This document shows, piece after piece, positions 1 through 45,764 of a stretch of DNA of 45,764 bases; the stretch's first letter is position 1, and the number at the start of each line of letters is the position of its first letter. The translations under genes were made by a program, and so were the position numbers. Source of the DNA: a virus; the IMG/VR virus record IMGVR_UViG_3300009181_000128, positions 1 through 45,764 of that record. One strand, written 5' to 3'. The notes under the pieces are model-generated. The model saw only the letters and a list, made by a program, of their open reading frames with translations, was not told where the DNA came from and did no database searches.

Positions 1-57
1 TTGCAAGAACAAACTAGACAGCATCTTCCGAATTTAAAGCTCGAGATACTGATCTAA
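1..57 (+). CDS. C-terminal end of an upstream gene (partial)
   Basis: The first frame is open from the window edge and stops at the TAA at 55-57, giving 18 residues that end in KLEILI. The composition is compatible with the end of a real protein, and the 114 bases that follow hold no other gene. Too little is present to name a function. It could also be chance open frame. Confidence 0.3.
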   Translation: MQEQTRQHLPNLKLEILI

Positions 58-171
58 TAAAAAAATGATCTATAAGCTTCTATAAGAATACTATGAACAG
101 TTTTTATAAAAGCGTAACTGATAAGAAATATAAAATACGGAGTAATAAATAATAATTAAATATAAATAAAA

Positions 172-444
172 ATGAACGAACAAATTAAATTACCAGAAGA
201 ATTGCTTTTAGAGATCCAAGCACTAAAAGATGAGCTAACAGAGAACGTTATTAGAATCGGAAGACTGAGTGTTCAAAGATCCTTCTATGAGAAGGATTTA
301 AAAATGTTGAGCGCTGAATTGGATTCTTTGTATGATAAGGCTGAGTCAATTTCGGGAAGAGAGGATGATTTACAGGCTAGAGTTGTGAACGAATACGGTA
401 ACGGTAAACTAGATTTCGAATCAGGGATTTTTACAAAAGCGTAA
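172..444 (+). CDS. Small helical (coiled-coil) protein, unknown function
   Basis: A 90-residue acidic protein starting at an ATG preceded by an AT-rich tract (TAAATAAAAATG), the start context used throughout this genome. Residues 5-70 are rich in Leu, Glu and Lys with heptad-like spacing (for example LLLEIQALKDELTEN), so a coiled coil is likely. No catalytic motif or membrane segment is visible. Its TAA is followed at once by the ATG of the glycosyltransferase gene, so the two are probably translated together. It could be a small virion or chaperone-like protein; the family is not recognised. Confidence 0.7.
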   Translation: MNEQIKLPEELLLEIQALKDELTENVIRIGRLSVQRSFYEKDLKMLSAELDSLYDKAESISGREDDLQARVVNEYGNGKLDFESGIFTKA

Positions 445-1425
445 ATGTCATCTGCTGAATCCATATATAATGGGGAGATGCAAAAAATAATTTATATCAC
501 TCCGCATCTTTCCACTGGAGGATTGCCTCAGTATCTGTATAAAAAGATAGAGGCTTTCAATAAAGTGTCTGATGTTTATTGTGTGGAATACAATTTTCAC
601 GGGGATGCGTATGTTGTTCAGAGAAATAAAATAGCTGGTCTTCTTGGAGATAGATTTATACCTCTATATGATAATAAGCATAAGATTCTTGAATTATTAG
701 AGAACATAAAACCCGATGTGATACACTTTGAGGAGCTTGCTGAATCTTTTATTGACTCCGAGATATTAAATAAGATCTATAGCAATGATAGAGAATATTT
801 TATCTGTGAAACATGTCACGGTTCAAATATACCAATAAGTATTAAATTATACAAACCTGATAAATTCATTATGGTTTCCGAGTGGATAGACAATAAGTTT
901 AAACCACTTGGAGTACCTTCGGATATACTGGAGTACCCTATTGAGGATCTAATTCCCCTCAAGGAACACCATATGAATTTGCTTGGTTTACCCCCAGATT
1001 TCAAGCATGTGGTAAATATTGGATTATTTAACTCTGATAAGAATCAGAAAGAAGTTGTTGAGTACGCAAAGAAAACTGAGCACCTCCCGATAATATACCA
1101 TTTCATCGGTAATACTGCCGATAATTTTAAGGATTATTGGGAACCTATACTGGTTGATCTACCTTCCAATTGTAAGATATGGGGAGAAAGAAACGATATT
1201 GATTCATTCTACCAAGCTGCGGATCTTTTTCTATTTACCTCTATTTTGGAGCTAAATCCTCTATCAATAAAAGAAGCTCTTTCTTGGAAGCTTCCTTGCA
1301 TGTTTAGAAAGCTAGACACCTATATGAGCACCTACGATGGGTTTCCTAATGTTCATTATCTTGATGATGACAGGGAATCTAATATTTCGAAAATGATAAA
1401 AATACTTGGTTTGGATGGAAATTAG
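445..1425 (+). CDS. GT-B glycosyltransferase (GT4-like)
   Basis: A 326-residue protein with the layout of a GT-B glycosyltransferase. The N-terminal Rossmann half opens with IIYITPHLSTGGLPQYLYKK, where the GG loop is typical of family 4 enzymes. The C-terminal half has the donor-binding signature around LELNPLSIKEALSWKLPCM, with two Glu spaced as in the E-x7-E motif. Such enzymes transfer a sugar from a nucleotide-sugar to an acceptor, here not identifiable. The ATG at 445 follows directly on the previous stop; a second in-frame ATG at 478 begins MQKIIYITP and is an alternative start. The end overlaps the next glycosyltransferase gene, so the two probably work on one pathway. Confidence 0.8.
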   Translation: MSSAESIYNGEMQKIIYITPHLSTGGLPQYLYKKIEAFNKVSDVYCVEYNFHGDAYVVQRNKIAGLLGDRFIPLYDNKHKILELLENIKPDVIHFEELAESFIDSEILNKIYSNDREYFICETCHGSNIPISIKLYKPDKFIMVSEWIDNKFKPLGVPSDILEYPIEDLIPLKEHHMNLLGLPPDFKHVVNIGLFNSDKNQKEVVEYAKKTEHLPIIYHFIGNTADNFKDYWEPILVDLPSNCKIWGERNDIDSFYQAADLFLFTSILELNPLSIKEALSWKLPCMFRKLDTYMSTYDGFPNVHYLDDDRESNISKMIKILGLDGN

Positions 1426-2605
1426 GGAGCAGTCGGTTAGTATATACTCGAATTTGGTTAAATGTGATGAAATTCACATTGAGGAGAATCTAAAAATTAA
1501 GGCTCATTTATCATTTGATTATAATCCTAAAATAGAAATATCAGGTCCTTCAGGAATACCGGGAATTCCCGATTCATTTAATACATTCATAAAAGATAAC
1601 GGGAATTTTCTATACACATCAAATATACACACGGGGATGTTTTCAGCAGTACTCCGACGGTGGGTTTTTGACTGCGACATGGAAGTCAGAGACGAATCGG
1701 ATAATATAATTTCATCATTCAACCTTTTTAAAAGATTTAAAACCGGTAAGGTTTTGGTTTCTGTTGACAGCTCAGCATTGGGTGATACATTATCTTGGAT
1801 CCCGTATATAGAGGAATTTAGAAAAAAGTATGCTGTCAGAAATCTTATTGTAACAACATTTTGGAATCATTTATTTGAAGGTCGGTATCCTAATATAAAA
1901 TTCAGACATCCGGGATACCGAGAGGAAGAAATTGATGCTGTTATTGGTGTTGGGTGGTACGAGGAGACTGATACTAATGTACATAAAAATGATCCTCGAA
2001 CTATACCAATGCAGCAGATTGCATCAGATATATTAGGGGTAGAGTATGCGGGAGAGATCAGACCCAAAATTAATAGGACCCTGCTAAGCAGACCTACCAA
2101 TAAGAAATATGTTTGTATTGCAACCGAATCCACAGCAGGTGCAAAATATTGGCATTACCCCGGAGGATGGCAAAGATTGGTGGATTTGCTTAAATTAATT
2201 GGTTATGATGTGGTTGTTATACACAAACAGCCAACGGATCTCAAAGGTGTTATAGATAGAACAGGGGATCTTCCCATGGAGGACAGGATAAGTGATTTAT
2301 TACAGTGTGAATTTTTTATTGGGCTTGGCTCTGGTATGTCTTGGTTATCATGGGCTTTAGAGGTTCCAACAGTTATGATATCAGGTTTCAGTCTACCGAC
2401 AATGGAGTTTTTAGATAAAACACTAAGAATAATAAACAAAGATGTTTGTCATGGATGTTTCTCAAACGCGTCATATAAATTTGATAAAGGTGATTGGTGG
2501 TGGTGTCCTGTTCATAAAGGAACAGATCGCTACTTCGAATGTACGAGAACAATAAAACCAGAGGATGTTTTCATAAAGATATTGGACTGGATTCCCACTC
2601 TTTAA
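1415..2605 (+). CDS. GT9/TibC-like heptosyltransferase family protein
   Basis: A protein of about 396 residues resembling heptosyltransferases of the GT9 type, especially the bacterial autotransporter heptosyltransferase (TibC) group. Visible are SSALGDTLSWIPYIEEF near residue 120, a donor-site segment TESTAGAKYWHYPGGW, and FFIGLGSGMSWLSWALEVP followed by PTVMISG. Near the C-terminus four cysteines are arranged C-x2-C-x15-C-x11-C (C345, C348, C364, C376), recalling the iron-binding cysteine cluster of TibC. Known members transfer heptose from ADP-heptose to Ser residues of surface proteins. I start it at ATG 1415; a TTG at 1406 is in frame but less likely. It overlaps the previous gene by 11 bases. 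The acceptor could be a phage structural protein. A heptose kinase domain at 28158 makes the substrate guess more plausible. Confidence 0.75.
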   Translation: MEIREQSVSIYSNLVKCDEIHIEENLKIKAHLSFDYNPKIEISGPSGIPGIPDSFNTFIKDNGNFLYTSNIHTGMFSAVLRRWVFDCDMEVRDESDNIISSFNLFKRFKTGKVLVSVDSSALGDTLSWIPYIEEFRKKYAVRNLIVTTFWNHLFEGRYPNIKFRHPGYREEEIDAVIGVGWYEETDTNVHKNDPRTIPMQQIASDILGVEYAGEIRPKINRTLLSRPTNKKYVCIATESTAGAKYWHYPGGWQRLVDLLKLIGYDVVVIHKQPTDLKGVIDRTGDLPMEDRISDLLQCEFFIGLGSGMSWLSWALEVPTVMISGFSLPTMEFLDKTLRIINKDVCHGCFSNASYKFDKGDWWWCPVHKGTDRYFECTRTIKPEDVFIKILDWIPTL

Positions 2606-2640
2606 AAATTAGCTCTACTTGATTCCGTTTATTTTTATGG

Positions 2641-2649
2641 GATATATAG
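2641..2649 (+). promoter_or_regulatory. Late promoter motif GATATATAG
   Basis: GATATATAG preceded by a T-rich stretch, 18 bases before the start of the 829-residue virion protein. It is one of a set of near-identical motifs placed before late operons in this window. It probably drives the virion protein, terminase subunits and perhaps beyond. Confidence 0.6.
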
Positions 2650-2660
2650 AAAAAGTAAAA

Positions 2661-2690
2661 ATGGCTAATGAATTTTTATCCGGAGAATAG
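2661..2690 (+). other. Nine-codon leader ORF overlapping the next start
   Basis: The ATG at 2661 has the best start context here (AAAAATGG) but reads only MANEFLSGE before TAG at 2688. The large virion gene begins 7 bases later in another frame. This may be a real leader peptide, a decoy start or a sign of a base error. Confidence 0.3.
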
Positions 2691-5157
2691 ATTTCCTAAA
2701 AAAGGCGAACCTGTCAATGACGGGAATGGTGAGCAATATGATTTATCAGAGCAGAGATTTAATTACCATGACGGTCTTCAGAACACAGATAAGGTAGTTA
2801 AATCATCGGTAGATAACATATTTTCAACACCGGGTGCAGCCGAAGCAAGAGCTAAACAAATCGGATGTGGTGGGTATCACGAGGTTACAATTAAGGGTGA
2901 AAAATACTATAAGCCCTGTGTAAGCTCGAGTTATTATGATCTAAGAATAGAACAGCTAGATAGCGCATTAAACTTTACTTATATTGGAAATTATAGGGTT
3001 CTCTCGTGGGATAAACCATTTGAGAGAGTTACTAAATTTAAGGGCTGGATAATAGATGCTTCAAATAGCAATAATACTGAAACGAGATTAGACGCTAACG
3101 ACATCTCCATTGATTTTAGATATAGCATAGATGGAAAGACCTGGTCTTTATGGACCAATGTTGGTACTGCTCTTGGTGGACTAACAAATGAATTTTCGGA
3201 TCTTTTCGATATAATTTTAAATCCTGACAATAAATTCTATCCTGAATTTAGATTCACTTCGGTACTAGTTAATGACGATGGAACTGTTATTTATAATAGT
3301 GATGAACCGATAGATCCAACAATTGTTATAGTTAGTTTCGAGCTGGATTTGGATTATGCACCAACCCCGGAAACCCCCATAGTTAAACCTGCTGCTATAT
3401 GCTCCAATGAGGTCTCAAATAGACCTGTTGTTTTTTCTGATTGTAAATTCACATTTAATCCGTATGCAGTAAACCGTGCATTGAATCTATACCAGGATTT
3501 AAGCTTAATGGTTAATAATGTATTTGGGTTGGAAGCAAATTACTATTCAGTTCAGCCACAAGCTAGAGGCAAGGATATAGTTTTAAAAGAGTACACTATA
3601 TTTAATGTTGTCAGCGAGAAATGCGTTAAGATACTTGTTCCGCAAAATCAGTTCCCTGATAATAAAATAAACTTTGATCCCTTTGGACTTCAGTTTGAGG
3701 AGCCTTTTGAAATACAAATAGACAAGAGGTACTTCGAGACGATATTTGGAAAAGGATCTCAACCCAGAAAAAGAGACATTCTATATTTCCCTATTACTAA
3801 TAGAATATATGAAATAAATTCGATGTATTTATTTAGGGATTTTATGAACGCTCCTGTTTATTTTAAAATAGAGCTTAGAAAATATAGTCCAAAAAGTAAT
3901 ACTTATTTTCAAGATCCTGCATACAAGGAGGAACTTGATGGTATAGCATTGACTACAAGCGAATTATTTGGAGCTGAAATTAATGACGAGGAAATCAAAA
4001 GTTCTAAACCTCAGCAATATGCAACCACAATAACACAGCTTTCCCAGGATCCTATTAGATCATATGTTTATAGGGATTTATCTATAATTGGTTATGATCT
4101 AAATAATAACTGGACAATAGTTCTTAATAACTATTATGATTTATCTGAGGCATTTGCTGATAACTCTGAATTCGGATACGATCCTGATCGATATAGAAAT
4201 GCAATTAGATATAAGAGACTTCCTAAGCTTGGTGCTACTGACGAATTATCATATACTTGTTGGTTTAGTCTTAAAAATTTCTATGACAACCAGCAAATGC
4301 TAAAAAGGGCCTATCCGGTATCAAATATAAATCTGGACTCGTTTGATATAAATTATTTACATTTTAGTAGCTATCCTAGGAGACATAGATTGGAAAAATG
4401 GCAATCATATGCTTCCAACCCTGAAGGTTACGTTGCCATAAAAGGTGATAAATTACACTCAGGCGGATATCAGGTTGTCGATGTTATTGATGAATACAGA
4501 TTTACGGTTAAGAATAATAGTATGGATTTTGCACTAGGAACTATAGTTTGGAAAATGCAAAAAGCTCAGGGCAGAAATTTATTTAGTGGTCTTTATGAGA
4601 ATGCGTTAGGAAACATAGAAGGCTTTAGAGTTGATCTTGTACACTCTGGTGTTATGGACGAAAACTCAAATCCTTTCCTAGGTGAGGGAAGTTTAGTTAT
4701 ACGACTAAATGATAGAATAATAAATTCACCACTCCAATTCGTGCCTGAGTACGGAAGCTGGTATGGTGTTGTCGTAAACGTTTCTAACCTATATAAACAA
4801 ATCGCTGCAAATATATGGGAAATGTCATATGATCCAGTCAATCCGAATGAGCAGTCTAGCAAGCTAAATAAGGTCCATGAGGAGGTTAGAATGATAACTG
4901 ATCCGATAATATTCGATGCTCCGTCGGATGTCGTTACGGACACGCTAAGCCCGTTTTACAACACTGATAACAACTCATATAAGATCTTCACTGGACCAAT
5001 TTACCTTGGTAACGTGAGATTATTTAAAAATATGATAGATATAGATACACAATCAACGGTGTTAAACCAAAACATAGTAAGAGATGAACAACTTGCACAC
5101 ATTATAGACAATTCTAAACCACTATTGAATATGCCTAAGTTTGCAAGAAATAGATAA
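2668..5157 (+). CDS. Large virion structural protein (unassigned)
   Basis: An 829-residue protein with no signal peptide or membrane segment, rich in Asn, Asp, Tyr and beta-type sequence, as expected for a baseplate, neck or fibre component. Near the N-terminus is a compact motif, AKQIGCGGYHEV then YYKPC (C67, H71, C84), which could bind a metal or form a small fold. The rest shows long beta-rich domains, one region (about residues 640-700) looking like a lectin-like sandwich. It sits just before the terminase genes behind a late promoter motif. The ATG at 2668 is used because the ATG at 2661 leads to a stop after nine codons. I cannot match it to a specific T4 protein. Confidence 0.75.
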   Translation: MNFYPENRFPKKGEPVNDGNGEQYDLSEQRFNYHDGLQNTDKVVKSSVDNIFSTPGAAEARAKQIGCGGYHEVTIKGEKYYKPCVSSSYYDLRIEQLDSALNFTYIGNYRVLSWDKPFERVTKFKGWIIDASNSNNTETRLDANDISIDFRYSIDGKTWSLWTNVGTALGGLTNEFSDLFDIILNPDNKFYPEFRFTSVLVNDDGTVIYNSDEPIDPTIVIVSFELDLDYAPTPETPIVKPAAICSNEVSNRPVVFSDCKFTFNPYAVNRALNLYQDLSLMVNNVFGLEANYYSVQPQARGKDIVLKEYTIFNVVSEKCVKILVPQNQFPDNKINFDPFGLQFEEPFEIQIDKRYFETIFGKGSQPRKRDILYFPITNRIYEINSMYLFRDFMNAPVYFKIELRKYSPKSNTYFQDPAYKEELDGIALTTSELFGAEINDEEIKSSKPQQYATTITQLSQDPIRSYVYRDLSIIGYDLNNNWTIVLNNYYDLSEAFADNSEFGYDPDRYRNAIRYKRLPKLGATDELSYTCWFSLKNFYDNQQMLKRAYPVSNINLDSFDINYLHFSSYPRRHRLEKWQSYASNPEGYVAIKGDKLHSGGYQVVDVIDEYRFTVKNNSMDFALGTIVWKMQKAQGRNLFSGLYENALGNIEGFRVDLVHSGVMDENSNPFLGEGSLVIRLNDRIINSPLQFVPEYGSWYGVVVNVSNLYKQIAANIWEMSYDPVNPNEQSSKLNKVHEEVRMITDPIIFDAPSDVVTDTLSPFYNTDNNSYKIFTGPIYLGNVRLFKNMIDIDTQSTVLNQNIVRDEQLAHIIDNSKPLLNMPKFARNR

Positions 5158-5160
5158 AGT

Positions 5161-5943
5161 ATGCCAAGAAGAAAACCGAAACCTGAAAAAGTAGTACAAG
5201 AAAAAATAAAAGAGAGTTTGGATTCTATAATAATGGAGGAGTCGTTAGATGATATTCTTCCTGGTATAGACGAACTTCCTAGACTTAAAACTACAGAGAT
5301 GATGGATTTCTCAGGTGAGAAATCAACAGCTCTATCAGATGCAAAAGCATTATTGGATTCAATAACCAACTTCTATGTTGACATGAATCATCCAGAATCT
5401 CATGTTGAAAACAAAAAAAGAATGGACACGATGAATCTATCGTCGATGATGTTCCAGCTTAAATCCGCCCAACATGCAATTACCAAGATACTCGAGGAGA
5501 TTGATTTAGGTAACATGCATCCCCGTTTATTTGAGGTACTTGCACAATTGCAGTCCCAAATCATGCAGATGCCTAAAGATTATCAGGCTTATCTGGAGAA
5601 AATGGAACAGAACTATAAGAAAACTAGGATAGAGATAGAGGAAAAAAAACACGCAAGTGGTGTTGTTATGGATCAACAACCAGGATCTGATGGTGTTTAT
5701 ATTTCAACTAATATTTCTTCTGATGGTGGACTAAGATCTAGAGGTACTCGAGGTATAATGGAGGGACTTAGAGATATAATAGGATCTGAAATAATAGACA
5801 TTAGACCGGAAGTAATAGACCCTAATGCTGTTGTTAATGCAAGAGACAAGAAAAAGATAGACTCGCAGAATCCATTAAGAAAGGATGATGATAGTTACGA
5901 AGATCCTGATGGATATACCATTGAGGATGATATACTAGAATAA
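5161..5943 (+). CDS. 16: Terminase small subunit (gp16-like)
   Basis: A 260-residue protein directly before the large terminase. Two stretches line up with T4 gp16: LDDILPGIDELP near residue 30, matching the DISDLPGIDG region of gp16, and a central helical pair around residues 95-150 with NMHPRLFEVLAQLQSQI, matching the PRHMEVFATL segment of gp16. In T4 this subunit forms rings that recognise DNA and regulate the packaging motor. The protein is about 100 residues longer than T4 gp16 (164), mainly through an acidic C-terminal tail. It starts 3 bases after the previous stop and ends 1 base before the gp17 start, indicating translational coupling. Confidence 0.85.
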   Translation: MPRRKPKPEKVVQEKIKESLDSIIMEESLDDILPGIDELPRLKTTEMMDFSGEKSTALSDAKALLDSITNFYVDMNHPESHVENKKRMDTMNLSSMMFQLKSAQHAITKILEEIDLGNMHPRLFEVLAQLQSQIMQMPKDYQAYLEKMEQNYKKTRIEIEEKKHASGVVMDQQPGSDGVYISTNISSDGGLRSRGTRGIMEGLRDIIGSEIIDIRPEVIDPNAVVNARDKKKIDSQNPLRKDDDSYEDPDGYTIEDDILE

Positions 5944-5944
5944 T

Positions 5945-7768
5945 ATGGAAAACTTATTAGAGAGCGGGATACAACAGGAAACAACCTATTGGACAACCTC
6001 CAGAATAGACGAATTACTTAGGAGAGTTGATGAGGAGGGACTTGATTATAAAAGTGTCGATAATCCATTCCATGACAATAATCCTGAATTAAAGAGGGCT
6101 AATATTCTTTGGGAGTACACCAATGAGGAAATCCTCGAAATGAAAAAATGTGCGGAGGACGTAACTTACTTTTCTAAATATTGTAAAGTAATGACTGATA
6201 CGGGTCTTGATTATATTAAACTTAGAGATTACCAGGAATCTGTACTTAGAGAATACCAGGGAAGTAGATTTAATATATTTCTTGCACCAAGACAGGTTGG
6301 AAAATCCATCACATCATCAATAATTCTAGTTTGGTATCTCCTTTTTAATCACGATAAGAATGCGATGATTCTTGCAAACGTTGGAGATACAGCGGAAGAA
6401 CTTATGGACAAGATAAAGGCCATTATAAAAGGACTACCTTTCTTTCTGAAGCCAGGCATAATGGTTAATAACGTGATGTCAATGCGTTTTGATAATGGCT
6501 GCAGAGTTCTTGCTAAAACAACTACTAAAACATCAGGTATCGGTTTTACAATCCATTTTTTATACATGGATGAGTTTGCACACATTAATGCCAACTTTAT
6601 CGAAGCTTTCTTTAGATCAACATATCCGACTGTTTCCTCGTCTAAGGTTTCAAGAATCATAGTTACATCAACACCCAATGGTATGAATAAGTTCTATGAA
6701 CTTTATCAGGGTGCTCTTAATGGCGAAAATAGTTTTAATCCGATCAGGGTTGATTGGTGGCAAGTACCTGGAAGGGATGAAGCATGGAAACAGCGGGAGA
6801 TCGGTAACCTAGGTAGTGAGGAACTATTTAATCAGGAATATGGTAATCAATTTTTAAGTTCATCTAGCTTATTATTAGGATCAAATGAACTCAGAAAGAT
6901 AAGAAGAAATGAAACTGAATATTTCTGGAAAGAAATAGAGTGTCTTCACGACAGTGGAATAAGCTACGAAAACCTATTATGGCATCCGAAGTTTGATTTG
7001 GAAAAGTGTGATTTACCAGGTAAGAAATTTGTTCTTTCTATAGATTTAAGTGGAGGGGGAAGCGGTGATTTTACCGTGATTAATATATTTAAAGTTACTC
7101 CACTTCCTATGGAGGTCATGGATAGAATAGAGGAATTTGAGGATGAGGCTGATTTCTTTGGACTAGTTCAGGTTGGCGTATTTAGGGATAATGAAATAAA
7201 GCTGGAGGAGTTTAGCAAAATTCTACAGCTAATGTGCACTGAATTATTCACCGTTGATAGGGTAAAAGTAGCACTGGAGATGAATTTCAAGGGCGAGCTT
7301 TTATACGATAAGCTTATGCAGAGAGATGATTTCTTTGATGAGATGTTCTTATTCACTAAACATACGGAGAGTGCAAGAGTGCTAAAACCTGGTATAAAAT
7401 ACAACGAAAAAAATAAAATGAAATATTGTGAGATGCTAAGAAGCCTCATAAAAGCGGATCGTATATTAATTAATGAAAAGAAATGGACCGTTCCTGAACT
7501 TTTTACTTTCGGTTTAAATAATAGGGGCACGTACTCGAGTCAGAGCGGGCACGATGATGTTGCTATGACTTTGGTCAATCTCCCAGGACTATTTGATGGT
7601 TACGACTTTAATCAGATAGTGGGTGATGTTTTTGATGAGCTTGAAGACAGTACTTATAAGAATGCTATAATCAGAAAGCTAGAGGGTGGACAGGGTCTGG
7701 ATGAAGATTCAAGAGGACCCGTTACCAAGGACGGTAAAAGCTACGGTGATTTCAGTAAACTAATGTAA
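5945..7768 (+). CDS. 17: Terminase large subunit, packaging ATPase-nuclease (gp17)
   Basis: A 607-residue packaging motor, the same size class as T4 gp17 (610). The ATPase domain has Walker A APRQVGKS (114-121), Walker B FLYMDE (D209, E210) and the coupling motif TSTPNG (241-246). The RNase H-fold nuclease domain has the three acidic sites at D367 (LSIDLSGG), E445 (VALEMNFKG) and D537/D538 (SGHDDVAM). It cuts concatemeric DNA and pumps it into proheads through the portal. Length and all motifs are intact, so it should be functional. It follows gp16 by one base; after it an 83-base gap leads to the sheath gene with its own late promoter. Confidence 0.97.
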   Translation: MENLLESGIQQETTYWTTSRIDELLRRVDEEGLDYKSVDNPFHDNNPELKRANILWEYTNEEILEMKKCAEDVTYFSKYCKVMTDTGLDYIKLRDYQESVLREYQGSRFNIFLAPRQVGKSITSSIILVWYLLFNHDKNAMILANVGDTAEELMDKIKAIIKGLPFFLKPGIMVNNVMSMRFDNGCRVLAKTTTKTSGIGFTIHFLYMDEFAHINANFIEAFFRSTYPTVSSSKVSRIIVTSTPNGMNKFYELYQGALNGENSFNPIRVDWWQVPGRDEAWKQREIGNLGSEELFNQEYGNQFLSSSSLLLGSNELRKIRRNETEYFWKEIECLHDSGISYENLLWHPKFDLEKCDLPGKKFVLSIDLSGGGSGDFTVINIFKVTPLPMEVMDRIEEFEDEADFFGLVQVGVFRDNEIKLEEFSKILQLMCTELFTVDRVKVALEMNFKGELLYDKLMQRDDFFDEMFLFTKHTESARVLKPGIKYNEKNKMKYCEMLRSLIKADRILINEKKWTVPELFTFGLNNRGTYSSQSGHDDVAMTLVNLPGLFDGYDFNQIVGDVFDELEDSTYKNAIIRKLEGGQGLDEDSRGPVTKDGKSYGDFSKLM

Positions 7769-7814
7769 CACACCATTTTTAATATTCCTCTTCAATAATT
7801 CTTAATTCTTTTTT

Positions 7815-7823
7815 GATATATAG
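7815..7823 (+). promoter_or_regulatory. Late promoter motif GATATATAG
   Basis: GATATATAG follows TTCTTTTTT and ends 28 bases before the sheath start codon. It matches the other late motifs base for base and probably drives sheath and both tube genes up to the terminator at 12421. Confidence 0.65.
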
Positions 7824-7851
7824 TCTAGAAGCAAAAATATCTTGAAAAATA

Positions 7852-10800
7852 ATGGCAAATAAGGTAAAAATAGACTACTCGCAGTTTAGAGCGTCTGGAG
7901 TTTATACGTTGGAATTCGACGCATCGCAAAATGTAATTCTAACATCGCAAACTATTAGATTAGTGGTTGGATTCTCTAATAAGGGACCTTTCAATACACC
8001 GGTTTATATTCCTGACGTAACAACACTAATATCTATTTTTGGTGACGTAGACAGATCACTAGAAAATAAAGGTTCCTTCTTTCAGAGATCGATACTAACT
8101 TGTTTAAATACGGGTCCAGTTTTTGGATTGAATCTTTTAAGATTAAATGACGACGTGGAAACAGCAAATCCGGATAAGGTTACATACCAAGCATACTCTG
8201 TTGACACGGAGGAAGCTAATGGAGTTGTAACATCCAGACTTTACTCCTCTTATTACAATAAGGAGAGATTTTGGTTCGCAGATCCTAATTACTTCCTTGC
8301 AACACTAAGCGTTGCTGACCAGGGTAAATTATTCAGTCTTACTAATCTAGGTAAATCACCAATGAGTATCATCACTAGAAAATCTACGGATTCTTCTAAA
8401 CCTCTTAAAGGTTATGATATATTCGCAATAGATTGGTACGGAGCTAATAATGTACCTACTTTTATGCACCCTTATGATTACATCTCTGATTACTTTATTG
8501 ATGTAATTGCAGTTTATGGAAACTGGACAAATTATCAGGCATTAGCATTAGATCCCTATTATAGTAAATACTTTACTAACAATGGATTTATTAAAAGTAA
8601 GATAGACGCATTTCTTGCTGAACCTAATGTTTCCATAGTTACTTCTGTTACTGGATGTATCATACCTGACTTTGTTGATCTTAATGGAATTAATCAATAC
8701 ATACAAACACTAGTTAATAATAACACACCTTCAAGCGGTTTATTCTGTGCGATTGATGAAGTTGCATTCGATTCAATTTGTGATAACTCTTCTAAAATAG
8801 ATTTAGTTGGTAATCACTTAATTGATGAATTAACTGGCGATAGAGACCTTGTAACTCCTAGCATTAATTTCTTAAGTTATGATCAGGTACTAGTTGCTGA
8901 CTACTTATACTCACAAAATGTTGTTGGTGTAACTGGAGCAACTGGATTTGTTAGCCCTACCGGTGGTATAGTTTATGCTAAAGGTCTTAATGTTGGTACT
9001 CTTTTCACTCTTACTGAAGCCGGTGTTACTGCTGGTGTAATAAACAGTTCTTTTGCGGCTTACGATCCTACTGCATTTGATGGTGGATTACATTATCTTC
9101 AAACATTAGGTCTAACTGGTGCCACTGGTGGATTTAATAACGCTATACAAAAGGATTCTTTAAAAAGCTTCGTATCTGTTACATCATCTAACGATGAAAA
9201 ATTTATAATTGGTGTAGTTTCTGGATATACAGGAGGTTTAACGGGGGCATTAATAAACCAATTCTCTGAAGCTTCTCTTGTTAAATTAAAAGTTACCGGA
9301 ACTAAAGAAGTTTCGGGAGAATTAAGAATATTCTTTACACACCCTCTCGATAATGCTTTCTATAGGGGACAAGGTATATCTGTTGGTCCTACATATAACC
9401 TAACGTCATATAATACTGGTGCATCGGGAAGTAATAAACCATTCTATACGGATGCTTATCAATTTGGTAACTCCGATTATACCGATATTATTAGTGTAGC
9501 TACACCTGATGGTGTTACTGGACCTGGTGCTCCTCTGGGAGTTTCTAATGTTCTAGTTGGCTACAATGCTTCACCATTATTCCAGGATAATAAATATGCA
9601 GCAATTGCTGATGGTGATTTGGTTTGGAGAAACTCTGCAGGTACTAACCTTAGCTATCTGGGATTTGAAACCACTGTTGATAAGGATCAATTTGACCTGA
9701 CATATGTTAGAACATTCAGTAATGTTGACAGGGCCGAGGCGACTATAGTAAACGTTCCTGCATTTGGAGCTACTTATGCTTCTGATAATGTGGGGTTTCC
9801 TGTAAGCGCACAAGCATTTGATATAATTTCACAAGAAGGATCTATTAATCAATTCATAGATTGTACTAGAATAGACGTTACAACATTCTTGATAACTCAG
9901 GACAGCCTTGGTAATGTTCCTTTATCTGTCGGAGATTTGGTTGTTTCTACGGATCTTGATATATGTGAACCAGTAACGGGTAACAGACAAAGCAGATTAG
10001 CTAAGGTTACTTCGGTTGCTACCACGACAACTCTTGGAACATACAGGGTAAAAATAGCAAGACCAGCTCTCTATTACACTGCTGGCGTTGGACTTAGAAT
10101 TCAAAAATTCCTGTCGATATCCCAATTTACAAGATCTTTTGACTTCACATACTTAAGCGGATTCACAATGACTGACTCGCACAGACCTAACGGTAGTGAC
10201 GCTAGACTTAGTGATATACTTGATGTTATGTATGATACCAACATAGCTAAAACATTAGCCTCTAAGGACATTATATCATTCAGATACGTTGTGGATACGT
10301 TTTCTGGACAGATTTTACCTAACTCTAAATACCAACTTAGTAAGCTTGCTAAATTAAGACAACAAGCTCTTGCTATTATAAATGCTCCTTCAATGGCACA
10401 ATTTAGAGCTAGTACGGATCCTAGATTTACTGATGCTCCAACAGAACCAAATCCATATCCGAAATTAAATACTGCTTATATCGCAGATGGTGGTAATTTA
10501 TCTCTTAATCCTACATACACCTTTAGTTTACCTAGTGAAGATGATGGATCTAAATTCTGTGGTTTCTATTCCCCTTTTATTACAGTAAGGGAATCAAATA
10601 GAAATATAGATGTCCCACCAGCAGCATACGTTTCTAATAACTTCCTTAGAAAATTCGCAAACGGTGAACCTTATGCAATTATCGCAGGACAGAAAAGAGG
10701 GGTTATAAGCGGAGGAAATATCGTCGGTGTTGAATATGACTTTACTGATGAGGATAGAGGAAACTTAGAGCCTTTCGGTATAAATCCAATCATCAAGAGA

Positions 10801-11199
10801 AGAGGTATCGGAGTAATTATCTTCGGTAACCAAACTGCTTACCAACAAGTTAACTCAGCTTTCAACTTGGTCCATGTAAGGGATCTTTTAATCAGTATAG
10901 AAAGCGACGTACAAGAGATATTAGCTAACTACCTATTTGATTTTAATGACGATTCAATAAGACTTGAGATTAAAACATTAGTTGATAATTACCTTGATGG
11001 TGTTAGAGCAGGTGGTGGTGTTTATGCTTACCAAACTATAATGGATGCATCAAATAACACTCCGGCAATCATCGATATGAATATGGGTATAATTGACGTT
11101 ATAATTGAACCTGCTAGGGGAATTCAGAAATTCATTAATAGGGTTACTGTTACTAGAACTGGTGGAATCGCAGCTGGAGGATTCGTACAATTTGTATAA
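7852..11199 (+). CDS. 18: Contractile tail sheath protein (gp18-like)
   Basis: An 1115-residue sheath protein. The C-terminal third carries the conserved sheath fold, including GFYSPFITVRESNRNIDVPP, a segment around KRRGIGVIIFGNQTAY, and the C-terminal strand region ending GGIAAGGFVQFV that links neighbouring subunits. The N-terminal region starts with the usual sheath opening (SGVYTLEFDAS, VGFSNKGPFNTPVYI). T4 gp18 has 659 residues, so about 450 extra residues are inserted in the middle (roughly 330-760). These are rich in Gly and Thr with repeated TGATG-like motifs and probably form outer domains on the tail surface. It precedes the two tube genes, the standard T4 order 17-18-19. Confidence 0.93.
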   Translation: MANKVKIDYSQFRASGVYTLEFDASQNVILTSQTIRLVVGFSNKGPFNTPVYIPDVTTLISIFGDVDRSLENKGSFFQRSILTCLNTGPVFGLNLLRLNDDVETANPDKVTYQAYSVDTEEANGVVTSRLYSSYYNKERFWFADPNYFLATLSVADQGKLFSLTNLGKSPMSIITRKSTDSSKPLKGYDIFAIDWYGANNVPTFMHPYDYISDYFIDVIAVYGNWTNYQALALDPYYSKYFTNNGFIKSKIDAFLAEPNVSIVTSVTGCIIPDFVDLNGINQYIQTLVNNNTPSSGLFCAIDEVAFDSICDNSSKIDLVGNHLIDELTGDRDLVTPSINFLSYDQVLVADYLYSQNVVGVTGATGFVSPTGGIVYAKGLNVGTLFTLTEAGVTAGVINSSFAAYDPTAFDGGLHYLQTLGLTGATGGFNNAIQKDSLKSFVSVTSSNDEKFIIGVVSGYTGGLTGALINQFSEASLVKLKVTGTKEVSGELRIFFTHPLDNAFYRGQGISVGPTYNLTSYNTGASGSNKPFYTDAYQFGNSDYTDIISVATPDGVTGPGAPLGVSNVLVGYNASPLFQDNKYAAIADGDLVWRNSAGTNLSYLGFETTVDKDQFDLTYVRTFSNVDRAEATIVNVPAFGATYASDNVGFPVSAQAFDIISQEGSINQFIDCTRIDVTTFLITQDSLGNVPLSVGDLVVSTDLDICEPVTGNRQSRLAKVTSVATTTTLGTYRVKIARPALYYTAGVGLRIQKFLSISQFTRSFDFTYLSGFTMTDSHRPNGSDARLSDILDVMYDTNIAKTLASKDIISFRYVVDTFSGQILPNSKYQLSKLAKLRQQALAIINAPSMAQFRASTDPRFTDAPTEPNPYPKLNTAYIADGGNLSLNPTYTFSLPSEDDGSKFCGFYSPFITVRESNRNIDVPPAAYVSNNFLRKFANGEPYAIIAGQKRGVISGGNIVGVEYDFTDEDRGNLEPFGINPIIKRRGIGVIIFGNQTAYQQVNSAFNLVHVRDLLISIESDVQEILANYLFDFNDDSIRLEIKTLVDNYLDGVRAGGGVYAYQTIMDASNNTPAIIDMNMGIIDVIIEPARGIQKFINRVTVTRTGGIAAGGFVQFV

Positions 11200-11244
11200 T
11201 CAAATTTTTGAATATTTAGAAGCAAAAGATAAATATAATTAGAT

Positions 11245-11799
11245 ATGGCAGGATTATCACATTTTCAAAATTCACTATCAGGAATAAACAAGTTTGAACC
11301 TGTTTATTTAAACCAGTTTGAGGTTACTATTTTACCTCCTGCTGCTGTTGCTGGTGGTGAGATATTACTACAGCACGTTAATAAAGTGTCTGGCCTTTCT
11401 TTGGATAAAAACCCTGGTGTTATAGCACAAAAGTATAAATTTGCTAAAAGAAACTACGCTGGTGCTAAACCGGAGAACACCTATATGGACGTGAGTTTAA
11501 GTTTTACTGTCAATCTTAATGACGCTAATTCGATGTATGTACATAAAACATTAAGACAATGGTCAGATTTAATCTATAATCCCTTAACTGGTGCTATGGG
11601 TCTTAAAAACGATTATACAGGTACTATCGTAATATCAATCTTTAACAAGCAAGGTGATGTATACAGAAGAATAACTTGTAGAGATTGTTTTCCTACTAAA
11701 CCTATAACTGCTATGAATTTAAGCTACATGTCAACGGATCTATATAAAATTGATGACATGTCTTGGGCGGTTGATTACTGGGAAGATCTATTCTTATAA
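11245..11799 (+). CDS. 19: Tail tube protein, copy 1 (gp19-like)
   Basis: A 184-residue member of the T4 gp19 tail-tube family (T4 gp19 is 163 residues). Typical segments are YLNQFEVTILPP near the N-terminus, SFTVNLNDANSM, and LRQWSDLIYNPLTGAMGLK, ending VDYWEDLFL. The protein stacks as hexameric rings inside the sheath and forms the DNA channel. It lies 45 bases after the sheath gene and 14 bases before a clear paralogue. Copy 1 has a shorter loop after the first strand pair than copy 2. Which copy builds the main tube and which a cap, initiator or special ring cannot be told from sequence. Confidence 0.93.
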   Translation: MAGLSHFQNSLSGINKFEPVYLNQFEVTILPPAAVAGGEILLQHVNKVSGLSLDKNPGVIAQKYKFAKRNYAGAKPENTYMDVSLSFTVNLNDANSMYVHKTLRQWSDLIYNPLTGAMGLKNDYTGTIVISIFNKQGDVYRRITCRDCFPTKPITAMNLSYMSTDLYKIDDMSWAVDYWEDLFL

Positions 11800-11813
11800 A
11801 ATAAAGAACAAAA

Positions 11814-12389
11814 ATGGCAGGATTACCACATTTTACAAACTCTAAAGCAGCAATAAACTATTACGATCCGGTTTATCTGAACCAGTTCGAGGTGCTTATA
11901 AATCCACCATCAGGAATTGTTGATTCAGCTACCACATTTAAAGGTGAAAGTATATTAGCACAACAGGTTAAATCTATAACTGGATTGGCAGTAGATATTG
12001 CTCCTGCTCAGACAGTTAATCAGCAATATAAATTTGCTACCAGAAGATATGCTGGCGGTGAACCTTCTCAGAGTGATATGACACTTTCCATGGAATTCGA
12101 GGTTAACTTGAATGACGCTAATTCTATGTCTGTTTATAAAATTCTTAGACAATGGTCGGATTTAATCTATAATCCACTGACAGGAGCAATGGGTCTAAAA
12201 TCTGACTATGTCGGATCTATGTCTATATCAATATTTAATAAAAGAGGTGATGTCTTTAGAAGAATAAGAATACCTTCTTGCTTCTTGAGCGAGCCTATAA
12301 ATGCAATGGAACTTGATTATGAAACACCAGCTATATACAGCATAACTGCTAGTTGGGTTTGTGATTACTGGGAAGATCTATTCTTATAA
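11814..12389 (+). CDS. 19: Tail tube protein, copy 2 (gp19-like)
   Basis: A 191-residue tube paralogue, closely related to copy 1 over the whole length: YLNQFEVLINPP, FEVNLNDANSM, LRQWSDLIYNPLTGAMGLK and the same ending YWEDLFL. The last codons of both genes are almost identical at the DNA level (GATTACTGGGAAGATCT shared), pointing to tandem duplication or gene conversion. Differences concentrate in the loop after the first strands, with extra residues near 35-45, and in the last third. It ends 31 bases before the terminator stem, closing the sheath-tube operon. Confidence 0.92.
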   Translation: MAGLPHFTNSKAAINYYDPVYLNQFEVLINPPSGIVDSATTFKGESILAQQVKSITGLAVDIAPAQTVNQQYKFATRRYAGGEPSQSDMTLSMEFEVNLNDANSMSVYKILRQWSDLIYNPLTGAMGLKSDYVGSMSISIFNKRGDVFRRIRIPSCFLSEPINAMELDYETPAIYSITASWVCDYWEDLFL

Positions 12390-12414
12390 TTGGATTAAAA
12401 AATATATTTCGAAA

Positions 12415-12443
12415 AAAAAGGAGGCTAATTTGGCCTCTTTTTT
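12415..12443 (+). terminator. Intrinsic terminator after tail tube genes
   Basis: Stem GAGGC (12421-12425) pairs with GCCTC (12433-12437) around a 7-base loop and is followed by six T. The A-run before the stem extends pairing with the T-run. It separates the sheath-tube operon from the gp26-like gene. Confidence 0.85.
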
Positions 12444-12479
12444 CATTTTATGTTATATAATAGATAAAATAAATTATTT

Positions 12480-13541
12480 ATGGATAACATATCTCCGGAA
12501 GAAATTCTCAAAAGAAAAGAAATGATGGGTGGCATAGTATATGACGACCCATCCGATGTACAAACAAAGCCAGAGGCGAAGCCAGCTGAGGTTCAGCCAG
12601 TTTTAAGCGAACCTACGAAAAAAGATGTTGTCGAAAAAAATGTATACACGGACCAACCACCGGTTCCAAATAGTTTTGGCAAGGCACAATCCGTTTCTCC
12701 TGCATTTGATACAGGATGGAAAAATTTACCAGTTGATATATTACCCTCCAAGGGAGTATATTACCCAGAAGGAACAAAACTAGCCATAAGATCAGCAGAA
12801 GTTAGGGAAATTAGACACTTCTCCACTATCGATGATGATGATAGATTGGATATAGAGGATAAACTAAGTTACATTTTGGACAGATGTCTAAGAATGGATT
12901 TTCCTGATGAAGGCGTGGTATCATATCTTGATTTAAAACAAGAAGATAGATTCTTTATAATAATGGCAATAAGGGATTTAACTTTTGTTAGAGGTGAGAA
13001 TTCAATAATGCTTCAGGCAACAAAGAAATGCAACGAAACCCCTGATTGTCCGTTTAATAATGGTATTGAGTTAAGAACCGGTGTTTTAAGTTCATATGAG
13101 TTGGATGACAGAATAAATAAATACTATGATGTTGAAAGCAGAACTTTTCTATTTGATGTAAAAAGAATAGGAAAGAAAATTGAAATGTCAATACCAAGTA
13201 TAGGTGTTACAAAAGCAATCTCCAGATTTATTTCTGACATGAGTAGAAAGGGCACCGAGATTGATGACGGATTTATAAAAATTGCTCCTTTTATATTTAA
13301 TGAATGGAGGGATTTAACAAGCGATAGAATACTTACCCAAATGAGGGAAGCTGACTATTGGACCAAAGAGGAATATAGTTTATATTTTGAACTTTCAGAA
13401 AAGATCAGAATTGGCACTGAATTGGAAGTTAAACAAAAATGCCCTGTATGCGGTGACAAGGAGGTCACCGCTGCGATCAACTTTCCCAGCGGGTTCAGAT
13501 CTCTTTTCGTTATTTCAGATATCTTTGGAGAACTTCTTTGA
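12480..13541 (+). CDS. 26: gp26-like baseplate hub/tail assembly protein
   Basis: A 353-residue protein resembling the T4 gp26 family (T4_baseplate). After a low-complexity N-terminal 75 residues comes the core NLPVDILPSKGVYYPEGTK (about 82-100), then AEVREIRHFSTIDDDD. Two cysteine pairs, C184/C190 and C321/C324 (KCPVCGD), look like a zinc-binding site. In T4, gp26 is needed for hub assembly. Here the gene lies between the tail tube and a tape-measure-like gene, the place where long-tailed phages encode tail assembly chaperones. Its stop codon TGA (13539-13541) is part of a CTT TGA +1 frameshift site, so a longer 410-residue product probably also exists. Confidence 0.7.
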   Translation: MDNISPEEILKRKEMMGGIVYDDPSDVQTKPEAKPAEVQPVLSEPTKKDVVEKNVYTDQPPVPNSFGKAQSVSPAFDTGWKNLPVDILPSKGVYYPEGTKLAIRSAEVREIRHFSTIDDDDRLDIEDKLSYILDRCLRMDFPDEGVVSYLDLKQEDRFFIIMAIRDLTFVRGENSIMLQATKKCNETPDCPFNNGIELRTGVLSSYELDDRINKYYDVESRTFLFDVKRIGKKIEMSIPSIGVTKAISRFISDMSRKGTEIDDGFIKIAPFIFNEWRDLTSDRILTQMREADYWTKEEYSLYFELSEKIRIGTELEVKQKCPVCGDKEVTAAINFPSGFRSLFVISDIFGELL

Positions 13542-13713
13542 GATTAAATTTAGACTTTGGAAAGAGCATGGATTAGATCCCGTTTGGGTAGAATCCATAC
13601 CGTTTTATGAATATCAACTATGGCTAGACATGTTGAATGATTCTATAGATAAGGAGAATACAGAAAGACAGACAGAGGATGGGGTTAAACAATTATTTAA
13701 TCTGACTAAATAA
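13525..13713 (+). CDS. gp51-like extension frame, probably reached by +1 frameshift
   Basis: The protein-like part is EIKFRLWKEHGLDPVWVESI and what follows (PFYEYQLWLDMLND), 57 residues after the gp26-like stop, resembling the short gp51-like or chaperone-extension proteins of tailed phages. No ATG lies close: the only in-frame ATG is at 13387, deep inside the upstream gene, and the TTG at 13525 is the nearest alternative. Expression by +1 frameshifting at 13536-13541 would fuse it to the gp26-like protein (353 + 57 residues), like the G/GT chaperone pairs before tape-measure genes. It ends 24 bases before the tape-measure-like gene. Independent initiation at 13387 or 13525 remains possible. 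Confidence 0.6.
   Translation: MENFFEIKFRLWKEHGLDPVWVESIPFYEYQLWLDMLNDSIDKENTERQTEDGVKQLFNLTK
13527..13541 (+). other. Candidate programmed +1 ribosomal frameshift site (prfB-like)
   Basis: GGAG (13527-13530), five bases, then CTT TGA G. CTT TGA preceded by a purine-rich Shine-Dalgarno-like element is the arrangement of the release factor 2 (prfB) +1 frameshift. Skipping T13539 puts the ribosome in the frame that stays open to 13713. Inferred from sequence only. Confidence 0.55.
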
Positions 13714-13737
13714 AAAATGGAATATATACATTAGTAT

Positions 13738-15408
13738 ATGGCAACGGATCAGAAACTTATATCATCACTATTAGATCTCAGCAGAAATGTCGATAAGCTT
13801 TCTGGTGACATTAAAAAGAATACAACAACAACATCTGATCTTGTTGAAACCCAGACTAAAGCAGCCGATAATGCCAAAGATTTTGGAAAAATAGCTGAAG
13901 GAATAAAGGGACTTGATCTTGGAAGTTTAAAAGGAGAATTCTCACAATTAACAAAGGGTATAGAGGGATTAGATTTTCAGGGTTTATCGAAGGATCTAAA
14001 ATCTCTTGATTTTAAAGGATTAACTCAGAGTATAAAAGGATTAGATTTTAAAGATTTAACTCAGGGTATAAAAGGATTAGATTTTAAAGATCTAACTAAG
14101 GGTATAAAAGGATTAGATTTTAAAGATCTAACTAAGGGTATAAAAGGATTAGATTTTAAAGATCTAACTAAGGGTATAAAAGGATTAGATTTTAAATCTC
14201 TCGGGCAAGATCTTAAAAAACTTGACTTCAAGGATCTTGCCGGAAGTATAAAAGGTTTAGATCTGAAAGGAATATCTGGTGCAGCGAAGGGACTTGATAT
14301 CGGTGGGATTGCTAATGCAGTAAAAGGTGGAGGAATAAAGAACGTAGTTTCGGGATCTCTAGGAGGACTTGCAAAAGGATTTGGTAAAAAGCTACTTGGT
14401 GGATTCGAAGCGGGGGGAAAGGTTGAAAAAACAGGGAATTATCTTGTCGGAGAAAAGGGACCGGAAATCGTAAACCTCACCAAGGGATCTGCTGTTATTC
14501 CTAATGATATATTAAAGGAAAGACAGAATATATTAAAAAAATTAGGACCAAATGCTCCGAGCGAGAAAGAAATAGCTAATAGGAGAAATTATATTCTTTC
14601 AGCAGATACTGAATACTATAAGGATGAACCCGAATGGCTCGAGAAAGATGTAAATTCATATTTAGAAAGTCTTGATAAAAGCGCATTTTTTACTCCGGAT
14701 AATCTAAAAAGCATAACCGGGGGTGCACCACCTAAAAAGGAAGAACCTGTAGCTACTCCAATAGATAAATCTCAGGAGTCTAAGTCTGAATCTAAAGTTA
14801 AGGAAAAAAAGGACGGCTTATTTTCTAAAATATTTGGAAAGAAGAAGGACAAGGCTGCTCCCGAAATGGACGAAAAGGATAAAGGACCTTCGTTATTAGA
14901 TAGGGGTAAAGACTTGCTTAAAAATGTTGATAAGGAATCATTAATTAAAGGGGGTTCGGATCTTCTAAAGAATCCCGCGGATCTCCTAAATAACCCCGCG
15001 GATCTTCTGAAAAGCGCTGGTGGAATTGGAATGCAAGCAATGCTTAAAAAGAAGGAAGATATTAAGCCGGGTGAAATAAAAAATACGGTTAATAAATTAT
15101 CAAAGCTTCCTGAACCAAAACGGGCTGCTAAGAATACCACAGCTTCCGCACCAACTGCAGAACCAGCTGATAAGGCATCTCCTGTTACTAGTCAAACTGA
15201 GACTAATGGAGGGGAAGTTAAGACTTCATCCGCATCAGCAACATCTACTTCTACTTCTACTGCTGCTTCGGGTGGATCGGAAGGTATGGGTAAAGATGAT
15301 GCTAACGAGATGAAATCGATACTTATGAGAATAGCATCTTTGCTAGAAGGTCCGCTGAGTGTATCATCCATCGATGCACCATATAGACCGGATTCCAGAA
15401 GGGTATAA
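13738..15408 (+). CDS. Tape-measure-like tail protein with 12-residue repeats
   Basis: A 556-residue protein. Residues 45-180 are a helical repeat region with a 12-residue unit (LTKGIKGLDFKD and variants). Around residues 220-260 is FEAGGKVEKTGNYLVGEKG followed by PEIVNLTKGSAVIPND, a motif common near the ends of tail tape-measure proteins. The rest is charged and low-complexity (Lys, Glu, Pro, Ser, Thr). Length is close to T4 gp29 (590), which sets tail length. The position after tube and chaperone-like genes is the canonical tape-measure place. I cannot exclude another tail or baseplate role. Confidence 0.55.
   Translation: MATDQKLISSLLDLSRNVDKLSGDIKKNTTTTSDLVETQTKAADNAKDFGKIAEGIKGLDLGSLKGEFSQLTKGIEGLDFQGLSKDLKSLDFKGLTQSIKGLDFKDLTQGIKGLDFKDLTKGIKGLDFKDLTKGIKGLDFKDLTKGIKGLDFKSLGQDLKKLDFKDLAGSIKGLDLKGISGAAKGLDIGGIANAVKGGGIKNVVSGSLGGLAKGFGKKLLGGFEAGGKVEKTGNYLVGEKGPEIVNLTKGSAVIPNDILKERQNILKKLGPNAPSEKEIANRRNYILSADTEYYKDEPEWLEKDVNSYLESLDKSAFFTPDNLKSITGGAPPKKEEPVATPIDKSQESKSESKVKEKKDGLFSKIFGKKKDKAAPEMDEKDKGPSLLDRGKDLLKNVDKESLIKGGSDLLKNPADLLNNPADLLKSAGGIGMQAMLKKKEDIKPGEIKNTVNKLSKLPEPKRAAKNTTASAPTAEPADKASPVTSQTETNGGEVKTSSASATSTSTSTAASGGSEGMGKDDANEMKSILMRIASLLEGPLSVSSIDAPYRPDSRRV
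14020..14199 (+). repeat. Five tandem 36-bp repeats in the tape-measure-like gene
   Basis: Five consecutive in-frame 36-base units (14020, 14056, 14092, 14128, 14164) encode LT(Q/K)(S/G)IKGLDFK(D/S). The last three are nearly identical at the DNA level, so they arose recently. Older, diverged units flank them on both sides (QGLSKDLKSLDFKG, KSLGQDLKKLDFKD). Confidence 0.9.
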
Positions 15409-15437
15409 AAAAATACCGTTAATTATTTTTTTATACC
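15402..15437 (+). terminator. Perfect 13-bp inverted repeat, probable bidirectional terminator
   Basis: GGTATAAAAAAAT (15402-15414) is exactly complementary to ATTTTTTTATACC (15425-15437) with a 10-base spacer. It overlaps the TAA of the tape-measure-like gene and carries T-runs on both strands. Stem GC content is low, so termination may be weak. Confidence 0.55.
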
Positions 15438-15457
15438 GGGATATTTGATTACTTTTG
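15426..15457 (+). promoter_or_regulatory. Bacteroidota-type promoter (T-run, 17 bases, TACTTTTG)
   Basis: Seven T at 15426-15432, then exactly 17 bases, then TACTTTTG (15450-15457), which fits the Bacteroidota -7 consensus TAnnTTTG. It lies 22 bases before the dCMP deaminase start and shares its layout with the promoters at 29140 and 35619. Host polymerase probably uses it. Confidence 0.6.
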
Positions 15458-15479
15458 TTGGAATTAAAGAGAGATAGTG

Positions 15480-16064
15480 ATGATCAGTCCGGAAAAGTAC
15501 ACAGAAGCAATTAATACGAAGCATTACGAAAACACGGAATTCCTGGATGATGATTTTTTAAGTCTCGATATTTGGAGGATAGTAAAAATCCCATATCATA
15601 ATGCTAATGGGTTTGTATATGAGGTATCTTCACCAGCTGACAATTCAAACATAGCAGTGGACCAAAGAGACAGGATCTATCTGGAGATGTCTAATGTATG
15701 GGCTAAAAACTCATACTGCAAAAGAATGCAGGTCGGATGTTTAATAGTAAAAAATAAATCAATCATATCGGATGGGTATAATGGATCCCCCACCGGATTT
15801 CCTAATATTTGCGAAAGCGATGATAATATAACCCTACCTTATATATTGCATGCTGAAGCTAATGCAATAACAAAATTAGCAAAGGGTACACAGGGATCAG
15901 AGGGATCAACACTATATGTTACCCTCTCACCATGCTTTGAATGCTCAAAACTTATAATACAGTCAGGAATAAAAAGAGTTGTATTTACCGAGGTTTATAG
16001 AAAACCTGAATCAATATATTTTTTAGCTGAGGCTGGAATAGAAATTTTAAAAATAAGTAAATAA
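15480..16064 (+). CDS. cd: dCMP/deoxycytidylate deaminase
   Basis: A zinc-dependent deaminase of about 194 residues that turns dCMP into dUMP for dTMP synthesis. The core has DGYNGSPTGFPN (substrate-side motif of dCMP deaminases), HAEANAI (zinc His and catalytic Glu) and SPCFECSK (two zinc cysteines). The first 70 residues are an extra N-terminal segment not typical of the family. A GTG lies just before the ATG at 15480; I use the ATG. It stands first behind a host-type promoter and is followed by the ECF-like sigma gene, so both are probably early or middle genes. Confidence 0.9.
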   Translation: MISPEKYTEAINTKHYENTEFLDDDFLSLDIWRIVKIPYHNANGFVYEVSSPADNSNIAVDQRDRIYLEMSNVWAKNSYCKRMQVGCLIVKNKSIISDGYNGSPTGFPNICESDDNITLPYILHAEANAITKLAKGTQGSEGSTLYVTLSPCFECSKLIIQSGIKRVVFTEVYRKPESIYFLAEAGIEILKISK

Positions 16065-16087
16065 TCCCTTAAACCCTTAATTAAAAA

Positions 16088-16720
16088 ATGCAACAAAAAG
16101 AAAAAAACATCCAGAGATTGGCGGAAGATTTTATATTATTCAGGGATGATAAAAGCTTCAAGTTTTTATTTGAAAGACTAAGACCGGGGGTACTTAATCA
16201 TTGCTTTCTTATTTTGAAGGACCAGGATCTTGCAGAAGATTCATTCCTTAACACTATGGCCAAAATATGGCTAAAGATAGATCAATATAATGGGGAAAGG
16301 GGAAATTTCTCCACCTGGTGCTATAATATAGCTAGGAATGAATCCCTGCTACTCATGAAATCAAGGAAGAGATATTATAGCCACAGCGATACTGAGCTTG
16401 AATATTTCTCATCCAAAAATACGATAGGTGATATAGGAGGAGAATATTTAATGGAGGACGACCCGTCATATGCATTTTTTAACGAGGGATCAAATCTTGA
16501 TGATGTCTACGAATCGGTTCTTGATGAAATTAGAGATTTACCTGAACTATATCGAGACATTATGATCGATAGGGAGATTAACAACATGAAATATAAGGAC
16601 ATTGCTGAAAAATATGGTATCAAAAAGAGATCCATCGCAACCAGAATAAGAAGAGCCAGAGGTAAGATAAGAAAAAAAATAGACGGAAACATTACAATGA
16701 ATCTTGGATATAAAAAATAA
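16088..16720 (+). CDS. ECF-like sigma-70 family RNA polymerase sigma factor
   Basis: A 210-residue sigma factor with only regions 2 and 4. Region 2 (about 25-95) contains DLAEDSFLNTMAKIW and RGNFSTWCYNIARNE, the usual polymerase-binding and -10 reading part. Region 4 (about 151-198) has LPELYRDIMI, then the helix-turn-helix KYKDIAEKYGIKKRSIATRI and RRARGKIRKK. An acidic linker of about 50 residues separates them. ECF factors normally direct RNA polymerase to a small promoter set. T4 has no such protein, and this genome also encodes a gp55-like late sigma at 23395, so this one may run a middle class. It lies between dCMP deaminase and a small membrane protein gene. Confidence 0.85.
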   Translation: MQQKEKNIQRLAEDFILFRDDKSFKFLFERLRPGVLNHCFLILKDQDLAEDSFLNTMAKIWLKIDQYNGERGNFSTWCYNIARNESLLLMKSRKRYYSHSDTELEYFSSKNTIGDIGGEYLMEDDPSYAFFNEGSNLDDVYESVLDEIRDLPELYRDIMIDREINNMKYKDIAEKYGIKKRSIATRIRRARGKIRKKIDGNITMNLGYKK

Positions 16721-16726
16721 AATTCT

Positions 16727-17167
16727 ATGTTTAGATTATTTAAAGTAATAAAGGAGATATCCCTTTACAGGGAATACGTTAAGATTATTAAAACAGAGGA
16801 AATGAACTCGCCTATATGGGCAAGAAGAAATTTGAGACGTGATTATCTAAATAGGATTTACACCGTTATTAATCTTCCACCACAGATTCTACTATCATCG
16901 GACCTTCCTAAGGAATCAAGACCTTCTTTTGTTGTTAGCGAGCTTAAATCAACCAACGAATACCTTAAGTCATTAAACCTAGAGGAACTACTAACAATGT
17001 GGATAGAGCCTGTTTCTGGGACTAACGACGAATCATATTTGGCAGTATACCAATTTCTTTTCAGACACATAACATGGTTATGGATACTTAGATTTTTGAC
17101 AGAGATCAGCATTATAATTACTATCATTGTTAAGTTCGATTGGATAATAAGTCTATTTTATAAATAA
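16727..17167 (+). CDS. Putative membrane-anchored protein, unknown
   Basis: A 146-residue protein whose C-terminal third is hydrophobic (FLFRHITWLWILRF, then EISIIITIIVKF and DWIISLF), suggesting one or two membrane segments with the N-terminal 105 residues in the cytoplasm. The N-terminal part is basic (ARRNLRRDYLNRIY). It starts 6 bases after the sigma factor stop and its last base overlaps the next start (ATAATGG), so it is in the same operon. A role as membrane-bound partner of the sigma factor, such as an anti-sigma, is conceivable but nothing in the sequence proves it. Confidence 0.65.
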   Translation: MFRLFKVIKEISLYREYVKIIKTEEMNSPIWARRNLRRDYLNRIYTVINLPPQILLSSDLPKESRPSFVVSELKSTNEYLKSLNLEELLTMWIEPVSGTNDESYLAVYQFLFRHITWLWILRFLTEISIIITIIVKFDWIISLFYK

Positions 17168-17985
17168 TGGTTGAGGAGGTAGCTAAGGTAAAAAAAGACA
17201 TTGAGTTAAAACTTGAGTTCTTTACCAATGACAATAAGTTTAACTTCCATGAGGAATCCCATGTATATCGGTATGATGGTATCAAGTATGATTCAGTAAC
17301 CACTTTTCTTAAAACATTTAAAACACCCTTTGATAGGGAATATTGGTCAAAAAGAAAAGCTCAGGAAAGAGGAGTCGATGTATCGGTGGTTCTTAATGAA
17401 TGGCAGGGTAAGGCCGATGTTGCAAACAATCTTGGAACGAGAGTTCATAAATTTATAGAGGATTTCTGGAGCGGATTGGATCCGGAGATACCCGAGTATA
17501 ATCCAGAGGATGAATACTCAAAGAGAGTTAATAAATTTATGGATCTTTATAATAGAAAGCTTAATGTGTTTATTCCACTTAAATCTGAGTTACGAATTTT
17601 TTCCAGAAAATGGAGACTTGCTGGAACCATAGATCAACCATTTCTTTTTTGGGATGAAAAGAGACAGAAGGTATTTCTTATAATAGGAGACTGGAAAACC
17701 AATGGCGATTTTAAGCATGACGATCATCCGAAGGGAAGGTATAAGAAATTACTTAGGCCATTTGGACATCTATATGAGAACCAACACAATGAGTATTCGA
17801 TACAAATAAGCTTGTATAGGCTCATTATAGAGGAGGAGCTTGGTATAGATACGGAAAGCGGATTTCTTTGCCATATAGGACCCGATAGTGACCCTAAAAT
17901 ATATCCGGCTAAGGATCTCAGGGAGCCTCTCAGAGCATACCTCGACCAAAATAGAAATAGTTTGGATATTTTTGATCTTGCATAG
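17167..17985 (+). CDS. PD-(D/E)XK nuclease, RecB/Cas4-like
   Basis: A 272-residue nuclease of the RecB-like PD-(D/E)XK class. In order: NNLGTRVHKFIED (H94, the conserved GT-x-x-H helix), an acidic strand ELRIF (E141), WRLAGTIDQPF (D156), IIGDWKTNG (D175 and K177, the D-x-K core) and IQISLYRLIIEEE (Q213, Y217, the typical QxxxY helix). Such proteins are metal-dependent exonucleases or end-processing enzymes in recombination or host DNA breakdown. It overlaps the preceding gene by one base. T4 has no close counterpart here. All catalytic positions appear intact. Confidence 0.8.
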   Translation: MVEEVAKVKKDIELKLEFFTNDNKFNFHEESHVYRYDGIKYDSVTTFLKTFKTPFDREYWSKRKAQERGVDVSVVLNEWQGKADVANNLGTRVHKFIEDFWSGLDPEIPEYNPEDEYSKRVNKFMDLYNRKLNVFIPLKSELRIFSRKWRLAGTIDQPFLFWDEKRQKVFLIIGDWKTNGDFKHDDHPKGRYKKLLRPFGHLYENQHNEYSIQISLYRLIIEEELGIDTESGFLCHIGPDSDPKIYPAKDLREPLRAYLDQNRNSLDIFDLA

Positions 17986-18032
17986 AAACAATTATCGATT
18001 TAAACAATAGAAATATAAAATAAAATAGAAAT

Positions 18033-18572
18033 ATGTCAACAAGTAAAAAGAAAGCGGAACCTATGGTATATGATTTACCTGGAGGATCAAACGAAGTGGA
18101 TTTTGGTACATCACCTATGGGAGAGATGATTGATCCAATTTTCTCATATGATGAGGCGTTGGTTAATCAGATCCAGGATCAGATTGCAGCAAAGAAGGAA
18201 GAAATTAGAACTAAGGTTTATGCAGTTTCTTGCTCGGAAGAGTTATTTGCTAAATACGAAAAATTCATGGGTGAGGATGCTGAATGGAATTCTACCGAAG
18301 CTTTAGGTGTAGTCGAGGTAAATAAACACTTACAAAGAATTAAAAAGGAGGGTATAAAGGATGGCGTTATCTATCTTGGAGCTTTACCTTTAGAAGCAAG
18401 TCATTATTTTTTAAGCAAATCTAGAGGTTCTGGACTTAAAAGCGCTGAGGATTTTTTAAGATTATTCAAGGCTTTTGATCAGGCATTATCAGATGCTAAG
18501 GCTGATGTTACTGAACTAAAAGATTTTGAAAAGAATTTAGCTGCTGCAATGCAGGGGGTTTCTCTTGGATAA
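18033..18572 (+). CDS. Conserved phage protein, unknown function
   Basis: A 179-residue acidic, mainly helical protein without cysteine clusters, signal peptide or membrane segments. It starts with a flexible stretch (MSTSKKKAEPMVYDLPGGS) and ends LAAAMQGVSLG. The start at 18033 is preceded by an A/T-rich leader (AAATAGAAATATG). No promoter of either class is evident in the 47-base gap before it. A strong terminator follows 17 bases after its stop, so the gene ends the operon that includes the sigma factor. The family is not recognised. Confidence 0.7.
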   Translation: MSTSKKKAEPMVYDLPGGSNEVDFGTSPMGEMIDPIFSYDEALVNQIQDQIAAKKEEIRTKVYAVSCSEELFAKYEKFMGEDAEWNSTEALGVVEVNKHLQRIKKEGIKDGVIYLGALPLEASHYFLSKSRGSGLKSAEDFLRLFKAFDQALSDAKADVTELKDFEKNLAAAMQGVSLG

Positions 18573-18588
18573 TATTAATAAAATTAAT

Positions 18589-18621
18589 AAAAAAGCTAGC
18601 CTAATCGCTAGCTTTTTTTTT
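18589..18621 (+). terminator. Intrinsic terminator
   Basis: AAAAAAGCTAGC (18589-18600), loop CTAATC, GCTAGC (18607-18612), then nine T. The A-run pairs with the T-run. Clear end of the sigma-factor operon; a late promoter follows 17 bases later. The loop (CTAATC) resembles that of the terminator at 23306. Confidence 0.9.
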
Positions 18622-18638
18622 GTCTGTAATTTTTTGTA

Positions 18639-18647
18639 GATATATAA
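18639..18647 (+). promoter_or_regulatory. Late promoter motif GATATATAA
   Basis: GATATATAA after TTTTTTGTA, directly downstream of a terminator and 20 bases before ATG 18668. Its place argues against a start at TTG 18620, which would lie upstream of it. Confidence 0.65.
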
Positions 18648-18667
18648 AAAACAAAAAAAGATTTATT

Positions 18668-18967
18668 ATGAAAACAATCGAAAAGATCAAAGCCAATTCT
18701 TGGGCTATCTCTCTTTCGCTTTTAATGATTCTGTTTCTAAGACAGTGCGGAGTAAACAACAGTATCTCGAAAATTGAGAAGCAATCTAAAATACAGAGCC
18801 TTTATATGGACTCTATTTGCACAAAAGTGGAGCTTAAAAAAGCAATAGAAATAGAGGGTTTAAAGGCAGAAAAAAGGATGATTCAATCTACAGATAGGAG
18901 AATCATGGATGTTAATCGTCAATCCGAGATTGATGCTGAAATTAAAAAATTAGAAATATCTAAATAA
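18668..18967 (+). CDS. Small membrane protein with one N-terminal segment
   Basis: A 99-residue protein: short basic N-terminus, one membrane segment (residues 11-25, SWAISLSLLMILFLR), then a charged helical tail of about 70 residues ending EIKKLEISK. This inner-membrane topology with an outward coiled-coil tail is like that of i-spanins and other late membrane proteins, but no lysis partner is identified. I start it at ATG 18668 because the late promoter motif lies at 18639. Its stop overlaps the start of the next membrane protein (TAATG). Confidence 0.7.
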   Translation: MKTIEKIKANSWAISLSLLMILFLRQCGVNNSISKIEKQSKIQSLYMDSICTKVELKKAIEIEGLKAEKRMIQSTDRRIMDVNRQSEIDAEIKKLEISK

Positions 18968-19686
18968 TGAAAAAAGAAAAGACAAGCTATTTTATAATAG
19001 GGACTTTTGTCACTCTATATCTCCTTGTTTCTGTTATATCAACTATACACGTTATAGATTTCTTTAAATTATCTAATCCTACGTGGTTAGCTATAAGCTT
19101 AGCAATTGCATTTGAGGTAGGTGCAGCGGCTTCTCTAGCTTCCGTAATAACTCTAGAGAAGATGAATAAGGGTATAGTTTGGAGTCTTTTTATCATATTG
19201 ACACTTATGCAGGCAATGGGTAATACATACTATGCATATACCCACTTATCGGATTTTCAGGGATGGATAGAACTATTTGGATTAGCGGAAGAGGATCTAA
19301 TATATCAGAAGAGGGTATTATCCATAGCTAGTGGTGCGATACTTCCTATAGTTGCACTTGGATTTATTAAATCTCTGGTAGATTACATAAAACCTTCCGC
19401 TGATATCAATATTGACCAGGAAATCAGTAAAGATGATTATTTTGATGGACTGGATAACATAGAAATACCAGTGTCAAAGACGCCGGTGTCTGTTGGGAAT
19501 ACGAGATTCCGTGATTATAATATTCGGATAAATGATTATACAGACGAAACACCAGCATTAGATGCAGGAAAATCAGACATTTTATTTGATGAAGAAATAG
19601 AATCCGATGTAATACCAGTGATTGGTGTAATAAAAAGTAGAAGCGATACTGCTTATCATGATACTACAGATCCTACTAAATTATAA
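18967..19686 (+). CDS. Four-segment membrane protein, unknown
   Basis: A 239-residue integral membrane protein. Four hydrophobic segments lie at about residues 8-30, 40-63, 69-91 and 117-140, the second with FEVGAAASLASVITL and the third with MQAMGNTYYAY. A soluble, acidic C-terminal tail of about 95 residues follows. It is coupled to the preceding single-pass protein through TAATG, so they probably form a complex in the host inner membrane. A late promoter suggests a role late in infection such as lysis, superinfection control or envelope modification. No known lysis or exclusion family is recognised. Confidence 0.7.
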   Translation: MKKEKTSYFIIGTFVTLYLLVSVISTIHVIDFFKLSNPTWLAISLAIAFEVGAAASLASVITLEKMNKGIVWSLFIILTLMQAMGNTYYAYTHLSDFQGWIELFGLAEEDLIYQKRVLSIASGAILPIVALGFIKSLVDYIKPSADINIDQEISKDDYFDGLDNIEIPVSKTPVSVGNTRFRDYNIRINDYTDETPALDAGKSDILFDEEIESDVIPVIGVIKSRSDTAYHDTTDPTKL

Positions 19687-19701
19687 AATAACCGATAAAA
19701 G

Positions 19702-20376
19702 GTGGCTGATAGCAACATAGAAATTAATGACTTCGACGGGGGTAGTTCGAATACAGGTAATGATACATTTTTCGTAGGCGGAAGTGCAGGATTTGCATTA
19801 GATCCATTAGCTGGCTCAACGGGTGGATTTAATACTGAATACATTAATATTTCTCAGCAGGTTGATGATCTGGAAAGAATAGAGGCTACTTTTAAGAGAT
19901 TTAATGATCCAACGGAATTAAGATTTATAAAGGAATCTTTTAATGTAACAAAGCAGGATAAAACCCTCGATGTACTGGATGTTGCTGATTTTTTTCACCC
20001 TTTGCAGAGTTTTTCCGATTACCAGAAACAAACTATGGTAATAGCACCAAGAGCATCAGCTAATCTTGATCCGTCATCTTTTATAAATACAAACGGAGAG
20101 GTATCTATGATTATAGCTAGAGCATACTATCTTCCTGAAACACCAAGTGAAAGTAAAATACTATTTTGGGATTACAAAGGGACGGAAAGAAACATTATGG
20201 GTGAGCTTATGATTTTAACGGGAGCTATCAAAGAAGGTTATAACTGGAAAGGATGGGATGTTGATCCATTTAGCACTTACGGTCACACAGGAAATGCCAA
20301 TAGTGCATTAGGAGGATTTATTTTTACTAATCCCACAGACTATAATGTAAAACTAACAGTAATAACAGCAAACTAA
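19702..20376 (+). CDS. Putative virion accessory protein A
   Basis: A 224-residue protein with a GTG start in a purine-rich context (AAAAGGTGGCTG). The C-terminal 130 residues are paralogous to the next gene: both have RNIMGELMILTG/TNYMGELMVLTG, a Gly-Trp pair, a GGF-x-F or GGM-x-F turn followed by NP, and a final strand ending V/L-T-V-I or E-I-L-V. The first 95 residues are extra and rich in Gly, Asn, Ser and Asp. Beta-rich, no membrane segment, no catalytic motif. Likely a capsid decoration, fibre or whisker component, judging from composition and neighbours; this is inference. Confidence 0.6.
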   Translation: MADSNIEINDFDGGSSNTGNDTFFVGGSAGFALDPLAGSTGGFNTEYINISQQVDDLERIEATFKRFNDPTELRFIKESFNVTKQDKTLDVLDVADFFHPLQSFSDYQKQTMVIAPRASANLDPSSFINTNGEVSMIIARAYYLPETPSESKILFWDYKGTERNIMGELMILTGAIKEGYNWKGWDVDPFSTYGHTGNANSALGGFIFTNPTDYNVKLTVITAN

Positions 20377-20377
20377 T

Positions 20378-20863
20378 ATGGCAACTCAACCTATAAAATG
20401 TCCCTATGATTTACTGGAAGGATTCAGATTTTACAATGGAAACCTTGTACTAGATAACGGAATGACCAATAATCCTCCGAATTATCTTCTGATGAAGGAT
20501 ATCAAGATGGGTATCGATAACTTTTCAAGAAGTAGAATAACATTAAAACCAGGAGCTTGTTTTCTTTTAAGCCAAACAGATATAGGAAACAACCAGGGAT
20601 ATGTTTCTTTTATAGCGGTTAAAGCTGTGTATCCAGACTTGACCGTAGAATCAAAGAAGTATATAAATTGGACATATCTTAATAATACAAATTATATGGG
20701 TGAACTCATGGTTCTTACTGGCCCAATGTTATCGTCGGTAAGCTCCACTCCTGAGGGATGGAATTTATCCAAACCTAACGTTGTTTTTAATAATGGGGGA
20801 ATGGTTTTTTGTAATCCTAGTGCTGATTTTACTGTCAAATTGGAAATATTGGTCTGCAGATAA
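20378..20863 (+). CDS. Putative virion accessory protein B (paralogue of A)
   Basis: A 161-residue beta-rich protein, starting one base after the previous stop. It corresponds to the C-terminal domain of the preceding protein: ITLKPGACFLLSQTD against MVIAPRASANLDPSS, NYMGELMVLTGP against NIMGELMILTGA, and NNGGMVFCNPSADFTVKLE against a GGFIFTNP segment. So a single domain was duplicated, one copy gaining an N-terminal extension. No enzymatic motif. A virion decoration role is a guess from its fold-like composition. Confidence 0.6.
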   Translation: MATQPIKCPYDLLEGFRFYNGNLVLDNGMTNNPPNYLLMKDIKMGIDNFSRSRITLKPGACFLLSQTDIGNNQGYVSFIAVKAVYPDLTVESKKYINWTYLNNTNYMGELMVLTGPMLSSVSSTPEGWNLSKPNVVFNNGGMVFCNPSADFTVKLEILVCR

Positions 20864-20915
20864 TAAAATGAACCATCCAAATAAATATATAGTAAAAGTT
20901 TCTTGTCCTTAGTTG

Positions 20916-20924
20916 GATATATAA
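20916..20924 (+). promoter_or_regulatory. Late promoter motif GATATATAA
   Basis: GATATATAA, 21 bases before ATG 20946, in an 82-base gap. It probably drives the large protein that ends with the -1 frameshift site and terminator. Confidence 0.6.
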
Positions 20925-20945
20925 TCAGTAAAAAAAAAGTAAACC

Positions 20946-23141
20946 ATGGACTTTATAAACCAAGTTAAAAAATTAAAAGAGCTAACAAAATCAGCTGAGG
21001 TTAAATCCTTATGTGAGAGCTTCCTTAACGGTGGATCCGTTTCTAAGGATGAATTGGTAGCTTCCATCAATGAACATAACATTACAGATATGCAAGAAAA
21101 TACACCGGGAATTGTCAGCCACGTGGATGCTATAAGAAAAGAAGAAAGGGAGATCTCAAAAAGATCTGCAGATTCTCTTATGGAATCATGGGGTGGATTA
21201 GGAAGTAGAAATTCTTCTAATTCTGGATCATACACAGGAAAGAACGAAGCTAAGGAGGATGAAAATGCTTTATCATTATTTGAAAGCATCTCTAAATTAG
21301 ATTCGAATGATGCTGTAACTAAATCTTTCATTGAATCTCAAGGAGTTAAGAATCTTGGAATAATGGAGGCTATAAATAGGATCAAGGGATCATCAATTTA
21401 TAATTATCCCAAAGCTAAAATAGTTTGCGAGCAGTATCAGAATCTTTTATCCAATAGGGGTTTATCTGAATTTGCAGTTATTCATAACTTTATTGCAGAA
21501 CTTGAATCTTTTAGCTGGGATACTTCAGTATTACCTATTGCAGAAGAACTTAAATCGAAAGTTGCAAAATACGCTAGAGAAATTGAGGTTGCTAATGTTT
21601 TAGAGACAATAAAAACAAGTGGTAGCTCATCATTCTATTCCGAATTATCAGAGACTTTAAATACTTGGTTGGTATCTGAAAATAAATCAAATGGTCTTTT
21701 AGTTAAGGGTATATCCAAATGGAATTTTAATCCTGTTATAAGAAATCTTGTTAATTTCTTAAATGCTAACGAGAGCAAAGATACTAGAAAATTAGAAATT
21801 CCTGTAAATGCTCAAGGAGAGTCAAGTGTATCTAAAGTATATTCTCCTGTATTATTTGAAAGTGGTAAAACATTTTTCTATCTTGGTGGTGTGATATTTG
21901 AAGCAACAGAGAATGAATTAAGAAAATTAAGTGATAAGGAAGCTAATAGTCTTTCTCCTGATTATTTGGGATTGATAGAAACATCTAGAAAAAAGCATGT
22001 ATCAGTAAACGAGAATGGTATTTATATTAAGTTTGGTAAGAAGATTGTTAAATTGGACGAGGAGAATGAAGAGATTTCAGTTTACTTAGGTAAGGATAAA
22101 CTTAGATTCGGAAGCATCGGAAATCTAGCTAAGATTTTAGGTCTTGAATCCAGTTCTTATTTTGGAGTTAATGAAAGTGAGGTAGTTGTTGATACAATGA
22201 CACTTTATGCTAATTATTCAAATATAGTTGAATTGGATTTTGCTAAAGGCATCAATTCTAACATCTATGAAGGTGTAGGTGTTAATATTTTCAAATGGAA
22301 TAACCAGATATACATTCAGAAGATTAATGAAGGCATGAGAGAGAATTCTCTTTATAAAGTTAACGGAACTCAGGCAGTTACCATGGTTAAATCTTATCTT
22401 AGATATGATATATCAGAGGGATTAACAGAATTCTTAGAAGGTGACCAAAGAATAAAATCTGTTATGAATAATGACAGAAATAAAGTTTTAGAAAACATAT
22501 CCAAAATAGAGGAAGAACTTAATAAGATTAACGGATTGCTCGAATCAAATTCTCTTTATAAAGGATCGAAACAAATGGTAATAGCTAAGTCTATGTTAGA
22601 AAGGGAGCTTATCGTTCTTAGAGAGAAATGGAATCAAATAAACTCTGAATTAACAAACATCGAATATACCATAAATACCGCTGAGGAACTTAATGTATTC
22701 GAGGACGAAAGATTTAACCTCGGCGATTATATCAAAGTTAAAGAATCTGGTGAAACTGGAAAAATAATATCTGTTGATGGATCATCTGGAAGATATACCA
22801 TTCTTCTTGATAATGGTAAGACCTCCGATTTTTTAGTTAATGAGATAACTGATCTGGAAGAAGCTTTAAGTCAAGCAGCAGAAAAAAATGCTGACTCTGA
22901 GAAGGAATCTGAAGAGGGAGAAGAAGTTAAAGAATCCAATAATTTAAACAAATCAACACTAAGCATCGAAGAACAAAAAAAGTTACTTCAGGATTTTGCT
23001 GATGGTCATTCATTCTCTAAAGCACCAAGAGGAGAAGGAGATAAAGATATAGCAATGGAACTTGATTCTCTTCATGGATACAATATCAGTATGAATGAGG
23101 ACGATTCTTTAGTAGAAGCTGACGACGTAAAAAAAAACTAA
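20946..23141 (+). CDS. Large late protein, probably extended by -1 frameshift
   Basis: A 731-residue acidic, mostly helical protein of unknown function. Visible parts: a helical N-terminus (MDFINQVKKLKELTKSAEVK), a central domain, a long coiled coil at about 510-580 (NKVLENISKIEEELNKINGL and on), and a small beta-barrel-like segment at about 595-640 (GDYIKVKESGETGKIISVDG) resembling KOW/SH3 barrels. The C-terminus is strongly acidic. The stop at 23139-23141 directly follows a run of nine A, and the -1 frame stays open to 23302 with similar composition, so the full product may have 785 residues. It is a late gene; a virion or injected role is possible. Confidence 0.75.
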   Translation: MDFINQVKKLKELTKSAEVKSLCESFLNGGSVSKDELVASINEHNITDMQENTPGIVSHVDAIRKEEREISKRSADSLMESWGGLGSRNSSNSGSYTGKNEAKEDENALSLFESISKLDSNDAVTKSFIESQGVKNLGIMEAINRIKGSSIYNYPKAKIVCEQYQNLLSNRGLSEFAVIHNFIAELESFSWDTSVLPIAEELKSKVAKYAREIEVANVLETIKTSGSSSFYSELSETLNTWLVSENKSNGLLVKGISKWNFNPVIRNLVNFLNANESKDTRKLEIPVNAQGESSVSKVYSPVLFESGKTFFYLGGVIFEATENELRKLSDKEANSLSPDYLGLIETSRKKHVSVNENGIYIKFGKKIVKLDEENEEISVYLGKDKLRFGSIGNLAKILGLESSSYFGVNESEVVVDTMTLYANYSNIVELDFAKGINSNIYEGVGVNIFKWNNQIYIQKINEGMRENSLYKVNGTQAVTMVKSYLRYDISEGLTEFLEGDQRIKSVMNNDRNKVLENISKIEEELNKINGLLESNSLYKGSKQMVIAKSMLERELIVLREKWNQINSELTNIEYTINTAEELNVFEDERFNLGDYIKVKESGETGKIISVDGSSGRYTILLDNGKTSDFLVNEITDLEEALSQAAEKNADSEKESEEGEEVKESNNLNKSTLSIEEQKKLLQDFADGHSFSKAPRGEGDKDIAMELDSLHGYNISMNEDDSLVEADDVKKN
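23129..23138 (+). other. Candidate -1 frameshift site (A9C slippery run)
   Basis: Nine A then C, read in frame as GTA AAA AAA AAC TAA. It contains both A AAA AAA and A AAA AAC, classic -1 slippery heptamers, directly before the stop. Polymerase slippage or a one-base assembly error in the homopolymer would give the same joined frame. Confidence 0.55.
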
Positions 23142-23302
23142 GCCGCAACTTTTATTTCGCTCCAAAAGCGGAAAATCAGAATAAATCAGGCAAAACTTTC
23201 GTCCAATCTTCCGAAGGAAAACTTAGTAAAGCACCTGACGGAAAAAGCGTAATAGATGATGAGGAGGAAGATTCAGATAAACCTGATGAATCCAAAGAAT
23301 AA
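23135..23302 (+). CDS. Extension frame of the large late protein
   Basis: After a -1 shift in the A-run, 55 more residues follow: a segment beginning KLSRNFYFAPKAENQNKSG, then KLSKAPDGKSVIDDEEED, ending DESKE. Acidic composition and the motif SKAPDG, echoing SKAPRG shortly before the stop, show it belongs to the same protein. There is no independent start codon. The frame ends 3 bases before a terminator stem, which is where the gene would be expected to end. Whether it is programmed recoding or an assembly slip cannot be decided here. Confidence 0.6.
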   Translation, partial: KLSRNFYFAPKAENQNKSGKTFVQSSEGKLSKAPDGKSVIDDEEEDSDKPDESKE

Positions 23303-23305
23303 TAT

Positions 23306-23338
23306 AAAGAATGTAGCTAATCGCTACATTCTTTTTTT
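23306..23338 (+). terminator. Intrinsic terminator
   Basis: AAAGAATGTAGC (23306-23317), loop TAATC, GCTACATTC (23323-23331) and seven T. Strong 9-bp stem plus A/T pairing. It closes the operon of the large protein and supports 23302 as the true gene end. Confidence 0.9.
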
Positions 23339-23394
23339 ATGAAATCTTTCCCCTATTTTTAACTAAGATTATAAACCAAACTAATTAAACTTTA

Positions 23395-23754
23395 ATGGCA
23401 AAAGAATATGTTAAAAACAGCGAATTATTAGCCGCTGTTATCGAATCCAAGAATAACGGTAAGCTTACTCCTGCTACTATCGGTATGTTTAATTTAATGA
23501 TATCTGGTATTGCTAAAAAAATGTCATATAAGGATCCTGAAGATAGAGAGGACTGCATGGCTTTTGCTATGGAAGATCTATGTAAATATTGGAATAGATT
23601 CAATCCGGAGAAATCAAACAATCCTTTTGCTTATTTTACACAAATAGCTAAAAATGGATTTGCTAAAGGATGGAAAAAATTACATCCACCAAAGAATCCC
23701 AAGACAATACCATTTAGCTACATTACTGGCGACGACAATTCGTATAATATCTAA
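23395..23754 (+). CDS. 55: Late-transcription sigma factor (T4 gp55-like)
   Basis: A 119-residue protein matching the core of T4 gp55, the sigma factor that directs host RNA polymerase to late promoters. Matching stretches: VKNSELLAAVIESK against VNNKELLQAIIDWK in T4, TIGMFNLMISGIAKKMSY against the TIGLAIMLIAEGLSKRF region, and NNPFAYFTQIAKNGFAKG against KNPHAYITQACFNAFVQ. These cover the sigma region 2-like part that binds the beta-prime coiled coil and reads the -10 element. It is shorter than T4 gp55 (185), lacking the C-terminal tail that contacts the sliding clamp in T4. The likely target is the GATATATA motif found before late operons here. It heads a group with gp4 and the portal genes. 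Confidence 0.8.
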   Translation: MAKEYVKNSELLAAVIESKNNGKLTPATIGMFNLMISGIAKKMSYKDPEDREDCMAFAMEDLCKYWNRFNPEKSNNPFAYFTQIAKNGFAKGWKKLHPPKNPKTIPFSYITGDDNSYNI

Positions 23755-23763
23755 TCGAAAACT

Positions 23764-24249
23764 ATGACCGATATTAAAAAGGTAAAACCTAATGGTGAAT
23801 ATCGATCTGGAAAATATGATCCTAAGAATCCCGAAAAGTATATTGGTGATATTCATAATATCATCTATAGATCATCATGGGAGTATAGATTTTGCATGTA
23901 TTGCGATACTAATGATGCTATACTTAAATGGAGTTCGGAGCCTGTTGCTATAGACTACTATAATCCACTCGATAAGAAGGAGCATAAGTATAATGTTGAT
24001 TTCTATATAAAGGTTCTTAAAGAGGATCAGCAAACACAGGACTGGATAATCGAAATAAAACCAGATAATCAAACAAAAAAACCTCTATATGAAGGTATAA
24101 TGACAGTAGCAAAGCTGAAGTCTTATAATAGAAATATGCAAATATGGATAACGAATCAGGCTAAGTTTAAAGCTGCTAGGGATTGGGCAGAAAAAAGAGA
24201 TTATAGATTTGGTGTTATTGGCGAGGATTTTCTATTTAAAAGCAAGTAA
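23764..24249 (+). CDS. 4: Head completion nuclease-fold protein (gp4-like)
   Basis: A 161-residue protein of the T4 gp4 head-completion family (T4: 150 residues). It shares the opening SGKYDPKNPEKYIGDIHNI with the SGKWVPKNISKYRGD region of T4, then YRSSWEYRF (E40), KYNVDFYIK (D79) and WIIEIKP (E97, K99). These E/D/ExK positions are those of a TnsA-like PD-(D/E)XK nuclease fold, and they look intact. In T4 the protein finishes DNA-filled heads before tail joining. It follows the gp55-like gene by 9 bases and overlaps the next gene by one base. Confidence 0.88.
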   Translation: MTDIKKVKPNGEYRSGKYDPKNPEKYIGDIHNIIYRSSWEYRFCMYCDTNDAILKWSSEPVAIDYYNPLDKKEHKYNVDFYIKVLKEDQQTQDWIIEIKPDNQTKKPLYEGIMTVAKLKSYNRNMQIWITNQAKFKAARDWAEKRDYRFGVIGEDFLFKSK

Positions 24250-24851
24250 TGTACAAAGATTTAGTATTAGAATATAAGAATGATCCCAAGAACACTGGAA
24301 ATATTTATAATATAACCAATGATTTTTTTCTTGGCAAGTATTTTAAAAACGGCAATCCGGATAAAAAATTTAAACCACCATTCGTCCCTGGCGAGATATA
24401 TTCCTTTAATTACCAGACTGACAGTAAAATAACTGAGAAGAGACCATTCATAGACAGGATGCCTTTGGTTATTTGTACCGATGTATTTGAAACGAAAGAA
24501 TCTGGACTTATATTAAAGGGTATAGATATAATAACGGTTCCACTTAGAACCAGAGTTGATATACTGGGTAAGATATATGATAATTTTACTGAGCAGTTAA
24601 AGAATAATGATGCGACATATAGAAAGGGAGGTGAGAGAACACCCATAAATTTAAAGGATAAGGTTTTAACAAATCTTCTTAGAAATACTGGATATACTAA
24701 ATCATTGTTTGGTTTTAAGACAGGATTCGCAAAGGATATAAAAATAATAGACTTCTCAGACTGGTCTAAAGTGCCATATTTGACAGTAAATTTTATAGAG
24801 GGCTTGAATGTGCAGGAGATATATAAACAATATCAATCGAAATTAATTTAA
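24249..24851 (+). CDS. Conserved phage protein, possible head or baseplate component
   Basis: A 200-residue protein with a pattern seen in many T4-like phages: PGEIYSFNYQTDSK, then KRPFIDRMPLVICTDVF, then GLILKGIDI. The last two thirds are mixed alpha/beta and basic. Its position after gp4 corresponds to gp53 (baseplate wedge) in T4, but I see no convincing gp53 similarity; a DNA-end protector or head-tail joining role is equally possible. Start overlaps the gp4 stop by one base (TAATG), showing coupling. The 3' part holds a GATATATAA motif that may serve the portal genes. Confidence 0.65.
   Translation: MYKDLVLEYKNDPKNTGNIYNITNDFFLGKYFKNGNPDKKFKPPFVPGEIYSFNYQTDSKITEKRPFIDRMPLVICTDVFETKESGLILKGIDIITVPLRTRVDILGKIYDNFTEQLKNNDATYRKGGERTPINLKDKVLTNLLRNTGYTKSLFGFKTGFAKDIKIIDFSDWSKVPYLTVNFIEGLNVQEIYKQYQSKLI
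24818..24826 (+). promoter_or_regulatory. Possible late promoter inside the gene before the portal
   Basis: GATATATAA lies in the last codons of the preceding gene, 59 bases before the portal start. Because it is inside coding sequence the match may be accidental; the spacing is longer than at the other late motifs. Confidence 0.3.
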
Positions 24852-24885
24852 AAATATCGATAGAATGTATAAATCAATTTATTAA

Positions 24886-26496
24886 ATGGCTGGTTTTGTA
24901 GAAAATAATAATACATCACAGACTCCTGTAATGCAGAGGATCAGGGATTCCGTAAGGAAACTTAGTACCTTTGGTATGAAGTACGATGACATGGTCATTC
25001 GTAATTCACAAGCAGTTGGTGTTACAGAGGCAGCTTTCTTAAATAAGAATAAATCTAATGTCGAGGACGAGAGCATGTTATGGACTCTTGCCAAGCAGGA
25101 TATATCATCCCGACAATTTATAGGGTACTTTGATAAGGACTACAAAGGGAAAAGAGATTTTCTTAGAAAATTTTCACTTAATCCCGAGATAGAATGGGTT
25201 TTAGATACCGTTTGTGACGAGGCTATTTCTTATGATTCATCAAACTTTTTTGCTTACCCTGATTTTATAGATCTTAGCGATATTAACGATAAGCTTAAGG
25301 ATGATTTATATAACACATATAAGACATTATATGACACGTGGGGATTTTCTGATGATATTACCGCATGGCAATATTTTAGACAATTTATAATAGACGGATT
25401 TTTAGCATTCGAGATAATCTACGACGATAAGGGACAGAATATAATAGGATTCAAGGAGCTTGATGCTATTACACTTATTCCTAGCGTCGAGAAACAGATA
25501 GATGGTAGCTTCATGAGTACATGGACACAATACCCGCAGGATCCTAAAAAGAAAAGAGTACTTTACGAACCTCAGATCATTTACATCTCCTATGCTAAGG
25601 GTAATTCAATTTCAAGGATAAGTTACATTGAGAGATTGATAAGACCGTATAACATCCTTAGAATAATGGAATACACCAGAGTTATCTGGTCTGTTATGAA
25701 TGCTTCATTTAAGCTTAAGATGACAGTTCCTATCGGATCTAAATCTCAACAAAAAGGTATGCAGACTCTAGGGGAGTTAATGAGTATCTATAAGGAGGAC
25801 ATTGAGCTTAATGATGAAAGCGGTGAATTAACAATAGACGGAAGGCCTAAGATTCAGTTCTATAAGAATTATTTAATGCCATCAGGTGTAAATGGAACAC
25901 CTACTATAGAACCAATAACAACCGATGGGCCTAATCTAAATGATCCGCAACCTCTAGCTTATTTCTTCGATAAATTTATACTGGAATCTAAAGTTCCACC
26001 ATCAAGATTCCATAATCCTGACGGAGGTAGCACATCTCCATATTCGAATGGTGCTGAAGGATTAGATAAAGAGGAAATAAGATTCTCCAAATTTATATCC
26101 AGATTAAGATCAGTTTTCCAGGAGATAATGATTAAACCTCTTTGGATACAAATGGCAAAGAAATATCCTAAATTGGAAGACGACTTTATGTTTAAGAGTC
26201 AATTAGGATTAGACTATTTTTCTGATAATCCATTTAAGCTTAATCAGGAAATGGATATGATGAATAAGAGGAAGGAAGGTATATCAGCGATGGGTGGATT
26301 ACTTGGCGACGAGGAAAAACCATATTTTTCTAATGCTTTTCTTATAGAGACATTCCTTGGTATGTCTAAGCAGGACATAGATGCTAATAAAGAAGCCCTC
26401 GAAAGAAAGGCAAAGGAGAAGAAAAAGGAAGAGGAAAAAGGCAAAGAAGGTGGAGAGAAAAAAGAGGGTGAAGAAGCACCCGAAGTAACACTATAA
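24886..26496 (+). CDS. 20: Portal protein, copy 1 (gp20-like)
   Basis: A 536-residue portal protein (T4 gp20: 524). It carries the family segments LRKFSLNPEIEWVLDTVCDE, WQYFRQFIIDGFLAFEIIYD, IIYISYAKGNSISRISYIER, then the RPYNILRIMEYTRVIW stem helix, MQTLGELMSIYKEDIEL and QFYKNYLMPSG. The portal ring is the DNA channel, the packaging motor dock and the nucleus for prohead assembly. The C-terminus is Lys/Glu-rich and ends APEVTL. A full-length paralogue follows after 4 bases. Nothing suggests that either copy is degraded, so the ring may be mixed or the copies may act at different stages. Confidence 0.93.
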   Translation: MAGFVENNNTSQTPVMQRIRDSVRKLSTFGMKYDDMVIRNSQAVGVTEAAFLNKNKSNVEDESMLWTLAKQDISSRQFIGYFDKDYKGKRDFLRKFSLNPEIEWVLDTVCDEAISYDSSNFFAYPDFIDLSDINDKLKDDLYNTYKTLYDTWGFSDDITAWQYFRQFIIDGFLAFEIIYDDKGQNIIGFKELDAITLIPSVEKQIDGSFMSTWTQYPQDPKKKRVLYEPQIIYISYAKGNSISRISYIERLIRPYNILRIMEYTRVIWSVMNASFKLKMTVPIGSKSQQKGMQTLGELMSIYKEDIELNDESGELTIDGRPKIQFYKNYLMPSGVNGTPTIEPITTDGPNLNDPQPLAYFFDKFILESKVPPSRFHNPDGGSTSPYSNGAEGLDKEEIRFSKFISRLRSVFQEIMIKPLWIQMAKKYPKLEDDFMFKSQLGLDYFSDNPFKLNQEMDMMNKRKEGISAMGGLLGDEEKPYFSNAFLIETFLGMSKQDIDANKEALERKAKEKKKEEEKGKEGGEKKEGEEAPEVTL

Positions 26497-26500
26497 TAAG

Positions 26501-28129
26501 ATGGCAGGATTTTTAGATTTTTTAAAACCGAATCAATCTGCACTAGGTAATATATTAAAAAACCTAGGCAACATATCAAAATTTGGCATGCAGTATGATG
26601 ATATGGTTGTGAGAAACTCGCAGGCCATTGGTAAGACGGAGGGATTTTTCTATAATCAGGACGGAAATGGATTTACCGAGAATGATGCGTTTTATTGGAC
26701 AGCTTCATATCAGGACACAAAGGTAAGAAAATATATTGCTTATTTTGATAGAGATTATATTGATAAAAGAAACTATCTAAGAAAGTTTTCTCTAAACGGT
26801 GAGATTGAATTTATACTCGATACCATTACTGATGAGGCGATTACTTACGATGATAGAAACTATTTTGCGCAGCCTTCATTTATAAACATAGATCTTAAAG
26901 ATAAGATTAAGGATAAGATGGCTTCTCATTATAATAGACTTTATAATGTTTTTGGATTTCAGAATACAGTATTAGGTTGGCAATACTTCAGACAATTCCT
27001 AATAGATGGATTTCTTGCATTTGAATTAATCTATGACAATAAGGGTAAGGAAATTATAGGATTTAAAGAATTGGATCCAGCATCTCTGCAGCCTGTCGTT
27101 GAAAAGGTTGGTGAAAATGAACACAGACAGTTTTGGATACAATATCCGAAGAATCCACAAATGACAAGAAAGCTTACCAATGAGCAGGTTATCTACATAT
27201 CATATGCTAAGGGTAATAGCATATCTAGGGTTAGTTATATTGAAAGATTAGTAAGATCGTATAATATATTAAGGATAATGGAGAACTCCAGAGTGATCTG
27301 GAATGTTATGAATGCATCCTATAGATTAAAATTCATTATACCTATTGGAACGCAGTCCCCACAAAAGGCAATGCAGACTCTTGGTCAATTAATGGCAAAC
27401 TATAAGGAGGATATAAATATTAACGATTCTTCAGGTGAATTAACAGTAAATGGTAGACCAAAGGTTCAATTCTACAAGAATTATTTATTTCCTGAAAAAG
27501 ATGGGGTGTCTCCGGAAATATCATCGCTTAATTCAAGTGGTCCTGATTTCAATGTAATGGAGAATGTTCTATATTTCTTCAATAAGTTAAAAATGGATTC
27601 AAAAATACCATACGCTAGATTTGCATCAAAAAGTGGAACCCCCGCGACATACCAAATAAGTATAGATCAGTTAGAAAGAGACGAGATTAGATTTGAAAAG
27701 TTTCTAAGAAGATTAAGATCCATATTTCAGGAACTTCTTGTAAAACCACTTTATATTCAGATGTGTTTAGACAATCCTGAATTATCAAGGGACAAGAGTT
27801 TTAAAGCCAATATAGGACTTAACTATAACAGGGATAGTGAATTCGAGGAAATGGTTGAGATGTCCGGATATGCTAAGAGAAGTGAATTTATTAAGGGACT
27901 AGAAGAACTAAAGGTAAAGGCTGGTGAGGAAGACAAACCTTACTTCGATCCGGATTTCCTAATTCAGAGATTTCTTGGACTTAATCCTGACCAGATTAAA
28001 ATGAATGATAAGTATAAGGAAAAAGAAGCTAAGGCAGCTGCACCAGCAGAAGGGGAAGCTGCTGCACCAGCGGAAGGAGAAGCTGCACCGGCAGAGGGTG
28101 AAGAAAAAGCACCTGAGGTAACACTATAA
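26501..28129 (+). CDS. 20: Portal protein, copy 2 (gp20-like)
   Basis: A 542-residue portal paralogue with the same segment order as copy 1: FGMQYDDMVVRNSQAIG, LRKFSLNGEIEFILDTITDE, WQYFRQFLIDGFLAFELIYD, YISYAKGNSISRVSYIER, SYNILRIMENSRVIW and QFYKNYLFP. It differs in the N-terminal 30 residues, the loop after QFYKNYLF and the C-terminal tail, which has Ala/Pro/Glu/Gly repeats (APAEGEA) before the shared end APEVTL. Start lies 4 bases after the copy 1 stop, so both are translated from one message. Full length and conserved core indicate selection on both. Confidence 0.92.
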   Translation: MAGFLDFLKPNQSALGNILKNLGNISKFGMQYDDMVVRNSQAIGKTEGFFYNQDGNGFTENDAFYWTASYQDTKVRKYIAYFDRDYIDKRNYLRKFSLNGEIEFILDTITDEAITYDDRNYFAQPSFINIDLKDKIKDKMASHYNRLYNVFGFQNTVLGWQYFRQFLIDGFLAFELIYDNKGKEIIGFKELDPASLQPVVEKVGENEHRQFWIQYPKNPQMTRKLTNEQVIYISYAKGNSISRVSYIERLVRSYNILRIMENSRVIWNVMNASYRLKFIIPIGTQSPQKAMQTLGQLMANYKEDININDSSGELTVNGRPKVQFYKNYLFPEKDGVSPEISSLNSSGPDFNVMENVLYFFNKLKMDSKIPYARFASKSGTPATYQISIDQLERDEIRFEKFLRRLRSIFQELLVKPLYIQMCLDNPELSRDKSFKANIGLNYNRDSEFEEMVEMSGYAKRSEFIKGLEELKVKAGEEDKPYFDPDFLIQRFLGLNPDQIKMNDKYKEKEAKAAAPAEGEAAAPAEGEAAPAEGEEKAPEVTL

Positions 28130-28157
28130 TTATAAATCTTTTAAATTCCAGAATCGG

Positions 28158-29132
28158 ATGGGATTAAATATACAGCAGGAATTTTTAAAATCAAAAATAC
28201 TAGTAATCGGTGACATAATGCTGGATCATTATGTTATTGGAACGGTTTCCCGTATTTCACCGGAATCCCCAGTTCCTGTATTATTAAAGGAGTCTGAGCA
28301 TTACTATTTAGGAGGAGCGGGGAATGTATTTTCTAATGTTCATAGTCTTGGTGGACACAGCGATATATTATCTGTTATAGGTGATGATGCTTCTGGAGAT
28401 ATTGTAATGGAGAGTGTTAATTCAAAATCAGATTTAAGTATCCTGCTGAAGTCTTCTTCTAGAAAAACAACATGCAAATCAAGATATATCTGTAATTCAC
28501 ATCAGCTTCTCAGAGTTGATGATGAAACATGCGATAATATAGATCTTGCTACTTCCGATTCTTTTATTAAAAAATATAGATCAATTATTGATCTATATGA
28601 TTGTGTGATAATAGAGGATTATAACAAAGGACTATTAACGCCTGATGTAATAAAGCAATCAATATCAATAGCAAAATCCAGAAATAAGATGGTTATAGTG
28701 GATCCTAAGATCAAGAACATCGGATATTATTCAGGATGCACATATCTCAAACCAAATTTTTCAGAGTTCTGCCTAATGGTTGATGAAAAATTGGAGATAT
28801 CAAATATCAGCCATATAGTCAATAAAGCAAGAGAAGTATTAACTACCATGTCAATTGAAGGAATACTAATAACCCTATCAGATAAGGGTATTTTGTATGT
28901 TGATTCTACCACTCATCATCATAGTCTAGGTTACCCGATTAATGTTTCTGATGTCTCCGGAGCTGGAGATACAGTAACTGCAATGTTTGCGCTTGCAACA
29001 TGCACGGGGCTAGATATAGAAAATTCACTAGCTCTCTGTAACATAGCAGGATCTATAGCGTGCTCACGGACAGGAGCAGTATCTGTTAACATCTCAGATG
29101 TCATAAAAAACCAATATTTTAAATTCAGATAG
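28158..29132 (+). CDS. hldE: D-glycero-D-manno-heptose-7-phosphate kinase (HldE N-terminal domain)
   Basis: A 324-residue PfkB-family kinase that matches the first domain of E. coli HldE. Shared stretches: VIGDIMLDHYVIGTVSRISP, ESPVPV, YYLGGAGNVFSNVHSLGG (GG 52-53), IIEDYNKGLL, VIVDPK and YLKPNFSEF. The catalytic anion-hole motif GAGD is at 268-271 (D271 as base). The enzyme phosphorylates heptose-7-phosphate at O-1 in the ADP-heptose pathway. The nucleotidyltransferase domain that completes HldE is missing, so the protein is HldA-like; phage genes outside this window or host enzymes would have to complete the pathway. It follows the portal genes by 28 bases. Confidence 0.88.
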   Translation: MGLNIQQEFLKSKILVIGDIMLDHYVIGTVSRISPESPVPVLLKESEHYYLGGAGNVFSNVHSLGGHSDILSVIGDDASGDIVMESVNSKSDLSILLKSSSRKTTCKSRYICNSHQLLRVDDETCDNIDLATSDSFIKKYRSIIDLYDCVIIEDYNKGLLTPDVIKQSISIAKSRNKMVIVDPKIKNIGYYSGCTYLKPNFSEFCLMVDEKLEISNISHIVNKAREVLTTMSIEGILITLSDKGILYVDSTTHHHSLGYPINVSDVSGAGDTVTAMFALATCTGLDIENSLALCNIAGSIACSRTGAVSVNISDVIKNQYFKFR

Positions 29133-29139
29133 GGTATTA

Positions 29140-29171
29140 TTTTTTTAAAACGGATTAGTTTATTATATTTG
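29140..29171 (+). promoter_or_regulatory. Bacteroidota-type promoter (T-run, 17 bases, TATATTTG)
   Basis: Seven T (29140-29146), exactly 17 bases, then TATATTTG (29164-29171), matching TAnnTTTG. The DNA ligase start lies 16 bases downstream. It probably serves the replication block ligase to the UvsE-like gene. Confidence 0.65.
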
Positions 29172-29187
29172 TGAAAAATAAACTACC

Positions 29188-30519
29188 ATGATAGAAGAAT
29201 TAAGACTATTTAAAAGACTTGAACATCTTACCGGCGAAGGATCGCAGAAAGCAAAACAATTATTAATTAAGGAAAACCTTACTGAAAGATTTTCCTATAT
29301 GCTCGATGTCTGTTACAATCCATTTGTTACAACTAAGCTTCATAGGATATTATTTAATGAATATCTCGATGACAATAATCATAACCATTGGGAGGATTTC
29401 GTAAAGCTAGTAGAGGAGCTTAAAAAGGCACCTGCGGCAAATGATTTACTAAGGGGAAGAGCCAATACTTTAATATCACAAAAAATCTCAGATGATCCGG
29501 CTGAGGATATGGAATTAAGGAATATTCTCATGAAGATCCTCACAAAGAGAATGAATATAGGCATAGGTGCTAAGCTTATCAATAAAGCTGTTTCAAGGGA
29601 TCTTATTCCCGATCCGTCCTTAATGCTAGCTACCGATGATCATTCAACCATTGATAAATGGGGTAAGATATATTGTGAGGAAAAGTACGATGGTGTTAGA
29701 GTTATAGCACTATATAAGAATGGCGAATTCTCATACTTTACTCGTGCATTTAATGAATTGGATGCAACATGTTTTCCTAAAATAACATTTGACCTCAAAA
29801 CTTGCATTATAAACAGTGGATTGCACGGAGATTGGTTTTTTGATGGGGAATTAACAGATTTGAATAGAAAATCTGTTAGCGGTAAGGTCACACAGATTTT
29901 AAGAGGAACTGTTGATTCATCAATTGAATCTGGCTTGCTATTCAATGTTTTTGATTTTGAGGAGGCATCCAGTCTGGAAAGAGGATCGGGAGTTATTGAT
30001 TATTCGACAAGAAGATCAACGTTAGAAACAATAATGAAATACATCGGCGATGATTCGCCAGTAAAGCTTGCCCAAATGTGGGAGCTTTCTGATCCTAGTG
30101 AGGTAACTGAAATTTATAAAAGAATTGTTGATATTGGAGGGGAGGGAGTAATTTGTAAGGACAATGGGATATACGAGTGTAAAAGATCCAAATCATGGGT
30201 AAAATTTAAGGAGGTTAGCGATTGTGATTTAGAGATAACTGGTTGGTATCCTGGAGAGGGAAAGAGAGAAGGGTTCATTGGCGGATTTATTCTTACAGAT
30301 AAATCAAAAACACTTAATGTTAGAGTTGGAGCAGGGTTTACCGACAATGATTTAAAAACACTTAGCGCTGATGCAGATTCACACATAGGAAAAATAGCTG
30401 CAATACAGTATAATGTTACGATAACTGATAAGCACGGTAATCGATCACTATTTCTTCCTCGATTCATAGAGATAAGAAATGATAAGGATTCTGCTGACGA
30501 TTTTTCGGCAAAGTTTTAA
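29188..30519 (+). CDS. lig: ATP-dependent DNA ligase (gp30-like)
   Basis: A 443-residue ATP-dependent ligase in the T4 gp30 class (487). The adenylated lysine is K166 in motif I EEKYDGVRV. Other nucleotidyltransferase motifs: FTRAFNE, WFFDGELTD (motif III), GEGVICKD (motif IV) and KSWVKFKE (motif V), followed by an OB domain with DCDLEITGWYPGEGKREGF. The N-terminal 150 residues are the helical DNA-binding domain. It seals nicks during replication and repair. First gene behind a host-type promoter and next to the clamp loader, so expression should be early or middle. Confidence 0.95.
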   Translation: MIEELRLFKRLEHLTGEGSQKAKQLLIKENLTERFSYMLDVCYNPFVTTKLHRILFNEYLDDNNHNHWEDFVKLVEELKKAPAANDLLRGRANTLISQKISDDPAEDMELRNILMKILTKRMNIGIGAKLINKAVSRDLIPDPSLMLATDDHSTIDKWGKIYCEEKYDGVRVIALYKNGEFSYFTRAFNELDATCFPKITFDLKTCIINSGLHGDWFFDGELTDLNRKSVSGKVTQILRGTVDSSIESGLLFNVFDFEEASSLERGSGVIDYSTRRSTLETIMKYIGDDSPVKLAQMWELSDPSEVTEIYKRIVDIGGEGVICKDNGIYECKRSKSWVKFKEVSDCDLEITGWYPGEGKREGFIGGFILTDKSKTLNVRVGAGFTDNDLKTLSADADSHIGKIAAIQYNVTITDKHGNRSLFLPRFIEIRNDKDSADDFSAKF

Positions 30520-30552
30520 GAAACAAGATTTAAAATAGCAACTAAAAAGACT

Positions 30553-31497
30553 ATGATACAAGAATTATTAACAGAGAAACTTAGGCCGAAAGAACTACGA
30601 CACATGATTCTTCCGAAAAGAATATCAAACATATTCGAAAATGGATTAAATCAGAATGTTCTTTTAAGTGGTCCTCCTGGATGTGGAAAGACCACATTGG
30701 CTAAAATATTAGCATCCCCATATCCTCATATTTTCATCAACGGATCCGATGAGAGTTCGGTTGATACGATTAGGGTGAAGATAAATGACTTTTGTTCGAC
30801 AATTTCTGTGATGGACGGGAAATCATCCAAAAAGGTTGTTATCCTTGATGAGTTTGATGGTGTATCTGATCAATTCCATAAAGCACTAAGAGGAACGATT
30901 GAAAAGTTTGCTAGCAATACTAGATTTATTGCAACGTGTAACTACATCAATAAAGTTCCCGATGCTATCCAGAGTAGATTTGAGGTAATCGATTTCAATC
31001 CGGTTAGCATCGAGGAGGAGGATTTATTAAAAGGTGAATGGAATAAGAGAGTGACATTAATACTTAGCAAGCTGGGTATTCAGATTGATGAGACATCTCT
31101 TTCTGAGTTTCAGAGAAACTATTACCCCGACTTTAGATCTGCATTGAACCGAATCCAAACTTGGAGTATAGAGGGAATAAAAGTAATCGATGCAAACAAG
31201 ATTAATGAATTTGGGTGGTCGTATGAGGAATTATATAATCTTATAGTTACATCGAAGGATCCAGTAAAAAATTATCAGAGTATAGTCAGCGAATACCAGG
31301 GAAAGGTTGATGAGGTAATGTCAGCCTTGGGCAGCGAATTTATAAACTGGATAATTGACAATAAACCGGAGCTAAGAAAGATAATTCCGGGAGCTATAGT
31401 TTTAGTTGCGGATCACCAGTCTCAGAGAAATCAGGTTATTGATCCGATGGTATCCCTATTGTCATTAATATTCCAGATACAAAAACTGGTCGATTAA
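30553..31497 (+). CDS. 44: Sliding clamp loader ATPase (gp44-like)
   Basis: A 314-residue AAA+ clamp loader subunit (T4 gp44: 319). Walker A is GPPGCGKTT (40-48), Walker B VVILDEFDG (D99, E100), sensor 1 ATCNYINKVP (N130) and the SRF arginine-finger motif is at 141-143. The C-terminal 100 residues form the helical collar domain. With gp62 it opens and loads the gp45 clamp on primer junctions; in T4 the clamp also activates late transcription through gp55. The clamp gene is not in this window. It ends sharing one base with the guanylate kinase start. Confidence 0.92.
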   Translation: MIQELLTEKLRPKELRHMILPKRISNIFENGLNQNVLLSGPPGCGKTTLAKILASPYPHIFINGSDESSVDTIRVKINDFCSTISVMDGKSSKKVVILDEFDGVSDQFHKALRGTIEKFASNTRFIATCNYINKVPDAIQSRFEVIDFNPVSIEEEDLLKGEWNKRVTLILSKLGIQIDETSLSEFQRNYYPDFRSALNRIQTWSIEGIKVIDANKINEFGWSYEELYNLIVTSKDPVKNYQSIVSEYQGKVDEVMSALGSEFINWIIDNKPELRKIIPGAIVLVADHQSQRNQVIDPMVSLLSLIFQIQKLVD

Positions 31498-32033
31498 TGG
31501 AAAATAATAAGAGAATAATACTAGTAGGTAAGGGCGGATCTGGTAAAGATTATGCTAGAAAACTATTAGAGGATGCAGGATTCAGATATTGTGTCTCACA
31601 TACAACAAGACCTCCAAGGGAGGGAGAGATTAATGGTAAGGACTATTATTTCATAAGCAAAGATGCTGCTGCCCATCAATTTGCAGCAAAGGATCTTTTC
31701 TATGAGTATGTGATATTCAATGGATGGGTATATGGAACTACAAAGGACGAGTTTGCAAAATCAAACCTATTTATAATGACACCATCCGGCATATCGAAGA
31801 TTAAGTCATCGGATAGAGTAGAATCATTTATAGTATATTTTGATATTGATGAATTAACCAGAAGAAATAGACTTCTATCCAGAAGGGATGCAGACAATGT
31901 CGAAAGAAGAATAGAAGCTGATGAGAAAGACTTCGAAAACTTTAACGATTTTGATCATAGAATAGATGACCCTAATTTTGGTATGAATGATATTAATATT
32001 AGGAATTTTAAAATAATAACATTAGAACATTAA
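31497..32033 (+). CDS. gmk: Guanylate kinase-like nucleotide kinase
   Basis: A 178-residue P-loop kinase. P-loop LVGKGGSGKDYA (K17), GMP-binding signature SHTTRPPREGEINGKDYYFI (about 35-52), and a lid with RRNRLLSRRDADNVERRIE. It should phosphorylate GMP/dGMP to the diphosphate for DNA synthesis. In the P-loop the usual Ser/Thr after GK is Asp (GKD), a change also seen in some phage and deoxynucleotide kinases; activity may be altered. Start overlaps the clamp loader stop by one base, within the replication operon. Confidence 0.85.
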   Translation: MENNKRIILVGKGGSGKDYARKLLEDAGFRYCVSHTTRPPREGEINGKDYYFISKDAAAHQFAAKDLFYEYVIFNGWVYGTTKDEFAKSNLFIMTPSGISKIKSSDRVESFIVYFDIDELTRRNRLLSRRDADNVERRIEADEKDFENFNDFDHRIDDPNFGMNDINIRNFKIITLEH

Positions 32034-32038
32034 GAGAT

Positions 32039-33190
32039 ATGATCAATATTTTAATAGACGGTAACTATATTTTTCACAAAACTTTCGGAATTTTTGGTGG
32101 GTATGGTAATATAGATCCCGGTAAAGTTCTAAAGGATAAGAGCGAACAGAGTGCTTTCATAAGAAAGGTATCAACCGATCTTTGTTCATCATTAAAGATG
32201 ATCCCACAGGGAGGAAGATTAGTATTCACCGCAGATAGTAGAAGCTGGAGAAAGGATGTAGAAATAGAAGATGGCGGATATAAATCGGGAAGGGTCAAGG
32301 ATGAAAATGTTGACTGGTCTATATTCTTCGATCTTATGCAGGCATTTGGATCACATTTGGAAAAAATGGGATTTATATTTTCTAAAGTTGAAGGTGCAGA
32401 GGGTGATGATTTACTTATGTACTGGTCGGATTATTTTAATTCCAAGGATGAGAATTGTATTATTATAACGGGTGATAAGGATTTACACCAATTAGCAAAG
32501 GTGTCAACAGGTGCATGGACAGCTATATGGAATAATAATTCGAAGAAGAATATGATATCCGTTCCAAATGGTTGGAAAGAAACGTGGCTGGAAAAGAATG
32601 AATCTGTAAATATATTTAATATGGCTTCCACTATATCCCCCGAAAAGGAGAGGTTTAAAGACTTTTTGAAAAAGGTTCAAATAGAGGATATACAGAGTAA
32701 ACCTTTTATATTTAATAAAATACTTATTGGTGATAAAGGTGATTCTGTTCCGAGCGTTTGGTCATATGAGCAAAATGGTAAGCCAGTAAACTTTACACAA
32801 AGAAAGGCGGATGTAGTTTATGGTGCATTTCTTGAATCCGAATGGTGTGATGAATCATTCACAACACTTATTAATTCCGCAGAGAGCGATGAATTTTTGA
32901 ATTGGCTAAGCGGATTAGTTATCAGAACATCAAAAGGAGTTGATAGCACTGAAAATAGAAATAAGGTAAAATCAAATATACTGCGTAACTTTAAGCTAAT
33001 GTGGCTTGATTCTTCAATGATACCTGAATTTGTTGCTAATGGATGTAATGACGAGATAATCAGGGGAATGTCAATGGAAAAAAAATCAGTATCATTGGAC
33101 AGAATAAAGATTCTTGAAGGAACCGAATGGGTTACCGCTGGATATCAGCCTAAAGGATTTGATCCGTTTGAGAACTTTTTAAAATCATAG
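32039..33190 (+). CDS. rnh: 5'-3' exonuclease/RNase H, FEN family (T4 rnh-like)
   Basis: A 383-residue FEN-family nuclease (T4 RNase H: 305). Acidic metal sites are visible at ILIDGNYIFHKTF (D7), FTADSRSWRKD, EGAEGDDLLMYWSDYF, IITGDKDLHQL and LIGDKGDSVPSV, the last in the helix-hairpin-helix DNA-binding region. A basic patch (KDVEIEDGGYKSGR) matches the bridge region. It removes RNA primers and flaps during lagging-strand synthesis, working with the ligase upstream. All expected acidic residues appear present. About 80 extra residues lie in the middle and C-terminal part. Confidence 0.9.
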   Translation: MINILIDGNYIFHKTFGIFGGYGNIDPGKVLKDKSEQSAFIRKVSTDLCSSLKMIPQGGRLVFTADSRSWRKDVEIEDGGYKSGRVKDENVDWSIFFDLMQAFGSHLEKMGFIFSKVEGAEGDDLLMYWSDYFNSKDENCIIITGDKDLHQLAKVSTGAWTAIWNNNSKKNMISVPNGWKETWLEKNESVNIFNMASTISPEKERFKDFLKKVQIEDIQSKPFIFNKILIGDKGDSVPSVWSYEQNGKPVNFTQRKADVVYGAFLESEWCDESFTTLINSAESDEFLNWLSGLVIRTSKGVDSTENRNKVKSNILRNFKLMWLDSSMIPEFVANGCNDEIIRGMSMEKKSVSLDRIKILEGTEWVTAGYQPKGFDPFENFLKS

Positions 33191-33193
33191 CAA

Positions 33194-33616
33194 ATGCAAC
33201 TATTTGATATAGTAAAAAATATATTTTCTACAAACAACAAAACGTGGAAATCTGTAGGAAAAATAGACAAATCCAGAAATTTCTTTATGATAAATCGGAT
33301 AATGGCTATACAATTTCCCATGCAGGCTAATCAATTCAATAAATTAAAAATCTCTCCACCACCCGTAGTTGACTGGTGGAGAGATATCTTATCACATAGA
33401 TTCAGCAAACCACCCACTTGGATCTACACAAAAACTAAAAAATCAGATAAGATCGATAAGGATGATTCGGTAAAGGATTATCCCGAGATAGAAAGGTTTA
33501 TAAGGGAAAAATATAAAGTTACTAGCAGGGATCTTTCTCAGATAAAGAAATTTTATCCGGATAGATATCAAAAATGGATCATTGATGTCGGCGAGCAAGT
33601 TGGTATCCAAAAATAG
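33194..33616 (+). CDS. 62: Probable clamp loader small subunit (gp62-like)
   Basis: A 140-residue protein with the pattern of short gp62 proteins of T4-like phages: a helical N-terminus (MQLFDIVKNIF), then SRNFFMINRIMAIQFPMQAN, then VDWWRDILSHRF and a basic KPPTWIYTKTKKS, closing with a small helical domain (KVTSRDLSQIKKFYPDRYQK). T4 gp62 is 187 residues and diverges strongly, so the match rests on pattern, size and being close to gp44. It would act as the clamp-loader collar subunit. It starts 3 bases after the RNase H stop. A different replication accessory role is possible. Confidence 0.55.
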   Translation: MQLFDIVKNIFSTNNKTWKSVGKIDKSRNFFMINRIMAIQFPMQANQFNKLKISPPPVVDWWRDILSHRFSKPPTWIYTKTKKSDKIDKDDSVKDYPEIERFIREKYKVTSRDLSQIKKFYPDRYQKWIIDVGEQVGIQK

Positions 33617-33630
33617 AGATATATAGAAAG

Positions 33631-34167
33631 ATGAGAAAAGAAAACAATAAACTTATAGATAAGGTGATTAGCAGTTTAGACTGGGACTCTATTTACGAGG
33701 TCAATAAATGCTTCAAGCATGGTGTTGGTGATGGTATTTCTGCAATACCAGGTCTCAAAAGAAAATCATTCTCCGATGGGATAACAAAGCTGGATATAAA
33801 AAATGAGTTAAAAAGCCTATTAAAATACGTTATAGATAATGATCTGAACGAGTTAATATATGGATATTGGATGATATTTTGGACTAATGCTCAATGGTCT
33901 GAAGAATACCTTAATCAGCTAAAGAATCAGATGGATGAGGAGGAGGGAGATGATATGGATAATATCATACTGGATTCCACACTAGAGGTAATATATTCAC
34001 CACAAAGAATCTGTGCTATTGAAAATTCACTACTAAAGGATTCAAAGAGAGAAGAATCCGATGAGATTAAACTCGAGATGATGTTGAGAAAAGCATTAGA
34101 GAAGGAACAGTATGAACTAGCATCAAAAATAAGAGATGTTATAAAGTTGCAAAATAACAACGAGTAA
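33631..34167 (+). CDS. Acidic protein with UVR-like helical hairpin, unknown
   Basis: A 178-residue protein. The C-terminal 30 residues, LRKALEKEQYELASKIRDVI, resemble the UVR helical hairpin that mediates UvrB-UvrC type contacts. The middle contains an acidic stretch (MDEEEGDDMDN). No catalytic motif. The motif GATATATAG ends 4 bases before the ATG; this is too close to be a normal promoter and is more likely coincidence. It sits between gp62 and a possible head protein, ahead of a UvsE-like gene, so a DNA repair partnership is conceivable. Confidence 0.65.
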   Translation: MRKENNKLIDKVISSLDWDSIYEVNKCFKHGVGDGISAIPGLKRKSFSDGITKLDIKNELKSLLKYVIDNDLNELIYGYWMIFWTNAQWSEEYLNQLKNQMDEEEGDDMDNIILDSTLEVIYSPQRICAIENSLLKDSKREESDEIKLEMMLRKALEKEQYELASKIRDVIKLQNNNE

Positions 34168-34183
34168 TCGGATACATACAGTA

Positions 34184-34663
34184 ATGAAATATGTAAAATC
34201 TATAAACGAATTTGATTCCAATGCCTTTGGCGATAGCTATGGGTACGGAAGTGCTAATGGTGTATTTAAAATAAACTATAAACCATTTGCCGACCTTTCA
34301 GTTTCCGTTGGATCTGATCCTAATATGGAAAGAACTGTGAAAGGATCTGAATTCCAGCTGGGTGATGTTGTTATAGGACAGCCTCTTGATTCAAAAAGAA
34401 AGGTTATCGGTGTTATAGTTAGATCATTTAGAAATCCCGATAATAAAGCTTATAGATATTTTATACAAGTTTATAACAAGGGTAAAAAGACCGAAAGAGT
34501 AATTGAAATAAAATCAAATTCTATAGAATTTGCAGAAGGTGGAGATCACGGTAATACAGAAACTAAAGCAAGCGATAAAAACAATGCCGCTACAAGCTCT
34601 TCATTTAATTCTAAGACCGTATATAGTTCAAGCGAACTTGGTTTAGAAACTACCGGCGGATAA
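34184..34663 (+). CDS. Small protein with possible capsid-targeting N-terminus
   Basis: A 159-residue protein starting MKYVKSINEFDSNAFGD. This opening is like the MKTYQEFIAEA leader of T4 internal head proteins, with an I-x-E site (I7-N8-E9) where the prohead protease could cut. The centre (about 55-105) is a small basic beta domain with QLGDVVIGQPLDSKRKVIGV, similar to KOW/SH3-type barrels. The last 50 residues are low-complexity Ser/Asn/Thr. No enzyme motif is seen. The head-packaging idea is inference and competes with a plain cytoplasmic role. Confidence 0.55.
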   Translation: MKYVKSINEFDSNAFGDSYGYGSANGVFKINYKPFADLSVSVGSDPNMERTVKGSEFQLGDVVIGQPLDSKRKVIGVIVRSFRNPDNKAYRYFIQVYNKGKKTERVIEIKSNSIEFAEGGDHGNTETKASDKNNAATSSSFNSKTVYSSSELGLETTGG

Positions 34664-34715
34664 TTTACCGGGAAACTAATTCGTATAAACAGGATACAAA
34701 GCATAAACGTATCCA

Positions 34716-35618
34716 ATGATATCAGGCACCAATCAACCAAATATTTCTTATTTAGGACTTCCAAAAGGAAGTATAAATGGCGAGTTTAGAATATCATCAT
34801 ATTCAGATATACTTTCACTTATTTTGGATGTCTGCATAATAAATTCATCAATATCATCCAAGCTAATATTTTTAGATATAAATGAGCTTGATTTAAGTCC
34901 AGAATTTTTTATTGATACCATAGAGGAGGAGGATCCTGAGATTTCTTTGCGAATAAATGATATTAATGGATTAATAAATAAGAACGATCTCAGAATATGC
35001 TTTTTTATAGGCAAGGATTATTTCTTAGGAAGTCAGCTAGATCCAGTAAAAACAAATACCATAAGGCTCCTTAATATACTATCATCAATATTGGACCTTC
35101 TTGGAGTCAATTACCCATCAATTATAGTTAGAGTTGGTTCAGCTTATGGAAATAGAAGGAATACCATGAAGTCATTCTGTGATAGAGTACTATTGCTGGA
35201 TAAAAGCACATCTGAAAAATTATGTGTAACAAATGATGAAAAACCAAGTCTATTTTCTATAACAGATCTTCTATCCGGCATTTATTACGAATCGGGAATA
35301 CCATTATGCTTTAGATCGCTTCCTCATCAATTTAATGCTGGTGGACTTAGTATAAGGGAAGCCCTATTTTTAGCAAGCTCCACATGGAAAAGTGGAGAAA
35401 GACCATTCTTTATACATGGCGAATCCTCCGATATAGATGCACATGGTATTTCACTTTCACCGATACCCACCAATAAACTAACCAGAAGAATACCAACTTT
35501 TGGATTGGACTGCGATATAATCATAGATTCTCCGGGTAGGGAATTAACATACATAGATTACATTAAGAATCATAAATCTCTCCCACCTGTAGTAATAAAC
35601 AAGATAAACAAGAAATAA
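34716..35618 (+). CDS. UvsE/UVDE-family TIM-barrel protein lacking metal ligands
   Basis: A 300-residue protein alignable without gaps over about 110 residues to UV damage endonucleases (UvsE/Uve1). Matching regions: FRISSYS near 24, LRICFFIGKDYFLGS where UVDE has L-R-x-x-x-H-P-G-Q, IIVRVGSAYGNRRNTMKSF (UVDE IIHxGGxYGDK), LCVTNDE (UVDE LENDD), GIPLCFRSLPHQF (UVDE xIPLVLDxHHH), and STWKSG. Metal or catalytic positions are replaced: His by F97, His by R139, Glu by T172, Asp by R200, His by P203, final Glu by D271; H234 and H243 remain. It probably cannot act as a normal UVDE and may bind damaged DNA or have another job. The alignment was made from memory of the family. Confidence 0.6.
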   Translation: MISGTNQPNISYLGLPKGSINGEFRISSYSDILSLILDVCIINSSISSKLIFLDINELDLSPEFFIDTIEEEDPEISLRINDINGLINKNDLRICFFIGKDYFLGSQLDPVKTNTIRLLNILSSILDLLGVNYPSIIVRVGSAYGNRRNTMKSFCDRVLLLDKSTSEKLCVTNDEKPSLFSITDLLSGIYYESGIPLCFRSLPHQFNAGGLSIREALFLASSTWKSGERPFFIHGESSDIDAHGISLSPIPTNKLTRRIPTFGLDCDIIIDSPGRELTYIDYIKNHKSLPPVVINKINKK

Positions 35619-35649
35619 TTTTTTATTTCGGGTATTTGAATTATATTTG
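35619..35649 (+). promoter_or_regulatory. Bacteroidota-type promoter (T-run, 17 bases, TATATTTG)
   Basis: Six T (35619-35624), exactly 17 bases, then TATATTTG (35642-35649). The exonuclease start is 14 bases further on. The T-run begins right at the end of the UvsE-like gene. Same layout as at 15426 and 29140. Confidence 0.65.
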
Positions 35650-35663
35650 CAAAAAATAAAGCT

Positions 35664-36365
35664 ATGTTTAAAAAGGAGGTTATACAGAAATTCCTATATT
35701 TCGATGTTGAGACTGCAGGAATTTATCCAACGCTATCAGAATTGGAATTGGGTAATACCAGGCTTTTCTTAATGTGGAAAAAAAGAGAAGATTATTATAG
35801 AGGAGCTTATCCCGTATTGTCTGAGGAGTCATCCGAAACTATATACAAACAGAAAGCCGGATTGGAACCTGAATTTTCAAGAGTGGTGTGTGTTTCATTT
35901 GGTACATTCGATGATGACGGTGAGCAGAAGTTTATATCATTCTCAGGAAGCGACGAGATTGATATACTCACCAAAACAAACAAAGTCCTTAATAATGCAA
36001 TGGCAAAGAATTGGAAACTCTGCGGACATAATATTAAGGGATTTGATGTGCCATGCTTAGGTAAGAGAATGATCTACAATGGAATAAACCCTTCGGGTAA
36101 TATACAAATATGGGATAAGAAGCCATGGGAAGTCCCATATATGGATACATCGGAGATCTTTGCGTTCGGAAGCTGGATTCAACAGAAGTATCTCAGTCTG
36201 GATCTACTCACGTGCTCGCTCGGGATAGATTCACCAAAAGGTGACTTGGACGGATCTAAAGTAAATGATACTTTTTGGATAGAGAAGGATTATGAAAAAA
36301 TCTCCACGTATTGTGAAGCCGACGTAAGAGCTGTGATGCTAGTCATGGAAAAGATCTGCTTCTAG
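35664..36365 (+). CDS. DEDDy 3'-5' exonuclease (PolB exonuclease-like)
   Basis: A 233-residue exonuclease of the DnaQ/PolB exonuclease type. Exo I is YFDVETAG (D14, E16), Exo II is CGHNIKGFDVP (D128) and Exo III is TYCEADVRA (Y216, D220), making it the DEDDy class. Between them YLSLDLLTCSLGIDSPKGDL resembles the predicted PolB-related exonuclease family. It may proofread, trim recombination ends or degrade host DNA. Single gene behind a host-type promoter and before a terminator stem at 36394, so it seems to be its own short transcription unit. Confidence 0.9.
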   Translation: MFKKEVIQKFLYFDVETAGIYPTLSELELGNTRLFLMWKKREDYYRGAYPVLSEESSETIYKQKAGLEPEFSRVVCVSFGTFDDDGEQKFISFSGSDEIDILTKTNKVLNNAMAKNWKLCGHNIKGFDVPCLGKRMIYNGINPSGNIQIWDKKPWEVPYMDTSEIFAFGSWIQQKYLSLDLLTCSLGIDSPKGDLDGSKVNDTFWIEKDYEKISTYCEADVRAVMLVMEKICF

Positions 36366-36393
36366 AATAAATATCACAAACACCAAATACATT

Positions 36394-36427
36394 AAAAGCT
36401 TTCCTGGATATATAAAGGAAAGCTTTT
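36394..36427 (+). terminator. Terminator stem-loop with a late promoter in its loop
   Basis: AAAAGCTTTCCT (36394-36405) pairs perfectly with AGGAAAGCTTTT (36416-36427) around the 10-base loop GGATATATAA. The T-run ends the exonuclease transcript. The loop contains the late motif for the next gene. Confidence 0.8.
36407..36415 (+). promoter_or_regulatory. Late promoter motif GATATATAA within a terminator loop
   Basis: GATATATAA, 15 bases before the GTG start of the nucleotidyltransferase gene. It fills the loop of the terminator, so the start site would lie in the downstream stem arm. Confidence 0.6.
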
Positions 36428-36430
36428 TCA

Positions 36431-37246
36431 GTGAACGAAGTATTACATTTTTCGGATTTTTTAAAAAATAAAGTGATTTCTCTTAACGAAAGAGAGATAA
36501 GTCCATTTTATCACGATGTACTAAATCCGGTATTTTGGACAAAAAAGAAGGATAGAAGCGGTGATGAAAAATGGGTATTTGACCAAAGGGTCAGAAGGAA
36601 GCTACTTAGAATAGCAAAAGAATTCTTTTCTAAATTTTCGGATGTACTTAAAGAAAAGAATATAGTTGATATCCAACTTACTGGATCACTATCAAATTTC
36701 AACTATACAGATTTCTCAGATCTTGATGTTCATATTATAGTTGATCTGAAGGGTATAGATGACGACAACCCACAAATTCTAAAACTTGCAATAGATGGAA
36801 TAAGATTCGCATGGAACCTTAGACATGATATAGTTATCAGAGGATATGACGTGGAGTTATATGTTCAGAATGAAGATGAACCGTATACTGCATCAGCTCT
36901 ATTTTCTTTGCTTAATAATGAATGGATTAAGAAACCCGTTTATGATCCACCAACGGTGGATGAAATGGACGTCGATAAAAAATATAACGGAATAGTATCA
37001 GATATAGAGAACCTACATTCGAGATTAATGATATCTGCGGATCTTCCTACAAATGCTAGACAACTATATAAGCGATGCGTTAAGCTCAAGGACAAGATAC
37101 AGAAGATGAGAAAGGAAGGTCTATCTAAGGGTGGAGAAATGTCCATTGGTAATCTTGCATTTAAAAAGCTAAGAAATGAGGGATATATAGAAAAATTAAT
37201 TGATATTATATCAAAGTCATATGATAAGATTTACACGGAAAAATAA
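36431..37246 (+). CDS. Nucleotidyltransferase (NTP_transf_2 fold) with possible capsid-targeting leader
   Basis: A 271-residue protein with a GTG start. The polymerase-beta type nucleotidyltransferase core is clear: LTGSLSNFNYTDFSDLDVHI holds G85-S86 and the metal pair D97/D99, and RGYDVELYVQ supplies the third acidic residue (D140 or E142). The first 20 residues, MNEVLHFSDFLKNKVISLNE, end with L-N-E, the kind of site cut by T4-type prohead protease, and resemble capsid-targeting leaders of T4 internal proteins. The protein could therefore be packaged in the head and injected to nucleotidylate a host target. Substrate unknown. It is read from a late promoter, before another large protein with an L-N-E site. 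Confidence 0.75.
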   Translation: MNEVLHFSDFLKNKVISLNEREISPFYHDVLNPVFWTKKKDRSGDEKWVFDQRVRRKLLRIAKEFFSKFSDVLKEKNIVDIQLTGSLSNFNYTDFSDLDVHIIVDLKGIDDDNPQILKLAIDGIRFAWNLRHDIVIRGYDVELYVQNEDEPYTASALFSLLNNEWIKKPVYDPPTVDEMDVDKKYNGIVSDIENLHSRLMISADLPTNARQLYKRCVKLKDKIQKMRKEGLSKGGEMSIGNLAFKKLRNEGYIEKLIDIISKSYDKIYTEK

Positions 37247-37254
37247 GTTAAATA

Positions 37255-40023
37255 ATGATTATATTATTACCAAAGGCTACAGAATATAAGATAGGGGAGG
37301 ATTTCCCGTTTCTTACGATACCATTAGGAATGGAAGGTGCGGAAAGCGCGTCATTCGAGGATTTTCAGTGGTGGGCGGAATCATCAAAATTTCAGAATTG
37401 GCTAAAAGCTAATCCCAGAGAATGGGTGGCTGATTCGGAGGATTTTACAAAGTATGGTAGTGTAGAACAATATCTACTTGAATGCTACGGATATCAAATA
37501 GACAATATAAATGATATTGATGTTATCATCAATGAAAAAAACAAGGTCGTTTCATTTTCCGAGTTTTCTAAATTAAATGAGGAGGAGCCTGCTAAGGCCG
37601 CTGCTGGTAACGATGCTGAACAAAGGGAAGCTATTAAATTTCACTTTGCATACAATAAATTAAGATCTGAGGGTAAACTTGATGAGACTCTAACCGCTAG
37701 TGAAATACCTGCTGGATCTGATAAGGCTATATTTATTTGTGGTGAGGACCCTTCCACGGGAGAAAATATACTAGAAACATTAAAAGCACTTAGAGCTACT
37801 GGATTTGGTAAGCAATCATCTCAATCAAAAATAGCGCTTGTTAAAATATCTGAAATGGTTCCAGGCGGACCTATTGGTGACGATGAGACTACTGAGACTT
37901 TAACTCAAAGGATAGTTCAGGATGCTACTATACTTGCTGCAATGGGTGGAGCTGGTGTAGTTCTATATGGTACACTTAAGTATGCAGGTGGAGCATTTGT
38001 TGGAAGAAAGCTATTAAAATCGATATCAGGATTTAGTCCTGCAGCTAGAGCAGCAGCAGAGGGTGCTAGATTAATTAAGACTGCAGAAACAGCTACAAAA
38101 GTAGCAGCGGAAGCTACAAAATTGGCTAAGACAGCTACAGAAATAGCGGAAGCAGCTAGATTAACTAGACTTGCTAAGGATGCAACACAAGCAGCAGAAG
38201 CAGCAAAATTAGTAGCTGACGCTGAAAAGGCAGCTAAATGGACAACCAAGTTTAAATCTGGTAGCACATCAACTATTAAAAGTCTATGGAGTGGTGCAAA
38301 GGATATTGCACTACTTAAAAATACGAGAATCATTGGATCAGCTATAGTAAGAGGCGTAAGAGGAGCAAAAGCAGCATACACATTAGGTAAAGTCGGTGTC
38401 GGTGGAGCTTTAAAAGCATTTGGTAAAGGCCTTAGTAAAGGTACTACACAGGGTGGTGCTAAAATTATACCTTTTGTTGGTGAAGTACTTATGGTTATTG
38501 ATGCTGTCGGTTCTACATGGAATTGGTATAGCAGCAAGCAGGCTCCTAGATTTGGTGAGGTGGAATCGTTTGCTCATAATGAGATGGATCCTAAGAAAAT
38601 TCCTATTGGAATACCTATTACTGTGTGTTGGTCTCAGCCAGCAGGAGGTGGATGGGGAACTGCAGTAAGCTTCCTATTTAGTAACGAAACTAGAACAACA
38701 GCGGAGATCATAAAAATCGCAGATAAGGGTAGCTCTTCAATATTCATTGTAACTCAGATCAATGCTAAAGCAATGCAGACCCAGCTTGCTGAACATGACT
38801 TAATTCTAATGTCTTTGGACAATAATGATATTGTAAATGACCAGGATGGGTTTTTAAATACACTTGCAAGAATAGTAGATAATGAGGATCTTGATTTTAA
38901 AATATCATATGTTGATGGTATTGATAAAATAGCAACACTGTTTAATTTTCAAGGAATGTGTGACTGGAGCGTATTTGAAACGGAATTACAAAATGCTTCG
39001 GATCAGCTTATAGTTTCTGATACCAGTGCTCCTGAAACATACGAATTCTATTACGCCAACAAGGACAATGACATAGTAAACGTATCAGGAAAATTGCTGA
39101 CAGACGAGGAATTGAGATCAACAAATCCAACAGATTTGCAAAACATATTTTATGCAGATGAAAGCAACGAGCCATTTGGAAGGGAGGATAAGGATGAAAA
39201 AGTTAAAGAGTCAGAGTATGTTAAATACAATACAATATTAAATGAATCGGAGGTTATAACCAGCATATCTGAATTTACTAATAGATCAATGGGTTTATTT
39301 GAGGATAAAGCGGATCCTAAGGATGTATCAGGAGCAATAACATTGACTCACGAGGAAAATTCAACCCCGGCATCGGTTGCAATATATTTAGTAACAGATA
39401 AGGAGTATGCAAATCCGGATCTTAGAAAATATAGAAATGGTCTATTCACAAACTTCACAATCGATCCTAAAGATTATGGAGCTAAAAAGGATCAACCTAT
39501 ATCGGTTGAAGTTAATACAGTTAGGGAAGAAATTGGGTCTCCTAAGAGAGGTGTTTATGTGTTTACTAAACCTGAACCTAAAAAAGAGGAAGAGAAAGTG
39601 GTTGTAGTAGTTAATCCTATAACTGATGAAGATAAGGACAAAGACAAAGATAAAGAAAAGGATAAAGAAAAGAATAAAGTTAGCGACGATTATTACATCA
39701 AGGTTGATCCAAAGGACGTTCAGGTAAAAGATAGAAGAAGCTCTACTATTATTAGAGATAATTCAGTTGTTGGAGGTGTAAATCTTATTGATAAATTCTT
39801 AACAGACAAGGAGAAAGAAATACTGGGTATCCAGAACTGGAAGGCTATAACATTCGCAAAAGCCCTTCAGGATAATAGAGGTGATGTAATAGAGGTTAAG
39901 CTTAAAAATAGATTTGCATCATTCGGGGATAAAACTAGAAGGTATAGAATTACTGATGGTGAAGCATTTCAAATAGCTAAAAATTTCTCCGGGGAAGTGG
40001 AGGATAGAATAAAATATGAATAA
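37255..40023 (+). CDS. Large 922-residue protein with hydrophobic helices, possible internal head protein
   Basis: A 922-residue multidomain protein. Residues 1-110: small N-terminal domain ending KVVSFSEFSKLNEEE, with an L-N-E site at 107-109. Residues 225-250: Gly/Ala-rich hydrophobic helix (ILAAMGGAGVVLYGT). Residues 262-330: Ala-rich amphipathic helix with 11-residue-like periodicity (TATKVAAEATKLAKTATEIA). Residues 402-425: second hydrophobic helix (AKIIPFVGEVLMVIDAVG). Then a beta-rich region, a Lys/Asp/Glu low-complexity linker and a C-terminal domain with KAITFAKALQDNRGDVIEV. Paired membrane-active helices suggest a channel or ejection protein. Position before protease and capsid genes fits a head component. 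No family recognised. Confidence 0.65.
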   Translation: MIILLPKATEYKIGEDFPFLTIPLGMEGAESASFEDFQWWAESSKFQNWLKANPREWVADSEDFTKYGSVEQYLLECYGYQIDNINDIDVIINEKNKVVSFSEFSKLNEEEPAKAAAGNDAEQREAIKFHFAYNKLRSEGKLDETLTASEIPAGSDKAIFICGEDPSTGENILETLKALRATGFGKQSSQSKIALVKISEMVPGGPIGDDETTETLTQRIVQDATILAAMGGAGVVLYGTLKYAGGAFVGRKLLKSISGFSPAARAAAEGARLIKTAETATKVAAEATKLAKTATEIAEAARLTRLAKDATQAAEAAKLVADAEKAAKWTTKFKSGSTSTIKSLWSGAKDIALLKNTRIIGSAIVRGVRGAKAAYTLGKVGVGGALKAFGKGLSKGTTQGGAKIIPFVGEVLMVIDAVGSTWNWYSSKQAPRFGEVESFAHNEMDPKKIPIGIPITVCWSQPAGGGWGTAVSFLFSNETRTTAEIIKIADKGSSSIFIVTQINAKAMQTQLAEHDLILMSLDNNDIVNDQDGFLNTLARIVDNEDLDFKISYVDGIDKIATLFNFQGMCDWSVFETELQNASDQLIVSDTSAPETYEFYYANKDNDIVNVSGKLLTDEELRSTNPTDLQNIFYADESNEPFGREDKDEKVKESEYVKYNTILNESEVITSISEFTNRSMGLFEDKADPKDVSGAITLTHEENSTPASVAIYLVTDKEYANPDLRKYRNGLFTNFTIDPKDYGAKKDQPISVEVNTVREEIGSPKRGVYVFTKPEPKKEEEKVVVVVNPITDEDKDKDKDKEKDKEKNKVSDDYYIKVDPKDVQVKDRRSSTIIRDNSVVGGVNLIDKFLTDKEKEILGIQNWKAITFAKALQDNRGDVIEVKLKNRFASFGDKTRRYRITDGEAFQIAKNFSGEVEDRIKYE

Positions 40024-40042
40024 TACCAAAAAAGATTAAAAA

Positions 40043-40064
40043 ATATCGATATCTCTATCGATAT
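40043..40064 (+). promoter_or_regulatory. Perfect 9-bp inverted repeat overlapping a late promoter
   Basis: ATATCGATA (40043-40051), spacer TCTC, TATCGATAT (40056-40064). The right arm runs into GATATATAA. ATATCGATA also occurs 24 bases before the portal start codon, at 24854-24862. It could be an operator or an RNA hairpin. Confidence 0.4.
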
Positions 40065-40068
40065 ATAA
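40060..40068 (+). promoter_or_regulatory. Late promoter motif GATATATAA for protease and capsid genes
   Basis: GATATATAA, 24 bases before the protease-scaffold start. Expected to be a strong late promoter as it precedes the major capsid gene cluster, which ends at the terminator at 43808. Confidence 0.65.
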
Positions 40069-40092
40069 GAAATATAAAAAGAAGATATAAAA

Positions 40093-42033
40093 ATGCCGAC
40101 AACTCAAAAATTGAACGAAGATTTGGTCTTTATTCTCGAAAGACAGGAAAATATATTGGAGTCAAAGAAAACTGATTCTGATGATTACATCTTGGAAGGA
40201 ACTGCTGCTGTTTTCGGAAAAGAGAACAACAACAACAGAATTTACGAGGAAGCAGAATACCTTCCGCACCTAAACTATCTTAAAGAAAAAATAGCTCAAA
40301 AAAGATTGGTTGGTGAACTGGATCACCCTGAGAAATTCGACGTTTCTCTTAAGAACATTTCACACATAATCACCGATCTTAACCATGATAAGGGAAGCAG
40401 AGAGATTAAAATAAAAGTTAGACTTTTAGACACACCAACAGGACAGATTGCTAAAAAACTTGTAGATGCAGGCGTTCCTCTTTCCATTTCATCAAGAGCT
40501 GCTGGTTCAGTTGGTAACGATAAAAAAGTTCAAATTAAAAAAATATTCACTTATGATTTAGTTGCAGATCCTGGATTTCAGGACGCACAGCTAGAAAGAG
40601 TGTATGAAAGCGCTGGATATACATTTCAGGAATTCTTTCAATTAAGAGATAATAGCTTTCTAAATGATCTAGTTTGTATGAATGAATCATTCGGACTAAA
40701 AAATGAATCTTCAACAAAGATATATAAAGTTGAAAATAACGATGAATTTAATAAACTCGTATTACAATCAGATAAAAATAAGACAATCCTCATGGAGAAT
40801 AATGAATTTGTTACTGCAGAAGAACTTAACCAGTATTCGATTTTCTTGAAAAAAGAAATGGATACGATGAAGTCCATGATAGCAGGAATTAAAGAACACA
40901 AAGAAACACTAAGCGAATCAGCTGAAGACTCAAAAACAGCAGATTTAGAAGAAAGAGTAGCAAAACTTGAAAAGTACTCTGAGTACTTGGCAGAGAATTT
41001 GGACAATGCTATTAAGTACGGTGAGTACTTAGCAGAGAATCTAGATTCTAGTATTAGCTATAGCAAATATTTAGCTGAGAATTTGGATAAGAACATTTCT
41101 TATTCTAAATACATTGCTGAAAATGTTGACAAGTCAATCTCTTATTCCGAGTATGTTGCTGAAAGCGTAGACAAGTCTATCGAATATTCTAAATATCTTG
41201 CTGAGAAAGTAGATCAGAATATTCAATATTCAGAATACCTAGCAGAAAATGTTGACAAAGGTATTGCTTATAGCGAATATCTTGGTGAAAACCTAGATAA
41301 AGGTATTGCTTATACTGAGTACGTTGCAGAAAAACTAAACGACGGAATAGAATATTCAGAATATCTTGGAGAAAATCTTAACAAGTCTATTGAATTCTCA
41401 GATTATTTAGCAGAGAATGTTAATAGAGGATTAAATTACTCTGAATACTTAGCAGAAAAAATAAAGAGATCTATTTCTTACAGTGAGTACATTGCAGAAA
41501 ACCTTAACACGGAAAAAACGGGTACTACAGAATCTCTAAGAGAAAGTTTAGACCTTTCAGCACAAGCAGGATTAAACGAATCTGGATTTGCTGGAGACTA
41601 TAACGGTCTTACAAATAAAATTGACAGTTTGATAGAATCAGTTAAAACACAAAAGACTGAATCATCTGTAAATAAAGCTTCAAAATTAACGGAAGCAGCC
41701 AACACTCAAAAGGCAGAACAAGTTCTTAATGAGAACGAAAACAAAACAGGTATCAAGTTTATCGATGAGATGCCAGAAGAATATGCTCCGGTTTGGGAGT
41801 CGCTTAATGAAGGCCATAAGCAATCAATTATTGCTCAAGGAAGCTTCTATAACTTAGACACAACTTACCAGATCAGAAATTTCTGGTCAACACGTCAACT
41901 TGGAACTAAAACTGTTGGAGTTCAAAAATTGGACGAGAATGAGAATACCGCTCAACAATCTACACAGGCTTATTCAAATGATTATATGAATTACATAGCT
42001 TCAGCTTTAGAGCAAAAATTCTCAAGAAGATAA
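40093..42033 (+). CDS. 21: Prohead protease fused to a scaffold domain (gp21-gp22-like)
   Basis: A 646-residue protein. Residues 1-175 are a prohead protease like T4 gp21: EGTAAVFGKENNNNRIYEE, VGELDHPE (catalytic His H78), PLSISSRAAGSV (Ser in 131-134) and YDLVADPGF. The rest is a helical scaffold: a coiled coil, then thirteen 14-residue repeats (294-475), then a C-terminal region with many L-x-E sites (VLNENEN, SLNEGHK). T4 encodes protease and scaffold separately; here they are one chain, as in lambda-type phages. It would assemble the prohead, then cut itself and the capsid proteins. The next gene is the major capsid protein, 27 bases on. Confidence 0.9.
   Translation: MPTTQKLNEDLVFILERQENILESKKTDSDDYILEGTAAVFGKENNNNRIYEEAEYLPHLNYLKEKIAQKRLVGELDHPEKFDVSLKNISHIITDLNHDKGSREIKIKVRLLDTPTGQIAKKLVDAGVPLSISSRAAGSVGNDKKVQIKKIFTYDLVADPGFQDAQLERVYESAGYTFQEFFQLRDNSFLNDLVCMNESFGLKNESSTKIYKVENNDEFNKLVLQSDKNKTILMENNEFVTAEELNQYSIFLKKEMDTMKSMIAGIKEHKETLSESAEDSKTADLEERVAKLEKYSEYLAENLDNAIKYGEYLAENLDSSISYSKYLAENLDKNISYSKYIAENVDKSISYSEYVAESVDKSIEYSKYLAEKVDQNIQYSEYLAENVDKGIAYSEYLGENLDKGIAYTEYVAEKLNDGIEYSEYLGENLNKSIEFSDYLAENVNRGLNYSEYLAEKIKRSISYSEYIAENLNTEKTGTTESLRESLDLSAQAGLNESGFAGDYNGLTNKIDSLIESVKTQKTESSVNKASKLTEAANTQKAEQVLNENENKTGIKFIDEMPEEYAPVWESLNEGHKQSIIAQGSFYNLDTTYQIRNFWSTRQLGTKTVGVQKLDENENTAQQSTQAYSNDYMNYIASALEQKFSRR
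40972..41517 (+). repeat. Thirteen 14-residue helical repeats in the scaffold domain
   Basis: Units follow the consensus YSEYLAENLDKSI plus one residue (for example SYSKYIAENVDKSI, AYSEYLGENLDKGI, EFSDYLAENVNRGL). Each is 42 bases long. DNA sequences have diverged, so the array is old and kept by selection on protein. Two heptads per unit suggest a long rod. Confidence 0.9.
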
Positions 42034-42060
42034 AAACAAATAAAAAAAACAACTAATATC

Positions 42061-43764
42061 ATGAAATTGATTAACGAACAAGAAATCTATGATACCTGGT
42101 CTCCGATTATCGAGAGCAAAGCAGGAATCACTGATTCAAACAAAAAAGAGTGGTTGACTAAATATTGTCACTATCACTCATTAAACGAGTCTGCCGGAGC
42201 ATATAACTCATTAGGAGTTGTTAACGGTATGGGCGCAGTTTCTCCCCCATTATTCCCAGGAATGAGTTCATTTACGGGTAATGCTAATGCAGGTTTTTAT
42301 AACGCAGCAAACAGCGGATCTGGAGATAAATTCCCTTCATTATTACCTCTAGCAATTCAGGTTGCTGCTAAAACAATCGGTTTTGATATCGTTCCAGTTA
42401 TTCCTATGTCAGGTCCTACAGGTATCTTATCTTACTTAGATTACGTATACGCAGGTGGTAAAACTTCAGGTGCTACTTCAGCTACAGCTGGTGACAGTTT
42501 AGCTAAAGCTCCTGCAATGATTAAATTCCCAGTTTATCAAAGTGCTGCAGGAACTGGTGTTACTGGTGCTACTGCAGGTACATTTACTGTTGGTACTTCT
42601 TACACAGTTACTAATGCTGGTGTTTTAACTTTGCTCTTTGTCGGTCTTTCAAGAATTGATGGTTTCCCAATCTTTGAAATCACAAACATTACTGACGGTT
42701 ATAATGTAGCTCGTATCATTAACGGAACAGCTGCACAAGTAGGTTCTACTGGATTCTACACTGGTGCTTCTTCAGTTAATTTTTCAGCTCAATTGGTTAA
42801 AGCTTTAGAAGATCATATTCAAGGTTTCTCTGGTGCTGGTTTCAATGACACGAATGATTGGCAAGGTCCTTACGTAGATGGTACTAAAACTTACAACCCT
42901 ATGTTAAGAGGAGTTGGAGAATCTACTTACTACAACTCAATGGGTCTTTCGACTTTCACTAAGTTCGTAGAAGCTGAAACTTTCCAAGTTGCTGCTTCAG
43001 TTACAACTGAGCAAATCCAAGATCTTAACAAACAATTCGGTATCGACGTTATTTCAATGATCGAGAACGCATTGGTTAATGAGGTTTCTCAAGCTATCAA
43101 CAAGCACATACTTTCAAGAGCATTCGCTTTAGGTTGGTCTAATCACACAACATTCAGCAACGTAGAAAACCAAAACTTGAACTTGAACTTAATAATTAAT
43201 GGTAGTGCTGGTACTACAACATCTTATATTAACAAATCTGACAGTAATGTCTCTATGCAATTACCTGCAGGTCCTGCTTCAACTAGCTATGAGAACTTAT
43301 CAACTCTACAAAGAAGATTGTTCTCTAGAATTCTTGCAGCTGGTAACGTAGTAGCTAACAGAGGTAGAAGAGGTCCAGCTAACTTCATCGTAACAAACGC
43401 TGCAGTTGCAAGTGCACTTCAAGATATCTCTCAGTTCACTTTCGCTCCATTCTCTAACACTTTAACTCAAAATAACGGTACTTTATACCCTGTAGGTTCT
43501 CTTGCTGGTATGACAGTTTATGTGGATCAGAATATGAGCTACAGCGATACAAGAGTATTAGTTGGAAGAAAAGGTGGTGATGACGAACCAGGACTTAAAT
43601 TCATGCCTTACATGATGGCAGAGTCTATCCAAACTATCAGTGAGGGTACGATGAGTCCAAAAATAGCAGTAAAATCTAGATATGCTTTAGTTGAAGCTGG
43701 TATGTTACCTGAAACTATGTACTTAACATTCTTTGTTAACGTACCTACTGGTGGTTTAGCATAA
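42061..43764 (+). CDS. 23: Major capsid protein (gp23-like)
   Basis: A 567-residue capsid protein of the T4 gp23 (HK97-fold) family. The start matches the T4 pattern of a helical propeptide (EIYDTWSPIIESKAGI). L41-N42-E43 before SAGAYNS is a likely protease cut, as T4 gp23 is cut after L-T-E; the mature chain would be 524 residues. Further family segments: IPMSGPTGILSYLDYVYAGG, RGVGESTYYNSMG, ANRGRRGPANFIVTNAAVAS and the C-terminal KIAVKSRYALVEAGMLPETM. About 100 residues rich in Gly, Thr and Ala (around 145-230) look like an inserted surface domain. Codon choice is biased toward highly expressed forms relative to neighbours. Confidence 0.95.
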   Translation: MKLINEQEIYDTWSPIIESKAGITDSNKKEWLTKYCHYHSLNESAGAYNSLGVVNGMGAVSPPLFPGMSSFTGNANAGFYNAANSGSGDKFPSLLPLAIQVAAKTIGFDIVPVIPMSGPTGILSYLDYVYAGGKTSGATSATAGDSLAKAPAMIKFPVYQSAAGTGVTGATAGTFTVGTSYTVTNAGVLTLLFVGLSRIDGFPIFEITNITDGYNVARIINGTAAQVGSTGFYTGASSVNFSAQLVKALEDHIQGFSGAGFNDTNDWQGPYVDGTKTYNPMLRGVGESTYYNSMGLSTFTKFVEAETFQVAASVTTEQIQDLNKQFGIDVISMIENALVNEVSQAINKHILSRAFALGWSNHTTFSNVENQNLNLNLIINGSAGTTTSYINKSDSNVSMQLPAGPASTSYENLSTLQRRLFSRILAAGNVVANRGRRGPANFIVTNAAVASALQDISQFTFAPFSNTLTQNNGTLYPVGSLAGMTVYVDQNMSYSDTRVLVGRKGGDDEPGLKFMPYMMAESIQTISEGTMSPKIAVKSRYALVEAGMLPETMYLTFFVNVPTGGLA

Positions 43765-43807
43765 GCGTAATTCAACTTTAGATTTTAATTAATTTACTGT
43801 AAATAAT

Positions 43808-43837
43808 AAAGCTCCAGTGAAACCTGGAGCTTTTTTT
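43808..43837 (+). terminator. Intrinsic terminator after the major capsid gene
   Basis: AAA plus GCTCCAG (43811-43817), loop TGAAAC, CTGGAGC (43824-43830), then seven T. A GC-rich 7-bp stem, the strongest in the window, as expected after a highly expressed gene. Confidence 0.92.
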
Positions 43838-43842
43838 GATGT

Positions 43843-45642
43843 ATGATATATACAATAAAAGATATATTTGGACACATGGAGCATTCTAACGAATTACAAT
43901 TACTGATTACTACCTTAATAACTTGCAGGGACACTGGAAGAAGTTCAACTGGGGAGTTTACTAGAATGAGAGGAAATATTACTCTCCTATCCGAAATTAA
44001 TATACTTACTGAATATCTTGATTATTTATATGATAATATAGAATTGGGTCAGAGATTATATCATCTCAGAGAAGGTATTTGTGATATTCAGTATTGTGGA
44101 TGCTGCAAATCTGAGGGTCGTAGCATTGGTAGAAAATTCCACAGACTGAGCACGGGATATTTTGCAACCTGTGGTTCTAATGAATGCAAAAAGAAAACTA
44201 AAGTCGAATCATTTAAGACAACAATAGAAGAAAAATACGGGGGAAATTATTTCGGAGAAGGTTCTATAGCTAGGGAAAAATATAAATCCACAATGCTAGA
44301 AAAATATGGTGTTGAACATAATTGGAAACCTGGTGAATTAAGAGATGTTGGCGAAACAACAATGCTTGATAGGTATGGGGTTAAGCATGCATTATCCGAT
44401 CCTGAAATGGTTAAAAAAAGAAATGCAACGTGTATTAAACGACATAATACGGTGGATTTTTTAAACTCCATAAAATCAAAAGAAACAACATTAGCTAGAT
44501 ATGGAGTAAATAATGCTATGCAAAATAGTGAAGTTGCTAAGAAAGTTTCGGTGTCGTCATCAATAACAAAACAAAAGATGTTATCAGATAAGCTAGCTCC
44601 TTTTAATATAAATCTTATTGATTATAATTCTATTAGATCTAAATTTTTATGTAACAAATGTTCAACATTATTCGACAATCATCCAGTTACCATAAATCAT
44701 AAGATTAGAATAGCATCCGATCCCTGCACTAAATGTAATCCACCAAGTCTCACCTCATCGATGTCGGAGAATGAATTTTCAGATTTTATTAGCAGCATAT
44801 ATTCTGGACCTATTAAAAAAAATGATAGAAATCTTTTTAAGACAAATCCAAGGTTTTCTGAAGTCGATGTATATTTGCCTGAATTAGGAATAGCTTTTGA
44901 ATATAACGGTTTATACTGGCATTCTGAAATGTATAAATCCCCGACATACCATATAGAGAAAACGCAGCATCTATTAGGCAATGGCATAAAATTATTCCAT
45001 GTTTGGGAGGATGATTGGTTATATAAAAAAAATATAGTAAAATCTATGGTTTCTTCAATTCTTGGAAATTCCATTAGAATATATGCAAGAAAATGTAAAA
45101 TTAATTATGTTACTTCTGCAGAGTATGTTAAATTTTCTAAGGAAAATCATTTAAAAGGTTATTCGACTGCAAGTAAAGTAATAGGTCTATATTATAATAA
45201 TGAATTAATTTCATTAATGAGCTTTTCAAAGACACGTAAATTGATAGATTCAGGCAATAGCATATATGAATATGAATTAATAAGAAGCTGCACAAAAATG
45301 AATTATTCTGTTATTGGTGGGGCCTCCAAACTTTTTAATTTTTTTGTTAATAACATAGGTAAATCACTGGTAACTTATTGCGATGTATCATTTTCACCAG
45401 ATTTAATGGGTACTGTTTATAATAAATGTGGCATGAAATATTTGAAGCTAACTAGCCCGGGATATTATTGGGTAATAGACGGAAAGAGATCAAATAGATT
45501 AAACTGGACAAAACAAAAATTGGTTGATGCTGGTTATTCACCAGAGAAAACTGCGGATCAGATTATGTCAGAACTTGGTGCTTATAAAATATGGGACTGC
45601 GGAAATCATAAATTTTCTATGATATTTAATGAAAAAATATAA
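43843..45642 (+). CDS. Free-standing homing endonuclease, Vsr-like (EDxHD) type
   Basis: A protein of up to 599 residues. The N-terminal part has paired cysteines (CGCCKSEGR, CGSNECKKK) of a zinc module. Next come repeats of the type TMLEKYGVEHNWK, TMLDRYGVKHALSD and TLARYGVNNAMQNS, known as DNA-binding modules of phage homing endonucleases. A second cysteine pair module (CNKCSTLF, CTKCNPP) precedes the nuclease: SEVDVYLPELGIAFEYNGLY followed by WHSE and LFHVWEDDW, a Vsr-like PD-(D/E)XK fold. A C-terminal domain of about 200 residues follows. It sits right behind the capsid gene, so the capsid locus of related phages is the probable target. Start is ATG 43843, or ATG 43876 if the motif at 43845 is a promoter. 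Confidence 0.82.
   Translation: MIYTIKDIFGHMEHSNELQLLITTLITCRDTGRSSTGEFTRMRGNITLLSEINILTEYLDYLYDNIELGQRLYHLREGICDIQYCGCCKSEGRSIGRKFHRLSTGYFATCGSNECKKKTKVESFKTTIEEKYGGNYFGEGSIAREKYKSTMLEKYGVEHNWKPGELRDVGETTMLDRYGVKHALSDPEMVKKRNATCIKRHNTVDFLNSIKSKETTLARYGVNNAMQNSEVAKKVSVSSSITKQKMLSDKLAPFNINLIDYNSIRSKFLCNKCSTLFDNHPVTINHKIRIASDPCTKCNPPSLTSSMSENEFSDFISSIYSGPIKKNDRNLFKTNPRFSEVDVYLPELGIAFEYNGLYWHSEMYKSPTYHIEKTQHLLGNGIKLFHVWEDDWLYKKNIVKSMVSSILGNSIRIYARKCKINYVTSAEYVKFSKENHLKGYSTASKVIGLYYNNELISLMSFSKTRKLIDSGNSIYEYELIRSCTKMNYSVIGGASKLFNFFVNNIGKSLVTYCDVSFSPDLMGTVYNKCGMKYLKLTSPGYYWVIDGKRSNRLNWTKQKLVDAGYSPEKTADQIMSELGAYKIWDCGNHKFSMIFNEKI
43845..43853 (+). promoter_or_regulatory. Possible late promoter motif GATATATAC
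   Basis: GATATATAC lies just after the capsid terminator and 22 bases before the second in-frame ATG (43876) of the homing endonuclease. It overlaps the codons after ATG 43843. If real, the gene starts at 43876. Confidence 0.4.
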
Positions 45643-45707
45643 ATATCAAAAAAATAAAATACAGGTTCTGGTGGATGGTCATAAATACTAATATTTCCTT
45701 TTAAATT

Positions 45708-45739
45708 AAAGTTCAAGTTTATCTAGGACTTTTTTTTTT
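45708..45739 (+). terminator. Weak terminator after the homing endonuclease
   Basis: AAAGTTC (45708-45714) can pair with GGACTTT (45726-45732) with one G-U pair, followed by a long T-run. The stem is short and AU-rich, but place and T-run fit. Confidence 0.5.
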
Positions 45740-45746
45740 GTTTGAC

Positions 45747-45755
45747 GATATATAG
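45747..45755 (+). promoter_or_regulatory. Late promoter motif GATATATAG at the right edge
   Basis: GATATATAG follows the T-run and lies 9 bases from the window end. A late gene on the + strand should begin shortly beyond the window. Confidence 0.55.
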
Positions 45756-45764
45756 ATAGTAAAA

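What the first reader, a model, noticed from the sequence alone, without database searches (positions are those of the whole stretch)
12480..13713. prfB-like +1 frameshift joins a gp26-like protein to a gp51-like extension
The gp26-like gene ends in GGAG-AACTT-CTT-TGA-G. CTT TGA with an upstream Shine-Dalgarno-like element is the layout of the release factor 2 frameshift. Skipping one T gives 57 more residues with protein-like sequence that has no good start of its own. The locus lies between tail tube and a tape-measure-like gene, exactly where other long-tailed phages make two tail chaperones by frameshifting. In T4 the counterparts are separate genes. A +1 site of the prfB type here would be unusual, more so because Bacteroidota ribosomes seldom use Shine-Dalgarno pairing for initiation.
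Basis: partly seen in the sequence, partly recalled or inferred. Interest (0 to 1): 0.8.

Follow-up and report, generated by a model that had tools for sequence, protein, structure and literature searches.

The report
Conserved +1 frameshift in tail-chaperone gene

Summary
The overlap is real and the +1 frameshift is strongly supported by comparative evidence, but the proposed site is wrong. CTT-TGA with its nearby GGAG is not conserved: relatives have GGA or CGA in place of TGA, AGAG in place of GGAG, or an unrelated TAA. The conserved site lies 54 nt upstream: TTT-CCC-N at 13482-13487 (codons 335-336).

TTT CCC is invariant in two clades whose gp26-like proteins are only about 31% identical (41/41 and 28/28 sequences). 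Synonymous variation collapses from there to the stop. In 15/41 sequences the +1 frame is closed by a stop 5 nt upstream of TTT. Of 12 named-phage loci (11 distinct lineages), 11 have an in-phase UUU-C in the overlap. A covarying hairpin with GGAGG in its loop sits just upstream (13450-13471).

Product: 353 aa (gp26-like) plus, after the shift, 410 aa (335 + 75). The 75-aa tail belongs to the gp51 family.

T4 gp26 and gp51 share the whole gp26 domain; gp51 alone carries the tail. Published work already names these the T4 tail-assembly chaperones. Cyanophage-type relatives show a -1 site in 75/75 sequences. The window is a +1 variant of a known chaperone-frameshift system. No expression data exist here.

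The parts
12480..13541 (+). 0-frame gene: gp26-like / short tail-assembly chaperone (353 aa, ends at TGA 13539-13541)
   Evidence: ORF; weak PF12322 match (E 0.0073, below cut-off), phrog_36717 E 2.7e-21; AF2 model, mean pLDDT 79, matches PAU, pT24 and PTm1 proteins and T4-type baseplate-hub proteins in BFVD
13482..13488 (+). shift site UUU_CCC_A (codons 335-336 plus next base); ribosome moves +1 here
   Evidence: TTT CCC invariant in 41/41 and 28/28 deduplicated sequences of two clades; in-phase UUU_C in 11 of 12 named-phage loci
13486..13713 (+). +1-frame extension, gp51-like, 75 codons plus stop (PAGSDLFSLFQISLENFFEIKFR...); fused product 410 aa
   Evidence: open in all complete loci, third-position-dominated substitutions; phrog_634; HHalign to the cyanophage extension E 3.6e-10; helical model
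13488..13538 (+). dual-coding overlap (0-frame SGFRSLFVISDIFGELL, +1 frame AGSDLFSLFQISLENFF)
   Evidence: synonymous variation obs/exp 0.013 in the lowest 9-codon window against a null minimum of 0.17; variants biased to those silent in one frame
13450..13471 (+). upstream hairpin GCGGUGAC-[AAGGAG]-GUCACCGC, probable stimulator, 10 nt before UUU
   Evidence: 8 bp, 93.4% of cells paired, 3 pairs with compensatory changes, 0/500 shuffles reach the covariation score; more stable than synonymous shuffles in many relatives
13460..13465 (+). Shine-Dalgarno-like GGAGGU in the hairpin loop and first 3'-arm bases, 16 nt before UUU
   Evidence: GAG codon invariant in both clades; strongest anti-SD complementarity within the 120 nt upstream of the site
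   Evidence: not conserved
11245..12389 (+). context: two tandem tail-tube genes upstream
   Evidence: phrog_32623, phrog_3629
13738..15408 (+). context: tape-measure-like gene downstream
   Evidence: phrog_8892 tape measure, E 6.7e-7

Best explanation
The locus is a programmed +1 ribosomal frameshift that makes a short (353 aa) and a long (410 aa) tail-assembly chaperone from one gene. Ribosomes read the gp26-like frame to UUU-CCC at 13482-13487. A minority slip forward one base there and go on into the gp51-like extension; the rest stop at the TGA 18 codons later. Supported by comparative evidence: the shift direction, the site, dual coding, and an upstream covarying hairpin with GGAGG in its loop. 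Inferred: (a) slippage of P-site tRNA-Phe from UUU to UUC while the A-site codon (CCC here; CCU, CAA or CGA in relatives) is slow, with slippage of tRNA-Pro on CCC-N as the alternative; (b) that the hairpin and/or the GGAGGU stimulates the shift from behind the ribosome; (c) that the two forms act as major and minor subunits of a chaperone on the tape measure protein, as lambda gpG/gpGT do.
For: TTT CCC invariant in 41/41 and 28/28 sequences; in each clade the only Phe, Pro and Glu columns with an invariant codon are the same five, all in the last 26-28 codons. Synonymous variation collapses from the site to the stop: lowest 9-codon window obs/exp 0.013 and 0.098, null minima 0.17. In 15/41 sequences a +1-frame stop lies 5 nt before TTT, and 12 of 41 have no ATG/GTG/TTG in +1 between that stop and 20 codons past the site. 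Extension open in all complete loci, third-position-rich change. In-phase UUU_C in 11/12 named-phage loci; where CCC is lost (CCU, CAA, CGA) UUU_C stays. phrog_634 matches the fused product across the junction. Hairpin covariation. T4 gp26 and gp51 share PF12322 end to end, gp51 alone has the tail. A 5' hairpin stimulates +1 frameshifting in a 70S system (PMC6321510). CCC is 13 of 159 Pro codons in the 12 window genes counted.
Against: No expression, mass-spectrometry or reporter data. One named lineage (L088) lacks UUU_C and has CCC_A; in MA9V and PTm1 the UUU_C candidate is offset from the aligned site, where a chance match is plausible. The hairpin starts 10 nt before UUU, whereas tested +1-stimulating hairpins abut the E site, and the GGAGGU is 16 nt away, too far for a prfB-like push, so the stimulator's mode is unexplained. 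The hairpin is weak or absent in several distant lineages. The window protein alone scores below the PF12322 cut-off.
Confidence: 0.92

Rival explanations
1. prfB-type +1 frameshift at CUU_UGA (13536-13541) with the GGAG at 13527-13530.
For: CTT TGA is present in the window and most close relatives (42/48 unique sequences have TGA); CUU_U is a proven +1 site in prfB.
Against: GGA or CGA replaces TGA in 6/48; GGAG is AGAG in about half; absent from clade 2 and other lineages. The +1 frame is already constrained 17 codons upstream. CTT TGA is also explained as +1-frame TTT GAN (F-D/E).
Confidence: 0.04
2. The gp51-like part is a separate protein started inside the overlap, with no frameshift.
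For: Small downstream ORFs are annotated in relatives (MA9V1_007, PAU_94, PTm1 ORF-023) and a GGAGG lies upstream.
Against: No conserved +1-frame start: 12/41 sequences have no ATG/GTG/TTG between the last +1 stop and 20 codons past the site. The conserved +1 sequence starts 5' of the annotated starts, at FPxGSDLFSLFQ. TTT CCC invariance would have no cause.
Confidence: 0.03
3. Same +1 shift, but the slipping tRNA is Pro on CCC_N (as in Listeria phage PSA) rather than Phe on UUU_C. (A variant of the best explanation, not exclusive of it.)
For: CCC invariant in both main clades, PAU and pT24; L088 keeps CCC_A without UUU; PSA precedent (PMC5009743).
Against: L098 and L101 have TTT CCT G, Lak phages and L081 TTT CAA G, MaF61 TTT CGA G; there only UUU_C allows cognate re-pairing. 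In the window both routes give the same protein.
Confidence: 0.35
4. Sequencing error or decayed gene.
For: An overlap of two frames can arise from an indel error.
Against: The same two-frame layout occurs in independently assembled contigs and complete phage genomes, with purifying selection in both frames.
Confidence: 0.005

Closest known systems
T4 gp26 / gp51 (tail-assembly chaperones of T4-like phages; Vladimirov, Gautam and Davidson 2022, title seen only as a citation)
   Same: short gp26-type domain protein plus long form with the same C-terminal extension family; both called hub-assembly chaperones in a T4 review (PMC3004832)
   Different: T4 makes the two from separate genes on opposite strands; here one gene and a +1 shift
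Cyanophage / pelagiphage gp26-gp51
   Same: gp26 followed by the gp51-type tail in a shifted overlapping frame; homologous extension
   Different: -1 phase with U_UUU_UUY in 75/75 unique sequences and an SD-like element close to the site
Lambda gpG / gpGT type tail-assembly chaperone frameshift
   Same: position between tail tube and tape measure; major short and minor extended product
   Different: lambda shifts -1; here +1 with a different protein family
Listeria phage PSA +1 sites (CCC_U)
   Same: phage structural genes, +1 shift at a rare CCC codon
   Different: PSA shifts in capsid and tail-shaft genes, next to a stop or before a pseudoknot; here UUU precedes CCC, far from the stop, with a 5' hairpin
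Influenza A PA-X +1 site (UUU_CGU; heptamer from own knowledge, +1 shift)
   Same: UUU_C slip to UUC before a slow sense codon
   Different: eukaryotic host, RNA virus, unrelated protein
HSTV-2 haloarchaeal myovirus tail chaperone
   Same: reported as very likely +1
   Different: archaeal host; site not compared here
prfB CUU_UGA
   Same: +1 direction
   Different: site not conserved here; no stop codon needed at the slip

Membership tests
tail-assembly chaperone short/long (TAC-N/TAC-NC) pair | gene lies between tail tube and tape measure | tested here: met
   tail tubes 11245-12389, tape-measure-like 13738-15408; in annotated relatives the gene follows the tail sheath
tail-assembly chaperone short/long (TAC-N/TAC-NC) pair | short form plus C-terminally extended form of the same protein | tested here: met
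   comparative evidence only: dual coding and conserved extension
tail-assembly chaperone short/long (TAC-N/TAC-NC) pair | long form is the minor product; both absent from virions; bind tape measure | not testable with these tools
   needs proteomics and binding assays
T4 gp26 / PF12322 | Pfam score above curated cut-off | tested here: inconclusive
   window gene 16.4 bits against 24.5; homologues L090, L082 and L081 are above the cut-off
T4 gp51-type extension (phrog_634) | sequence match of the extension | tested here: met
   E 0.0014-0.0041; linked through cyanophage extensions (E 3.6e-10) to the T4 gp51 C-terminus (E 3.5e-6); direct comparison with T4 not significant
prfB-type +1 frameshift | conserved CUU_UGA with an adjacent SD | tested here: not met
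-1 X_XXY_YYZ chaperone frameshift | extension in the -1 frame with a heptamer | tested here: not met
   extension is in +1; -1 heptamers found only in cyanophage-type relatives
UUU_C-type +1 frameshift | conserved in-phase UUU_C at the start of dual coding | tested here: met
   two clades plus 11/12 named-phage loci
UUU_C-type +1 frameshift | measured shift at that codon | not testable with these tools
   needs mass spectrometry or a reporter

The most novel reading that the evidence does not exclude
A widespread, previously undescribed class of bacterial +1 frameshift: an internal sense-codon UUU_C site driven by a 5' refolding hairpin that shows a GGAGG loop, used by giant and T4-related phages of Bacteroidota whose hosts hardly use Shine-Dalgarno pairing. 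The same chaperone pair is made elsewhere by -1 shifting or by two genes.
Probability: 0.45. Interest if true: 0.8.

Novelty: new variant of a known kind. Interest (0 to 1): 0.66.

Why it matters
It corrects how these genes should be annotated: the 40-60 aa 'hypothetical proteins' after the gp26-like gene in PAU, PTm1, MA9V and related genomes are the ends of a frameshifted chaperone. It adds a +1 solution next to T4's two genes and the cyanophage -1 shift for one chaperone pair. It also offers an explanation for the 2010 note that cyanophage gp51 lacks about 200 N-terminal residues (PMC3037559): gp26 supplies them. A natural bacterial +1 site with an upstream hairpin would be a test bed for forward frameshifting without a stop codon, in a phylum where SD pairing is little used.

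Tried and rejected
CTT TGA as the site: rejected by conservation. Internal initiation: no conserved +1 start. Downstream stimulatory structure: window:13491-13570 folds no better than shuffles (z +1.2). A 9-bp stem enclosing the site (AAGGAGGUC/GAUCUCUUU) appears in the window's fold, but by inspection TCT->TCC relatives break it without compensation, so I did not adopt it. Rfam: only sub-threshold hits. PDB fold search: no significant match; HK97 tail chaperone 2OB9 only at E 6. The mixed-depth profile A1 was too divergent for a collection scan. A PF12322 search of the window's own record found nothing above threshold and its controls were silent, so it says nothing. The T4 chaperone paper (Vladimirov 2022) is not held, so I cannot say whether it covers the cyanophage -1 site in full or any +1 case. 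The targeted stem test stopped with a script error after 23 of 31 loci, so it covers no Lak, MA9V, pT24, L088, PTm1, PAU or MaF61 locus.

Full report
OBSERVATION. The ORF 12480-13541 (353 aa) and a +1-frame ORF to 13713 are present as described. Flanking genes are a tail sheath (7852-11199), two tail-tube genes (11245-12389) and a tape-measure-like gene (13738-15408).

RELATIVES. A scan of viral contigs gave 80 homologues of the gp26-like protein. In every locus complete enough to judge, the +1 extension is open to a similar length. The CTT TGA is not constant: GGA (L053-L057, L072-L073) or CGA (L064-L065) replaces TGA, and the upstream GGAG is AGAG in about half. Named relatives come from Prevotella Lak phages, uncultured huge phages, Chryseobacterium MA9V, Tenacibaculum pT24 and PTm1, 'Sphingomonas' phage PAU and Flavobacterium MaF61. 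Nearly all named hosts are Bacteroidota (I recall that the PAU host was reclassified to Sphingobacterium), so a Bacteroidota host for the window is inferred, not shown.

WHERE THE SHIFT IS. Codon-by-codon comparison shows TTT CCC (codons 335-336, 13482-13487) invariant, with almost no synonymous change from there to the stop. A synonymous-site scan on 41 deduplicated sequences gave obs/exp 0.013 in the lowest 9-codon window; the smallest value in 2000 column shuffles was 0.17. An independent clade (28 deduplicated relatives of LR756502, gp26-like protein about 31% identical to the window's) gave the same picture, with 0.098 against a null minimum of 0.168. In each clade the only Phe, Pro and Glu columns with an invariant codon are the same five, GAG, TTT, CCC, TTC and TTT, all in the last 26-28 codons. 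Variants in the overlap are biased to those silent in one frame: clade 1 has 8 of 30 possible +1-silent, 6 of 34 0-silent, and 5 of 79 that change both; clade 2 is alike. In 15/41 sequences the +1 frame is stopped 5 nt before TTT, so it must be entered between there and the 0-frame stop, and in 12/41 no standard start codon is available between that stop and 20 codons past the site.

WHICH CODON SLIPS. In the window, slipping on UUU (to UUC) and slipping on CCC (to CCA) give the same protein...AINF-P-AGSDLF... L098 and L101 have TTT CCT G, L081 and the Lak phages TTT CAA G, MaF61 TTT CGA G. Eleven of 12 named-phage loci (L082 and L092 being close relatives) have an in-phase UUU_C in the overlap, ten of them 57-75 nt before the stop. 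MA9V's is at 36 nt, and L088 has only CCC_A. I therefore favour P-site tRNA-Phe slippage before a slow A-site codon (inference). CCC is 13 of 159 Pro codons in the 12 window genes counted.

STIMULATORS. A hairpin, GCGGUGAC-[AAGGAG]-GUCACCGC, lies at 13450-13471, 10 nt before UUU. On 17 distinct sequences in the same register, 93.4% of cells pair, three pairs show changes on both sides, and 0 of 500 shuffles reach the covariation score. Sliding controls are far lower except +3, which partly re-pairs. In 17 of 37 representatives a 42-nt fold is more stable than synonymous resampling at p<0.05. The GGAGGU in the loop and first 3'-arm bases is the strongest anti-SD match within the 120 nt upstream of the site in both clades, at 12-17 nt from UUU; in the -1 cyanophage set the peak is about 5-8 nt from the heptamer. 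A 5' hairpin that abuts the E site stimulates +1 shifting on 70S ribosomes (PMC6321510), but the distance differs here, so the mode of action is open. No downstream structure was found.

WHAT THE PROTEINS ARE. The fused product matches phrog_634 (gp51 family) at residues 328-399, spanning the junction. The extension aligns with cyanophage extensions (HHalign E 3.6e-10), and those with the T4 gp51 C-terminus (E 3.5e-6); the direct comparison with T4 is not significant. T4 gp26 and gp51 both match PF12322 end to end, and gp51 alone has the tail. In cyanophage- and pelagiphage-type relatives the extension is in the -1 frame after U_UUU_UUY in 75/75 unique sequences, which would explain the 2010 note that cyanophage gp51 lacks about 200 N-terminal residues (PMC3037559). 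The AlphaFold model of the gp26-like protein (mean pLDDT 79) matches PAU, pT24 and PTm1 proteins and then T4-type baseplate-hub proteins. The extension is predicted helical at moderate confidence.

WHAT IS KNOWN. That gp26/gp51 are T4 tail-assembly chaperones is published (Vladimirov et al. 2022; seen only as a citation in PMC12846349; that its chaperone genes are gp26 and gp51 is my reading from the title and the T4 review). The citing paper states that poly-T -1 signals in T4-like chaperone genes are known and reports a -1 case in Vandenendeviridae. So the system is known in kind; the +1 UUU_C site with a 5' hairpin in this lineage is what I could not find described. +1 chaperone shifting is reported as very likely for HSTV-2, and +1 at CCC for Listeria phage PSA (PMC5009743).

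LIMITS. All evidence is comparative. Efficiency, the exact slip codon, the stimulator's role and the chaperone function are inferred.

Noticed in passing
L168, L169, L171-L250 (3' end of gp26): Cyanophage- and pelagiphage-type relatives show a -1 heptamer U_UUU_UUY and a conserved -1 extension in 75/75 unique sequences; in L168 and L169 the annotated 'baseplate hub assembly catalyst' (42-45 aa) is only the end of it.
   Followed up: yes
L095:3803-5229: T4 gp26 and gp51, on opposite strands, both carry a full PF12322 domain; gp51 has the extra C-terminal extension.
   Followed up: yes
L086:3384-3560, L087:3306-3527, L089:3396-3518, L090:3396-3533, L091:3336-3506: Small annotated ORFs after the gp26-like gene appear to be 3' pieces of the frameshift extension.
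   Followed up: partly
L083 (Lak-B5), +1 extension: The +1 extension contains one in-frame TAG, which fits TAG read as an amino acid in this phage (Lak-C1 has no stop there).
   Followed up: partly
L084, after TTT CCC: The extension carries an extra segment before the SVFSVFTVSWEN motif, so the overlap is less compact than in other lineages.
   Followed up: no
window 11245-11799 and 11814-12389: Two tandem, related tail-tube genes (both phrog_32623).
   Followed up: no
window 7852-11199: Unusually long tail sheath protein, 1115 aa.
   Followed up: no
window 13738-15408: Tape-measure-like protein with repeats of the type GLDFKDLTKGIK.
   Followed up: no
window 16088-16720: Sigma-70 region 2 and 4 protein (PF04542, PF08281), a phage-encoded sigma factor.
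   Followed up: no

Follow-up and report, generated by a model that had tools for sequence, protein, structure and literature searches.

The window, that is, the whole stretch of DNA analyzed, spans 45.8 kb and is part of the genome of a large phage related to T4. It contains two genes for gp20-like portal proteins in tandem on the + strand, portal A (24886–26496, stop included; 536 aa) and portal B (26501–28129, stop included; 542 aa), with a 4-nt gap from the stop codon of A to the start codon (ATG) of B. A gp4-like head closure gene (23764–24249, + strand, PHROG 218) forms an operon-like run with the portals, and a gp2-like DNA end protector gene (24249–24851, + strand, weak match to PHROG 429) lies immediately upstream of portal A; the same gp2-like/portal gene order is found in Tenacibaculum phage PTm1. 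Kinase and replication genes follow downstream, and protease and capsid genes come later. The terminase large subunit gene (5945–7768, + strand) is present in a single copy without a paralogue in the window, and the major capsid protein gene (42061–43764, + strand) in one full-length copy; for the latter, whole records of relatives were searched as well. A neck-type gene (PHROG 679) is located at 2668–5157.

Some further features of the window were recorded. A PfkB-family sugar kinase gene (28158–29132) separates portal B from the DNA ligase gene. Directly 3' of the capsid gene is a homing endonuclease gene (43843–45642); nearly the same place is occupied by a homing endonuclease in Tenacibaculum phage PTm1 and by segD in T4. 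The adjacent ORFs 19702–20376, which gave no Pfam match, and 20378–20863 are remote paralogues (29% identity over 122 aa). In a scan for regulatory sites, promoter-like sites around the portal pair were not above chance; terminator-like sites exceeded those in shuffled sequences, but none was on the + strand between or just after the two portal genes, so the scan adds nothing on the expression of the pair. Regarding the host, no relative was found in a scan of 84,980 species genomes.

By sequence, neither of the two predicted portals, taken singly, stands out within its known portal family. The first-pass annotation had described two intact gp20-type portals 4 nt apart, and this was borne out by ORF, Pfam, PHROG, and BLASTP analyses. 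Both gene products matched PHROG 213 (‘portal protein’) and the Portal_T4 family (PF07230, cut-off 22.9), A with 192.9 bits over profile positions 9 to 431 of 433 and B with 231 bits over positions 4 to 433 of 433. The two proteins share 51% identity over 505 aa (BLASTP, E = 0). Alignment to T4 gp20 indicated that wing, stem, clip, tunnel loop, and crown are all kept in A and B. The domains of A were mapped by this alignment, and a fold model was made for B alone (31 alignment rows); it aligned to T4 gp20 over residues 85 to 516 with a Z-score of 16.8 to 9lu7_a, at a mean pLDDT of 58 that suffices for the fold and not for interfaces. For a natural A-B read-through in a single frame (L024, with stop codons read as Gln), AlphaFold gave a pLDDT of 46 and a pTM of 0.30, values too low to inform on an A-B interface. 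The clip tip, S-x-QK-x-MQTLG-x-LM, is nearly identical in A and B; in the T4 portal, it is the place where the terminase binds (PMC4493910).

Scans of 2.9 million viral contigs (metagenomic phages) yielded 160 loci with complete A-B pairs, comprising 91 distinct pairs and 53 clusters at <96% identity. A preceded B in every complete pair, with a gap of 1 to 23 nt, and no loss of either copy was found among the 91 distinct pairs. Loci with a single full copy were all cut by a contig end, with the exception of L290. The portal frame is split into two ORFs at L290:8373–9986 (copy A) and at L209:10001–11596 (a single-copy portal), by either a sequencing error or a real interruption. Whole records of the dual-portal clade (127–434 kb) contained exactly two portals each. 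The nearest relatives have one portal: a marine clade with about 80 contigs (L121, L136–L214), LR756500, the 635- to 735-kb phages (LR756501-4, LR745206), and Lak. A second full-length portal of this family was absent from a collection of 50,697 phage records, in which 2,191 records had 2,193 portal places; the two extra places belonged to LR756501/3, and that in LR756501 is a truncated ORF.

In a maximum-likelihood tree with 25 single portals, all A copies formed one clade (support 100/99), all B copies another (100/99), and A and B together a third apart from the single portals (99/97), thus placing a single duplication on the stem of the clade. The A and B subtrees were near-congruent, with stem branches after the duplication of 0.58 and 0.54. 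Identity between A and B was 47 to 53% within every genome, whereas A-A and B-B identities averaged 73% each, and single-copy portals were about equally distant from both copies (identities of 0.44 and 0.45). The phylogenetic check on clade-wide conservation called for by the first-pass annotation therefore found the duplication kept in all 91 distinct pairs; judged from these trees and identities, the portal duplication is an old, single event, fixed across a clade of giant phages.

Both copies are under strong and equal purifying selection, with a median dN/dS of 0.020 for A and 0.015 for B. Relative to the single-copy state, 14 sites have changed in A only, 9 in B only, and 10 in both. The distances among A copies correlated with those among B copies (r = 0.95). 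After accounting for seven neighboring genes, the partial correlation between A and B was 0.78, which ranked first among 36 gene pairs, the second reaching 0.51; the common length and the linkage of the two genes could partly explain this linkage of rates.

Differences between the copies were evaluated at diagnostic positions, at which A and B have different residues, each fixed to at least 95%. There were 21 such positions. Stem, clip, and tunnel loop, with 147 columns together, contained 16 of them, and the N-terminus, wing, and crown (392 columns) the other 5. This is an excess in the channel region relative to shared conserved sites (Fisher p = 0.0038; p = 0.0009–0.008 at other thresholds). 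In a control, this excess was not clearly greater than that among the differences between sister-clade portals (p = 0.09–0.64). As channel sites are also common where the single- and dual-portal clades differ, only the second stem helix together with the tunnel loop stands out (9 of 33 versus 1 of 34, p = 0.006 at 80% fixation), and this excess was weaker at the strictest cut-offs (p = 0.07–0.09). The segment, equivalent to T4 residues 361 to 398, was assigned by alignment to 25951–26070 in A and to 27563–27679 in B (both + strand). Its mean family charge was −0.8 (SD 0.4) in A, +3.1 (SD 0.3) in B, and +0.7 (SD 0.6) in single portals. The channel loop, which has been described for T4 (PMC4493910) and corresponds to about residues 350 to 362 of gp20, was located by alignment and diagnostic sites at 25924–25956 in A (+ strand, GPNLNDPxPL class) and at 27536–27568 in B (+ strand, GPDFNVMeNV class); in single portals, it reads GPELSDTeaL.

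The first-pass annotation had further placed the greatest divergence in loops and C-terminal tails. This holds for raw identity, which was lowest in the crown plus tail (0.30) and in the tunnel loop (0.31), but not for copy-specific divergence: the deficit ratio relative to variation within each copy was 1.45 for crown and tail versus 2.3 to 3.9 for stem, tunnel loop, and clip. As estimated from these alignments, crown and tail are simply fast-evolving, and the copy-specific divergence lies in the clip, stem, and tunnel loop. The tails of A and B close with one common motif in many genomes, here APEVTL (26476–26493 in A and 28109–28126 in B, both + strand). Similarity of the tails within a genome's own pair was matched in 0 of 5000 shuffles, which take no account of phylogeny. 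Recent gene conversion of the motif was ruled out because the codons of A and B differ synonymously.

The only other close paralogues in the window are two tail tube genes, a point absent from the first-pass annotation. T1 (11245–11799, + strand, 184 aa) and T2 (11814–12389, + strand, 191 aa) are separated by 14 nt and encode products with 57% identity. T1 gave no Pfam match and matched PHROG 3629 and 4542, both ‘tail tube protein’ (2.6e-9 and 1.3e-4), and by its identity to T1, the predicted product T2 is assigned to the same family. The two genes come after a probable tail sheath gene (7852–11199, 1115 aa), of whose product the last 100 residues alone match a sheath C-terminal domain, at a score below the Pfam cut-off.

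The tandem tube pair co-occurs one-to-one with the dual portal. It was present in 42 of 42 dual-portal contigs in which the tube is covered, namely the window, 10 of 10 long records, and 31 of 31 further contigs; seven further dual-portal contigs gave no tube match and were left out of this count. A single tube was present in every single-portal genome in which a tube was found (six named records and 13 contigs, 12 of them from the marine clade). The tube tree gave supports of 80/78 for T1, 100/99 for T2, and 94/93 for T1 and T2 together. A 373-kb relative has 365 ORFs that are at least 100 aa long; among these, the portal and tube genes formed the only two near-full-length paralogue pairs with at least 50% identity, the next pair having 35%. 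Since both duplications fall on the same branch, they represent one coincidence in time and not a repeated correlation.

For the two portals, the first-pass annotation had offered a mixed ring, two classes of portal, or a role of one copy outside packaging. That there are two selected portals proved correct, and of the three readings, the mixed ring is, on indirect grounds, the best fit to the adjacency of the genes, the common terminase tip, the equal constraint, the charge split of the tunnel segment, and the linked rates; the other two are less probable. We regard the chances as about even that A and B are obligate subunits co-assembling in one two-component portal ring within a two-component DNA conduit. 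Produced together from their adjacent genes, they would form a heteromeric ring of twelve subunits, in its simplest form six A alternating with six B. The clip tip shared by A and B would face the terminase and the crowns would be directed into the head, while the A/B differences would sit where neighboring subunits and DNA meet, in the stem helices, the channel loop, and the tunnel loop. T1 and T2 would form a matching two-component tube, giving a conduit from the head to the tail tip made of two kinds of subunit. More tentatively, the whole conduit may be two-component, with an alternating A6B6 portal and a two-protein tube, both duplicated on the same branch, and with the 12-fold symmetry of a homomeric channel lowered in a genetically encoded way; co-assembly, alternation, and any advantage are steps that we infer.

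Data from T4 are compatible with such a ring. The T4 stack consists of a portal 12-mer, a gp13 12-mer, and a gp14 6-mer (PMC12270204); given this stacking of six-fold gp14 on 12-mers, an A6B6 ring would fit six-fold partners by sequence instead of by conformation. T4 rings kept prohead function when GFP-fused portal occupied as many as about half of the positions (PMC9958956), and this tolerance of tagged subunits indicates that mixed T4-type rings are physically possible. The tunnel loops of T4 narrow the channel and probably contact neighboring loops, and their deletion alters the stoichiometry of the ring (PMC4493910).

Alternatively, A and B might form two separate homomeric portals, with A-ring and B-ring heads as two particle classes or as early and late forms, and T1 and T2 likewise. 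Every domain of a complete portal is found in each copy alone, and divergence at interfaces would be expected here as well, where it could keep A and B rings apart. We nevertheless consider this arrangement unlikely, as capsid, terminase, and other head genes have no matching duplication, the gap of 1 to 23 nt offers no obvious means of separate expression, and constraint is equal, with no loss in the 91 distinct pairs. It is similarly doubtful that one copy serves as the packaging portal, with the other having moved to a role as neck adaptor, in a core or initiation complex, or as terminase regulator. The full set of domains and the terminase-docking tip persist in both A and B, the two copies evolve at equal rates and with equal dN/dS, single-copy portals resemble A and B to about the same degree, the changes are split 14/9/10 (A only/B only/both), and a neck-type gene already lies elsewhere in the window (2668–5157). 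Such a change would have parallels, however, in that phage structural paralogues often switch role, as did gp23/gp24 and gp19/gp54 of T4, and small stand-alone clip-like proteins in LR756500 and LR756502 suggest that portal pieces are re-used.

A ring in which A and B are mixed at random, without fixed order, and are interchangeable copies kept for dosage or robustness, seems improbable. It would agree with most conserved residues being common to A and B and with T4 rings accepting tagged subunits in as many as about half of their positions (PMC9958956), whereas 21 differently fixed positions and the tight charge split (SD 0.3–0.4) are not expected of interchangeable copies. A recent duplication or assembly artifact, which the first-pass annotation had named as what might undo its claim, or else a pseudogene, has the tandem placement alone in its favor and a negligible probability: it was ruled out by the occurrence of 91 distinct pairs in many independent metagenomes, an A-B identity of 47 to 53% everywhere, and a dN/dS near 0.02.

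Portals are regarded as one-gene rings of identical subunits, and how a 12-fold portal fits its mismatched partners is a long-standing puzzle. Two subunit forms in one portal population are known from phage lambda, where gpB and gpB* arise by proteolysis of one gene product, while two genes are involved here. Duplicated structural genes with specialized products at different places of the particle are represented in T4 by gp23/gp24 (capsid) and by gp19/gp54 (tail tube and junction protein); these paralogues are far diverged, whereas A/B (51% identity) and T1/T2 (57%) are adjacent and evolve at similar rates. T4 gp20 itself (PF07230; PDB 3JA7/6UZC/9LU7) belongs to the same family as A and B and has the same domain order, gp2/gp4-like neighbors, and downstream protease and capsid genes, but forms a homododecamer from one gene, in contrast to two full-length genes per genome in this clade. 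The nearest named relatives, the portals of LR756500, the 635- to 735-kb phages, and Lak, are 33 to 46% identical to A and B, and unlike the dual-portal clade, each of these phages has a single full-length portal and, as far as detected, a single tail tube. The same contrast applies to the marine clade, whose portals are about 44 to 45% identical to A and B and whose tubes are 47 to 53% identical to T1: it has one portal, and one tube in the 12 contigs where this was found. AlgoCIS was rejected as a two-tube precedent because its tube layers consist of Alg1 alone, with Alg5 and Alg7 as initiators; Bacteroides BIS clusters (contractile injection systems) have two tube genes, in an unstated arrangement.

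No description of a two-gene portal was found in the literature searched, which lay outside subscription journals and bioRxiv preprints; apparent matches for ‘two portal proteins’ concerned a pair of phages, alternative conformations (two), or prophage islands of Wolbachia. A fixed two-gene portal combined with a fixed two-gene tube, found neither in the phage collection nor in the literature searched, thus appears to be new. In this clade of giant uncultured phages, the entry ring and the exit tube for DNA are each predicted to be made from two genes, which suggests a two-part channel. The joint duplication of portal and tube, with nothing else at that level in the 373-kb relative, suggests that the DNA channel evolves as a single unit. 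If A and B mix, subunit-specific mutation of the ring would become possible, e.g., of each tunnel-loop charge class separately, an option not available with a one-gene portal.

Partial portal and capsid ORFs were also observed. The truncated second portal of LR756501 (L332:1021–2046, 342 aa) resembles the N-terminal half, has 33% identity to the full portal of the same phage across 287 aa, and lies ~70 kb away from it. Apparently free-standing clip domains are encoded in LR756502 (L333:2350–2808, 153 aa) and LR756500 (L334:915–1481, 189 aa); the sole portal similarity of these ORFs is to about residues 265 to 335, with roughly 32 to 43% identity in the better matches. Conserved ORFs of ~150 to 160 aa that resemble only the N-terminal part of the major capsid protein occur at L335:924–1370 (G001), at corresponding places in G002 and G006–G011, and at L333:1274–1768, the last adjoining the clip-only ORF in LR756502. 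In several genomes of the dual-portal clade, a separate ORF of ~300 aa matches capsid residues about 290 to 545.

Follow-up and report, generated by a model that had tools for sequence, protein, structure and literature searches.

The window, a virus record of 45.8 kb (45,764 nucleotides; IMG/VR record IMGVR_UViG_3300009181_000128), carries genes for a T4-like portal, a terminase, a contractile sheath and replication, and is probably a fragment of a larger genome. Its replication genes include an open reading frame, annotated initially as an intact UvsE-family gene with most metal-binding residues replaced, whose product we call the pseudoenzyme (Table 1). Three scans of IMG/VR yielded 77 loci encoding such proteins, with 34-96% identity, and 59 distinct proteins including the window's own.

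Table 1. Features of the pseudoenzyme locus, in window coordinates
Feature	Position	Strand	Remarks
TATATTTG, Bacteroidota-type -7-like element upstream of the ligase gene	29164..29171	+	likely operon start
ATP-dependent DNA ligase	29188..30519	+	PHROG 114, 5.5e-73
Clamp-loader large subunit (gp44-like)	30553..31497	+	PHROG 168, 2.5e-62
Guanylate-kinase-like protein	31497..32033	+	PF00625, 4.3e-21
RNase H / 5'-3' exonuclease	32039..33190	+	PF02739, 1.3e-10; PHROG 107
X1, 140 aa	33194..33616	+	PHROG 35599, unknown; also in Lak, LR756500 and MaF61 phages
X2, 178 aa, C-terminal UVR (UvrB/UvrC interaction) motif	33631..34167	+	
X3, 159 aa	34184..34663	+	always directly upstream of the pseudoenzyme gene
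UVDE pseudoenzyme ORF, 300 aa	34716..35618	+	ATG start, no internal stop; probably last gene of the replication operon
F97 codon (Tth H101 position)	35004..35006	+	F/Y/I/C/L/S/M in the family, never H
R139 codon (Tth H143 position)	35130..35132	+	Arg in 59/59
T172 codon (Tth E175 position)	35229..35231	+	T/M/V/L/I in the family
R200 codon (Tth D200 position)	35313..35315	+	Arg in 59/59
P203 codon (Tth H203 position)	35322..35324	+	P/A/G/N/S in the family
I233 codon (Tth H231 position)	35412..35414	+	I/F/V in the family; alignment certain within one residue
D271 codon (Tth E269 position)	35526..35528	+	sole ligand position that is still acidic (D/E in 55/59)
TATATTTG, -7-like element upstream of the exonuclease gene	35642..35649	+	likely next transcription unit
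Stand-alone 3'-5' exonuclease	35664..36365	+	downstream neighbour of the pseudoenzyme gene; PHROG 25228, 1e-32

Replication genes around the pseudoenzyme

The gene order ligase, gp44, kinase, RNase H, X1, X2, X3, pseudoenzyme, exonuclease and nucleotidyltransferase (NTase) is found in 76 of 76 loci, as far as the contigs and the profile matches reach, and X3 adjoins the pseudoenzyme gene in all 76. Some divergent members have an extra stretch of about 800 bases between the pseudoenzyme and exonuclease genes. From gp44 through the pseudoenzyme gene, the median intergenic gaps are -3 to 44 bases. The motif TAnnTTTG precedes the ligase gene in 29 of 49 relatives and the exonuclease gene in 19 of 57, and in the relatives scanned it is absent upstream of all seven genes that run from gp44 to the pseudoenzyme. 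Because its count over the whole window is not above chance, it is the position of the element, and not its number, that is informative. Given the short gaps and the restriction of the element to the ligase and exonuclease genes, the pseudoenzyme gene probably closes a co-directional replication operon.

X1 is a candidate for the clamp-loader small subunit (gp62-like). UVR motifs join UvrB to UvrC and are also found in other proteins. In the X2 family, 23 of 28 members match the UVR family PF02151, at E values up to 0.1 (best 1.9e-7). X2 is predicted to form a helical hairpin, for which Foldseek returned no significant structural match, a result that does not show a new fold. Since UVR motifs occur in other proteins too, the connection of X2 with repair is a lead and not proof.

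After the 3'-5' exonuclease, nearly all relatives encode a nucleotidyltransferase-like protein (window 36431-37246) with a weak match to NTP_transf_2 and a match to PHROG 36119, of unknown function. A PfkB-type sugar kinase (28158-29132; 5.6e-29) is encoded beside the replication operon in part of the relatives only. Elsewhere in the window, two consecutive genes (24886-26496 and 26501-28129) both match the portal PHROG 213 (9.7e-54 and 5.2e-69), possibly as a tandem portal duplication giving two portal-like subunits, and a very long tail-sheath-like protein of 1115 amino acids (7852-11199) has its best sheath match in its C-terminal part. The products of 34184-34663, 36431-37246 and 37255-40023 contain an INEF / SDFLxxxxxxLNE-like stretch, some of them at the start. 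To our impression these stretches recall T4-type capsid-targeting sequences, and the proteins that bear them could be packaged.

The UVDE fold and its former metal site

Judged by profile and pairwise comparisons, the kinship of the window protein to UV damage endonuclease (UVDE) is not due to chance. It matches the Pfam family UvdE (PF03851) at 39.2 bits against a gathering cut-off of 24 (E 6.5e-10), and its relatives score 25.9-58 bits. A phmmer search with the window protein finds SacUVDE (PDB 3tc3) at E 5.8e-17 and the UVDE of Thermus at E of about 1e-8. Used as a profile, the phage pseudoenzyme family reaches 3tc3 at E 2.9e-25. Unlike the UVDE/UvsE enzymes, it fails the cut-off of the NCBIfam UvsE equivalog TIGR00629, with 30.3 bits against 124.45.

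An AlphaFold2 model built on a 19-member alignment (pLDDT 85.7, pTM 0.87) has UVDEs as all of its top PDB matches, with Z scores of 24.7-26.6 and an rmsd of about 3 over 252-268 residues; SacUVDE gives Z 26.6 with an rmsd of 3.0 over 268 residues. The Tth (2j6v) and Sac (3tc3/4gle) enzymes thus share the predicted fold (Z 25-27 over about 252-268 residues) at 17-23% identity, and Asp174 (Tth D177), Pro196, Trp224 and Arg93 (Tth R97) are common to pseudoenzyme and UVDE. Endonuclease IV (Nfo) has the same TIM-barrel fold and the three-metal chemistry of UVDE, but it is a poorer structural match to the window protein, at Z 18.1 and below with 8-12% identity. Sugar isomerases follow at Z of about 16-17. 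Another TIM-barrel family as the better match was rejected, UVDE standing 8 Z units above both. The initial assignment to the UvsE family therefore holds for the Pfam match, the match to 3tc3 and the fold (Z 26.6), and the structural comparison that it had called for places the predicted model closest to UVDE entries, with other TIM-barrel families well below. The geometry of the pocket around the former metal site is inferred in what follows from the alignment rather than from model coordinates.

We aligned the 59 distinct pseudoenzymes (the window protein and 58 relatives) with 35 intact UVDEs, among them those of Bacteroidota, Neomarinimicrobiota, Thermus, Priestia, Pantoea and haloarchaea and of phages SP-15, G and LIS04 and an Erwinia phage. 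In Tth numbering, we take the eight ligands of the UVDE/endonuclease IV metal site to be H101, H143, E175, D200, H203, H231, H244 and E269. All eight are invariant in the 35 intact UVDEs; none of the first seven is kept in any of the 59 pseudoenzymes, and no intermediates retaining some of these seven were found among the 59 sequences. At the H244 position the window protein has no His equivalent, and the family has mostly Pro and never His among the residues listed. SacUVDE, which lies outside the set of 35, apparently has Asp at the place of H231 in phmmer alignments, so this one ligand may not be universal.

When fixed-but-different columns are defined by one residue in at least 95% of the pseudoenzymes and another in at least 85% of the intact UVDEs, the alignment contains exactly two, R139 and R200. 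Further conserved basic residues gained by the pseudoenzymes are K/R148, R214 and R258. The motifs GSAYGNR, NDxxPSLFS and RIP are invariant in the family, as are D174 and E236. The surroundings of the former ligands are only modestly more conserved than the remainder of the protein, with 17 of 261 shifted controls as low. The lesion-probing pair of the Tth enzyme, Gln104 and Tyr105, is replaced by K/R and D/E in most of the 59 pseudoenzymes; in intact UVDEs position 104 itself varies (P/Q/H) and the aromatic residue at 105 is kept. Because this pair is not kept, lesion recognition of the UVDE type by the pseudoenzyme is doubtful.

The five substitutions named initially (F97, R139, T172, R200 and P203) fall on Tth H101, H143, E175, D200 and H203, and the estimate of at least five lost positions proved low, as H231 (I233 here) and H244 are gone as well, bringing the loss to seven of eight. 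Conservation of the substitutions in homologues had been proposed as a check, and the loss of ligands recurs in all 59 distinct proteins. The two histidines said to remain are indeed present, but H204 corresponds to Tth H204, a residue outside the eight ligands, and H234, next to the H231 position, is His or Tyr in 19 aligned relatives. An alignment restoring the ligands at shifted positions, the circumstance under which the initial reading would have fallen, was considered and rejected: intact UVDEs have six columns of conserved His, whereas the pseudoenzymes have a single one and conserve no Cys, and a His-rich three-metal site is therefore excluded under any alignment. These comparisons indicate that the metal-based cutting centre, with all three metal-ion sites, has very likely been lost across the family.

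Selection, intact paralogues and origin

Pairwise dN/dS is 0.03-0.11 in pairs without synonymous saturation. Since the substitutions are kept in 59 of 59 distinct proteins at such ratios, they are not the product of sequencing error or decay; a decaying gene, rejected by dN/dS and synteny together, had already been discounted by the initial annotation. Homology to an enzyme family, loss of its catalytic residues and purifying selection are the marks of a pseudoenzyme, and all three are present on the sequence data. The family is a pseudoenzyme branch of the UVDE family. Its placement in a replication operon, also part of the first reading, finds support in the fold, the loss of seven of eight ligands, the purifying selection and the fixed place in the operon. 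The net charge of the pseudoenzymes ranges from -10 to +3 and is slightly acidic on average; intact UVDEs are mostly acidic too.

A second, full-length UVDE open reading frame (E 1e-46 to 1e-55) lies about 95-126 kb from the pseudoenzyme gene in 15 records, comprising 14 of the 14 searched that are at least 137 kb long, some of them near-copies of each other, and one of 116 kb. This paralogue is known from the records of larger relatives, the 45.8-kb window being too short to show an intact copy of its own. The six distinct second UVDEs that were aligned have all eight ligands, as does the only UVDE that the huge phage LR756502 carries, and one phage paralogue passes the TIGR00629 cut-off of 124.45 with 170.9 bits. 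The intact phage UVDEs (for example L044, L029 and L032; 304-317 amino acids) occur in the same genomes and belong to the same fold family as the pseudoenzymes (profile-profile E 1e-23 over 216 columns), but they have the eight ligands and lie about 100 kb away; in the tree they fall apart from the pseudoenzymes, among the intact UVDEs of Bacteroidota and others. Their nearest bacterial relatives are mostly from Bacteroidota, at 42-50% identity, which suggests a host in this phylum; the huge viruses carrying the pseudoenzyme probably infect Bacteroidota. Where the neighbourhood of the intact UVDE gene was looked at, it contains a gyrB-like topoisomerase gene and a DnaJ gene, both named by reading.

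In genome G223, a split family B DNA polymerase is encoded by two open reading frames, L168:1462-2859 (-) and L164:1447-2592 (-), of about 466 amino acids (exonuclease part, DxxSLYP) and 382 amino acids (NSxYG, YGDTDS). Some 14-18 kb separate the halves, and the intact UVDE gene lies in between; the same pattern of matches is seen in G003, G004, G011 and G220.

In a midpoint-rooted tree the pseudoenzymes form one group (100/100), which branches outside every intact UVDE on a long stem of 1.87. A recent duplication of the phages' own intact UVDE is unsupported by this separate grouping, and the exact origin of the pseudoenzymes is unsure given the midpoint rooting and the length of the branches. 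A bacterial source was rejected: when 84,980 bacterial and archaeal genomes were scanned by pattern, no relative of the pseudoenzyme turned up, and the bacterial proteins matching the family profile proved, where inspected, to be ordinary UVDEs. Database phages gave few matches, all to UVDE genes, and those aligned have intact ligands. By terminase, the nearest known phages are uncultured huge phages, Sphingomonas phage PAU, Tenacibaculum phages and Lak phages. The records of LR756500, LR745206, Lak-B5 and MaF61, which are kin through X1 or the exonuclease, contain no match to the pseudoenzyme anywhere. LR756500 keeps the gp44-RNase H-X1 block, and no X2, X3 or pseudoenzyme gene was seen in the stretch around it. 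Given these absences, X2, X3 and the pseudoenzyme look like clade-specific additions.

Possible functions of the pseudoenzyme

From the sequence comparisons, we give roughly an even chance to the pseudoenzyme being a non-cutting DNA-binding helper that works with the replication machinery; of the three functions floated initially (lesion sensing, blocking of host repair, a new activity), lesion or DNA binding fits best. The barrel would still bind DNA, probably at ends or at damaged or distorted sites, and the guanidinium groups of R139 and R200 would hold the backbone phosphate at the former places of the metal ions without hydrolysis. Acting at the replisome or close to it, the protein might then mark or protect a DNA site that it leaves uncut, while contacting other proteins encoded in its operon, namely the clamp loader, ligase, RNase H and UVR protein. 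Lesions could be handed to the intact UVDE of the phage, or to host repair or Uvr proteins by way of X2. A more elaborate and tentative version, which we hold to be doubtful, has a three-metal TIM-barrel nuclease turned into a replisome-linked lesion sensor in which Arg replaces the metals, acting in tandem with the intact paralogue and a UVR-motif adaptor as a phage-specific damage-surveillance module.

The barrel may instead no longer bind DNA and serve purely as a scaffold or regulator through protein-protein contact, for example by pairing with the phage's intact UVDE, with X2 or X3 or with the clamp loader, with R139 and R200 filling the metal cavity by salt bridges to residues such as D271, E236 and D174. 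Such internal Arg-carboxylate bridges are possible because position 271 is acidic in 55 of 59 members and E236 and D174 are invariant, and the tight linkage to X3 and the coexistence of a full-length UVDE in every large record searched are also in keeping with a scaffold. We consider this role somewhat unlikely, as salt bridges would not obviously demand Arg at both places in all members, nor GSAYGNR, NDxxPSLFS and RIP, and the intact UVDE is encoded outside the operon of the pseudoenzyme. TIM barrels often change chemistry, and sugar isomerases of the same fold are among the matches; the old pocket could thus house a metal-independent enzyme acting on a nucleotide, DNA end or modified base, with the invariant Arg residues, Asp174, Glu236 and the near-invariant His204 in catalysis or substrate binding. 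Conservation of family-specific residues near the former active site down to 34% identity speaks for an enzyme, but the sequence hints at no substrate or reaction, His204 is lost in 2 of the 59 proteins, and the operon context, the guanylate-kinase-like gene excepted, is one of replication and not metabolism, which makes a new activity unlikely on the whole.

The UVR motif of X2, a kind that links UvrB with UvrC, would suit interference with host repair, in which the pseudoenzyme binds UV lesions or the host UVDE or Uvr proteins and prevents the host from incising phage DNA or its own. Of the three functions floated initially this is the least attractive, since these phages retain an intact UVDE by which they would carry out incision themselves; UVDE is also perhaps uncommon in the likely hosts (the phage profile, which may miss some UVDEs, matched 3 of 198 sampled genomes from the phylum of Rhabdobacter roseus, the Bacteroidota), and we regard it as improbable. 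Even slighter is the chance that nuclease activity persists through metal ligands drawn from other positions: its nine remaining conserved His or acidic columns would in principle be enough for one metal ion, but they include a single His column and no Cys, and Arg at two of the ligand positions would repel metal.

UvdE is known in jumbo phages and has been assigned to repair (Iyer et al. 2021, PMC7824862); that text, searched for mentions of inactive proteins or of UvdE, shows no ligand-less paralogue. Our search of the open-access literature found general papers on UVDE and on jumbo phages and no description of a conserved ligand-less UVDE paralogue. Annotation pipelines would name the gene UvdE, and the phages would therefore be credited with two UV endonucleases, one of which is almost certainly not a UVDE-type nuclease. 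These genomes provide a natural experiment, in which one fold occurs with and without its metal centre and the metal-less copy is under strong selection. If Arg does hold DNA phosphate at the places of the metals, this would be a simple route from a three-metal nuclease to a non-cutting DNA sensor, and it would connect replication with repair in very large phages, a connection that is poorly known there.
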